DNA of 64,000 nucleotides from Volvox africanus (lineage: Eukaryota > Chlorophyta > Chlorophyceae > Chlamydomonadales > Volvocaceae), in assembly GCA_030268105.1 (NCBI GenBank), contig BSDZ01000004.1, forward strand, positions 6,860,001 to 6,924,000, in the 5' to 3' direction. A program made the translations under genes and the position numbers. Within the stretch, counting starts at the first letter, position 1. Each line of letters opens with the position of its first letter. Positions 1 through 64,000 of this stretch are shown here, piece after piece. The notes beneath the pieces are model-generated. The model saw only the letters and a program-made list of their open reading frames with translations, ran no database searches and had not been told where the DNA came from.

Positions 1-2927
1 GACGTGAACGAGGTCGTAGAGTTTGGCGCAAAGCCGCACGAGACAGGCAATGCTGAGGCGAACAATGAGAAAGAAACATTCTAAAATCGCACAACCTTTA
101 CAATCCTGAAACGTCAATATACGAATGCGAAGCTCGTTGTGCACAGGTTACGTATGTATTAGGCACTCGCGACATGGAATTGTGCACCGCATGACCGCTC
201 GTATAGTATCCATTAACCAGTCACGTTTTCCAATCCCATTTGATTACCCAACTTTTATCACTACTTGCAACGAGGATTGGCCACTTCCTTTGCGATACTA
301 AAGGCTGGTACCAATAGTGTCGCCCGCGGGTCGGCTCCTGCAAAGGCTTTCGTTACAATTCCTTCCGAGCACGGGACTCCTCCGAGAGGGACAGGTTAAG
401 GAAAAGAGCGAATTTAGGATTAAAGTAGGTCGTCGCCAAGCAGCGGCACGGCATGTATTTAAGCGAGTCTGTGCCTGTCTATGCAGGTCTGCAGCACAAC
501 CCTCAGGCCCGTGTGTTACAAATCTTGGGTGCAAGCAGGCTAAGGGCGATATGCCCAGAAGGTGCCAGGCCAGCCGATGCGGAACTCATTTTCGCAGGAC
601 CGCTAAAGAGTGTCGATAATCAACATCAAAGCCAGCCAGCCGAACTAATGATTACAAAAAAAGCAGCGAACCATCAACTATCCGACGCAATCTACTACAT
701 TCCAGACAGGCTTAACACAATTATCCACGCACACTTTTGAATTCGCATCAGCTTATCTCTACGCGTCCGTTAAAACCAGACACGCCCTCAACCGCATCAC
801 AGCACCCGCGGCTTCACGCGTCAATACACCAACTACGTCGCCGTAAATCATTTATGTAAGGAGGGGAGCATAAGTATCGGGATTCTGATACTTGTGCTCA
901 ACAGTGACGTCGCAATCACTGGCGGCACATGGATAGGAAGGACACCGCGCGGAATCGATGCGGAAGGTGACCAGGTTAACTGGTTCCTGGACATACCGAC
1001 CGCATAACGACGGTCGAATTACCTTAATCAGCGGTGAGAGCCTCATAAGCGCGGCAAAGCAGCGGTGCTTTTCCGCCTCCTAGATTTTCAAATAGGCATT
1101 CAACGAAGTACAGAGTACAGCCGCCGCAGCATATGGAAGCATGGGCAGCTGCGTCACAAGACTGCTATTGAACGCAAACCCTTGCAGCTGTCCCGCCATC
1201 TCGTGGCTGCACTGCGGCTATACATGGCAGTGCCGGTGGCCGTCCAACCTTGACCACTAAGAGAAGCATAACTTCAGTCAACCCTTTGGGGTGTGCACTA
1301 GGGCTTCGTCAAAATGCCACATTTCCTGCCACATCGTCCATAGCCCGACTCACCATTCCAAAGCTGGTTGTGACCACTAGCCCCTCCAACCGTATCCCGA
1401 CACCAAGAGCGCGCAGCTGCGTTAGGCACACCCGTTTGGACGCAGGCGCATGATCAAGTTATAACGAAGGCACAGCCTTATGTACTCCGTTGCCTGTGCC
1501 GGCCGTAACCGGGCCGTGGCAGCTCTGGCGTCAGCGTATTTCCTTTTGGTCACGGCACACAGGCGATACACGTGTCGTGCCTCCAAACGACGTCGTGCTT
1601 CTCACGACGAATGATAATGATGATGCAGCGGACGGAACAGCAGCGCGCGGAAACGGATGGAATTTCATGCCGCGCGCCACAAATCCCAACACGGTTAAAA
1701 ATAATATCCGCCAAGGCAAAGAGACACCCAACACAAAAGCCCGTGGGGACAACAGTACCGCTACAGGACGGCGGCAAGTGTACGTCTGCTGCTCGTCAGG
1801 ACTTAGGTATGTGTTTGTTGGGTTTAAGGACTTGGGACGTCATGGTGGAACGAACAAAAAATGTATCCGATTCTTGTCACCGCCGACAAACGTTTTCGCG
1901 TCTTGCATGGCAACTTGGAAACTGGACGTTCGTTGCTAAAACGGCATCCAAAAGCGTCTCATGGAAGAGGGCCCACCCGCACATGCAGCCTGACTAGCGT
2001 ACCTGGTAACTATGTAAAGGTTGCGCTAGGCATGAAGGCAAGCAGTAATGGATCGGGCTCATGTCTTGAGGTTCGCCCCCGGGACACCGATGTCTGCTCC
2101 CGCAACCGCTTCTGCAACAAAACGAGAAGCGACTAAGCGTCCAAAGTACCTCAAGCGGGCAACAGTGGCGACAGCAACCAAGCTCCTCCCTTGTGAGCCT
2201 TTCAAGGAGGTATTGTACTGTCGTGATCTGTATGGTCCCGTCCGTGAGAGAACAAATTAGAGATTACACAGACCGACAGATGGACTATCCTCGACTGTAT
2301 TCGATCCCCCAAAGGCCCTTTGGTTAACGCAGAATCCTAGGCATCCAAAGAACCCAAAGTCCGTTGTCTACTCGCGTGGATTTGGAAAGTACTTTCTTCC
2401 GTCATTCCGGATCTACCTGCCCAACTCCGAACACACGCACGACGCAAGCCGCTGTTGGCGCTGGCGCGGCAGCCCAATGAAGGTGAAAACTCTCTGATAA
2501 TCGTTATGACATGTGGCGCCGCGCGGGATCGACACCAAATAATCCTACCCTTCATGCAACATCACATCGCTGAATCTCGCGATGCAGCCCACAAACGACG
2601 CAGAAGGCACTGCTGTCCACCACACCCGATTGCAGCACAGCTCCGCCATTGGTGCCCACCATCATCATGTCCATGTCATCCGAATCCTCACCCTATATCC
2701 AATTAACAGTTTCAAATGGGATTCAAGGCTTCTCACGACACCGTCGCCCGCCGGAACCAGCCACACAGCCTTACGCGGCAAGCATGCGTAAAACTGGCAC
2801 GGGCACGACAAATCCTAACAACACGCCTGCCCCAAAATGCTGGAAAGTATGAACGCAGGGCCCTGAATAATACCCTCTTACGGCAAGCCCGACCCTCTCA
2901 GCGTTTCCCCGCCGCGGGAAGCAGACC
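1..2927. other. No supported gene; partly 3' UTR of the Barentsz-like gene
   Basis: All open frames here are short, overlap on both strands and show no family motif, no repeat structure and no consistent exon chain. The right end is presumably the 3' UTR of the minus-strand gene that ends at 2928. The nearest clear volvocine poly(A) signal on that strand (TGTAA, read as TTACA on the plus strand) is at 2264-2268. Confidence 0.5.
2264..2268 (-). terminator. Candidate TGTAA poly(A) signal
   Basis: TGTAA on the minus strand, about 660 bases past the stop codon of the Barentsz-like gene. TGTAA is the usual polyadenylation signal of volvocine algae. The pentamer is common by chance, so the assignment is weak. 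Confidence 0.25.
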
Positions 2928-5900
2928 CTATGTCACGGGCTTTGGGGCCTCATACGGCGCAGGTCCGGCTGGGGGTGTTGGCATCTGCTGTGGGGGCAAG
3001 ACACCAGCATAGCCACTCATCTGCTGTTGTTGCTGCCACCGCTGCTGCTCGACAACAGCGGCAGCCATCTTCAAACCCTGTACATAGCCCTGTACCGCGC
3101 TATAGGCCTGCTGCGGATCCATGCCAATCGCCAGCGCTTTCTGGTAGGCGTCCTGGTACCAGGCCTCCACCTCGGCCGATGGGGCCCCATACATGATGGT
3201 GCCTGTAGATGTGTACGGCATGTTCTGCAGTGAGGGGGCCATGGGCGAGCCTTCCCCCCCTGCAATGCCCTGCGGCGGCATGGTAACCTGCTGCTGCATG
3301 GGGCCCCCGTACACTCCGGGAACCGGCTGTGCCTGAGCCTGCGTATGCTGCTGTTGTGACTGTACGTAGGGCATGTGCTGACCATGCTGCGGTGGCATCC
3401 CCGCACTGTACTGCTCCGAAGCCACGCCCACGACCGTCATGGGCTGCAGAGGCGCACCGAACGCCGCCGGGACAGAGGGAACTGGTTGTTGGGGCATTAG
3501 CGCCGGCTGCGGCGGCGACGCCGCTAACTGCCTGCCCGTCGCCGCCGCCGCCGCTGCAGGCGAGGGTTCGAATGTCGCCGCGGCCGCAGACAGCTTGCTA
3601 GCCCGCGGCGCAGCACCCCCACCATCTGCCCCAGCACCACGTGCATGCACGCTCTCTGGCGCTGCTGCTGCGCCCCCACCAGTCCCAGCGCTCGAGTCGG
3701 GGACACTGCTGCCACCACCACCGACTTTTCCTGCCATTTTGCTATACCGCCTTACTCCCTGAGTGGCCGTCGCTGCTGCATCCATCGCCACGATGTTTCC
3801 GCCGACACCAGGTGGCATGTCAGCGTTTGGCGACGGGGCTGCAGCGGGCTTCCTAGCCGTCGCGCTGCTGGGCAGGGGTGGGAACTCCTCGTCCACGCTG
3901 CGCTCCTGCCTACGCTGCTGCTGCTGCTGCCCTGCTTGTTGTGTTCGCTGCGTGGATGATTGGCCGCGGCCTGAGCCCGGCCCACGATCCTGATAATCGT
4001 CGGCCGTAACCCTGCAGCAGGAAGTGTAGATGGGTATGGGCGCGTACTAACAAGGGGGGGGCATGATGTTGCAGGCCGGGTCACCTGCAACCGTCCCCAC
4101 GGGCGCAACCCATCCTCCCATTCAAGCCGGGCCCCAAGAACAGTGCTCCTGCTTTGCTGTCGATGCTAATATTTAGGCGCAGGAGTTTCGGCCTCTAATG
4201 CCGTGCAGGAGTCACAGTACTGTATGTAATGCTGGCAAGTGGAAGTAACCGAGGGAGGCTGATATTGTGGGCGGGCAATGGACGGTCGTCAGCAGTACAT
4301 CTTGTATGCTTGCACGTATAGTTGGTTTCGGAACTGTATTTGTGCACATCGCCAGCCAACCTAGCATTGAAAAATGTGGGCAACGATGACATTATTACAC
4401 CCTGCAGACTACATTCACCCGCAGCCCTCGCACCTGCCAGCTCCTCGTCCCCTGCCCCGGCGACTTTCATAGGTTCCGCCATTACTGCTGATCACCTCCG
4501 ACCCACGGATAGCCTCCAGCGTGCGGCCGGATTCGTATGGGTCCATCCCCCGGCCGTAACCACGACCGGGGCCCCTGCCCGAGTCATCTCGTCCCAGAAC
4601 GCTGCTAGCCCGGCCCCCATCCTCCCGGCGCCGACCTCGACCCGAGCTTTCCCGGCCACGTCCACCGCTCCCAAAATCGGGTTCAGACCCACGCTCTCGG
4701 TGTCCTGCGTCTGGCGAAAAGCTGCGCTCATTGCGACCACGACCGCTGAATTCTCCATTTCGGCCGCCCCTGGCGCCCGAACCCCTGCCCCGCCCCGGGC
4801 CCGGACTTGCGCTCGCTGCAGCCAATTCTGCGGCTTCTGCTCCGGAGTTCTCCGAATATGAAGATGGCGGCGCTGCAGCACTGCGTTTAGCTGCTCGTGG
4901 AGCACGCTGCGGACGCTGCGGCAGTGCTTCTTGGATTTCGGGTCTGCCCTGAGAAGGAAGTGCCCCAGAATTGCCTAGATCTGAAATGATCTCATCAATG
5001 TGGTTAGAGGCGGGGCGGCCAACACGGCCACGGCCTGCACTCACGCCACGGCCACGACTACCGGCTGTTAAAGGGCTCCGGCCACCACTGATGCCACCCC
5101 GGCGACCACCTCCACGCAAACCACGCCCTCTCCCTCGCCGATACTGCAACTGCGCGGCACAATGTTTTGGGTCCGGTCCACTTTTACGCAGCGTATGACG
5201 AGGATACACGAATGGCGGAATAACGGCAGCTGGATTTGTAAACGGTATTGCTAAGGCGGGACCTTGCGTACGGCACTAATGCATGCGCTGAGGCACGCTA
5301 TTGCCTTATTGCCGCCTAACTCCTTAACTCACAAATACATTATCGGATGAGTCATCTTCCGCAACGTCGTCCAGCTCCAAGGTGCTGAACTTGTCATGCA
5401 GCCACCTCCCCTCAGTATCGCTCCTTGCCTTCCGCTCCGCTGCACCTCCACCCGGCCTAACAAGTTGCACAGCAATTGAAAGGGAAGTCAGTCCATGGTG
5501 TCCTAGGTACCAGGGCTTCACCAAGTTATGCCTTAATTGAAGTGAGCACCCTCGTGTCCATTTCTTGAACCAAGGCCAACATGGGAATAGAGATCCGCAA
5601 ACCCCCTCTCGGACAGGTTGCAGGGTGGTCCAGGTAAAGGACACCACACGGAACAGGGAAGCCTGCTATAGACCATTCCCACATGTTCCTTGCATTCAGG
5701 CGCACCTCGACGGTTCCGCCTTCGGTTCCTCGCCACCAAACCTATCATCGTGCAGCCAGAAGGCCCCGGAAGTAGGCACCTCAAAAGGCTCCCGTAACTT
5801 CGCTTTCTTGCGATCCACCGCAGAATCTTCAGGTTGATCATGCTCGCTAGGGTGTTCCTCTGTCTCTCCAACATTCTCGTCTTCTGCATCCAGAGAACGA

Positions 5901-6296
5901 GGCAGAGATCTAGTAACAACCTGAAAGACTGATGCGGACAAAATACCATGCTAAAAGCCTATTTGTTGCTCTTTAAGTAATGTTGTTGGGCTATGCACCT
6001 CGCCAGAAAACGTAAATGCCTTTAAGACCCTAACAGATTGCACACACAGCGCAGAGGGCAAACCTACCAGCACCTTCGGCTGTCGGGGCAATAATACCCT
6101 CGTAACCGTCTTCGCTACGAGGCTCATCAGCGCCTTGCTCTTCCTGGTCCACAGCTTGACTGTCGGCTACGGAAGCCGCATACTCGGCGGCATCATGAAA
6201 CTCAACCTCCTCTGCTTCATCATCACTTGCACGTCGTCTTCTCGTCGGAACTTTAACATCTAATACAGCCTCGTCTTCAAGAATGCTGGTCGACAT
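2928..6296 (-). CDS. Barentsz/MLN51/CASC3 homologue, exon junction complex subunit
   Basis: Five exons in transcript order: 6296-6068, 5928-5706, 5456-5333, 5149-4434, 4011-2928 (stop TAG at 2928-2930). Phases agree throughout and give 791 aa. The family binds eIF4A-III and RNA in the exon junction complex and influences mRNA localisation, translation and NMD. The diagnostic SELOR motif is split over two exons: VPTSGAFWLHDDRFGG (residues about 127-142) and GRWLHDKFSTLELDD (about 167-181). These match the plant pattern of a VPxxGAFYMHDDRF block followed by a RKWGHDKF block. Before it is an acidic N-terminus with a basic KVPTRRRRAS patch. After it come a long RGG/GRG-rich region (about 195-430), a Gln run, an EFPPLP motif, and a Pro/Gln/Ala-rich tail to the end. 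The Arg-Gly stretch suggests RNA binding and phase separation, which is inference. Exon 4 could instead start at 5143. A non-coding 5' exon is possible. Confidence 0.85.
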
Positions 6297-8575
6297 TATT
6301 TAAACCAACGAGACCTATATTCATAGAAACAGGACAACATCAGATAGTGAAATTTATAGCTTCATGAACTCAGCACTTGTGCTTCATCTGACCTGCGACC
6401 GTCTCAGTGAGCGGTACTACTCGAAGACTGGGCCGACTCTTGACTCAGCACAATACCCCTGGCAAAAATGTTTGATATTGATTAACATAAGATATCTCCT
6501 TATGCTTCTCAGCAAGTAATCCTTACCGCAAGTCTCCGCCCAAGCCAAGGATGTCAGAAGCGGGGGAGCTTGGGAGATGGGAGTGAAAGCCGAAAATTCG
6601 CTATGACTACATAGGATTCGCCAATATCACTATCAGTTACCAGGGATCGCACGTAGGAATCTTGACAATGGCACTTAGCGGTGAGTACGACAGCAGAAAG
6701 GAGCAGTACGACATACTGGGCCGTGGCTCCTTCTCTCCCACATGCAAACATTACAAATCATTATGGTACGTCTGAATTGACCTCGATTACCAGTTGGTTT
6801 ATGGCGTAGGCGTTAAGATATCATTTCCTTAACTGGCAGCCATAAGAGATAGCAAGAGGTAAGAAGTACTTTGGTGTAGCCCCACATTCCCCTGTAAAAG
6901 GGGTATGGCCATGAAGTTGCTATGCTTCTTGGCAACCGTCTTGGTAAGCGAGTATATAACTGCTCCACCGTTTTTATCGTGGGTGCTAATTGTATTACTG
7001 TTATATGACTGCCCGACAATTAGAGGAGAATCAAACAGAAGCGCAGCGAAAGCGATGTCTGCTGCATGCATGATTATCCATGATTATCCATGCTGGCGAA
7101 CCTTTAACTGATCTTCTGACCTCCGCAATACCCTTCAGAGGCTGGGGCATATTGTTAACCAAACCCTACCCGGCACCCTTGGGAAACAGAAAAGCAAGTA
7201 AGAACTGTGTCAGCGAGCCATATCGATTTCGTCAACAGTTGCCCGTCGTCGAAAGTCCACCAGATATGTTACTTGCCAGCTTTGAAGGTTGAAGAGCTAT
7301 TTCTGTATTCTGATACAGGAATAATTCCTTCAACTCGAATGCACCCGCGAAATATTTCAGAGCTGCTTGGGCCAACACGATTGTGGTGGCAGGTATGCGG
7401 GCTCGAAACCTGTAGTGAGGTAGCACCGATCCCGAAAAATCGATTGGGATTGCATTTAATACAGATGCACTATATCGTGGCGCATGACAGAATGCATGGC
7501 GTGCACTTCCCGCGGCTTTCAGTCATGCCTGTGTTCGTACGTACAACGCCCATTGACAAAGAAAGGCCCGAACATCACCTCTAAGCCCACGTTAAATACC
7601 GCTGGATTGCATACAGAATAAAATTTTGCTGGCATTGCTTGGAGCACTGCCAGTGACACACGGTTACGACACCTTACGACGTATCAATGTCTCTCTGCAT
7701 GTATTCAATTACTTAAAACGACGAGCGCAATTACATGTAGATATTTTTAGACTATAGGGTATGAGGTTTACTTCGACGCTCGGACGCCATGCCGCGCCAC
7801 CGTCAAAAGGCCCACGAAGCTCGGCAGCCTCCCACGTACAAAGGCTTCTGTCTAGAAACGCTTAGTTATAAGCGAATCATTATAGAATAGATCATATCCG
7901 GCAGTCGTTGTGGCTTCGTTGTTAAGCTTCTCTGTTATGGACATATCTGGCACTTGCAGAGGCGCGAGCCCGCGGTCCTTTCCGTGCCTTGCAAGGATTA
8001 ATAAATTAGCATGAAGCATCATATTCTGCCTCTGTAGTAGGTAGGATAGCTTGATTGCCTCAGACCAGTTGCGGCGGGGAAGCGTGTTTCCCCGTTCTAG
8101 CACACCTGCGATGGCAGAAGCTTATGCATCCTTGACATAGTTGTTGGAAGAAGCCCATGTCGTGAGTTTCAGGTGTGATTTTGTTCCCGCGGCTTAGCGT
8201 TGTTGCTATCTTTGCTTGCGATGCCAGCTTCACCCTTCTGTATGTAGCTTTAGCAACTGATTACCATTTTGGTTCGGTCTCTGGAATCCTCGTGAAGGCT
8301 TAATTGCCTGTGTTTCTTTCCTTCGCTTGGCCTCCTTGCCTGCAGGCCGCTTTCGACAAGCCATATTGGCATTTGACACAGCTGGACATTTTGTGGACGA
8401 CTTCGTATGCTAGAGTTGCATAACCGCGGCCGCGGCCGCGGCGCTCACCTACCTCAACTGTTTCCCTTCGCGGGCGTCCGCTGAACCTTGCCCTGGACAT
8501 CTATACATATATCATAAGGAACACTGCTCGTGCCAACGCTCAGCCTTTCTACGTTATTGGCAGGCCGGTACACCC
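6297..8575. other. Intergenic region between divergent genes, no gene seen
   Basis: Lies between the start codons of two divergently transcribed genes and so should hold both promoters and 5' UTRs. Short open frames exist on both strands, but none has a recognisable domain or matching splice sites. A GC-rich (GCGGCC) run lies at about 8425-8442. The sequence just before the downstream ATG (TTGGCAG at about 8558-8564) could be a 3' splice site of a leader intron. Confidence 0.5.
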
Positions 8576-11500
8576 ATGGCACAGGATAGCGCGGAGTTGT
8601 CTCTACGGACAAATTCCGAGGGCCAGTGCCTCGGCCGCATCCAGCAGCTTTTCCTTCATAGCGGCAGCTCAGACTGCAGTGGTGTTACCAGTGGCGCCAG
8701 CGACGCCGACCGGACTGGCAGCGTGACGTCCGAAGCTGACAGTCGGAGCACGAGTTGCAGCTCCGTTTCTGCCGATCCAGCCCTCGAGGTCCTCCCAAAT
8801 GTCCAACTCAACACCCGGAGTGGAGGCTCCCGTCGAAGGAACCGCCGAATTTCCGCCTCACCTGCGTCCCAATCAGTAAAGCTATCATCCTCATGCGCTT
8901 CCACAGCCGACCCACAAAACGGCACGACGTCCGATGCTGTGCTATCGCCCACCGCCGAACCCTTCAGCCCTGAACCCGGTGCACTTGAAGCGCCTGGCGC
9001 ACCTCTTTCACCGGGTCGTGGTGAATGCTGCAATTCGCCTTCGGGAGTTATCACCACATCAGCATCCCCCACGTCCACAATGCCTCGTGGCTCTCAGCGG
9101 CGCAACCGTGGCTCAGGGAGTGCTGCCGCCTCGGCGGGAGCGGATCAGGAGGTCTTGGTCGATCTGGCGGGTGAAGGTGATCTAATGCGTGCTACTGCAG
9201 CCGTGGCGGCCGCGCTCTTGCCACCAGCGACCATGCCGGTTCGCATTGTCATCGCACGTGTTAATCCTCGGGTCATTGATGCCACGCGTGAAGGGGGAGG
9301 GCGCTCCGCGGCATCTAAGGCTCAACGCACGGATGGTAATGGCGGTGGCGACACGGCCGAATGCATGGCAGGAGTAGAGGGGGATGAATACGGCGCGGCC
9401 GGTTTGGAGTCGCACGATGAGGCTGGGGATGAATTGACCCAGATTGCTGCGGCTGCAGCGGCAGCTGCTGCTGCGGCGGCCGTTGCTAAGGCTTCCACAA
9501 TTTCTGTGGTGAGGTCACGCAACCCCAAGTCGAGTGAGTGCGGCTCAAAGGTACCTGACGCCGCCGTGACGGTATCAGGCCCTGGCAATGAGGACAGCAG
9601 TGTTCAACCTTATTCTCCCGGTGTATCGGGTCCCCAGAGCAACCATATTGCGGCGGACGGACATGCCTGGCAACACCAGTCTCAGGCTTCAGTGAGGTCG
9701 ACAGCTGCCTCATCGGTCAACACTGATGCTGCCGTTGGCAAGGGAGCGACGATCGCCAGCCGTCGCAGGTTGCTTCGTACGGCTGGGATGCTCCAGGTTG
9801 CTGTACATCCGCGAGAGGATCTGGGACATGTCTGTCGGGCGCAGCTCCCAAGTCATCCCTCGTCCGGGGCTATAGAGCCTGTTGCCCTAGGCGTTGCTCA
9901 CATCGTGACCCGGGCCGCAGGGTCTGGAGTAACATCTCAGGGACTCCCGGTTTCCTCGCCCGGGGCTTTACCGCCTGTTTCGCCGGGCACCCCAGGCACA
10001 ATTCCGGCACTGAGCCCTGGAGGCCGCCGTGGTGGCGGCTCTGGCCGCTCTGCACGCTCACCGAAATCCACAGGTGCGGACCCGAGCGGCGGTGGTGGCG
10101 GCAATTGGCGGGGAAATGGGGCCCCGGCTGCAGGAGGTATGGAGCACAATCTCAGCGGGCAAGCATTAGCACTAACGGTGCACGGCAACAGCTGCGTGGG
10201 GGCAGCCGGCGCGGGAGGGGTTGTATCACCAACGCCGTATAGCCCGTATAGTTATTCACCGCGGCCGCCGCCGCCGCCGCCCCCACCGCCAAGGCGCGTG
10301 GTTCTGAGCTCACCGCAGCCAACTGGATTTGGGTACGAAGTTTTGCAACTAAGCCCGAGAAACCCCGAGAGCGTTATCTTGCGCCCTGAAGATTACTATC
10401 AGCAGCAGCAACAACTTCAATTGCATCATCTTCACCATCAGCAGCAACAGCTGCTCTTGCAGCGACGGCAGCAGCAACAACAACTCCAACAGCAACTCCA
10501 ACAGCAACAACAACAGCATCATCTTCAGCAGCGACAACTCCAGCAGCAACAACTCCAGCAGCAGCAACAACAACAGCATCATCTTCAGCAGCAACAACTC
10601 CAGCAGCAACAACTCCAGCAGCAGCAACAACAACAGCATCATCTTCAGCAGCAACAACTCCAACAACTGCAGCTGCAACAACAGCACCTAAGGGACTCCT
10701 CTGCGGCAGCGGTAGCACTTGCTTCCCCGGGGTCGCTGCAGGCCGCTGGCACATCGAATTCACATATCACCCCACCCCTGCTACTCCCCGTCTCAGCCGT
10801 CAGTACCTCCGGCTACGGACGTGATGGAAGCCTTAAGGCTAATGGTAGTGATGCAGGTTTGGCGCTCCCTCGTAGTGCTGTCGGGGCCACAACACCTGCT
10901 TGCGAGGTTGGTAATCGCGGCTGCACCATTTCTTCGGCGAGTGAGACCTCACATGCTCTCTCCAACGCATTGGACCAAGTGGCTTGGGCTTGCTCCCCTG
11001 GATCGCCCCCTTCCCTCGGCTTATCTGCTCTCCGCCTCATGATCGCCCGGGCGATGCAAGCTGGCGGTGGCAATGCGGAAGAACTGATGTCCTGGACGGG
11101 CTTATTGGCCACCGGTGCCACAATGGATCACACGGCGGGAGCTTTGAACGCACGGGGTGCAGCCTTAGCCCTGGGCAGCCCTGGCAGTGGCGGCGGCAAT
11201 GGTAGTGGCAGTGGCAGTGGCAGTGGGGCCAATGCGGCTAACTACGCCGCAGGTGTAGTTGAGGGTCTGGAGTGTCTCGCCGGCGACTCAAGAGCCGCAG
11301 CAAGTGTTGCATCGGGCATCAGCGTGTCCATGCGCGAAATTGCTGCCGCCGCCGCCTCCTCCGGAAGGAGGCCCTTCACCGAGCTGCCGGTAAGCGGTGA
11401 GCTCGCCGCGGGCTACCCTACACCACACGGTTCCTGGGCCACCGCGTTTCCCAATACAGATCAGACGGCGCAAGTTTTCGACAAAGGGTTCCTTCAGGAG

Positions 11501-12322
11501 ATGAGAGCTTCATCGGTGACGGCAGCTGTTGAGCACCTCTCGTCGCCAATTTCCCCGGCGCCGCCTCCGCAACACAGCTCTGTCCCAGACTTAACGGGGC
11601 GGTCAGTCCCCGACTCTGGTCCGACAGCGAACCCCTTCGCCCAGCGGTTGCCGCAAGGTCCAATTGTCGCCACGGCCGCAACGGGAGATCCCACCCTGGA
11701 CGTCATTAGCTCTGTGAACTGGTCGCTGATAACCAGTAATTCTCCAGTACGGGGTCTGAACGGCGTGTCGGCGTCGGCGTCGGCGTCGGGGCTCCTCTCG
11801 CCGCCATCCACGACCTCTACTGGGGTCCTGCCGGCGATTGGTGGATCTCACGGTAAGAGCACATGCGCTTCAAGCGGCGGCGATAATGGCGGCAGTAGTA
11901 ACAGCGCTGCAGGCGCCGCCGCTGGCCCAGCCTGTAGCACCCCGTCGGCGGGAGCAACGACGAGCAACTCCCAGGAGTTGCCGACAGTCCGTTGCACGTC
12001 ATCCTACCCCGCTACGCCACATCCGCCGCCGACACCATCGCTGACATCTGGGGCGCCCCAGTTGTACATTGGAAATAGCGCAGCAACGGGCCCGCTGGAA
12101 TGTGAAGTTGCGGCAGAGTATGCTCTGAACAATGCGGATGTTGCCGCTGTTTTGGCGGCCGCTCGGCGGTTGATGCCGGGCGTTTTACCGGGTTGCGGCC
12201 GTGCATCTGTCATGTCTGGTGAGGTCGTGGCGACGACATCGTCAGCGCCGCTTGGGGAAAAGAGTCACCTACAGCTGCTGCCATTCTCGCACCTTCTTCA
12301 GACCTACCAGCAGGCCGAGTGA
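8576..12322 (+). CDS. Large low-complexity Gln/Ser/Gly/Ala-rich protein, function unknown
   Basis: One uninterrupted frame of 1248 codons starting at an ATG, far longer than chance in any frame here. I do not recognise a folded domain. The composition is strongly biased. There is a Ser-rich N-terminus, an Arg-containing SRRRNRRISASPAS segment at about 80-95, an Ala run at about 288-300, a Pro run followed by a long Gln/His/Leu tract (about 607-705) built from a 60-base tandem repeat, Gly/Ser runs at about 870-885, and a short less biased C-terminus. Such proteins in volvocine algae are often regulatory or RNA/chromatin-associated, but nothing here shows which. A spliced 5' leader exon is possible because a 3' splice-site-like TTGGCAG precedes the ATG. 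It is otherwise intronless, unlike its neighbours. Confidence 0.75.
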   Translation: MAQDSAELSLRTNSEGQCLGRIQQLFLHSGSSDCSGVTSGASDADRTGSVTSEADSRSTSCSSVSADPALEVLPNVQLNTRSGGSRRRNRRISASPASQSVKLSSSCASTADPQNGTTSDAVLSPTAEPFSPEPGALEAPGAPLSPGRGECCNSPSGVITTSASPTSTMPRGSQRRNRGSGSAAASAGADQEVLVDLAGEGDLMRATAAVAAALLPPATMPVRIVIARVNPRVIDATREGGGRSAASKAQRTDGNGGGDTAECMAGVEGDEYGAAGLESHDEAGDELTQIAAAAAAAAAAAAVAKASTISVVRSRNPKSSECGSKVPDAAVTVSGPGNEDSSVQPYSPGVSGPQSNHIAADGHAWQHQSQASVRSTAASSVNTDAAVGKGATIASRRRLLRTAGMLQVAVHPREDLGHVCRAQLPSHPSSGAIEPVALGVAHIVTRAAGSGVTSQGLPVSSPGALPPVSPGTPGTIPALSPGGRRGGGSGRSARSPKSTGADPSGGGGGNWRGNGAPAAGGMEHNLSGQALALTVHGNSCVGAAGAGGVVSPTPYSPYSYSPRPPPPPPPPPRRVVLSSPQPTGFGYEVLQLSPRNPESVILRPEDYYQQQQQLQLHHLHHQQQQLLLQRRQQQQQLQQQLQQQQQQHHLQQRQLQQQQLQQQQQQQHHLQQQQLQQQQLQQQQQQQHHLQQQQLQQLQLQQQHLRDSSAAAVALASPGSLQAAGTSNSHITPPLLLPVSAVSTSGYGRDGSLKANGSDAGLALPRSAVGATTPACEVGNRGCTISSASETSHALSNALDQVAWACSPGSPPSLGLSALRLMIARAMQAGGGNAEELMSWTGLLATGATMDHTAGALNARGAALALGSPGSGGGNGSGSGSGSGANAANYAAGVVEGLECLAGDSRAAASVASGISVSMREIAAAAASSGRRPFTELPVSGELAAGYPTPHGSWATAFPNTDQTAQVFDKGFLQEMRASSVTAAVEHLSSPISPAPPPQHSSVPDLTGRSVPDSGPTANPFAQRLPQGPIVATAATGDPTLDVISSVNWSLITSNSPVRGLNGVSASASASGLLSPPSTTSTGVLPAIGGSHGKSTCASSGGDNGGSSNSAAGAAAGPACSTPSAGATTSNSQELPTVRCTSSYPATPHPPPTPSLTSGAPQLYIGNSAATGPLECEVAAEYALNNADVAAVLAAARRLMPGVLPGCGRASVMSGEVVATTSSAPLGEKSHLQLLPFSHLLQTYQQAE
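10511..10668 (+). repeat. 60-base tandem repeat encoding Gln/His/Leu tract
   Basis: About 2.6 units of a 60-base period (20 codons) that repeats CAG/CAA blocks with CATCATCTT and CTC insertions. It encodes units of the type QHHLQQQQLQQQQLQQQQQ. Units differ by very few substitutions, so the expansion is recent and in frame. Confidence 0.85.
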
Positions 12323-15300
12323 ATATAAGGGGATCGGAACGGGGAAGCACAGCTTTCGTGCCATCAACGCATATATCGCGGGGGGAGTTGCGGCGGCCAT
12401 GTGCTGCCGACGCCGACGTCAATGCGGCGGACGGCACAGGGGTTTTATGGTGCGGGGCTCTGGAAAAGGCAGAACTGCTAAAAGCAACATTATGTGTACA
12501 CTGAAGGCACAAGCATCATGGGCGCTCGCCCTTGTCCTCGCGGCGAGCTGTGTTGTGCACTATATCAACTGTGGGTCGAGTGGTTAGCGCACGAGTCTCT
12601 CGACCAGCAACCCGCCAATGGTCCGAGTCTGCCTTCGGAAATGCCTGGGGGGGGAGTGGGGACCATCTTCTTGAGCTTGAGGATACCCCAATGAGGGAAG
12701 CCTTGTGGGTTTGGCCATTTGAAAGGCAAGAGATAGTCGAGACGGGTTCGCTATAAGGTGTTGAACGGCGTGGGTAAGGGCGTGCAAGCAGGCCGTAGGC
12801 AGGATTGAAGTTGGGAGCGAGAGGTGATTAGAGTGGCGGCCTGCTGTGTGTTGTAGGTGGGGAAGAGGTAGATCCTAACTTGACCACTGTAAAGCGCACG
12901 CTGTGCGGGTTACGGTGCCCTGGAAGCTGCAGGAGCCCTGGCCTTGTTTTAGGGAATGATTCGGCGAGGCAAGGCTTGCATGCTGCATCCCGTAAGACCG
13001 CATAGGTTAACGGCGGCAGCAGAGCGTGGACAAGGCAGGATCGCTGCATCGTGGGGCTTGTCTGTATTCATCGTGGATTTGTTGCAGTTGGTATGTTGCG
13101 GTTTGGTTTGTGTCGCATTGCTGAGGATTGAGTTGGAAGTTGGGAACTGCGCGTTAAAAAAGTCATTGGGAACCCACCATACGGCATGTGGTGTGCCGTG
13201 GCGCAGCGTGGCGGCATGCGCGGGGCATAATGTGGGTCAGTCGCAGAATACTACAAATTGTTTATACGGGCTCTGCAATGCGTGTGCGCCGGCGGCATGT
13301 TTGTGGGAGTTTCATCTGTGTTTTCTAGACGGCTTTAGGTCGCCTAATTAAGCAACCTGCATTTCGGAAGGATCTCGCAGGTGGTATGGTCCAGGTGGTG
13401 TAGGTACTAGACGATTCCTTAACGATGGATTGCAGTGTTGTGGGCCTGGTTTGATAGACAATGTAGCCGCTAATGTGCGACTAACACGGAAAACAATATG
13501 AAGACGAGCACCTGCGGTTTAGTGGCGCTGCAACAGAAGCGGCGGTTTCCGCCATTGCCGGATCTGCATTTGTTCGCCTGTTGGCCTTCAACGGGGCCTG
13601 CCTGCTGTGAAATGAACGCCGTTGGTGTACGTCCACACGCGACGTCAATACGTGGTTTGCTCGGCTGAAACGTGGTTTCAATCTGCTCAACCAGATGGTG
13701 CTCAAATCAACACGCTATTCCCTACAAAGGGCGTTGAACATCGATCTGTCTCGCTCCCCAACCCTCTTCTAATCGGGTATGCATGCCGCATAAAACAATG
13801 GTAGGGTACTATGCGCTGCCGCCGTACAGACTTCACGATTTACGGTACTTCTGGACGGTATCTTGGGTTAACGTATATGTCTTGGAGCTGAAATGCGCCA
13901 CTTCGCGTCCTGCGGGGAAAAGATATCTCTCTCTTTTTCGTCGTCTTTCTGGCGAGGACGTGTACTGCATGTGTGGGGTGCGGTGCGGTGAATATCTGTA
14001 GCTTGTGCCGCGTCAAGCCGTTCATTTTCGCGGCGCCCTCTTACGACAAGCGGCCCCGGGTGTCACTGTCGATGGCCAGCCTGCCGGTGTCATGGTGCGT
14101 GTTCTGGGTGGAGACCACAAATCGTTGCCAGATATATTTCCCAAACTTGCATCAATCTTTTCATCGGTACCCCCCCTGCCTAATCAAAAAATGCGCCTCT
14201 TTATTTATCGTCGCGGGGCTGGCTCTCTTGTGCGGCACCAGCGCCCGTCTTTTATCGTCTGCCTTCCTCTCACATCTAGCACGTACGCATCCTGGATGTT
14301 CCGGTCATTGGGCCCGCGTTTAGTCGCGCACAGGACTGACCCTTCGCTTATCGCAACTGGTCTCCGCGTACCGGCGGGATCATTCTAAGGCACACGTTGC
14401 TATACCAAGAGCGCGCTTTGAGGAAAATTACGGGCAGTGGCGTACTTTGTGAAGTAGGTTTGTGCTCTAGCTATTTTGCCGTGCTGCCGGTTATGAACCT
14501 AGGATGCCCACGGGCTATACAGATACGTCCGTGGGTGCGAACTGCGAGTTCAGCCGAATCGAGCAGGGCATGACTTTGGCGCATTTATTGTGTGCTGGTG
14601 AATGAGAGTTTTGTCGGTACCCCGCCGTGGTGGTGTTGAGGGAGAGGTCATGGAATGCCAGGAAGGTGGTTGCACTTGCACAGTGAGTTTCAGCGCGGCT
14701 CCGATGCCGCGCACTCCACGTTGTTACTTGTCATTGGGGGTGTACGTTGGGACGGTCATGGCTGACACCTGGTGCATGTCCGGTCCTGCAACCGGATCAG
14801 AGAATGGTGCTAGCCCGAGTGACAGGCGTGGTGGTGCATGATGATAACACGAGTACGTGTGCGGGCATTACATGTAGCCCGTAGCCTGCCACCCAGATGG
14901 GCCATTGCATCGATGGTGATCTTGAGGGGCGGTTTCGTCGCAGCCGTGGGTGCGCTGAGCGACATTGTCCGCTCATCCGTGCGACATGTCCAGGTGAAAA
15001 GCGTATTTTGGCGTGGATCAGAGGTCGCATGGCTTTGGTTCCTTTTTCAAAACCTTCGAAAGGACGTCCCATATCCCGCACGTCTACTGTACATGGTGAT
15101 GACGAAGCGATATCCGTAGGGGCTGCGCTGACTACCAGTATGACCACAGATCGCCCAAAGTACAAGTCGATTCAGGTTGACGCTCCCGCAGTCGTCCAGT
15201 CTTGGGCTCTGGTGTCACGGTCCTACCCTCACGTGTATGAATTACTTACGGAGACAGGTTCGTCGCTTCTCCATTTATGTTCACATGAACGTCCCTTGAA

Positions 15301-17777
15301 CCTGAGGCATAACGTCAGCCCTATGGGGCCCACATGTTGCCACAGGGAGCAGAGAGGTGGCGGAATAGCGCTGTTGCGATCATGGCTGGATTATGGGATG
15401 GGGAATGAGCCCCGCCACTTGCGCAAGCTTGTAGTATATCTGAGTACCTTAGGTGGCAATGTGGTGGAAGGCATTGTGGGCTTGGAGTATGTGTGACCTA
15501 CGGGCTCCCTAGCCGGGAGCGGGGTCAGCACGCATTGAGACGCAGTGACCAGGAAGAGGTTACAGTGGTGCCGATTTTTGATGGTGCTAAAACGCGAGAA
15601 AATTTTGTAGGTGTTTAACGTTGTTGCGCGCCGCACATCAGTGGCTGGCACACGCTTCTTTGTTTAGCACATTATCAGGGCTGGCACCATTGGTAAATAG
15701 AGCCATGAGGTGCAGTCAGAGCAGCAGCAAAGACTGGTTCGTGATGCATGAAAACTGTGTGGTTGGTACAAGGTTGTGGTGCGAGGTTGAGGCATGCGCA
15801 GGTATGGACCAGTGGTGTCATCAGATGTGCGCCTCCTCATATAGCCATGCGGCCTATACCTGTTTTACTTTCAGCAGTGTTCAGCGTCTTCGTTTTAGAA
15901 ACTGCTGGTGGCGGAGTAAGGAATCCCCTACTTTGGTGGACCCTTCAGGCGCAGTGCACGGTGGTCAGTTGTCTTAGGACGTTGCAGTATCTCTTATTTG
16001 TCTGGTCCCGCTTTCTTCTTCTGTCCTGTCCCTCTTCTATCTTAACTTACTCCGCGCAGTTCTTACGGAGTTAGCTGGCGCATGGTTGTACGTGGGGTGT
16101 GAAATCGGCAAGCTCGGAATAACAGGGCAGTTATCGGGATCTGGGGCCCTGGCGCTGCCGCTGCAAGTTTAAACGCGTATGTTTTGCTCTCGGAGCGCAT
16201 GTACAGAAGGCTTGTTCGAGGTGATGGACAAACTTCGCTTAGATTGTTGTAAGGCCCGTAGTTCTGGCCTTCGGAAGCGGTGAGTTGAGCAGTGGTTGTC
16301 TTGACTTCAGCTGTCTTTTAACGGGCTAGGCCATGGGGCTTTCTGCACACCTTTGACGTCATCCGTGGGCGAGGGTCTGGGCGCTTTTTACATCTCGCAG
16401 GATTGTGCTTTTTAATGCGGAAGCGGCCGGTGCCTTGGTAGTGTCTTGGTAGGAGCCCCAACAGGCTCTGTATCTGCGTTCCGGCGCCGACCGTATGCTG
16501 CGATCAAGTTTGCGCGATCAAGAACAGCTTCCGCGCCATGGCACGACGCTTGCGACGATAAATTACACTTTTACAGGATCGCAATTTGGACTGGCGCCCT
16601 CTGTAATGTAGGTGTCACGAAAATCATGGAAATAGAATACAATGCGCACTGTTTCGCTTGCCCTCTCGTCCCAACGGAAAAGGTGACTCGTGCCGCAATT
16701 TGCCTTTCTTTTGTTATCTGGGCTTGTCTTAGGTGTTGTTCAAGGGCATTGGCTTGTCGAAGAGATTCAGCTGTGTCGGTTTCTGTAGTGCCAAGTCGTA
16801 CCTAAAGGCTGGCCCATATAATTTTGCGTGCGTGTTTGGAATGTTTTCGAAAGTTTCAATAGGTTAGATATCACCAGACTATACCACTTATGCTGAGCAT
16901 ATCTCGATTGTCAGCTTATCCCTTGAATGCGTTGCTTTTGTCAAATTGCAACGTCGAGGCGCATGCTTGCACTGAGATATAGATCTTAATAACCTTTGGG
17001 GAATGGGCAGTTTGCGGACAACGAGTTCAGCTTCTAACGGATGGCGCTTTGTATGTAAAGTATGTCACACATAAACACCGAGCCTGATCCACTCGTTGGG
17101 CGTAACGTGGTTAGGATTATTCATATCCGACGGACTACGCTTAGAATCTTTTTACGCACAGCTGAAATAGACCATCGATAATGCCCACGGATCGCGATGT
17201 GCAGTGTATAATTACTGCCTGCGAAGTTACTTCCAATAATTTCATGAAATAGACGTTTAAGGCTGTTGCATATGCAAGGTCCAAGAAACAAAGCTCAATA
17301 AATCTTGCAGCGACTCAGTCGAAGTGACTATCATCCCGGCGATTAGATATTATCAAGCACAGCAGTATACCGGCAAGCCGTTCGTGAGCGTAACGTAGGC
17401 ATCGTAGCCGACTAAGTCTTTGGAAATGATTGTCACAGCAAACGGTTAGCTGGCACCCAGACTGATAATTACACAAAATCGAAAATGCAATCGCGAACAT
17501 GCATGTGGAACGAATTTTGAGGTTTTACTTAGTTACGAAGATGGCGTGCCAGTAGTTGGCTGTAGTTTCACTAAACATTGTACGACAAACGTTGCCAGCG
17601 CCAAAAAAATCTTGGGGTTGTAATTTCTTGCTTTCAATCCTCTGGACCTTTCCAATTGAGCATAGGAATGAAGTGCGCAACGGTTTTAATGAGATAATTC
17701 TATTGAGCTTGCTACTGGCGGAGGAAAACAGTGCAGCTGGATAGGCGTGTTCCTGGGGCAAACGCCCTCGTTGAACG
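12323..17777. other. Long gene-free stretch: probable 3' UTR, spacer and promoter
   Basis: No exon chain or family motif was found. The longest open frame (14897-15496, plus strand) has no recognisable features and no conserved splice neighbours. From about 16.4 kb onward the sequence becomes clearly more AT-rich up to the start of the channel-like gene at 17778, as expected of a promoter or 5' UTR. A TGTAA at 12888-12892 may end the transcript of the upstream gene. Confidence 0.45.
12888..12892 (+). terminator. Candidate TGTAA poly(A) signal
   Basis: First TGTAA downstream of the stop codon at 12322 that I could find, giving a 3' UTR of about 570 bases, a usual length for volvocine mRNAs. 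Confidence 0.4.
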
Positions 17778-20700
17778 ATGGTAAGCATAAGTAGCAGGAA
17801 TGTAGATTTGGGTTATTGGTAAATCATGTTTTTATTGTCGGACTCAACGATTATGACCTGCGACTGCGGCAGGAGGAAACATCTCCCAAGCGCAAATTAA
17901 GGCAAAGTCATCATCGTCCAGACAGAGTTGATGTCGTCGCAGCAAGGCGTTCATTAGTTGATGCAGCACAGGAGGTCGGTCCATTGACAACTATGTGTGT
18001 TCAACTGCGGGACACGATGTCAGAAAAGAAATAAAACCTCTTACTTCAGGATATTTTATCCCTGCACGCAGGCTTCCCGTGAAGAAGACACCGCACTGAA
18101 GGCCGAAGGCCTGCACATCGGGAGCAGTGATGAAAAAGTTGCTTCGTATCGTGGAGTTGGGCTGGGTCTCTACTTCAAACTACTTCACTGGTGAGTTCAA
18201 ATGGTATCAAGATGCACTGGTACGGGGTGGGCTGACTAAAACCGTGACATGGCACGGGCACTTGAGTCAGGGTGATGATAATAATGGAACGGGATAGGAT
18301 AATGAATTTGGGCGTAAGATAAGTGGTTTTTGGCTTGATGCTTGATGAGTTAACTCAGAAGAAGCCCTTCACGCATGAACCCTTATCGCGATTATGCGTG
18401 CTCCATTATCCTCCGGATCCCTTCTGGCACGGCCCTTGGCGCCGTTCGTGGTTCGCAGGCTGTTTTGGATGATGGTCTGGATGATGTTGTGCTCGGTAAG
18501 CTCAGTTGTCGTGGGAGGGGCGGGCGAGTCTCGGCCCTCCTTACATGGCCAACTACGGAAGATGATTGCGCCTCATTGACCAGCGCATGTCAAAGCCAGC
18601 GCCTGTCACAATCAGAGGGTATGCTCACGTATGGGTGAGTCCTCCGACCACCGTTACAGCTAAAGCTAATGGAGGGCGCTGCGTGAGTTTTTACCGGTTT
18701 GGACATGGGGGAAGACAAGCGACTTACCCGTAGCCTGTACTGGGGGAAATCCTAGATGTAATGGCTGGATATCCTGGATAAACCATCAAATGCCTCAAGC
18801 CTCTCCACTACCGACTTATGTTCAGGTGCCGTACATTATTACCATCAACACTTCCGTCTTCACTGACTACGCACACCGGTATGATCACAACTACGGCGTC
18901 AAGGTGTACGACAGTTTCGAGCTGGCTTCCTTCACCTTTGCAGCAATCGTGGACGATAAGAAGGACAATGGCACGTTGCAGTACATGAACACCAACATTG
19001 CGGATGCGTGGAAAGGACCCATGAGGAAGGGCGTCTTCCTGACTTGTGAGTCGTACGCAGCGAGTTCTATTGCCGTGCCGAGTGAGATGAGCAAACCATT
19101 GGCAGCTCGTTGTTGTCGTACCGGAGTCCTTTCACACAAACATGCAATGCGGGATTGATGCCACCTGGATTGTGATGAGGTCGGTCCTGTGCACCCTGAG
19201 CCCTAACCCCCGGCCCCTACTTATTTCCATCGCTTCTTAGGGATTTCCCTCGCTGATGCGGGCGCCACGGCGGTGCTTTCGTGCGTGGTGCTGGTGCTCT
19301 TCGTACTGGTAAGTAGGAAGGCGAAGGGAAAGTGACTTACTGAGTCAAGTTGGCAGAGGGAGGAAATGGTGATGAGTTACTGAGAAGGCAGTTAGGATGG
19401 CTGCCATTTTAAACGGATCCGCGGTGGCAGTACGTGCCTGATTATAAGCATGGGTAACCATAGCTGGATGAAACTGCGAATTTTGTTTGGCGCATCCTGG
19501 GCGAACCAGAACGGCAACTGGGTCATTGGCGCGGCTAATCGGCAGCCGCATATGGTGTTTCATGTGGTGCATTTCAGCACGTTCTGCTCGTGTACTTTAC
19601 GTGGGTCAACACCGTTTGAGTTGCTGCCTTCTCCGCATGTTCGTTGGTGTTTTGGAATACTGTTGTTTCTTGAGTGCAGGTGCGGCGATGGTTGGAAAAG
19701 GTGGACTACAAGACCCGTGAGGTGGCTGACTACGCGGTCATCGTTGGCGGGTTGCCACCCTACGTCACTGCTACGGAGGTACGACACATAGACACATGAA
19801 CACCATGTGTGTACTATGAATACACACGCATGTATTTTTACCGAGAGCACCATGGAAGGTGGAAGAGTAGGATGAAAGCGAGGTGACTGTAAACCCTCTT
19901 CGGTGTGCTCCTTCACATCGGACGCACATGCTGTTTGTCCCGCAGGTTGGCGATTACTTTGAACGGTGCTTTTCCAAGGATCCCAAGAGAGACAAGGTAA
20001 AAGGCGAAGAAACGACAAACGCAAATAAAACCCATATACGCAGAGGACGGTTGGGGCATCGTGCGCTCTCGTAGCTTGGGTGGGAGGAGTGGATCCACCC
20101 AATTTGCAGCTGATATCATAGGATTTGGTATCGATCACCGAAAACTCGATGTGAGCTTTTAACCTAAACCCCGCCTGCGTCCCTGGTGCCCACGCATCCT
20201 CTGTGCTGCCCACCAAAAGAACAAGAGTTGGCATGACGTGTCCATAACACAATCATGCTATTGACAAACGATCGGCAGGTCATGGATGTGGTCCTCATAA
20301 GCGGCTTCTCCACCGTTATCAGAGCGTGCAAGGAGGCGCACCGGAACGAGCAGCTGAAGGTATGGTCATGCGCTATGGCAAGATGATGGATGTTATATTC
20401 GATAGAACGACGTGCAATATCAGCACGCGAAATGCCATACACGTGTCATGCCATGTGATTCAGGGGCTGCACCAAAGCGTGAGGAAGGCCAACAGCTCAA
20501 AACACAACTGGAACGCCGTGTGACTCCATATTCGACGCCTCAGGCCATCATTTGCGTTTCATATTGTCGGCATACTGAGTTCAGTTTTTCCAAAAGCCTG
20601 CCCATTTTGCCACATGTTCACATATCGGGCCAAACCAGTTATAGTTTTACAACCAGATCTTTAGGTCAGCACGGGCCATTGCAACCTGGGTATACCTGAG

Positions 20701-23700
20701 GTATATACTTCTTCGCCGCTTTCGATGTTTTATATAACCATTCGTTCAAGTGCGTTTACCTGACTACTTCCCCGTGCGTAGCGGTTCGTCGCTGGCATGG
20801 AGGCCAAGGTGAGCGCTGCGCATGAGTTGCCGCCGATAACGGAGGCGGATATTCCAGCTGCACCTTCCAGCATTGCTGAGTCCATGGTGGAGAAGGCAGG
20901 GACGCCAGTGACACCAGTGCCGAAACAGACGACACCAAAGACAACGCCGTCCTCGCCCGTGCCCGCCAACGGCGGCCCCAGGACCATTAGCCTCACAGCA
21001 ATTGCTACTGCCACCACGCCCGTCTCCCCACCGCCGCTGTCACCGAAGCCGGTGCCAACACCAGCGCCACCGGCATCGGTCACTTCCATTCATGACCCGG
21101 AGTCTGGCGCGTGTGAGTTTCCTCATACAACTTCACATGGTGGTAATATAATGCTGGCTTGGGCTAGCAAAGGAGGGAACCCAGGATTGTTACTGGTCGC
21201 TGGTGATGAATCACACCTGGGTGACACCTCTCGTTTCATCTCCCTGTCGTAGCCTTCCTTGCGCCCTATATTGAAAGCCTCTATCCGAATCGCCATCCGA
21301 TGTCGACCCCGCAACGCAGCTTATTCCCTTACAACACATGTACGTCACGCTGTATTGCAGTGAAAAAGTGTTCCTCGTTGACCCGCGACATGCGAAGCGA
21401 GATGGCGAAGGTGATGGCCAAAATTCGGGAGCAGGAGGACCTGCTGTTGTCACGTCTTACTGGCAAGAGGAAGCTCCGCAGCAACGCAGTGAGTCGTGTT
21501 AAAATGAAGCTAGGGCTTATCACGACATGGATATGTGGCAGTTGTCTAGGCGAAATGTATGTCTGAGGACTGTCGAGCCCTATGCTGCTGCCTGCGCCGT
21601 ATTGCCACCGCTGAGGCGGGTATGGGCCTACCGAGGCTTACCTTGACACCCGGCGCTGCTGTGATGAAAGAAAGAAGAAGTGCCGCTGTCCCGGATAATC
21701 CCATCCCGCAATAAGAACTCGCTTCCTCACCTCTACCCGGTCGCCTTCGCAGGCCATCGTGACCTTCAACACGGAGCAGATGCGGGCGGAGGTGTGCAAG
21801 ATGATGCCCTCGGGTGGGTGCTAGGTGGATGAATGTGGCGTGCTGCTGAGGTTGGGGTAGGCTTGGGGGTGGGCAGGCAGGTTTGGATAGGTGTAGTATA
21901 GTGGGGCCGAGTTGTGAATCCTGAATAAGGACCTCTTGGGGCATGCAATCTGCGTAGCATAGCATGGCTTTGAGCTTATTGAAAAGAGGCTACCAGGAGA
22001 CAGGCGACTGTGGCATGTGCATGTAACCGCACCACCAGTGCTGTCCAGTGCTCAATAGTGTTAATGGGTAGCATTAATCCAGTCGTCCACCCGCATACCT
22101 CACACTCTTCAACCCGGCCCGGCATGCGGCCCGGCCCGTTGCTTTTCCGCCAGGCTGGTGGGCCTCTCTGTTCATGCGCCGCGACCTGCGCATGTCCCAC
22201 GGTGGGCGGCTGTGGAAGGTATGGGTTCGGCGCGCTGCGGCTCCGGACGACTACCGCTTCGAGAACATGGCCACACGCATCCGGACGAACATCCTCATCC
22301 AGGTGCGTGCTGGGGGGATTTCGAGGAGCGCCGTGTACTCAGCGACTTAAGATAACGTTAAAATAAAATAACTCTCTGATTTCGTTCCGCACTGTCCGCA
22401 GCTCTTCACCGGCTTCATCATGTTTATCTTTGTGGTCATCTGCGCTGCATTCATTACTTGGCTCTCCGCTGCCTCCAACAAGGAGGCCCGCGTCATCAAG
22501 TGGGACATGACGGAGCTGCGGGCGGCCATTGGGTGCGTGGGGAATAGGGAAGGGCTGTTTGGTAGTTGAGCGACTTTATGGGGCGACTTTATCGCGAACG
22601 GCATGGGAGCAGTTGCTTCGTTTGGCAGGTAAATGGGTGGGATGGATCATCGACAGCACAAGCACAGGGTGGGACAAAAAGGGGTTTATGGGAATCGGTA
22701 GGTCTTGGTGATATTGGGGAGTAATGGGGTGCCGCGCCTTTAGGAGGACGGGTTGAATTGACTTCAAAGCAATAGCGCAGAAAAGAAGATTTCGGGATGC
22801 TTACGGTGTACTCGGCACACTATGCAGCCAGTGTTGTGTAGCCTCATTAAAGACAATCCACCGCTTCCTCCTGACCCAGGATCGGCATGGCGAAGATTGG
22901 CGCCGCCTCTACCAGCAATACAGCCCCGGACCCGGTGCGTGCGGGCGTGCAGGCGGGTCTGGGCCAACGGTCCATGGGAGGGACATTGCTGCATAGGCGC
23001 AAGCATGCGTCTTGGGGACGACGGTCCTAGTCCCTCCTAGGACTAGCTTCAGCTAGGACTAGCCAATCTATTCTTTGCTTGTCGTCTTTGAGTGATTCTG
23101 CTGTACTTTCCATATTAATTATGCTTTCAGGCCTCGTACGACGCGTTTTGTGCCAGCTCCATGGCCAGCTGCATTGCCCATGTGGGCGAAGTCTTCCCTG
23201 ACGCCGCCATCAACATGACTTACGGGTACGGGCTGGGCGCTGCAGTGCATTCTATTGTAGAATTTGGCAGGCTTAGGAGATTAGCATCGGGGGTTTGAGT
23301 ATCAAGTTTCACTTCGAGCTTTCTGAACCTATCCATTGGTTTTCCAGGCCTGCACCGAAACATTGCTCTGATGCAACCGAGCTGGACAGAATAATGTTTC
23401 CCCCCTGATTTTACCGGCACGTATCACAGCGTACCATATCCAGTATGGAATGCGATGACCACGGGTAGGTTGTGTGTCTTACTTTCCGACATGGCAAGTT
23501 ACAGACGCATCTCCGGTCCTTCCCCTCCCCCTCATCCCCAGTGCGGAGTGGTCGTTTCCCAGTGCAACCGTCCGTCTTTTGAACGAGCGACCCATCCGCC
23601 AGGACTTGACCAAATGCGCTGAGGTGAGCAAGCTGCTGAGTTATAATCATGCCGCATGCACTCTCACCCTCCATCTACCTCAAGCAGCATTGCGCCCTGA

Positions 23701-26700
23701 GATCTTATCCACATTTAATGTTTCGTGCACGACTGGAGGATGGAACCATGGTTACTTCTCGAAGCATTTCTCATAGCTTCTGTTCTCCGCCAATCCATTA
23801 TAACGTTTCGCCCCGACGCGCTCTCGTGATGACCAATTGTCCATCCCGCCTTTTCCATACCCGTAGAGCGTCTCGTGCCCAGCCTCGTACTGCATCCCTT
23901 GCTACTGCCTGGGCTTGAGTTCCGTACCCACGGATGACGCAACCCCCGAGTTTTTGGCACACGTCAAGGATACATGCTCGACTTACTGGCGACCCTTGGA
24001 CCTCAGGTGAGTCTAGAGTCTGGCTTGAATGGGGTCGAAATGCTGATCCACCACCACCGCCAACTGCCTGGTCTAAGATTGGGTTAGGATTGACCTTCCA
24101 TTTGATAGGGCAGGGCAGGACAGGAGCGGCGTGGAGAGAGTTTGCACGCGAGTCAGGTGAAATAGTGCCTTTAAAAGATTAAATGTAAATATCTACTATA
24201 CGTTGCCGTACACTATGTTTCCTGTCTGCATGTACGACACCAGAGCGGCTTGAGGTGTTTGCACTTATGAAAAGACAATCTGCCCCAAAACCACGTAAAA
24301 AAACCCTTGCACAACGGTATCACCCGACTCTCCAGGCGCCAGGGCATCATGATTGCCATTTCCGTTGTCATCGCCGTCATCAACTCACTGCTCACCACCG
24401 TTCTGCGCGTCCTCAAGTTCAACGTAGAGAAACACTGGACCACCACTGACACAGAGCTGAGGTAGCGTGTGCCGGATGTAGGGCTGTAGGGCTGCCTTTT
24501 GTACGACTAACCGTGTAGATGCATGCGTAGAAATGTGCACTACCTGCTTTCAAAATAGGAACAACTCAAACACGGATAATTGGAGCTCGGTTATTAGGAC
24601 GGGAAGATGGAAGGGCTTATCGCCATTACCGTTGACGTTGTAATTCTGCTTGCTTATGTATCCCTTGTGCCGAATTGCTTCCCTACAGCTACGCGATGTG
24701 GTCGTACCTGGTCAAGTTGATAAACTCGGTTGCTGTCCTGCTTATCGTCAACTGTTCCACATTGGGCAACCTGCAGAAGAGGGCTCTGGAGCATGTGAGA
24801 GAGCGGACGGGACTGGGATGGACACAGAACCGCGGGTGTATGTGTGTATGTGTGAATCCTGTGAAGGTTCCGCGACTTGTAGGGGGCTACATGCAGCTCA
24901 GGGAGCTCAGGGTCATGCTGCTCAGGATCTCCATTAGGTCGCTGTCCTCGGAGGGATGCAATGCCCTCTCAGTCAGCAGGAAATGTGTCTCTCACATTTT
25001 CCAAATACGTTTCTCATGTCTTCATTTTTATCGTTATGCTACAGGAATCCCGCTGGATGCAGCGTCTCGTCCTGGACGGGCTGTTCGACGACTTCACACC
25101 CAACTGGTAGGATAGGCCTTCATTAGTAATGCCGTTGGGATTGCTTGTCGCAGCTATCATGATGAGATTGAGGCGTGTTATTGTAGAGGTGTCTTTGGGA
25201 ACATCGGAAGCCGGTTGAGATATTTGGCGCCGTCGAATGCGCAACCAGAAATGATTACAGCGGATTAACACCAGACCGTCTCTGCATAACGGCGCTCTGC
25301 AGGTACGCCTCGATCGGTTTCTCGGTCTTGATCCTGATGATGATCAACGTGGCGGGCCCGCTGATCCGTTCCTTCGTGGACATTGCGGTCAAGTGGGTCA
25401 TGCGCACCCGACTGCTGTATGTCCACATGGGCAAGCTGGCCGCGCCGGAGGACTACAACGCCGCGTTCCGCAATCGCCAGGTAAGTCAACGTCGTTTTGG
25501 ATCCGTGAACGTGAAACTCTGGAGGACTGAAGAGGTCTAGGGGTGTGGAGGCGTCCCGTTTTTACACCCGCAGGATTTCTGTTCAATTCAGAATTTCATC
25601 TGCCCTCTTATGGACTCATGCTCCACACACCATCATGCAATCCGCCATGGAACCCTCCCCTTCCCAACGTGTTTCCTCTCTCTCTCTCCCCCCTTCCTCG
25701 CCCCCCACCAGTTCACCCTCGAGGAGCGCATTTCGGATGTGTTGTTCAATTTGACCCTGGCGCTGCTGTTCGGCAGCGGCATGCCCCTCTGCTACCTCAT
25801 CGCTGCTGTCTACGTGCTGGTGGCGATCTGGTGGGATCGACTCAACCTGCTCGCATGGCGCCAGCCCGCGCAGAGATACCATACAAACCTACCATTGGCA
25901 ATTATATGTGAGTAGCATAACATAACATAGCGGAACGGAACGTTGACGAGGTTTATGTAGGCAGAGAGGTTTCATCGAGAGGTTTCATGTGGCGGCGGGG
26001 ATTATAAATAGAGCTGCGGCTTGAGTCCGTGAGTCGTGCCCTCTCCCGTATTTGCATCCCGGTTGCCGTACCCGCCCCGCTCCTCACACACACACACTCA
26101 CGCAAATACACCCTCAACCGCTTGCTTGTCTGTCTGTCACTCAGACCTGCTTCCGGTACTGTTGATGGGCCACTGCGCGTTCGGTCTCTGGATGCACACG
26201 TACTTCAAGGCCGAGCTCAGCAGCATGGACATCATGGCAGCAGCCAATGCGGAGCTGGTGAACCCGGTAAGGCAAGAGTGAGGAAAATGAGAGGAGGTGA
26301 CGAGCAAGCCTTAGTAAATAAAGCACTCCATTGCCTCACCTTCCCTTCTGTCCTTAAAAGTTACACCTCACCCCACCCCTCTCTTAAATCCCTCCAGGGC
26401 ATCTCCTCGCTGTCCCACAGCTCCTTGAGTCGCCGCATCACGCAGCCCAACGGTCTTCCGCTGCTGATCTGGTTCCTGGTTTTGGGGGCGTTGCTTATCT
26501 TTGGCAGGTGGGGATCACGGAGAGGAACAGAAGGGGAATGGGTAGCCGTGGACACAATAGTGCCAATCGGGTGCATCACATCGTAAACGTTGCCACTAGC
26601 CAGCCATTTATTAAAAATCGATATCTTACATGCTTTCATGTGGCGTTGATGCCAGGTGGATCCTGTGGGTAGTGTTCAAGATTTTCGGCGGTTCGTGCGC

Positions 26701-28729
26701 TCGCCTGACGACCTCCATGAGGTCAAGGCTCGGCTCAAGGGATGGTAACGGCCATTCAGGTGGGTCGCCTGTGGCTTTCTGCCAAGATCCAGAATCTCGG
26801 GATGGCGAGGTTTGCAGGAAGCTGCTGCACATGATAAGAACGGCCAAAGAATGAGGATAGGCGGCCACAGGATCCAGCTCTTGGCAGTCGCTGTACTCAG
26901 CAGGAGCGATTAACTTTATTCGCTTATGTGCTCCGTGGTTGGCCATGGTAGCGGAAGGGTCCACTTAGCCTGCGTCAACCGCCGCCAATTCGCTTCCGGT
27001 GTGTATTGTCCTGGAGCCTGTGCGAACTAATTCAACTACCGACTGCCGTTAATGACAGATGTTTCGTACGAGGAGGCTCTATCGACAACGAAGGTTGCCA
27101 AGCTGCTCCGTGGTCCTCGCACGTACCGCATCTCCCACCTCACCAACTACAAGGCTTTCCTCTCCACTGGAGTCGCGGCCCGTCTGTGGAGTCTGGTGCA
27201 GGGCGACAGGCGCTTCACCAGGCTGGTGAGTCGCGGAGTGTATCAGGAAGTCGCCCAAGGTGGCATCAGAGCCCGGTAATGTAAAAGAAGGTAGAGCCAC
27301 TGGCAAGAGTCGGCAACGGTCACAGGAACCCAAGGGCGCTGTGCACTTGTCAAACACTATAAAGAGAATGCTAATGGTATCATGATGGTATGATGTGTTA
27401 GACTTCATAATTACGGCGTTTGCCAGTTGGTGCTCGTCCCATCCTCTTTTTAAAGGAGGTTCGAAGCGGCGAGTGGCGTCAATTGTTTTAACCTTCATCC
27501 TTGGAAGCGGCGATGCAATAAAATTAGGACTGACGATTAAACCAACTTTGTTTCCGCCCAACCTGCAGACCACCTTCCGGGTGCACGTGGAAATGGAGGT
27601 GCATGACGGCCACCAGGTTCGCACCGAGGAGCGCGAGGTGGAAATGTTTGACGTTGCAGACGTTGCTATCAAGTCGCTGCCCAATGCCGCTGCAGCGCTT
27701 GCCGCTGCCAATGCTGCCGCCACCCGTGACGACTTCCCGCTGACACCTCAGCTGCCGCTCCCGCCGTCTCGGGGACTGGCACAACCCACGGGGGATGCCC
27801 CGCGGCACTACTTGTCACCACCATCGTCGGCAGACACACTACATCCACTACCGCCAACGGATTCTGCCCTGCTGGGCCTGGTGCCGTCGGCCGCGCTGCA
27901 AGCAGCAACACTACAGCATATCGCGACGCTACAGGCCAATACCGGCGCATTGGTAAAGCGCGTCTCCCTGCGGGCAATGCCCGAGGGGCTGTTGGTGCCA
28001 GGCAACGGTAGTTTAAAAATGGTAGCACCACCAGAGCCGCTACCGCCGTTCGAATTAGATCTACAGCCTGTCGTGGTAAGGTCGCTGGCGAGTATTCGGC
28101 TGTTGCCAGTGCGGGATCGTGCCGATGGTGAGGCATCGTTGATTACTGCCGCCGGATCAGAGCCAGCCATTCGAATGCGGCGGTCGTCATCGGCGGCTTC
28201 GGCTTCTAGCAGCCATGCTTCCGTTGTGACGACCCAATCGGCGCCACCAGCGTGTCCGACGGGTGGCGGCGTGAACAATGGTGGTGACCGTGACGGGTCC
28301 CCCACGGAGATCGCAGTGGAGAACAAGGATTCCACCGACGGTGCCGTAGCGGAGGCGGCTGTTGTCGTGCAGGCCGAGGCCGTTGTGCTGGCGGAGGCGG
28401 TGGCGGTGGCGGCCATCGGGTCCAAGGGTGCTGTCAAGCGCAAGTCGGGTGGCGGCAGCGGCATCCCAAAAGCCAAGTCTACTGCTCCCGTCTCCAGCAA
28501 GGACGTTGGCCCTCGGTCGAGGGCCACATTCAAGTACAAGGCAGTGTCATTGGAGCAGCTATCGAAGCAGACCAAGGCATCCTCGGTCGCCGAATGCCTT
28601 ACACAGCTCCCGCCGCTGTCACCCCCGTTACAGTTGCAGCAGCAGCGATCTGGGACCGGTGATCTCGTGGTGGCGGCATCCGTTGCCTCTGCCCCTGACA
28701 CTGTGACGGACAGCAGTCTGAAATTGTGA
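17778..28729 (+). CDS. OSCA/TMEM63-like polytopic channel protein, copy A
   Basis: Exons: 17778-17780, 17873-17974, 18072-18190, 18459-18495, 18826-19045, 19241-19308, 19680-19778, 19946-19996, 20279-20359, 20782-21112, 21253-21488, 21753-21813, 22154-22302, 22402-22532, 22880-22934, 23131-23225, 23542-23623, 23867-24006, 24336-24461, 24689-24794, 25045-25106, 25303-25480, 25712-25907, 26145-26266, 26398-26507, 26656-26744, 27059-27225, 27569-28729. All phases join, giving 1458 aa. TM1 (about 70-90) and TM2 (about 162-184) precede a cytosolic domain that opens with [11 protein letters not shown] (about 200-210) and continues [10 protein letters not shown] (about 450), the RRM-like layout of the OSCA/TMEM63/CSC1 family. 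TM3 lies at about 522-545, followed by a Cys-rich loop (SYCIPCYCLG) and then further hydrophobic helices. These include [39 protein letters not shown] and [17 protein letters not shown]. The tail (about 1073-1458) is disordered and Ala/Pro/Val-rich. Family members are mechano- or osmosensitive cation channels or scramblases. The fold assignment is by pattern only, and anoctamin-like relatives are the alternative. The initiator ATG is the whole coding part of exon 1. Confidence 0.82.
21663..23635. repeat. Near-identical duplicated tract (copy A side)
   Basis: About 1973 bases that recur at 38120-40092 with a constant offset of 16457 and no indel. I noticed one mismatch (T versus C just before the 3' splice site at 21752). 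It spans five whole exons and their introns, and ends inside an intron just after a shared donor GTGAGCAAGCTG. Confidence 0.95.
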
Positions 28730-29280
28730 AGCCACCTAGGCATACGGCTGCAGTGTTGGTGAACCCACTACCTACCAATGCCTTCTGTGCCTGTGCCATT
28801 CGTGTAGAGGTATGTCGCCGATTGAAATGGCTTACGGCATGAAGTCAAGGGAAGTTTGTTTGATTTTCTTTCCCGTGTGATGATGTTGCCTTTTTTAGCT
28901 TCATCTTGCCTAAACGACGACGATCTGCACAATGTGTTGTACATAGGTCATATATGTACATGTACCACGTTGTACCACTCCTTAGCGGGCGTTTGATAAG
29001 CTCCGGTAACTCTACTGACAGCAATAGCAATTAGTCCTTAGTTGACCTAGCACCATCAGGGCTTGGCGTCCCCAGCATCCCTGCTGTTAGCGACCTTGAG
29101 CGTAAATTTTGGTGGCTGCTGCTACCTATTCCGTGGTAATGCCGCTGCCTTTTGTTGGCTGGTGAAGCAGATGTGCGCCTCCCATCCGTACTGTTAGTGA
29201 AAAAATAGCCCCATATCTCTGACATTTCGTGCACACAGACCATGGTTCAAGTGACGTTCGATTAACATCATTGCCTATTA

Positions 29281-29285
29281 TGTAA
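29281..29285 (+). terminator. Candidate TGTAA poly(A) signal for copy A
   Basis: First TGTAA after the copy A stop codon at 28729, about 550 bases downstream, which fits a usual volvocine 3' UTR. Confidence 0.4.
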
Positions 29286-31307
29286 TGGTTTCCTCCTTCA
29301 GTTGCCTAATTTTGTGGCCTTATTTAGTACATTTCTGCATTAGTTGTCGCTCACGAATATATAGCCATTTCTGTTACAAATAAGCATGCGCTTAAGGACC
29401 TTGAGCGAACAACCTAGGCCAAAAGAACAAAATATCAAGAAGAACTGAGTCTCGCCTTTAGGGAAATGCCTTATACATCAGCATAACTAAGTCAGTTGCA
29501 CCCATCTCTCCCACCGGCTAACTGAAAAGGACGTGCCTAGGGAAGGGGAAACAAGCGGTGTCTGTAGACTGCTGACTACGCAGGTCATGGTAATACCGCG
29601 TCAAATACTCATATTCCGCCATGCTAGGCTGCCCACCTTAGTCACATGAGTTGTGAGGGCGTTGACCTGCTGTTACAGATGTAGCAGCAAGGTTGTCTGT
29701 TGGTCTGGCGCCGCATGCTGTGCCATGGAGACGCCTCCAGGGCCGTGGCTCCAGGGCCCATCTGCCCTCCCAGGGCGATACAAACCAGCAAGTGGGTTGA
29801 TACAAGCCGAGCTGCCAGAAGGCATCCCTAGCCCGAGCATGTCCATGGCAAGGGTGCCTTTGACGACGCCCAGTAGCACCAATTCCAGGTCGACCACGAT
29901 TCTAGGAGAAGGAGTAGAGAGTCAAACTCACTCCACCCGATGGGTCCTGCTGATAAGCTGAAAGCACGGCGGTTTATTAACAGCACGCCAGATGTTGCGG
30001 GATCTGCTTCTGTGTTCACCGCGTGTCCAAACAAGATGAAATTGAAAGCAATGGCACGGAAATAACTACAGCGCTGAGGACACGGGCTGAGGTAAGAAAG
30101 CTGTACGACTGCCTCAACCAGGGCCATATTACACCCAACAACCTGGCTTCCCAATGCAAGCTTGAATTGCTTTACAGCTGCTGGTGATCCTTACTCTGTA
30201 CTAACCATCTGAACGGCTCCTCCAATCTGTGTGAACAACCAGTTGCCTCAGGTCACTATATATTGCATCAGCCATTCAACAACTTAACTGTTTACCGTTG
30301 CCTGTGTAGGTCCTGAGACCCTTGCAACTTACACCCGGACAATGCGAGTCACCAGATTAGGTCCACCGCAAATTGCCAGGTGCTTCTGGTTCTCCAGCCT
30401 GAAGAGCTCCAACCCCCTTCCTAAGGATAACGTATTTTCCAAACCTGGAAATGAAGAAAACGTTGCCTGAGCGTCCCACTTGGAAGAAGTTACTCTGAAA
30501 GATGACGTTGACGTTGGCTGGACCGGCACGGGCTTGTCGTTGTTGTCAACGAAGGCAATTTGTGAAAATACCTCAACCAGCCGTGAAATCTTAGCCTGAA
30601 CCATCTAAGTCGATTTGAACATTGTGGATGTCGTCGGTTCTGTGGCCGATATCTGTCAAAAAATGCCGATGCAGCCGCACCCTGCGTGTAAACCTGCAAG
30701 CACAATGCAGATAAGTAGCCCGGTTGCCGCGTGTCCGACTGGTGAGCTGCACCGTGCCTTAAGTCTATTAAAAGGAAACAACCAAAGTCTAAAGCAAGCA
30801 ACGGATTGTTACAATACAGCTGTCGAGGTATGAAACCTCGCCAAAGATATACTCACAGAACTAAGTGCCGTACCAAGGCGGGTGCACTGATCAGGCAAAT
30901 AGTTAGTGCCTCCAGGCCAGAAGACCAAACGCCAGTCTTACTCCACGAATCCTACGAACACAAAGGGTTTCCTAACAGCCTAATCAGGCAAGACCTATGT
31001 CTTACTGAGAATACCAGCGGTAGGAAGTTAGGCCGTAACTGGACAATATTCCCTTTGATCCCCTTGTGCACGTGGCAGGGAAACAAGCAGTCCATGTATT
31101 TATTAGCATAATTTTAAGCTATTATCCTAGCAGGATCGGTTTCATTTAGTTCAAAACAGTGTACCGGCAAGTCACCGGGAAGTGCGCCTAGCGAAACCCA
31201 AGCAAGCTCGCTACATCTAAAGGTCCTTTAGACCTAGCTTACCGGCGCGCAGAACACAAATACTGGATATTGCGTCTTCCGCTCTGCAGCACTATTGATT
31301 GCGGCAG

Positions 31308-31486
31308 CAAAGGAAAGTCAGCGTCGGCACCTTCCAAATTGGAGACCGCTTGGCAGCTGGCAGATCGAGAAATGATACCGACCACCAACGCTTCGCGACT
31401 GCTGAGGCATGGATTGTCCGGGTGATAACCGAATTATATGCAAGAATTGAGGAAAACTGTGTTGACGGGCGCGTTTCTAGAACATG
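31308..31486 (+). other. Exon-like fragment with argininosuccinate-lyase-type motif
   Basis: Open frame after a possible 3' splice site (TTGCGGCAG), reading QIGDRLAAGRSRNDTDHQRF and then a helix-like AEAWIVRVITELYARIEEN. The G-[RK]-x-x-[AT]-G-R-S-R-N-D pattern is the substrate-binding signature of argininosuccinate lyase in the fumarase/aspartase superfamily. I could not find the other family motifs (such as the GSSxMPxKxN loop or the catalytic THxQxAQ) nearby, so this is either a lone exon of a gene I could not assemble, a relic, or a chance match. The TGA just upstream at 31296-31298 rules out a simple extension. Confidence 0.3.
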
Positions 31487-33745
31487 AGCCCCCTCGGAGC
31501 GCGTGGTCCAGACCAGTGAACGAGCGGAAATCGCATACAAACTTATTCAAAATTATTTCTGCACGCAAGCACAATGACGAGGTAATGTGGCTAGAAACAC
31601 AGTATACGTGATGTGATACTACAAAATAGCTTCATGTGCTCGTACGGCCCGAACGAGTCAGGAGGCATTTGAGGCACGAGGAGGCTCAAAGGACCGTTAT
31701 AACTGAACAAGTAAGAGAAAACAAAACATATTGTGTTTCTGTTCTATGAAGCAACAAAGAAAGTTTATTCTATCTTTGTCAGCTATGTTTCGTTGAGTAT
31801 GCGCACATATATCATGCAGCGCTATGGCCAGCACGCGCTTGTTCACCACGCCCATGACAGCTAGAATATCCTTTTCAAGAATCATGCCGCTACCTCCCGT
31901 CTTATGCTGTCGCATGCACATGGTGTTCATCTTCGACTTTTTACCAGGGTCGCAAACGGGGCATTTACGATCCAGGCGTGCCCTGCCATTCGGATGGAAT
32001 CTTGATAGCCTACCAACACTGCCTGAAGTGGATCGAACTCTTATGCATGGTGCTTCAGGTGACACCGTTCGCCCATCCAGGAATTGTTACGTGATCCTTG
32101 CTGGCCTCCATCCGATGGCTTGACAATGCAGGGCAGGTAGGAGGGTTGACACCGTTCTAATTCCTGTTTTTTCTACTTGTAATTCCCATTGGCCTGCATA
32201 GTTTAGCTGAACTCATGGGCAACGTGTAGTATGCGGGGTCCCCGTGATGATGCTCGCCGTACAAGATAAGGCCGCTAATGACACAGTTGCTATCGGAGCC
32301 TCACATGGGACACATGCCTGACCAGGCGCTGTCAGCCAAGACCACGAACATGTTCGCAAGTCGCATCGCAGGCTGAAATGATGACCTATGGGTCCCTGTT
32401 AGCTTTGTGGTTTTACGCGCTGTCAGTTTCCTTGTACTAGGGCCCGTATATGCATCTCTCCTTTCGAGTTCCCCTCAAATTACCGATCAAATTACAAACT
32501 TCCTGTTTGTAAGCACTTCCGCTTTTGAGGGACTTCCGATGTCGTTATCTTAGGACAGCGATATGAGTTTGGTCATGTTTGGCCGGCGCCCTATGAAAGG
32601 ATGGCGGCTTGGCAGGGCTGCAGTCAGTGAGCTCCAGGTACTGGACCCGGGCATCAATTTCAACCGTGAACCTGTCATCACTTGTTTGGGTCTCGTAGGC
32701 ATTCACTGCGGTCATGTAAGGAAAGTTGCAAGAGCTTGCACTGTGCAGCCCGCCTGCACTGAGCTGCCAGGAGGTCAGCTGCTGCCCTGCCAGGAGGTCA
32801 GCTTTTTTAATTCAAGCAATTGAATCCACGGATTCCGTCCTGAGTTATGATTCAAGCATGCAAATCAAGTGCCGTGATCTGTTTGGGATCTTGGGTACCG
32901 TCACGACGATGGGGCTGCCCCCACGGCACGTACCTGAACCGTTCATTATGTTGCTTGGTAATAGCCGAAATTTGAAGCATTTCAAGCAGGGGAGTGGGTC
33001 TGAAGAAAGTATTTACGGGTAAGTAAAAGTTAACTTTGTTCAGATCTTCAGGATGTGCTGTTAGGCTTTAGGCCAGGTACAGGAGTAACCAGGGCTCAGG
33101 TGGGATGTACGGCAAGGGGTAGGTGGGGCTGATATCGCATCGGCTCCAAAATAATTTTCTGGACTAAATTCTTAAAGGGGCGGTTAATTTATTTTGAGCC
33201 AAACCTTATTAAGCGGAGGCTATCTTATAGTGCTTTTCAAGCGGCGCGTGGCAACGTCCCTTACATCGTACTGTACCGTACCGCGGGGGCTAGGTAAATC
33301 ATTCCAAGATTGCCTGGTAAATAAAAAAATAATTCAAGTTGAGTAGCATTTTATTTTAGTCTCTTGCTGCAACTAAATGTATGGTTTCTGCCGTGCGCCC
33401 GTGCGGTCGCCCGGTCGGGGCTGTGTCGTGGGCCATAACGCATGATAGTCTATAGTTCACATACGGCGACGGTACAAGTACTCATCTGAAGAGGAATTTT
33501 CGGTAAATCATTATCTTCATACTATGGCCCTTGGTACGATGAACATCGCCACTTGCATTTTTTGAGGTGCGACTGAGTATCTTTTGATGGTCAATCCCTA
33601 AATGTAGCCTTATTCATTACCAATTTTAATCTTACGAGCTCAATCCACGCATAAAAAACAAGTTCAGACTACCCCTCGTTTCCAACCCTAGCTGGCTTCC
33701 TCTGCCCTGGTGCTTTCTTGGCACAAAGGACCTGGGGCCGAAATA

Positions 33746-36700
33746 ATGGTAAGATCTTCATGTTTTCAAATGATGTTATCTTCGCTCGCGGCCTGTGCAT
33801 TTCGCAATTACCCGGCTGGCGTGCCGTAACTGTGGACTATGGCAGAAGCGAACGGAGCCAAAGGTGGCATCAAACCCCAATCCAAGATTCCCAGTTGAAG
33901 CTGATACAGGTGCAGCTAGGCGCTTTCTGGTTGAAGCCGCAAAGCAGGTCGGCCATCTGTATATTCACGCGACCGGCTTTGCAAGAAGTACAAACTAATC
34001 GCAGTATAACCTGCTACTTACCTCTACAACTATCTGGTCAGGCTGCCCGTGAACGGGACGCGGCACTAAAAGCTGAGCAGAGCGAAAATCTGCACATCGG
34101 CGCCAGCAACGAGAAGATTGCATCTTATCGAGGCATTGGGTTGGGCATCTACTTCAAACTCCTAGAATGGTAAGCCAACCACGTTGCCAAGGGCAGCCCA
34201 GTCGCGCCATCCGTTCGCCATGCTTGCGTCAGCCGCGCCGGTGGGCACGCCTGGCACATGGCTACGCTGCATTGACGGGCACGAAAGGCAATCCGCCCGC
34301 ACTTCGCAAGTTGATAGCCTAACCACGGAAGAAACAAGAGGTTGTTGCTGGGCTGGACTACGCAATTCGGTTGCCAAGTCGGTGATCGATCAAGGTGTAC
34401 GGTTGCGCGCCAAGCTTCTCCCGTACGGTGTGCGTGGGGGGAAGACTCGCGATTGAATCTCGATTGTCTTTCGAAAACAAAACCTCTTCAGAGGAGAAAC
34501 ACGGCCCATGGCATAATAAAAGTAATAGAAATTAAATAGTATTATTTAATAATAATACTTAATAATATTAATTATTAATAATAAAAAAGAATAATATGAT
34601 AATAATATAATTAATAATAAATAATGATGATAATAAATAATAAATATACTATTATTGTTATACATTATCTATATTTATTACAATGATTTTCATTAAAATG
34701 TACCGTGTTGTGTAGTGTGGACTCTTGGGGAGATTGTGACCACGAATGTGACCAAGGATGATTAAGTTACAAGGTCACCAGAGTTATTGTGTAGGATTCA
34801 GGGTTTGAAGGTTGACGGCGCATCATGCATTACAAATACTGTCTTCGCGTTTACGTGAGCAAAACCCGCCCAACATGGGGTTCACGCCATATTTCCTGGA
34901 TCGTAGGCTGTTCTGGATGATGATGTGGATGAACTTGTGTTCGGTAAGTAAGCTTTTGCCGTGCTGTTGTAATAGCCGTGGCTTCTCATCTTTCACCCGC
35001 CATTGCATGTCGTCCAGGTGCCGTACATTATTACCATCAACACTTCCGTCTTCACTGACTACGCACACCGGTATGATCACAACTACGGCGTCAAGGTGTA
35101 CGATAGTTTCGAGCTTGCTTCCTTCACCTTTGCAGCAATCGTGGACGATAAGAAGGACAATGGCACGTTGGAGTACATGAACACCGAAATTGGGAAGTCA
35201 TGGAAAGGACCCATGAGGAAGGGCATCTTCCTGACTTGTGAGTCGTAACCAGGGAGCAGTATTGGGTGGTTTACCCGGTGAGGTATCCGAAGTACCGAAG
35301 TACGACATCGAGATCAACTTGGCCGTGATGGGCGCTAGGCCCCGGCTGGGCCGATTATTTAAGATCCGAGATCTTGGGAGTCCTAGCCCCCGAATTCCAG
35401 TCGTACCGGCCTGAATCGTTAGAAGATCACGCGCCAAAGCGTTAGGGCTACACCTGGATGAGTAACTAACATAACCGCATGTAAACCATATCCCCCTCCC
35501 CCTTCCCCCCGCCATTCCAGGGATTGCCCTGGTTGATATGGGGTCCACGGTGATTCTGTCGTGCCTGGTGTTCGTACTGTCCGTACGGGTAGGTACGATG
35601 ATATATGTGCACAGCTGGGGGGGGCGAAGGGGGTCAGTGGTCAACGGATGGTTGTGAGGGTAAGCTGTAAAATCAGCTCAGCCTGATAGTTCACAACAAG
35701 ACGTGATATACGACGGACTTTCTCCTTGTGTGCGTGTGTGTGTATTGATCGCCATATTACCCCGCCCCGGTCCTGCGTGCTTTCAAGTTTCGTTGCTGGT
35801 TGTTGGTGGACTGGTTGGATTTTTTGATTGGTTGCAGATTCGGAGGTGGTGGGTGCGGCAGAAACGTGAAACACGTGAGGTGGCTGACTACGCAGTCATC
35901 GTTGGCGGGTTGCCCCCCTACATCATTGCAACGGAGGTATGACACATAGACACATGAACCCGTACATGCGTAAGCACATGTGCATGTGCTTGTTCAGCGA
36001 AAGACGTACGACATACACTTGTACGGGTGTTATGTCTCATGACAATTACATGCATACACACATGCATTTGATGTTCTGCTGCGTATCATATATGCTTATG
36101 AATGAAATTTTGTACGATATGTGTACAACATTTCATGTATTTTACAATCTACCTTATCCCCCAGCACCAACACACACACACCGTACCCCAATTCACCCAC
36201 AACGTCTCTTCCCCCTCCCCTCCTCTTGCGGGAGAGACAGGTGGCGGCGTATTTCGAACGGCACTTCTCCAGAACCGCCGAAAAGGACAAGGTGCTGTTT
36301 GGGGGGGGGGTAGTGGGGGTGCTGTTGAGGTGTTGGTGTTGGTAGTGGGGGTGCTGTTGGTGGTGATGGAGGGCAGAACCCAATGGTGCAATACCGCATG
36401 ATGCCGGGATGCGAATTCCCTGGTAGTACCAGAGCTGCGAGCACCCTAGTACGGCAGGCATGTGCGGTACTACAAATAGAGGTCAAGTGCTCCGTTTCGT
36501 TGCTCACTCACACAAGGTATAACTTCTCAGCATGAAGGTACACCCCTCCCCCTCTCCTTCAAGGTGCTACTGTATCCACAACCGCCACAACTGACTGCAG
36601 GTCATGGAAGTGCAACTGGTTCTCAACTACGACAAAGTTTTCAAGGCGTGCAAGGTGGTGCACTGCAACGAACTGTACATGGTACGACAGTGCAACTGTT

Positions 36701-39700
36701 TATATATACGATGATGATGTTCTTTAGTTATGGCCCACGAGCTGTGCCAGTTGACTGCGCTCGCTTTCCGACGCTGAGAATTCCGTCACCCATGTTCTAT
36801 CCTGCTCTATCCTGCAGCCTCCTGGATGTATCCGGCTGGATTCCGTACGGGAGAGATCCTGAACGGGAAATGTTGGATTTTGTTGGATTCCGCAGGATCT
36901 GTGAGGCTACCCTGACCCCGGGCTCCCACCTTCCTCCCTTCGCAGAACCGCTTAGCTGAACTCGGAGACAACACGAAGGGTGTGGCCTTAGCAACACCGC
37001 CACAAGCGATAGTGAGTATCCAAACAGCCGCCGCCGCCACCGCCGCCGCTACATCTGCAGCAGCAGCGCTGACCCCGTCAGCGTCGGTGACATTAGAGAT
37101 GCCGCCGCTGAAGTCGGCGGCGTGCCCAGCAGTAGCCGAGAAGTCATGTGAGTCGTCGTACAACTTTGCAATCGGTACGACAGCCGGCCACGACCTTGAT
37201 TCTTTTTCTTCGCCTTCCTTTCATCCTATTTAAGTTTCCCCGACGGTCGGCATGTACACGTGTGTTCGCGTGTGTGTTTTGGCCGTACGTAGCAGGGCCT
37301 CTTCCCCGACCCCAGATCCCCTGCCATGCAGCCTCTCAGTTCTTGGCACACCTGTTTCTTCGCCGCGACGAATATCTTCACGTTTTGCCCACAAATGCGT
37401 CGTACACGGCTCTTATGTACGACAGGCAGTAGCTCTACAGGCTTGAAGCAGCCCCCGGGAAAGGCACCGGAAGTCATCATTCGGGAGCAGGAGCAGTTTG
37501 TACGGGATCTCGTGCAAGGAAACAAACTACGCTGCCGCGCGGTGCGGGTCGCTGTGAAGCTGTGGGTGAATGTGCGGATATGGGCATTCAAGAAGTATGC
37601 ATTTGCGTGCAATTAACGTTCAGTGGGTACATGACCATTCAGGGTATGTCATCGATAATGACATAGTGGGTTGGGCGGAATGAAACCCAACAGGATCCAC
37701 CCCTTCGGGTATTCCCTGTGGAAATGTGAGCGATGCATGCATCAGGGAATGAGAAGAAAGAAAGAAGGAATACCGCAGAGGCGGAGGAGAGGAAGAGGAA
37801 GAGGGAGAGGGAGAGGGAGAGGGAGAGGGAGAGGGAGAGGGAGAGGGAGAGGGAGAGGGAGAGGGAGAGGGAGAGGGAGAGGGAGAGGGAGAGGGAGAGG
37901 GAGAGGGAGAGGGAGAGGGAGAGGGAGAGGGAGAGGGAGAGGGAGAGGGAGAGGGAGAGGGAGAGGGAGAGGGAGAGGGAGAGGGAGAGGGAGAGGGAGA
38001 GGGAGAGGGAGAGGGAGAGGGAGAGGGAGAGGGAGAGGGAGAGGGAGAGGGAGAGGGAGAGGGAGAGGGAGAGGGAGAGGGAGAGGGAGAGGGAGAGGGA
38101 GAGGGAGAGGGAGAGCTTTGATGAAAGAAAGAAGAAGTGCCGCTGTCCCGGATAATCCCATCCCGCAATAAGAACTCGCTTCCTCACCTCTACCCGGTCG
38201 CCTCCGCAGGCCATCGTGACCTTCAACACGGAGCAGATGCGGGCGGAGGTGTGCAAGATGATGCCCTCGGGTGGGTGCTAGGTGGATGAATGTGGCGTGC
38301 TGCTGAGGTTGGGGTAGGCTTGGGGGTGGGCAGGCAGGTTTGGATAGGTGTAGTATAGTGGGGCCGAGTTGTGAATCCTGAATAAGGACCTCTTGGGGCA
38401 TGCAATCTGCGTAGCATAGCATGGCTTTGAGCTTATTGAAAAGAGGCTACCAGGAGACAGGCGACTGTGGCATGTGCATGTAACCGCACCACCAGTGCTG
38501 TCCAGTGCTCAATAGTGTTAATGGGTAGCATTAATCCAGTCGTCCACCCGCATACCTCACACTCTTCAACCCGGCCCGGCATGCGGCCCGGCCCGTTGCT
38601 TTTCCGCCAGGCTGGTGGGCCTCTCTGTTCATGCGCCGCGACCTGCGCATGTCCCACGGTGGGCGGCTGTGGAAGGTATGGGTTCGGCGCGCTGCGGCTC
38701 CGGACGACTACCGCTTCGAGAACATGGCCACACGCATCCGGACGAACATCCTCATCCAGGTGCGTGCTGGGGGGATTTCGAGGAGCGCCGTGTACTCAGC
38801 GACTTAAGATAACGTTAAAATAAAATAACTCTCTGATTTCGTTCCGCACTGTCCGCAGCTCTTCACCGGCTTCATCATGTTTATCTTTGTGGTCATCTGC
38901 GCTGCATTCATTACTTGGCTCTCCGCTGCCTCCAACAAGGAGGCCCGCGTCATCAAGTGGGACATGACGGAGCTGCGGGCGGCCATTGGGTGCGTGGGGA
39001 ATAGGGAAGGGCTGTTTGGTAGTTGAGCGACTTTATGGGGCGACTTTATCGCGAACGGCATGGGAGCAGTTGCTTCGTTTGGCAGGTAAATGGGTGGGAT
39101 GGATCATCGACAGCACAAGCACAGGGTGGGACAAAAAGGGGTTTATGGGAATCGGTAGGTCTTGGTGATATTGGGGAGTAATGGGGTGCCGCGCCTTTAG
39201 GAGGACGGGTTGAATTGACTTCAAAGCAATAGCGCAGAAAAGAAGATTTCGGGATGCTTACGGTGTACTCGGCACACTATGCAGCCAGTGTTGTGTAGCC
39301 TCATTAAAGACAATCCACCGCTTCCTCCTGACCCAGGATCGGCATGGCGAAGATTGGCGCCGCCTCTACCAGCAATACAGCCCCGGACCCGGTGCGTGCG
39401 GGCGTGCAGGCGGGTCTGGGCCAACGGTCCATGGGAGGGACATTGCTGCATAGGCGCAAGCATGCGTCTTGGGGACGACGGTCCTAGTCCCTCCTAGGAC
39501 TAGCTTCAGCTAGGACTAGCCAATCTATTCTTTGCTTGTCGTCTTTGAGTGATTCTGCTGTACTTTCCATATTAATTATGCTTTCAGGCCTCGTACGACG
39601 CGTTTTGTGCCAGCTCCATGGCCAGCTGCATTGCCCATGTGGGCGAAGTCTTCCCTGACGCCGCCATCAACATGACTTACGGGTACGGGCTGGGCGCTGC

Positions 39701-42700
39701 AGTGCATTCTATTGTAGAATTTGGCAGGCTTAGGAGATTAGCATCGGGGGTTTGAGTATCAAGTTTCACTTCGAGCTTTCTGAACCTATCCATTGGTTTT
39801 CCAGGCCTGCACCGAAACATTGCTCTGATGCAACCGAGCTGGACAGAATAATGTTTCCCCCCTGATTTTACCGGCACGTATCACAGCGTACCATATCCAG
39901 TATGGAATGCGATGACCACGGGTAGGTTGTGTGTCTTACTTTCCGACATGGCAAGTTACAGACGCATCTCCGGTCCTTCCCCTCCCCCTCATCCCCAGTG
40001 CGGAGTGGTCGTTTCCCAGTGCAACCGTCCGTCTTTTGAACGAGCGACCCATCCGCCAGGACTTGACCAAATGCGCTGAGGTGAGCAAGCTGTAACCTGT
40101 CGTATTTAAATCGTACGGCAACCTTCAGATAATTTCACTAGAAGTAAGGTTCCACTGAACTGAACCTGCAGGGCGTCGGATGCTCGGCCTCGTACTGCAT
40201 GCCGTGCTACTGTCTGGGTCTGAGTGCGGTACCCACGGAGGAGCCAACCCCGGAGTTTTTGGCGCACACAGAGTTTGCTTGCTCACGATACTGGAATGTT
40301 CTGGACCCGCGGTGCGACTAACGCCCTACAGGGAGGGGCTGAAGGGGCCTTGGGGGGGCCTTAAGCCATTACCTTAAAGCGGAGCGCCCAACGCACGTGC
40401 GTACGTATTTGTGTGTAAATTGCACTAGGCTGTACGGCATTCACATTTTAATTTCGCAATACCCTCCTTTTTCCATCATTCACCGCGGCCCACTCGTACG
40501 GCTAGGCGGTACGGCATTCTTGTTGCGATCTCTCTGGTCATCCGAGTTATCAACTCCCTGCTGGCGTACTTCTTGCGTCTTTTTAAATTCCACGTGGAGA
40601 GGCACTGGACCATCACGGATACGGAACTGAGGTGCGATGTCGTACATGCTGGAGGCCGTGACGGGGGCTGGAGGCCGCAAACGGCCATTTGCACTTTGTT
40701 TGCATGTGTGTGTGTGTGTATGTGTGGCCTACATGAGGGTTAGGACAAATAACGGACCTGGGGGGTACTGAGGGACCACGGCCCAATGTACACCGGGGGG
40801 GGGAATCATCAGTCCGTAACTCCCATGCTGTTTACATTGGTAAAATTGATATGAGTACACGAGTACATCTACGAATATATTCATACGACTGTACAACACT
40901 TTCACGTACTGCTCCCCTGCAGCTACGCGATTTGGTCGTACCTCGTCCAGCTAGTTAACACCGTGGTCGTGTTACTGGTCGTGAACTGCTCTTCGCTCCG
41001 GAATCTGCAAAAGAGAGCTCTCGAGCAGGTAAGACGGGTAATTCACACACGCATATTCACTGAACGGGACCTAAACTAAGCTTTACTTAATCGACTGATA
41101 TTTATTATAACTCGCGAGGCAGGGCGAGACTCTGCGATGAGACTCCAGGACGCTTCAGGCAGGGAGGAGAGGGGAGGGACAACCGGACTCGGTCATGGCT
41201 ACGCGCATGGCCCATGGGACTGCGCGGACGGACGGCGTATTCGACCATTGGGGCTCCAGGGAAGGGAAGAGGCACGGGTGGGCTTTCTCAGACGATGAAG
41301 AGATTGAAATTTTAGGGGTTTGGGATTTAGGGGTTTAGGGGTTCGTAACCTTCTCGATGTCGTTGCCATATCAAACAACTAATCGCTGCCTAAAAAGTCA
41401 CGAAGCCGGGTTTTGCCTCCCCTTTTTCACCTCCACCCATTAGGCCCCTCCCCGTCCGCTCCCCCTATTGCTCATCCTTCCAAACCTCGCTCACACCAAA
41501 TGCTCTACAGGAGCCGCCCTGGTTGCAGAAGCTCGTCCTGGACGGTTTGTTCAACGACTTCACCCCGGAATGGTGCGTAGGTGTGGGCACCTGCTTACAC
41601 CGTATACCTGCTGTCGTGCGTTCGCCAAGAGTAAGAGATGCTCTTCCGCGACCGTCGCACGCGCGGACTTTCTAATCTTGCCGTCAAAAATACATATACA
41701 TGAAAGTGGTATAGAAAATATGGATGAAGGTATTTTGACGGCAAGATTAGGAAATTGTAAAATGTGAGCATGTAAATAAATAAATTATACATACTATTGC
41801 AATTATTATATATATATATACATGCTCACATTTTACAATTTTACATGCATGTACAACTGAATATCGTTTTTTGGTTACGTCGTGCTATGTCGTTGCAGGT
41901 ACGCGTCCATTGGTGTCTCCATTATAATCCTCATGATGGTCAATGTGGCGGGTCCGATTCTGAGATCTCTGGAAAACTGGATCTCAAAATTAATTTGGCA
42001 GATCTGGCTGCTGTACGGTCACCACTGCCGCTCAAGTACCAAGCCGCCGACTATGGAGGTCTATCAGGAGGCTTTCGGCAAGAGCCAGGTGCTCAATGCC
42101 GATTGGCAGTTGGCTGGGTCACCGTTGACCGAAGTTTTCCTATTTTCTATGCTACATACTCACGTAACCAGGGGATTCTGGAGACTCAAAGATCAGAATT
42201 TAACATTGTACGCACTAATTGTCAAAAATGAACATGGGTAACGGCTTGTAAGAATGAGGTAATCGCCTAAAAGTACTGCACCCGCTAATTTCTATAGTAA
42301 AAGGCGAAAGAGATAGATGTTTTGTGGGCAGTACAACTCATGGACACTTTACACGATGCGGTTAGGTGTAGCCCGCGAATTCATGGGTTGCGCTGCCTTC
42401 TGTGCGGCGATGGTGGGTCCTTGACGCATTCCTCCACAGTGCCACTTTCCAAATGGCGAGTTCTCTTACGCTCTGGACCTTACCCCCTTACATCTGATAA
42501 CTCCGTACTGTTAACTAATGAATGCCGAAATTAACTTACGTTTCAGAATTACGTTGTTGTTATACTTTGTTCTTCCCCTTCTTTTGTTCTTCCCCTCCCC
42601 TCCATTTGTTCCCTTTTTCCAACGTGTTTCCTCTCTCTCTCTCCTCCCTTCCTCGCCCCCCACCAGTTCACCCTCGAGGAGCGCATTTCGGATGTGTTGT

Positions 42701-45315
42701 TCAATTTGACCCTGGCGCTGCTGTTCGGCAGCGGCATGCCCCTCTGCTACCTCATCGCTGCTGTCTACGTGCTGGTGGCGATCTGGTGGGATCGACTCAA
42801 CTTGCTCGCATGGCGCCAGCCCGCGCAGAGATACCATCCAAACCTACCATTGGCAATTATGTGTGAGTAGCATAACATAACATAACATAACATAACATAA
42901 CATAACATAACATAACATAACATAACATAACATAACATAACATAACATAACATAACATAACATAACATAACATAACATAACATAACATAACATAACATAA
43001 CATAACATAACATAACATAACATAACATAACATAACATAACATAACATAACATAACATAACATAACATAACATAACATAACATAACATAACATAACATAG
43101 CGGAACGGAACGTTGAAGAGGTTTATGTAGGCAGAGAGGTTTCATCGGTTTATGTAGGCAGAGAGGTTTTATGTGGCGGTGGGGTGCCAAAAACCGGGAT
43201 TATAAGTAGAGCTGCGGCTTGAGTCCGTGAGTCGTGCCCTCTCCCGTATTTGCATCCCGGTTGCCGTACCTGCCCCGCTCCTCACACATACACACACTCA
43301 CGCAAATACACCCTCAACCGCTTGCTTGTCTGTCTGTCACTCAGACCTGCTTCCGGTACTGTTGATGGGCCACTGCGCGTTCGGTCTCTGGATGCACACG
43401 TACTTCAAGGCCGAGCTCAGCAGCACGGACATCATGGCAGCAGCCAGACAGGTCGACAAACGATGGGATCACGGGTAGCAGCAGCAAGAGAAGAAAAAAT
43501 ATATAATATAATATAATATAATATAATATAATATAATATAATATAATATAATATAATATAATATAATATAATATAATATAATATAATATAATATAATATA
43601 ATATAATATAATATAATATAATATAATATAATATAATATAATATAATATAATATAATATTATATTATATTATATTATATTATATTATATTATATGTCTTT
43701 TTAGTCTAATTCACCATCTGACTGAACACCGACCCTGGCGGCCGGTGTGATCCCTGGGGCAGCTATCAGTAATAACAGCTCTCGATTCGGACTAGTTACA
43801 TCGCACTGGTTTCCCAGGTCCCGTATCTGCTGTAATCCCCCCTATATATATATATGTGTGTGTGTAATCCGACACCAGACCTGCACTTGTCTCACCCATA
43901 CCCACCCTGGCTCCTAACCCCTCTTATGTCGTCCGCTCCCCCCAGATGCGTTTTTTAACATCCCCTCTATTCTGTCAGAGCCTCGCCTCCTCCTATTTTT
44001 TCCTTTTATAACTTCGCCCATCACCCAACTCCCCCACCGCACGTCACCCCACCCCTCTCTCTTAAATCCCTCCAGGGCATCTCCTCGCTGTCCCACAGCT
44101 CCTTGAGTCGCCGCATCACGCAGCCCAACGGTCTCCCGCTGCTGATCTGGTTCCTGGTTTTGGGGGCGTGGCTTATCTTTGGCAGGTGGGGATCACGGAG
44201 AGGAACGGAAGGGGGAATGGGTAGCCGTGGACACAATAGTGCCAATCGGGTGCATCACATCGTAGACGTTGCCACTAGCCAGCCATTTATTAAAAATAGA
44301 TATCTTACATGCTTTCATGTGGCGTTGATGACAGGTGGATCCTGTAGACGTAGCCGGCCACACTCAGGCCGGTGAGATCTCCTCTTTGCACCCCATTGAA
44401 GATTCCTTTTCACCTGTCCCACCTGAATGGCCTTTGAAATGAACCTGAAAGCGAGCCACCTTGTCCCCGTCATCACCCTATCCTGCCGTGCATTCGCACC
44501 CTACACGGCGGCCCGGAGGATAGGTGGATCGCGCTAGGTGTGTACCGAGTGGTTTGGAGGTTGGGCGGGTCTTGCACCTGCCGGCTTATGGAGGAAACCC
44601 TGAGGCCTGCGGAACGACAAGGTGATGCTGCTTCACGTGAAGAGCAAAAGAATATGTTGACGACGGGATTTAAGTGATAGATTGTTTTAGGGTTTTAGAT
44701 TTTAAATCTAAATTTCGAGCGGAATACGGCATCCCAACTTGAATCTGGGAGGAGTCTCTGACCGAAGACGAAGATGACAACCTGCGAGGTCAACACCACT
44801 CTAGCTACTTCCCCTAGCTACCCCTAACTTCCCCTAGCTACTCATATGTCTACCTGTTTCTGCATCATTACCTACCCACCACCAACACCACCACCTCCTT
44901 CCCCTCCTCCTCCTCCTCCTCCTTCTCCTCCTTCTCCTCCTTCTCCTCCTCCTCCTCCTCGACCTTCTTACCAACGTGGGAGGGAAATCGTAGGCGGGTC
45001 TGTGCCGTGTCGCACTATAACTGCGGTGACGCCCTCCCCTTGTAGGAACACGGGCCGACGTCCAAAACCCCAAACATTACCATTTTAAAGACGATCCATG
45101 ATTCACTCCCCAAACAACTTTGCCCATCTCATATGCTACATACGACAGACGTGTCGTACGAGATGGCGCTCAGGACAAATAGCAGCGCTGACCAGCTCCG
45201 CGGTCCTCGCACGTACTGCATCTCCCACCTCACCAACTACAAGGCTTTCCTCTCCACTGGAGTCGCGGCCCGTCTGTGGAGTCTGGTGCAGGGCGACAGG
45301 CGCTTCACCAGGCTG
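33746..45315 (+). CDS. OSCA/TMEM63-like channel paralogue, copy B, probably disrupted
   Basis: Exons homologous to copy A: 33746-33748, 33846-33947, 34042-34169, 34907-34943, 35018-35237, 35521-35588, 35838-35936, 36241-36291, 36601-36681, 36946-37147, 37332-37541, 38210-38270, 38611-38759, 38859-38989, 39337-39391, 39588-39682, 39999-40080, 40172-40311, 40506-40631, 40923-41028, 41511-41572, 41899-42088, 42667-42862, 43345-43451, 44076-44185, 44335 onward, 45149-45315. The TM and cytosolic motifs match copy A ([46 protein letters not shown]). Exon 37332-37541 carries TAG at 37430-37432 and a net frameshift; no intron of normal size removes it. At 44345-44347 the frame meets TAG directly after the homologue of copy A's RWIL, where similarity ends. 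Exon 43345-43451 is shorter, with a weak GTCGAC donor. No counterpart of copy A's last exon was found. The other exons are open and conservatively substituted, so the damage is recent, or it is an assembly fault. Confidence 0.72.
34499..34690. repeat. AT-rich island in a copy B intron
   Basis: Almost pure A/T run of TAATAAT/AATTATT type words inside the intron between 34169 and 34907, in a region otherwise above 50% GC. The matching copy A intron (18191-18458) does not have it. Confidence 0.8.
37801..38115. repeat. (GGGAGA)n microsatellite, about 52 copies
   Basis: Perfect hexanucleotide array of about 315 bases in the copy B intron between 37541 and 38210. The long Arg-Gly, Arg-Glu, Ser-Pro, Ser-Leu and Leu-Pro open frames over it are by-products of a 6-base unit and are not genes. 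It ends only a few bases before the near-identical tract starts at 38120. Copy A lacks the array. Confidence 0.97.
38120..40092. repeat. Near-identical duplicated tract (copy B side)
   Basis: Counterpart of 21663-23635. Left edge lies directly against the (GGGAGA)n array. Right edge lies 12 bases into the intron after exon 39999-40080, beyond which the two copies are unrelated. Confidence 0.95.
41309..41343 (+). repeat. Interstitial telomere-like repeats
   Basis: Degenerate run of TTTTAGGGG, TTTGGG, ATTTAGGGG and TTTAGGGG in a copy B intron. Similar short motifs occur at 44684-44698, 56287-56305 and, on the other strand, 59056-59071. They resemble the TTTAGGG/TTTTAGGG telomere units of plants and volvocine algae. 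Confidence 0.5.
41671..41751. repeat. Inverted repeat, hairpin 1 of two
   Basis: Left arm 41671-41693 and right arm 41730-41751 are complementary over about 21 bases (core ATCTTGCCGTCAAAA) with one bulged base. The loop is about 36 bases. It lies in the copy B intron 41573-41898 and is absent from copy A. Confidence 0.85.
41752..41841. repeat. Perfect inverted repeat, hairpin 2 of two
   Basis: Left arm 41752-41774 and right arm 41819-41841 are perfectly complementary over 23 bases (core TGTAAAATGTGAGCATG). The loop is a 44-base AT-rich segment with a TATATA run. It begins directly after hairpin 1. Confidence 0.9.
42871..43098. repeat. (CATAA)n microsatellite, about 45 copies
   Basis: Perfect pentanucleotide array in the copy B intron that follows exon 42667-42862. 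The near-identical intron of copy A has the same position with only two to three units (25916-25929), so the array expanded after the copies were last homogenised. Confidence 0.97.
43500..43694. repeat. (ATAAT)n then (ATTAT)n palindromic microsatellite
   Basis: About 158 bases of ATAAT-type units switch at 43657/43658 to the reverse-complement unit for 37 bases. This gives a perfect zero-loop palindrome with 37-base arms (43621-43694). It lies in a copy B intron just downstream of the shortened exon 43345-43451. Confidence 0.95.
44894..44961. repeat. (TCC/TTC)n polypyrimidine tract
   Basis: Run of CTCCTCCTT-type triplets on the plus strand. The open frames over it (poly-Pro/Ser, poly-Arg) are repeat artefacts. 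It is in the unmatched segment between the last copy B exons. Confidence 0.85.
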
Positions 45316-48687
<3,372 letters not shown>

Positions 48688-50953
48688 ATGCGCGTGAATG
48701 CCCTACTTGAGCTCGCAGCCCTGCAAGCTGTCCACGGGGCAGATAAAGTTATCCTAACTGATGATTCCCAGCAACAATTACTAGATCTAGCAGCATCGGG
48801 CACTTTAGAGGTCAGAACACATCAAGCTTTCTGCCGATTGTCGTGCCAGGGCTTAAAAGCAGCACAAAATCATCTTGTTAAAACATCAAGGCAAAATAAC
48901 AATGTGATTACTTGCAGGAGGCCACCGCAGCCGCGCTTCTGGCCTCAAATCACATAAGTGCGACCATCCGCCTCCACGCATTATTAGACCAGCAAAAGTA
49001 AGCGCCTTCACTTTCTCGGTCCCTTCTGACTATGTCACGATTTGTTTCATCCTGAAATCAATGGCATTGAACGCTTTGATGCCTCACACCCTACCCTCCC
49101 ATCTCCCCGTAACACAATTTCCCCACTGTTGTATATACGATTCCCCAAACCCCTTTCCTCTTCCATCTGATTGCATTCTACCCATTCAGGGAGGTTTTAT
49201 TCCATGGATCTTCTAATTTTACAGGACAGGCTTTGCACCAGAAGCAGCCGCAGCACCTTGACCTGGAGTTGCGTGTCAGTTTGCCTCCTGCGTACTCGTC
49301 ACCGCCACAGCCGTCGCCGGGCTCGCCGGCATCCGAGATGGCTTCGGATTCCAGGGCAGTGGCTTCACAATGCAATTTAATTGTCAACTGGATGAGAGCT
49401 GTTGGCAACGGACGGGAGCATGTGGGGCGTGAGTGGATGGACACGCTGACAGCGGAGCTTGGGCGGCTTTCCGAGGAGGCAGCAAGGGAGGTACGGGTCC
49501 AGACCTGCTGTGTTCTTAATTAGCTGATGCTAATTAAGAGGGTCAGAGCCTGCATCCACGGGGTTATTCAAAGCAACTTGCTTCTTCTGCTATTGGCTGT
49601 AGGGCCGGCCCTGCCTCCACGAGCTGTGCGAGCACGCACAGGCAGCGCTGGACCAGTTAGCGCTGAAAGTGGCGGCTGCAGGAGCGGATGCAACGACGGA
49701 TCCGGGGTCAGGGACGGGGCCGGGTGTGGCAGCTGACGTGGCGGCGTCCCACAGAGGCCTTGAAAATACGTCAAGGGGGCATCAAAGTGACGAGCAGCAG
49801 GTGGGTCGGGTGCCCATGCTAGGAAAGGGGGGGGGGTGATGATGTCGGGTCGGTGAAAAACCTCCTGTCACAAAATCAGCACCTTGATTTTTTATGATGT
49901 TCATCTTCCCAGCCCGACTGCAGTTCCTTGTACAGCATCCATCCGCCTATACTATCTGAAGTGAAAGGGCCCACGAAAAAGGGGGGCCGGGGGAGAAGGG
50001 AGAGAAAGCCCGTCTTCAGGCAGTACAGGTCGCACACTGCCTCATGTCGATCAGGGTGCTTACTCGGGAGGCAGAATGTAACAAAGCGTCAGCTAATCGG
50101 CCACACGCACTACTTCTCTGCCTCTTTTTTTCCACTTCTGGAGCTGAGAACCAAACTGCAGCCCCGTCCACCCTCAGACAGTTGAGTCTCAGATGCTTTT
50201 TGGGAAACAGAATTGAACAAAAGTCGGTTTCCTGCTTTCGCACTCGGCGAGCAGCAGGTGTATTTGTTTCGCTTGATTGCATCCAACCTTTCGTGAATGC
50301 ACATCATGGGTGCGACTACACCCGAAACTGTCGATCCGGATTTGCTGCTAAGTACTCTTTAAATGTGGCTGCGGTGGCGATGATGATTATGATGGTGGTG
50401 GTGATGGTGTTGACGTACTTGAGCAGGTGCTGCTGCTGCGGCTGGACCATATGCACAACCGGGCGCTGTACGGCAGGACGATTGGATCTTGGATCCGGGA
50501 GCTGCGTCTGACTGGTACTGATGGATGCCAGTGGTGCTTGGAACTGCACGCGATGACTCTATGTGTGTATGTGTGTATATATGTGCATAAATGCACTGAG
50601 CATGTTCCTCAACTGGAACTCAAATGTCGGTTTCCCGTGCAGCGTGGTCCCACATGCCATGTCCTAATGCCAAGCAGGATGCACCCTATCGTGCACATCA
50701 CATGTACTGTGTTCCGCCCACCTCTGACCCTCAGGCCGCCTGATATTCCAGGGAAGCCTTATCCTCGTTCTGCTGGAGGGCGACAGCCGCGCCCTGCGCG
50801 AGTATCTTGTACGGCACCGTACGGAAAGCGTGGATGTGGACTCTCGAGGGCGCAAAGCGAGTTCGGGTCATGAATTACGTAATGGGTGGCGGCGGTACGG
50901 GGGGCGGACTGAGGGCGTGAGTGGGGGTGGTAGGGGTGGGCCTGGGGACGTTT

Positions 50954-51002
<49 letters not shown>

Positions 51003-51706
51003 GAGGCTCGGCGGTACGAGGAGGGCTCCATCCACGGTGGTGTGGCGAGTGCCTGTACTGCTTCTGCAGCGGAGTTCTGATGAACTCACTGCGACTTCTG
51101 CAAGGGGCCCCCGGATGGCTGCATAACTGCAGTATTGCACCCGTACTTGTCGCTGTCTTACTTCCAAAACTCGTACTATGTCCTGCTGGTGCTGCAGTGC
51201 CAGGAGCGCATGATGGATGTGATTGTGCAACAACCGTCGCGCCGCCAGCAGCAGCAACAAAAACAACAAAAGAAAATTACACAGCATAAAGGGCAGCTTA
51301 CTGCTGTTGAGACCACAACCAGTTGTGTCAGCCGAGGCGATGGAAATGCCAGTGGCAGTGAGCGCGCCTTCCCGGACTATCGGTACGGCTTTCACGCTTT
51401 GAAGGATTTCAGATATCGCTGAGCTCTTCGTGTATTATTGCTTTCCTTGGACTGCTTATATAGCTTCGCATTCTAATAAAATGTTATATATCGTATACCT
51501 ACGATGATTAGAAGAGGTCCGTTAGAACTTCGAGGTTGATACCTTCGCTCGAGTTTACGTTCATCCACTTGAGCTTAGAAATCGGCCCATAGTTTGCTCC
51601 GCGGTGTTGCAGGGAAGTGCATTTGGAGACGTTGGATCAGGTGAGGCAGCTGCTTCAACAGGCTGGATTGGAGGAATGGCTGCGACCGGCGGCTGGGCTG
51701 CGGTGA
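48688..51706 (+). CDS. RWD-domain protein similar to RWDD3 (RSUME)
   Basis: Eight exons: 48688-48810, 48918-48997, 49190-49490, 49603-49800, 50427-50514, 50735-50916, 51198-51382, 51613-51706. Phases agree, giving 416 aa. The N-terminal RWD domain starts at ELAALQAVHGADKVIL (about 8-23), has the strand LDLELRVSLPPAY and ends EGRPCLHELCEHAQAAL (about 168-184). The C-terminal half matches the second domain of animal RWDD3: LLLRLDHMHNRALYG, IRELRLTGRLIFQGSLILVL, DSRALREYLVRHRT, VDVDSRGRKA, CQERMMDVIV and a final helix LDQVRQLLQQAGLEEWL. Animal RWDD3 promotes SUMO conjugation through UBC9; whether the algal protein does is unknown. Algal additions are a Gly/Ala insert (about 190-234) and a Gln/Lys-rich insert after CQERMM. 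The exon 6 donor (GTGAGT at 50917) is the least certain junction, and a small extra exon in 49.8-50.4 kb is possible. Confidence 0.78.
50956..51002. repeat. (GT)n microsatellite in an intron
   Basis: About 23 GT units in the sixth intron of the RWDD3-like gene, giving artefactual poly-Thr/His and poly-Val/Cys frames. Confidence 0.9.
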
Positions 51707-53525
51707 TAAGAGCCGCGCTGCCACAGGCCGGCTATTGCGTGCATGGGGAGCGCGGGTTAGCGACGGCAGCTGTGAAGAATGTAATAGGCGACCAGATAGA
51801 GAGACCCCGGGTAACCCGGGGAAACAAGACAAAGACCGCGCTTGAGAGTAGATATCCGAGACGTGTGCCCAATGCAATCATCATATTGTTTGTGTGTGTG
51901 TATTGTGTGACGGGGAGTGCGAGGTGAGACAGGAGGGGATACGTAGAGGTGGTTGCCCCTTGGGGAACATGATACCCCCTAGTGAGCGGGTTTGCGATGG
52001 AGGGCTGGGGACTTCACGGCTGTCAGTGCCCTATGAGAGCACATGAATGCCCACACCCAGAAATGCCAAACACCTCAGATGGAAAGATTTCAATCTGCAA
52101 TAACAATTCTTTCTGTGCCTTGTTCAGTGGCAGATGGTTTGTTTATGTACTCCCCAGCAGGAATTTTGATCCCCCGTTAAAAGAAACAGAAACAACTAGT
52201 TAACTATTTATATGCGCGGGAGCATAAGACTCAGGGGCCCTGATGTGCCATATTGAAAAGGTGTCACAAATGGTATGGGTATTTATCCATGCCGAGTCCA
52301 CAGATGTACACATATAACGCGATATCAATTATTTTTATCCAAATTAGTTCAGAGAACACCGCGGATGTAAAACGGTCATCGCGGGCGTTTGTTCGAGTTA
52401 ATTCCTGACCCACAAGAACAGCCCTAGACAGCAAGAAACCACCGAAGGCCAGAGAATATCTGGTCGCTACATATCTCCCATGGGTAGAAACGCCGATTTA
52501 TGGACCTGCGCTACCCGGCTGGATACTAGCCCAAAGCAAAGCACACCATCGTCACGCTGACATTATCGCGCAGGCCGCGCCGTCATATGTAGCTTCCGTA
52601 ATTAAGTAATAAATAAGCTCAAAAGAAATATTTAGAAAGACCGAAAATGTTCGCAGTTTAATGCACATGTCTTGGGTGCATTATTTTGGCAGTTAGGTGC
52701 CCCTACGGAAACAAACGCCGAGGTTTTCTCCCCTGTCCCGTCTACCCTGCTGCTTGCGTAAATCAAAAAGCCCTTTGAGAGTTCGGATGTCGCCTTTCGG
52801 AGATGTTGCGCCGTACTGGGCACGGTCCACATCAATCCAGTCCGCCGTGCCGGTCGTCGGCCATTCCCATAGTCCAGCTGTCACACCATCTTCGCTCCGC
52901 TTTGCAGCCCCCTAGCTCTGAACCTAATTGGTATTGCTTCTCTTGACTGTAGCTTTCTTTACCACACTTCTAACCGATTCTCCGCACCTTCGCAAGCCCT
53001 ACCCCTTCCCTACCCCATGTACAGACGAAGCCGAAAGTGAATTTCTCAAATGACACTGGAATTTCAGCCATGGGCCTAAACGGGTTTCAATAAACATGGT
53101 GGTAGCCTTTCCAGCATATTACATGTGGGTCGTGTGCGCTGACGCGGTTCAGGAGAACGCCGCTTTTCGACACCTCCCTATCAGATACTCGCGTGAGCTA
53201 AACCTCTAGGTCGTACCATTATACGGCACTAGCGAGGACGACTCCCGGACTGTAAAGTCGACGAGCAAGGAATGCTGCGGGAAGCAAGTTACACACCTGT
53301 AGTCGGTACGGCAAGCCGCCAAATCAGGGCGCCAGGGGTGGAGCTGTAGTAGCAGCTGTAGTAAAAGTTGTATTTGCAGTAGCAACAGCACAATATTCTG
53401 CTTCGGCCTTGTCTGCAGTAACCTTTCACTGTGCTGCAGCCCTATACAGCGCAGCGGACCTCAGCATAGCAGAGCACAGCACAACGCAGTGCGGAGCAGC
53501 ACAGCAGGGTCCTCGTTGCGGCGAC
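51707..53525. other. Intergenic region, no gene seen
   Basis: Holds the short 3' UTR of the RWDD3-like gene and the promoter and 5' UTR of the ABCA-like gene. Short frames on both strands show no motif. GC content falls at 52.1-52.7 kb. Confidence 0.5.
51780..51784 (+). terminator. TGTAA poly(A) signal of the RWDD3-like gene
   Basis: TGTAA 74 bases after the stop codon at 51704-51706. This is close, but the only one before the next gene's upstream region that fits well. Confidence 0.5.
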
Positions 53526-56500
53526 ATGGCGGAGAGGATTAACCCCCGGGTTCCGGAGCATCCTTCCCAGACCTCTGGCCGCAGTTCTGTCCACGCCGCA
53601 TCGTCACCGTACGCTGACGTGTCAAACGAACATGGTGAAGGCGGTGAAATCGCTGCCCGTACCGCAGGACGTGACAATGCTGGCAGCGGCAGCGGCGACG
53701 GTGGTGGCAATGGTGGCACGGCCGCACTAGATGGGGGTGGAGGTGGTGGGGCCGAGTCCGACTTTGGGAGGGAACTTAGCGAGTGGCACCTCTTTGCCCT
53801 ACAGACGTCTGCCGTACTCAGTAAAAACTCATCCTTACAGGTACGGCAACAGAGGCCCAAGGGCACCAAGGACGGAGGATTTGGGGGAGCCCTTCCCTTC
53901 CCAGGGGCGTATCACGTCCCACCCCCTTACTCTGTTGCTTTTGAACTTTTTCCCGTCTCCCATCATGTAATGATTACGCTCATACGATCAAAACCCTGTT
54001 CAACCGGGACGACGTATGCTCCTCGGAAAACCGCGTTGGGCATTCACAGTAACTGATTGACTGACTAACAAACATAACTAGCTGGCAGTCTGGTAATACT
54101 TCATATACTGCGTGGCCGCAAATGACCACCGAATGATCCTTGCCCCCGGAATATGGCGACAATCATTACCTGCATCTCACGATGGGCCATGTACTGACGT
54201 GTCCGGCCAGCCTTTTTCGTGATGCCGTGAGGCTGCCCTTGGCCCCCTGCACAGCCGCTTCTGTCCTTTCATCCCTTCCGAACCCTGACAATCAAGCCCT
54301 GCTCGAGCCCCTACGTATCGTATCGTGTCCTTTATCGCCCGTGACCCTTCCCTATCCATGACTGATGCATATCGTTGCAGAAACGTGCCTGGGGCCAGAA
54401 CCTTTGCCTCGTAGGACTACCACTCCTCTTCTGCGTACTGCTGTTGGTAAGGTTTATGTGCTACTCATGAAATCCGTACTGGGCTGTCCACTTGCCGTAC
54501 AATATCAACTCGAGTCCCAAGCAAATCCCTATCCTTGGAAAGCGCGTGGGTCCTTCTCTGTGTCCTGGTGCTAGGGCTGTTAGTACTCTGATTGCTGCAA
54601 TTGGTGCTACTGCTACAACTGCAACTGCTATTAACTCCTCCACCTGCAGGTGCTACAGCGGCTGGTCAATACACAGCTAGGATCCAGTGATGAGTACCGG
54701 TGCGGGTGCAAGTGCTTGGAGTGCTGCGACTGGATCACGTCCGTACAAGAAGGTGCGAAGGCCCATCGGTGCTGTTCGTCTGCCTGTGCGTCCATCCGTC
54801 CGTCGGACTGCCCTTCCGGCCGCAGCGCTCGACTTGCACCGTCGGAAACAAAGCTCAACCTCCATCACGCGATGTAAACTTTACTAAGCCTTTAAGAGAG
54901 TGTCAGTGTGTTTCCCCCTCCCCCCAATACCCACCCGCGCCGGTAACTCCAGCTCGCTGCGGCCCTCCCCGGTGCTCCCACTGCCAGGCTCCAAAACCAA
55001 CTGGGAGTGCTATCGGGCCACATCAGAGCGGCCCTGCTCGCCGTACGCACATTGCAAAGTATGCCGTATGCCGTACACAACTATTCATATACGTGTTCAT
55101 AAACTCTTATGTATCTGTTATTAAGATAACATCCGACGCAGACATCTGGAATCATTCTCAATACTATGCCGCAAAACTGAAAAGGAAAAACTCAATGACA
55201 GATTGCATTGCGTGAGAGAGACGACGTAGCCCACCATGGGCGTGATTGCCGTACCGTACTTCATATTGTATCGTATTCCCGCAAGTACTGGCTGTGTTGC
55301 CAAGCTTACAAGCCATCTGTCCGGTCGTGTGCAGATCCGGGACCGCAGCGAATGTGGCGCGCAGTACAGTACGTATGCCCAGATTGCCTTCTGCGATGTA
55401 CGGTATCCATCCACGTGGCCTGCCGTACTGCAAGTAAGGCCTGTCGCGAACGCATGTACGACATCTATTTATTGAACGACACTGTATTACGGCCATAATC
55501 AAATGATTCGGTGTTCGTGGTCTGCCCGAACAAAGTGTCAATGGTTGAGATGCAGATCCTGCTCCCCGGCCTCGTCTGACGTACTTGCATAAGCCCCTGA
55601 ACGGCTCGCCCCATTCGCCCGCTTATGAATGGGGCAGGTGCCGCCTGACGAGTACCGACCCATGAATTCGTCCGTCCTGACCAGCACCCTCGCCGCGTCG
55701 CCATCGTCGACGCCATCCTCGCTGTTGCCACGTCCTATCGTAGCCCCGTACACTGGTACGACGACGTCTCGGCATGTTTTCAGCGTTCTCTGCCCCTGCA
55801 TCTTGGCGCCTGCGCTCCATTTTCCCGTTCTTGCCGCGCTTTTGTACCTCTTTCATCTCTCCGTGCATCCGCATGTGTATCACCACGGGGTTTCACGCCA
55901 GATAGTTTATGACGCCACCCTCCCTCCCCCCGTATCTGTCATTACTGTCTTTTCGACCGTTCACGTGTGAGCGCTCTTTCAGGCGTGGATCTGGCCGCCA
56001 GTCGCAACCTGAGTGAGCACGTGGTCCCGCGGGCGGGTGATCGCGGAATAGGAGCCCGCATCTTGAGGGTGAGGGTACAGGAGGACAGTACTGAGAACGC
56101 ATGTAGGGGGTCGTCGTCGTTTGCAACCAAATACTCGGGTGTTCTCCCAGTCACAGGAAACACCCGCCTTCCACCACTACCGCTACCACTACCCCGACCA
56201 GGGCCACACCGCACCTAGCGAAAACCACCATCTAACCTCCTAACCTAATGATACCTACTTCTTAATCTATAAATGATAGCTGGTGGTTTTAGGGTTTAGG
56301 GTTTTTGTGAGATAGGAACGGGTTGCAGGGGCCGGAACATGGCGAGGGCCAGCGCAGCATAGCATACTGCACCACAGCAAGGCACATCATAGCATGCACA
56401 GCACGGCAATGCAAGGCTGCGGATCCGATAACTGGAGGTTGAGATCATCAGGATACGGGGTGTGGGAAGAGGGCTAGGAAGGAAAGGGTGAGCACGAGCA

Positions 56501-59500
56501 GGCATAAGCGTTACCCATGGGTCACATAGCAAAGCTCTTCCCCGTCGTGAACCCAAATCGACTGATCCGGGCCCTAGGATTTGCGAGAAGTACGGCAGCG
56601 CCTTCGCTCCGGAACTTCGGGTGGCGCCGCCAGCAGCAATAACAACAGTACGAATGGCGTTAGCAGCAATCCGATGTTGGCGGTTCTGTCCGTTGCCCTC
56701 GGTCGGGGCCGCGGCGGTGGGGGGCAGGAAATGGCTGCGGCCGCGGCAGCCGCAGCGGCTGCTGGCCGCAGCGGTGGCAGTAGCAGCGCTGATGGTGATG
56801 AAGGCGAAGATCGAGCACCGTACATTGATTTGTGCGATCCCAGTGTCAACGTGGCGGCATTGTTCCGCTCGGATAGTTCGGTCGCGCCATACTCCATGAC
56901 CCATGGATCGGTCAACGGATCCGCGTCCCCAGCATCTGTTGCAGCCAGTTTGGCGCCCGAGCAGCTGGCAGAAGCCGCCTCCGCCCTGACGCAGATCTTG
57001 TCCGATTACGATTTGCTGTTGGGTACGGCAACTGATGCACCGTACACAAACCTGCTGGAGCCGGCACTCATTGTTGGGTCGCGCATGTTGGGCGCGTCCA
57101 GGGGCGCTGGCACTAGCAGTGTCGTACATGGTGGCAGCGGCGGCAGCGGCCATCTGCTGAGTGGCGGCGGCAATGGCAGCGGCGGCGGCGGCGTTGAGCT
57201 GGATTTCACCACGGATCCAGATCAGGTACATATACGGCAAATACATACGGCATTAAACCAACATCTGCCCTTTCCCCTGTTTGACATGCGACCGACAAAA
57301 CCTCGAACACCATGCATTCCTCCTCCCCTTTCTCTTTAACCTTTGTCGTACATACCACTTCTCTATTTGTTCTGTCGTAGTGGCCAGTCGTCCGTACACC
57401 ACATGTGTCCCGTACTGCCGTGTTTGTGTACGCCACAGGCTCTTCCGCTTTATTATATATCTCACAACTGCTCCGCGCTCACGGCCACGGACCGGCTGGT
57501 GATGTCGCAGCTCTCTTGCGGCCTCAGCCGCGGAATGGGGCTTCCAGAGCTACAATGCGCTACCTGGGCCCCTTCCTGGAGTCCCGACCCCGCTGCCATA
57601 GAGCGGGAGCTTTTCTGCGGCTGGTCAGAAACGCAGTGCGCCGCCGGCGCCCCTGGTCATGTCAGCGGCGACGGAAGCCCCAAAGCGACGCTAGATGTAG
57701 CGGCGCCACCGCCGCTGCTACCGACACTTACCTCAGCCGGGCGGCGAATGCTGCAGCAACAGCAGCAAGCGCCGACATTTGCTACGAGTTTGGCGGGCCC
57801 AGCGAACGGTACGGCAGTGAATCCAGTGGATCCAGTGTCGATTATGGCGACCTCACCAAAGGGAGAAGACATCGCGCCGTCGGGGTCTGAGGGAGTGCTG
57901 GTGCGGACGGGTACGAGCAAGGTGGCTTCGCCGATTAAAGGACCGGCAGCGTCTGCGGCGACGGCAAGTGGTGCTGATGTAGCGGATGGAAGCGAGCGCA
58001 TCGTACAGTATCCGAGTGCCGTCTACGACTGGCGGACGAGTGGACCCATGGGTCTCAACCTGACAATCTGGGTCAACAACAGCGATGCTGCGGTAAGCAC
58101 GCTCGATTTTGATGTATAGATGACATATTTATTTACCCTTCATCGTTGCCAGGTACTTGGTGACGCTCCACTGCCACGGGGTTTTAGCCTTAAGGGTTTG
58201 GGCAGGCGATGATATAACATGATGTAATGTATATTATATTATCTTAATTAATGGGTGTTACACTGTGGGCGACTCGCCCTCCAAAGACGAGCAAATATTA
58301 TATTATATTATATTATATTATATTATATTATATTATATTATATTATATTATATTATATTATATTATATTATATTATATTATATTATATTATATTATATTA
58401 TATTATATTATATTATATTATATTATATTATATTATATTATATTATATTATATTATATTATATTATATTATATTATATTATATTATATTATATTATATTA
58501 TATTATATGATATTATATTATATTATATGATATGATATGATATGATATGATATGATATGATATGATATGATATGATATTATATTATATGATATGATATGA
58601 TATGATATGATATGATATGATATGATATGATATGATATGATATGATATTATTTTATATTATTTTATGTTATATTATATTATATTATATTATATTATATTA
58701 TATTATATTATATTATTTTATTTTATTTTATTTTATTTTATTTTATTTTATTTTATTTTATTTTATTTTATTTTATTTTGCCCAACGTCTTAAACTAAAT
58801 TGGTAAGTATGGGTGTGTGCAAACCATGTTCCATATCTGCGTCGCTGAACCTCCTCACCGGGGCCCCTCTGAAACCCACATCTATCCCAGGCGAGTGTCG
58901 CTCCCCGGGTGCAGCGTTGGCCTGCCGCCATCAACGCTGCTACAAACGCCTGGTTGGCAGCTACTGCCGCATCCGGGGGCGAGGGGCAGGACCGGACCCA
59001 CTGGGTGCTGAGGCTCACTGGTGGGAGGCCCTGACGTGGAGGGGCTAAGTGTAGAACCCCTAAAACCCTAACTCAACATCCCCCAAAGCAATAACCCGGA
59101 ATATCCAAAACATCCAGATGTCAAAACCAGTCGCACCGGGGAGAGGGATTAGTGAGGCGTTGGTGTGGGTGTATTGATATTATACAGGATCGGGGCCTTA
59201 AGCAGCGGAGCCGGTATTCTGAAAAACATCAAAATGCCCTTCAGGTCCTTCAAAAGGGACTAGGTTATTTCCACCAATGTTTTTCGCACCTGTGGAAAAG
59301 TAGAACCACCATTGCCATGTCCCTAGCATCCTTTTAACCCTGTCACTTGAGCAATCCACAACTTATCTGCAACGGTCCTAGGAATCAAGGGCTTTCCGAC
59401 CCGTGGGTTGCCGCTGCGCCTGGACCTGGCGTCCCTCATGGGCCCTCTGTTCTTCATGTGGATAATGCAGCTACTGCTACCGGTGAGCGGACAAAGATTG

Positions 59501-59708
59501 GGGTAGGTCAGGGACTGAAGATGAGGGAGGAACGAGGGAATGCTGTGGTCGGGGAGGGAGGGAGGGAGGGAGGGAGGGAGGCAGGGAGGGAGGGCGGGAG
59601 AGAGGGAGGGGCGTAAGGGGGAAATACGGGTTAAGAGACGGGGGAAGGGGATGAGAGGACGGGAGAGAGCGATGAAAAGTGACAAGACGATACATTATTA
59701 AATTCTAA

Positions 59709-59777
<69 letters not shown>

Positions 59778-62700
59778 TTGTTTCATTGAGGAGGAAGGGA
59801 AGGGGGGAAGGAAATGAAAGACCCAAATTGTGTTTGTTAACAACTCCTTAGAATTTTGGGAATCATATTTTGTCCGTAAAATCCATAATTGATTTCGCAT
59901 ATCGTGAATAAAAATGAACAGACGTACGTTCATGCTTTAGTTTCCGAGCGGGAGAGTGGCGCGGAGCTCCTAATGAGGCAACAGGGACTGCGACCGGCAC
60001 CTGCCGCGCTGGCAGCATACTGCTGGTTCGCGGTGCTATACGCTGTCTTCATGTTGATCTTTGTGGGTTTCGGAGCCGCCATTGGTCTCAACATCTTTAC
60101 CAAGACCAGCCCTGGCGTGCAGGTGTGTATCAGCGTATGTGTGGTAGCTTGTGTACGGCATGCAGAGGCCCGGTCTGTTGAATAAGGCCCTTCACTATCT
60201 TCAATCAGTTTTTGAGTCAAAAGTGCGCCAAGCAGAACCTCATGTGGATGCCTCCTTGGGGCAACTATTCCGTTAGGCCGTTAGCCGCCACGCCATCAAG
60301 TGAGATTTCGCCGTGCTAAATCTGTTATAACAACGAACTGATTCTAACCACCCCGCGGCCCCCTTCAGGTGGTGTTTTACCTAGTATGGGGTAACGCGAT
60401 GATCTCGTGGGCCTTTTGGTTCGCGGCGGCCTGGAGCTCCGCCGGCGCCGCCACGCTGGCGGCCACTACCACTGTCGTACTGACGGGCCTAGTGGCTAAC
60501 ATGATCGTGGCGCAGGTACGGCCCACGCAACTGGAAACTAGAAATGAAGGAAAAACACAGATCGATTACTTCGGGGTCGTACGGGAACCCCTGATCGATC
60601 TGTTGTATCTTTCTACGAATTGATTCGTACATAATCGTACTTCGCAGACAAACTGTTATCCAACCGCGACGCATGCTGGCAGTCAGACGTGCAGGTAGAC
60701 AGACGGCATTCTGGTAGCGCCTTTTTGTGAATAAAGAGAGCGCGTGCACGGAAGATATACGCGAGAGGAGTGGGGAGGGATACAGCGCATAGTCAAGGGA
60801 GGGCGCTGAGTTAATGAAAAAGTATGGGGTTTAGGCTAGTCCATGGAACCAGTCATGGCTCCATGACCCCCTTCTTCCCCATTCCTTGGGTCCACAGTTT
60901 GTGACATCTGGCCCTCATTGGCTGGCGACGCTACTGGAGGCCTTCCCATCTTTTGCGCTGTTTAGGGTACTCTGGGAGATGAGCCAATATGCCTTCCTTG
61001 CTGCCGCCAACAGCAGCCCCCAAGGTAAGACACTTTTGAAGGTACGGCTAATATTTCAGAGCAAGCAGCCGCCGTCGTGCTTAACAAAGCTTGAATTCGA
61101 CGATTAAGGATTTCCTGCAAATTTCTGGAGAGTAAAATTCACTTCCGAAAGCTGAGACCACCCAGCGCCGAATCCGAAACCTGGGTGTATGCAGGCCTCA
61201 CTTGGTCTCGGTTGAACGACGAAGGCAACGGAACGACCGTTGCCTGGGCGCTACTGGCAGCGGTCACAGTTTGGAGTGTCATGTTGACGTGGTACTGGGG
61301 CAAGGTGGGTTGTTGATTAACTTATTTCTACGATACGTTTGTCTCCCTCTGTGGATGAAATCAGTTAGGTACATGCGTAACTTTCATTTTGTGTGCTCTT
61401 AAAACCCAAACCCATCTAACACGACGTCACAAAATAACATTGTGAACCATATTGTGAAAGCTCACGCTTGGTGCATAACAAGGTTTTACACCCCCGCGCC
61501 CATTCCTTGCTACCCTCACCCCATGTCGTGGAAGGACTTGGAGAGGTGATCTTGGTTGACCTGATCCTTTCATCTTCTTACGTCTCCCGCCTATTAGAAA
61601 GAAGTGCGCCCCGCCCTGCCCCTCGCGGTATGACTTCTTTCTCATTCGCATTCGCATTCGCTTTCGTATGCTCCTCTTATGCATGTATCGCTCATTCTCA
61701 GCATCGCCTGACCCCTCCCCGCCTGACCCCTCCCCGCCTGATTCATCGGTACCTAGGTGTTCGGGCCTGATGAGCAGGGCGTCCACAGTCACCCCTTCTT
61801 CCTCCTAGGGTTCCGTCTGGACCCGGACGACCCACGAGGATGGCACTGGTTCGCACCCGCAGCCGCCAGACAGCGCTGGAACAGGTGGGATGGACCATTA
61901 TAACGGCTGGGAACGCTGGACGGCTGAGATAGCGACTTGGATCACGGCTGGCGGTTGGCGGACTGGCAGGAATGGGAGTGGCTGTTGCTTGGTGGATTGG
62001 GCACCGCTGCTTTAGGAAATTGCGAAACTATGGGGAAGGAAAAGGAAGGCCCGCAGTTACAAGGACTGAATGCCGTACACCCAACAGGTCCGTGGCGCGG
62101 TGGCGGAGCAAGCAGGGAGGAGACAAGGTCAGGAAGCGGGGGAGGGATGCCGCTGACGTAGCGGCAGTGGCGGTTGCGGCGGCAGCGGCAGCGGCGGCAG
62201 CAGTGCATGCAGGCAATGCCAGCGCCGCCGCCGCTGCTGGTGAGCCCGGCGGCGCTGCAAGTGAGGAAGCTGCAGTGGCGGCGAAGACGGAAGCGGCGGA
62301 GGCCGAAGCCACTACCCCCGAGGACTTCACAATAGAGAGTGAAGATGTCCGGGAGGAGCGGCGGCGGGTAGAGGTGCTATGGCAGCAATTGACTCGTGCC
62401 GATGGCCGTGCCGCCACCGCCGCCGCTGCCGTTGCCGCTGCCAGCTCTGGCGGACAGGAGGCTGAGGCCCACGTTTCCCCTCCGGCTCTGCTGCTGCGTA
62501 ACGTGCGCAAGGTTTTCCCCGTCAAGGTGCGATCCAGTGGACTTGGCAGTTTGTGGACATGACTGAGGATGTAAGGAACTACTGCTTCAACACAATAGAG
62601 GGCCAGAGGCAGAACATGTTTTATGAATATTGTTCTTTGCCAGCATAAATACAAGTACGAGAACGTTCCTACCTAGCGCTCGCTAAGGAGCTCCCGGGTC

Positions 62701-64000
62701 CATACATTGTGGCGGCATATGTCTGTCGCTTGTGGTACTGGTTCCTTGGTTGCCTGTGTGCTTTCCAACTTGCACGTGGTAATGTCCATTTCTCCGTCCA
62801 TCTCTCAGTTTTTCTGTCCGTCTGCCCGCCTGTGGCAGGGGTCCGCCGCTACCGCCGCCACCACAGCTGGGAGCGTTGGTGGGTCATCGAGTCCACAGGC
62901 GGCTGTAAGAAATCTCTCACTGACGGTTGAATCCAAGGAGACTCTGGGGCTGCTGGGACCTAACGGGGCGGGGAAGACCACGACGTTGAGGATCATGCAA
63001 GGTGAGGGTCTATTTGAGGTTTAGGGCTTCAGAGGTAAGGTAGTGCCTTGCGGGCTTTGGAAACGCGTGCTTGTTAACCAAATTGGCAAATGAGGCTGAT
63101 AACCAAAGTTTGTGTGGTATGAGGATGGAGTAGAGGCTGGCGGGTGCTGTGTATGTGGGTATGTGGGTGACGGTTACGTGGATGCGTAGGTGGGTGCCAT
63201 GTGATTGTGATTGTGATTGGGGGAAGGGGAGAAATCAGGGACCCAGATGCATCAATGCATCAGCAAAAACATTTTTTGTGATCTTATAGAAGATAAGCCT
63301 AAGCATATTTCCAGCTAGTTATCACTTCTATGAAAAACACATAGCAAAGATGCTTTCATCTATTGATAAAGAAGATATTCCATAACAGAAGGGCTTACCG
63401 TTTGTGAATGTTTTTGATGCTATACCACGACACCAGGACAGGGGGGTGACCCGTGGGACTCTGCGACCTGCTCTGCGACCTTCTTCTTCCTGTGATCCGT
63501 GGGCCCTTTTAGTCCCCGGGCTTCTTTGACCCGTGGGACATTAATCCCAGTGGATCCGCATGACCCATAGTATCTTCTGATCAATTGGTAATAACGTTAC
63601 CCATGCATCCATTACTTTTCCGCGCAATAAACAACACCTATATACCCCCTACCCCACACGGTACCCCTAATCAAGGAAGGGAAGTAGGCCCCCGAATCCG
63701 TAGCGGTGCACACAACACCAATGACAGGCATTTTGGAGCCCAGCTCCGGCAGCGTGTTGGTGTGTGGTCTGGATCTGTCATCCCAGTCCGCCCGCGTCGC
63801 GCAGCTGGTGGGGATCTGTCCGCAGCATGACGTGCTGTGGCCCTCGCTCACGGGCCGGGAGCACGTGAGGTTATTCGGCCGGATCAAGGTGTGTGTCGTA
63901 CACGAGCAAAAGGGGTCACGGGACCGACAGAGGTATGTGAAATAGTAATAACCTATCACCAACCCAGGTGAAAGGTAATGGAAACAACAGGGCCGTGAGG
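53526..64000 (+). CDS. ABCA-subfamily ABC transporter, 5' part (runs off the window)
   Basis: Exons: 53526-53840, 54381-54446, 54650-54752, 54988-55058, 55335-55433, 55638-55755, 55983-56068, 56578-57225, 57439-58092, 58891-59020, 59382-59482, 59922-60122, 60369-60515, 60898-61024, 61195-61304, 61757-61884, 62088-62526, 62839-63001, 63728-63888. All phases join: 1289 codons so far. A Gly-rich cytosolic N-terminus (1-105) precedes the first TM helix ([16 protein letters not shown], about 112-127). Next is the large extracytosolic loop with Cys motifs ([27 protein letters not shown]) and [19 protein letters not shown] before the TM block. The TM helices include [50 protein letters not shown] and the typical [13 protein letters not shown] segment. 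NBD1 starts at [13 protein letters not shown]; Walker A is [10 protein letters not shown] (about 1221-1230) and the Q-loop [13 protein letters not shown]. The signature, Walker B and any second half lie beyond the edge. The family exports lipids or related substrates; the substrate is not readable here. Confidence 0.93.
58294..58779. repeat. Compound pentanucleotide array TATTA / TATGA / TTTTA
   Basis: About 486 bases in the ABCA intron between 58092 and 58891. Units change in blocks from TATTA to TATGA, back, then TTTTA, always in 5-base register. Open frames across it (Tyr-Ile-Leu repeats) are artefacts. Confidence 0.95.
59553..59603. repeat. (GGGA)n tract
   Basis: Imperfect run of GGGA units in the ABCA intron between 59482 and 59922. 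It produces Gly-Arg-Glu and Pro-Ser frames that are not genes. Confidence 0.85.
59707..59778. repeat. (ATG)n trinucleotide array
   Basis: About 23 ATG units with one interruption, in the same ABCA intron as the (GGGA)n tract. It explains the poly-His and poly-Ser frames on the minus strand. Confidence 0.9.

What the first reader, a model, noticed from the sequence alone, without database searches (positions are those of the whole stretch)
21663..40092. 1.97 kb of two tandem genes is virtually identical, introns included
21663-23635 and 38120-40092 match at a constant offset of 16457 with no indel and one mismatch noticed, although the flanking exons of the two genes differ clearly in protein sequence and their flanking introns are unrelated. 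Introns that old would have diverged, so this points to very recent gene conversion between tandem channel genes. The other possibility is an assembly that copied one sequence into both places.
Basis: seen in the sequence. Interest (0 to 1): 0.75.

Follow-up and report, generated by a model that had tools for sequence, protein, structure and literature searches.

The report
Gene conversion between tandem Volvox channels
A two-kilobase piece of one Volvox membrane-channel gene, introns included, appears to have been copied recently over its tandem neighbour; proteins of related Volvox still show the neighbour's own version of the middle of that piece, so this is a well-polarised case of a known process (gene conversion), not a new kind of system.

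Summary
Confirmed. 21662-23635 and 38119-40092 match base for base, with no indel and one mismatch (21747, intron), and are the only two matches in the 141-Mb assembly. The genes (A, B) are tandem OSCA/TMEM63-like channels by predicted fold. Outside the tracts exons differ strongly (dS 0.85-1.5) and introns give no BLAST match; inside, dS is 0 over about 132 synonymous sites.

Relatives show the unconverted state: B proteins of another V. africanus genome ('JP') and of V. reticuliferus keep a B-type El-En segment (JP A:B 47/92 residues). In the window B carries the A type (A:B 92/92; B to JP A 87/92; B to JP B 48/92). No B-type copy was found in the assembly. So A was copied onto B in this lineage.

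Five shorter, imperfect tracts lie in the same pair, and exons Ej, Ek, Ep encode identical residues within each of three genomes, so conversion recurs. A 330-bp GGAGAG array in B ends 3 bases before the tract; its role is unproven. Assembly copying is unlikely but raw reads were not available, and two near-perfect palindromes elsewhere in this assembly are unexplained. Known process, new case.

The parts
17873..28729 (+). Gene A (donor): 27 modelled exons, OSCA/TMEM63-like channel; start codon not resolved
   Evidence: Exon-joined frame with only a terminal stop; relatives P0001 (Vafri_8662) and P0003 (Vretifemale_12126)
33846..45315 (+). Gene B (recipient): 26 modelled exons, tandem paralog, no stop inside; start codon and 3' end not resolved
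   Evidence: relatives P0004 (Vafri_8662) and P0008 (Vretifemale_12125)
21662..23635 (+). Tract T2, donor copy: end of intron Ei-Ej, exons Ej, Ek, El, Em, En, Ep with their introns, and 12 bp of the next intron
38119..40092 (+). Tract T2, recipient copy in gene B
   Evidence: A-type El-En where relatives' B proteins are B-type
22402..23225 (+). Exons El, Em, En of gene A with introns: the stretch that polarises the event (partner 38859-39682)
   Evidence: Window B matches JP A 87/92 and JP B 48/92
37786..38115 (+). (GGAGAG)55 polypurine array in a gene B intron; three bases (38116-38118) separate it from the tract
37750..37776 (+). 27-bp stretch left of the array resembling the tract's left edge at 21660-21686 (22 of 27)
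   Evidence: Score reached by 2 of 2000 first-order resamples of B's intron; coordinates checked
18820..19055 (+). Tract T1 (exon Ec); partner 35012-35247; 95% identical
19716..19801 (+). Short tract in exon Ee and 23 bp of the next intron; partner 35874-35959; about 92% identical
25661..26246 (+). Tract T3 (end of an intron, Ev, the next intron, most of Ew); partner 42616-43446, where a (CATAA)46 array is expanded
26364..26666 (+). Tract T4 (Ex, the whole following intron and the first 11 nt of A's exon Ey); partner 44040-44345
44335..44345 (+). First 11 nt of gene A's exon Ey stranded inside gene B's intron; B's own modelled Ey begins at 44524
   Evidence: the JP B protein carries a B-type Ey
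27105..27330 (+). Tract T5 (later part of Ez and start of the next intron); partner 45195-45420, 97% identical

Best explanation
Interlocus (ectopic) gene conversion. In the lineage of this strain, after it separated from the V. africanus lineage called JP here (or from a variant still mixed at that split), about 1.97 kb of gene A was copied over the corresponding part of gene B, replacing B's exons Ej-Ep and their introns. Shown: two near-identical copies in the assembly, old paralogs, A-to-B direction, a lineage-specific event, and homogenisation of the same exons in three genomes at protein level. Inferred mechanism: a break in gene B, perhaps at or near the polypurine array, was repaired by strand invasion into gene A at exons made near-identical by earlier conversions (Ej-Ek, Ep), with DNA synthesis running through interior introns and exons that had little homology left. 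The left end lies in non-homologous intron sequence beside the array, as expected if that end was closed by end joining or template switching. Earlier converted islands could thus help the next tract to start.
For: Two copies only, constant offset, one mismatch. dS A-B 0.85 (Ea, Eb, Ed-Eg) and 1.52 (Eq-Eu) against 0 in Ej-Ep over about 132 synonymous sites. El-En: A=B 92/92 in the window, 47/92 in JP, 49/92 in V. reticuliferus; window B to JP A 87/92, to JP B 48/92. FastTree: window B is sister to window A for El-En but groups with the other B genes for Eq-Eu and for Ea, Eb, Ed-Eg, Ei (supports not printed). At Ej, Ek, Ep 4 of 4 differing residues between window and JP are shared by A and B; in Ea, Eb, Ed-Ei, Eq-Eu and Ey, of 247 variable sites (482 compared), 1 follows the genome (in Ee, which holds a short tract), 162 follow the gene, 84 neither (Fisher on 4:0 against 1:162, p 1.6e-7). 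A's exon Ey start lies stranded in B's intron, showing A to B for T4. The B-type El-En peptide finds only the two A-type places in the assembly.
Against: No raw reads. Relatives were compared as predicted proteins only, so their introns and synonymous sites are unseen. The repair steps are inferred from tract ends alone. The association of arrays and tract edges is post hoc: of 10 recipient edges of five tracts (the Ee tract left out), 1 lies within 10 bp of an array (p 0.11) and 2 within 60 bp (p 0.01), against a 264-kb neighbourhood, not a random sample. Homogenisation by genome is less clear at Ev-Ex: between window and JP 1 site follows the genome, 2 the gene, 9 neither, and only the V. 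reticuliferus pair is sister there. Two large near-perfect palindromes in this assembly leave some doubt about it.
Confidence: 0.9

Rival explanations
1. Assembly or polishing artefact: one sequence was written into both places.
For: If the strain is rightly inferred, the assembly is PacBio with Canu and then Pilon with short reads (PMC10291315 passages); polishing can erase a few differences inside a near-identical repeat. Two large palindromes, a 5852-bp one at 97002-108900 in window coordinates and one seen as paired exons of P0016's relative on C10, could be artefacts of such data. Odds raised slightly (0.05 to 0.06) when the second one turned up.
Against: 27.7 Gb in 1.48 M subreads is a mean of about 18.7 kb (my arithmetic), far longer than the 2-kb tract; polishing cannot turn unlike introns and El-En exons that differ at about half their residues in JP into identity; no B-type copy was found; fold-back reads make inverted, not direct, copies; the same genes hold older, imperfect tracts with differing array lengths.
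Confidence: 0.06
2. Unequal crossing over or a recent segmental duplication rather than conversion.
For: The genes are tandem and in the same orientation, which allows unequal exchange.
Against: The tract is bounded on both sides by exons that group with the other B genes, and JP and V. reticuliferus also have one A and one B protein. Two crossovers 2 kb apart would be needed, which is conversion in effect.
Confidence: 0.03
3. The identical sequence is old and kept by selection (a conserved intronic element or protein constraint).
For: Ej, Ek and Ep are also identical between A and B in JP and V. reticuliferus proteins.
Against: Introns and synonymous sites are identical too; El-En of window B differs from JP B at 44 of 92 residues but from window A at none; the 4 differences at Ej, Ek, Ep between window and JP are shared by each genome's two genes.
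Confidence: 0.01

Closest known systems
Interlocus gene conversion and concerted evolution of tandem paralogs (e.g. the human gamma-globin pair, whose conversion boundary lies at a simple repeat in an intron; recalled, not found in searches)
   Same: Tandem paralogs, sharply bounded near-identity including introns, donor-recipient polarity, a simple-sequence array beside one edge.
   Different: The paralogs here are old (dS 0.85-1.5), interior introns had probably lost homology, and some exons are homogenised in each of three genomes.
Gene conversion at the Chlamydomonas mating locus (PMC3757049, passages seen)
   Same: Volvocine algae; directional tracts found by comparing haplotypes.
   Different: Exchange between mating-type haplotypes in short tracts; here between two tandem genes. 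[quoted passage not shown]
OSCA/TMEM63 (CSC1-like) mechanosensitive channels
   Different: About 12% identity to solved members; no Pfam family above its cut-off in P0001 or P0004; channel activity untested.

Membership tests
Interlocus gene conversion | Two non-allelic paralogs share a tract of near-identity bounded by diverged sequence on both sides | tested here: met
Interlocus gene conversion | Recipient groups with donor inside the tract and with its own orthologs outside | tested here: met
   (protein level)
Interlocus gene conversion | Gene number and order unchanged (non-reciprocal transfer) | tested here: inconclusive
   Two tandem genes here; in JP one A and one B protein whose longest contigs have the same length, in V. 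reticuliferus adjacent locus numbers; their DNA was not seen
Interlocus gene conversion | Both copies physically present in the cell's genome | not testable with these tools
   No raw reads held
Repair by strand invasion with end joining at a heterologous end | One tract end in homologous sequence, the other in non-homologous sequence | tested here: inconclusive
   Right end 12 bp beyond exon Ep; left end in non-homologous intron beside the array, but a 22/27 match lies across the array
OSCA/TMEM63 channel family | OSCA/TMEM63 fold over the membrane core | tested here: met
OSCA/TMEM63 channel family | Pfam OSCA/CSC1 domains | tested here: inconclusive
   None at E 1e-3 in P0001, P0004, P0002, P0005 nor at E 1 in P0001, P0004; PF14703 below its cut-off in P0013, P0016, P0018. 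The window's own joined proteins were not scanned.
OSCA/TMEM63 channel family | Stretch- or osmotically gated ion conduction | not testable with these tools
   No functional data

The most novel reading that the evidence does not exclude
A conversion ratchet: exons homogenised earlier act as homology arms that let later tracts run across introns and exons that have lost homology, so identity spreads island by island along two old paralogs, with a break-prone polypurine array in the recipient setting the direction (A onto B) and the left end.
Probability: 0.3. Interest if true: 0.62.

Novelty: new member of a known kind. Interest (0 to 1): 0.5.

Why it matters
Gene trees of tandem families mislead when exons are overwritten. 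Here a converted and an unconverted state exist in genomes under one species name, so direction, tract ends and recurrence can be read, and the role of a polypurine array can be tested. The replaced part covers a long predicted helix (468-504 in the JP B model) and the segment after it; it removed B's own version there, so the two channels may have become more alike in function.

Tried and rejected
Shared stop: a first gene model seemed to hold a stop inside the tract in both copies (exon 'Eo', 23348-23464); relatives join MTYG directly to AEWSF, so it is intron and the idea was dropped. Truncated gene B: a stop after GRWIL near 44345 first looked like a broken C terminus; it is the stranded start of A's exon in a B intron, and B's own exon Ey lies at 44524. 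Leftover B-type exons: none beyond the two A-type places in 264 kb or the assembly (Em alone is too short to be found). Many-copy repeat: not supported, two matches. Chlamydomonas incerta pair as a parallel case: P0005 against P0012 gives 8-29 of 40 except two windows, 37 and 32; not followed up. Pfam on 6 single ORFs of the window gave only an ABC transporter domain. Other members in the genome: a search with P0016 finds a further locus on C10 besides genes A and B; a search with P0001 did not complete. P0016 is named VaNZ11_004035, but its pieces match the assembly at 69-99% (exon edges run into introns), so this is no clean proof of the strain. How often such tracts occur genome-wide is unknown; in the 264 kb around the pair two repeats of 1 kb or more at 99% or more were found, this tract and a palindrome.

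Literature, judged from titles and starts of abstracts: gene conversion, Volvox, paralog: 27 papers, 15 shown; ectopic gene conversion, Chlamydomonas: 3; 29, 15 shown; 0; 6; 0; Volvox africanus, gene conversion: 5; TMEM63, OSCA, gene conversion: 0. No title or abstract start shown reports this case; full texts were not read.

Full report
What is there. At offset 16457 the two stretches are identical from 21662 to 23635 except for 21747; a whole-assembly search gives these two places and no other. The single difference lies in an intron four bases before the acceptor AG of exon Ej. Self-BLAST shows two collinear genes in the same orientation with further, imperfect tracts: 18820-19055 (exon Ec 209/220), 19716-19801 (part of Ee and 23 bp of intron, about 92%), 25661-26246 (Ev 193/196, Ew 102/107), 26364-26666 (Ex 108/110) and 27105-27330 (97%). 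Other modelled exons are 64-85% identical over aligned columns; their introns differ in length and give no match at E 1e-5.

Source. The held assembly has 140,993,249 bases in 126 contigs. A published assembly of Volvox africanus strain 1101-NZ-11 (Thailand, NIES-4468) has 141.0 Mbp in 129 gap-free contigs, from PacBio at about 197x (1.48 M subreads, 27.7 Gb), Canu, and Pilon with Illumina at 166-fold (PMC10291315, passages seen). I infer that the window is from this strain (TH). A protein named VaNZ11 (P0016) matches the assembly at 69-99% per piece, which neither proves nor excludes it. 'JP' below means the genome of the Vafri_8662 proteins; that this is the Japanese strain of that paper is inferred (the word Vafri does not occur in its main text).

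Direction and time. Exon by exon (11 proteins aligned, the table reports the TH, JP, V. reticuliferus and Pleodorina rows), exons El-En give A:B identity 92/92 in the window, 47/92 in JP and 49/92 in V. reticuliferus. Window B matches JP A at 87/92 and JP B at 48/92. So B in this genome received A's version; JP and V. reticuliferus did not. Trees agree: for El-En window B is sister to window A, for Eq-Eu and for Ea, Eb, Ed-Eg, Ei it groups with the other B genes (FastTree, supports not printed). The B-type peptide finds only the two A-type places, at 56-64% identity, in the whole assembly. dS between A and B is 0.85 in Ea, Eb, Ed-Eg, 1.52 in Eq-Eu, 0 in Ej-Ep. One difference in 1973 bases is about 250,000 generations at an assumed 1e-9 per site per generation (rate recalled; 95% range about 6,000 to 1.4 million); polishing could hide a few differences.

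Recurrence. Ej, Ek and Ep encode identical residues (20, 50, 27) in A and B of each of the three genomes. All 4 window-JP differences there are shared by A and B. In Ea, Eb, Ed-Ei, Eq-Eu and Ey, of 482 sites compared 1 follows the genome (in Ee, which holds a short tract), 162 follow the gene, 84 neither, 235 do not vary (Fisher p 1.6e-7 on 4:0 against 1:162). Ev-Ex are near-identical between A and B in each genome, but the pattern by site is less clean: window against JP 1 by genome, 2 by gene, 9 neither; with V. reticuliferus 6 by genome, 2 by gene; in the tree only the V. reticuliferus pair is sister. So the same exons have been homogenised more than once, and the 2-kb tract is the newest event, plausibly widening an older island.

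Tract ends. The right end lies 12 bp past exon Ep. The left end lies in an intron; in B three bases separate it from a 330-bp GGAGAG array. Left of the array B has a 27-bp stretch resembling the tract's left edge (37750-37776 against 21660-21686, 22/27; reached by 2 of 2000 first-order resamples of B's intron). Eleven short-period arrays of 150 bp or more occur in 264 kb, three of them in gene B introns. Of 10 recipient edges of five tracts (the Ee tract left out) two lie within 60 bp of an array (binomial p 0.01), one within 10 bp (p 0.11); this was tested after seeing the arrays. A paper on yeast and human sequences is titled as finding an association of polypurine tracts with meiotic recombination hot spots (PMC1543642, passages seen). 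Tract T4 carried the first 11 nt of A's exon Ey into a B intron (44335-44345), about 180 bp before B's own Ey, so that end was not set by exon homology.

Mechanism. Shown: replacement, direction, lineage, recurrence at protein level. Inferred: break in B, invasion of A at already homogenised exons, synthesis through unlike sequence, closing of the left end without homology. The array as break site is a lead, not a result.

Doubts. No reads were available. This assembly holds at least two large near-perfect inverted repeats: 5852-bp arms in the neighbourhood and, on C10, exons of a family member in mirror pairs around about 3,893,266. They may be real or artefacts; a direct copy such as this tract is not what fold-back reads make. 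I set the artefact odds at 0.06.

Verdict. The process is known; the case is unusually well polarised.

Noticed in passing
window coordinates 97002-102853 and 103049-108900 (outside the window; L016:3002-8853, L016:9049 to L017:4900): A 5852-bp inverted repeat with one mismatch and about 196 bp between the arms; two ORFs of 150 aa or more in one arm. Either a recent inverted duplication or a fold-back artefact of long-read assembly.
   Followed up: partly
G000 C10:3885346-3901186: Exons of a further OSCA-like family member appear in mirror pairs, + and -, around about 3,893,266 with equal identities: a second large palindrome in this assembly.
   Followed up: no
42871-43099 and 43501-43694: Two pentamer arrays, (CATAA)46 and (ATATA)39, in gene B introns; gene A has about 3 CATAA units at the first place.
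   Followed up: partly
44331-44347: A decoy splice acceptor with 11 nt of gene A exon, running into an in-frame TAG, inside gene B's intron; its use would truncate the protein.
   Followed up: partly
17860-17975: The JP gene A protein starts MEETSPK; the window reads CAG GAG GAA at that place, so the start codon may lie in an upstream exon.
   Followed up: no
62677-63024: Start of an ABC transporter domain (PF00005, E 2e-8).
   Followed up: no
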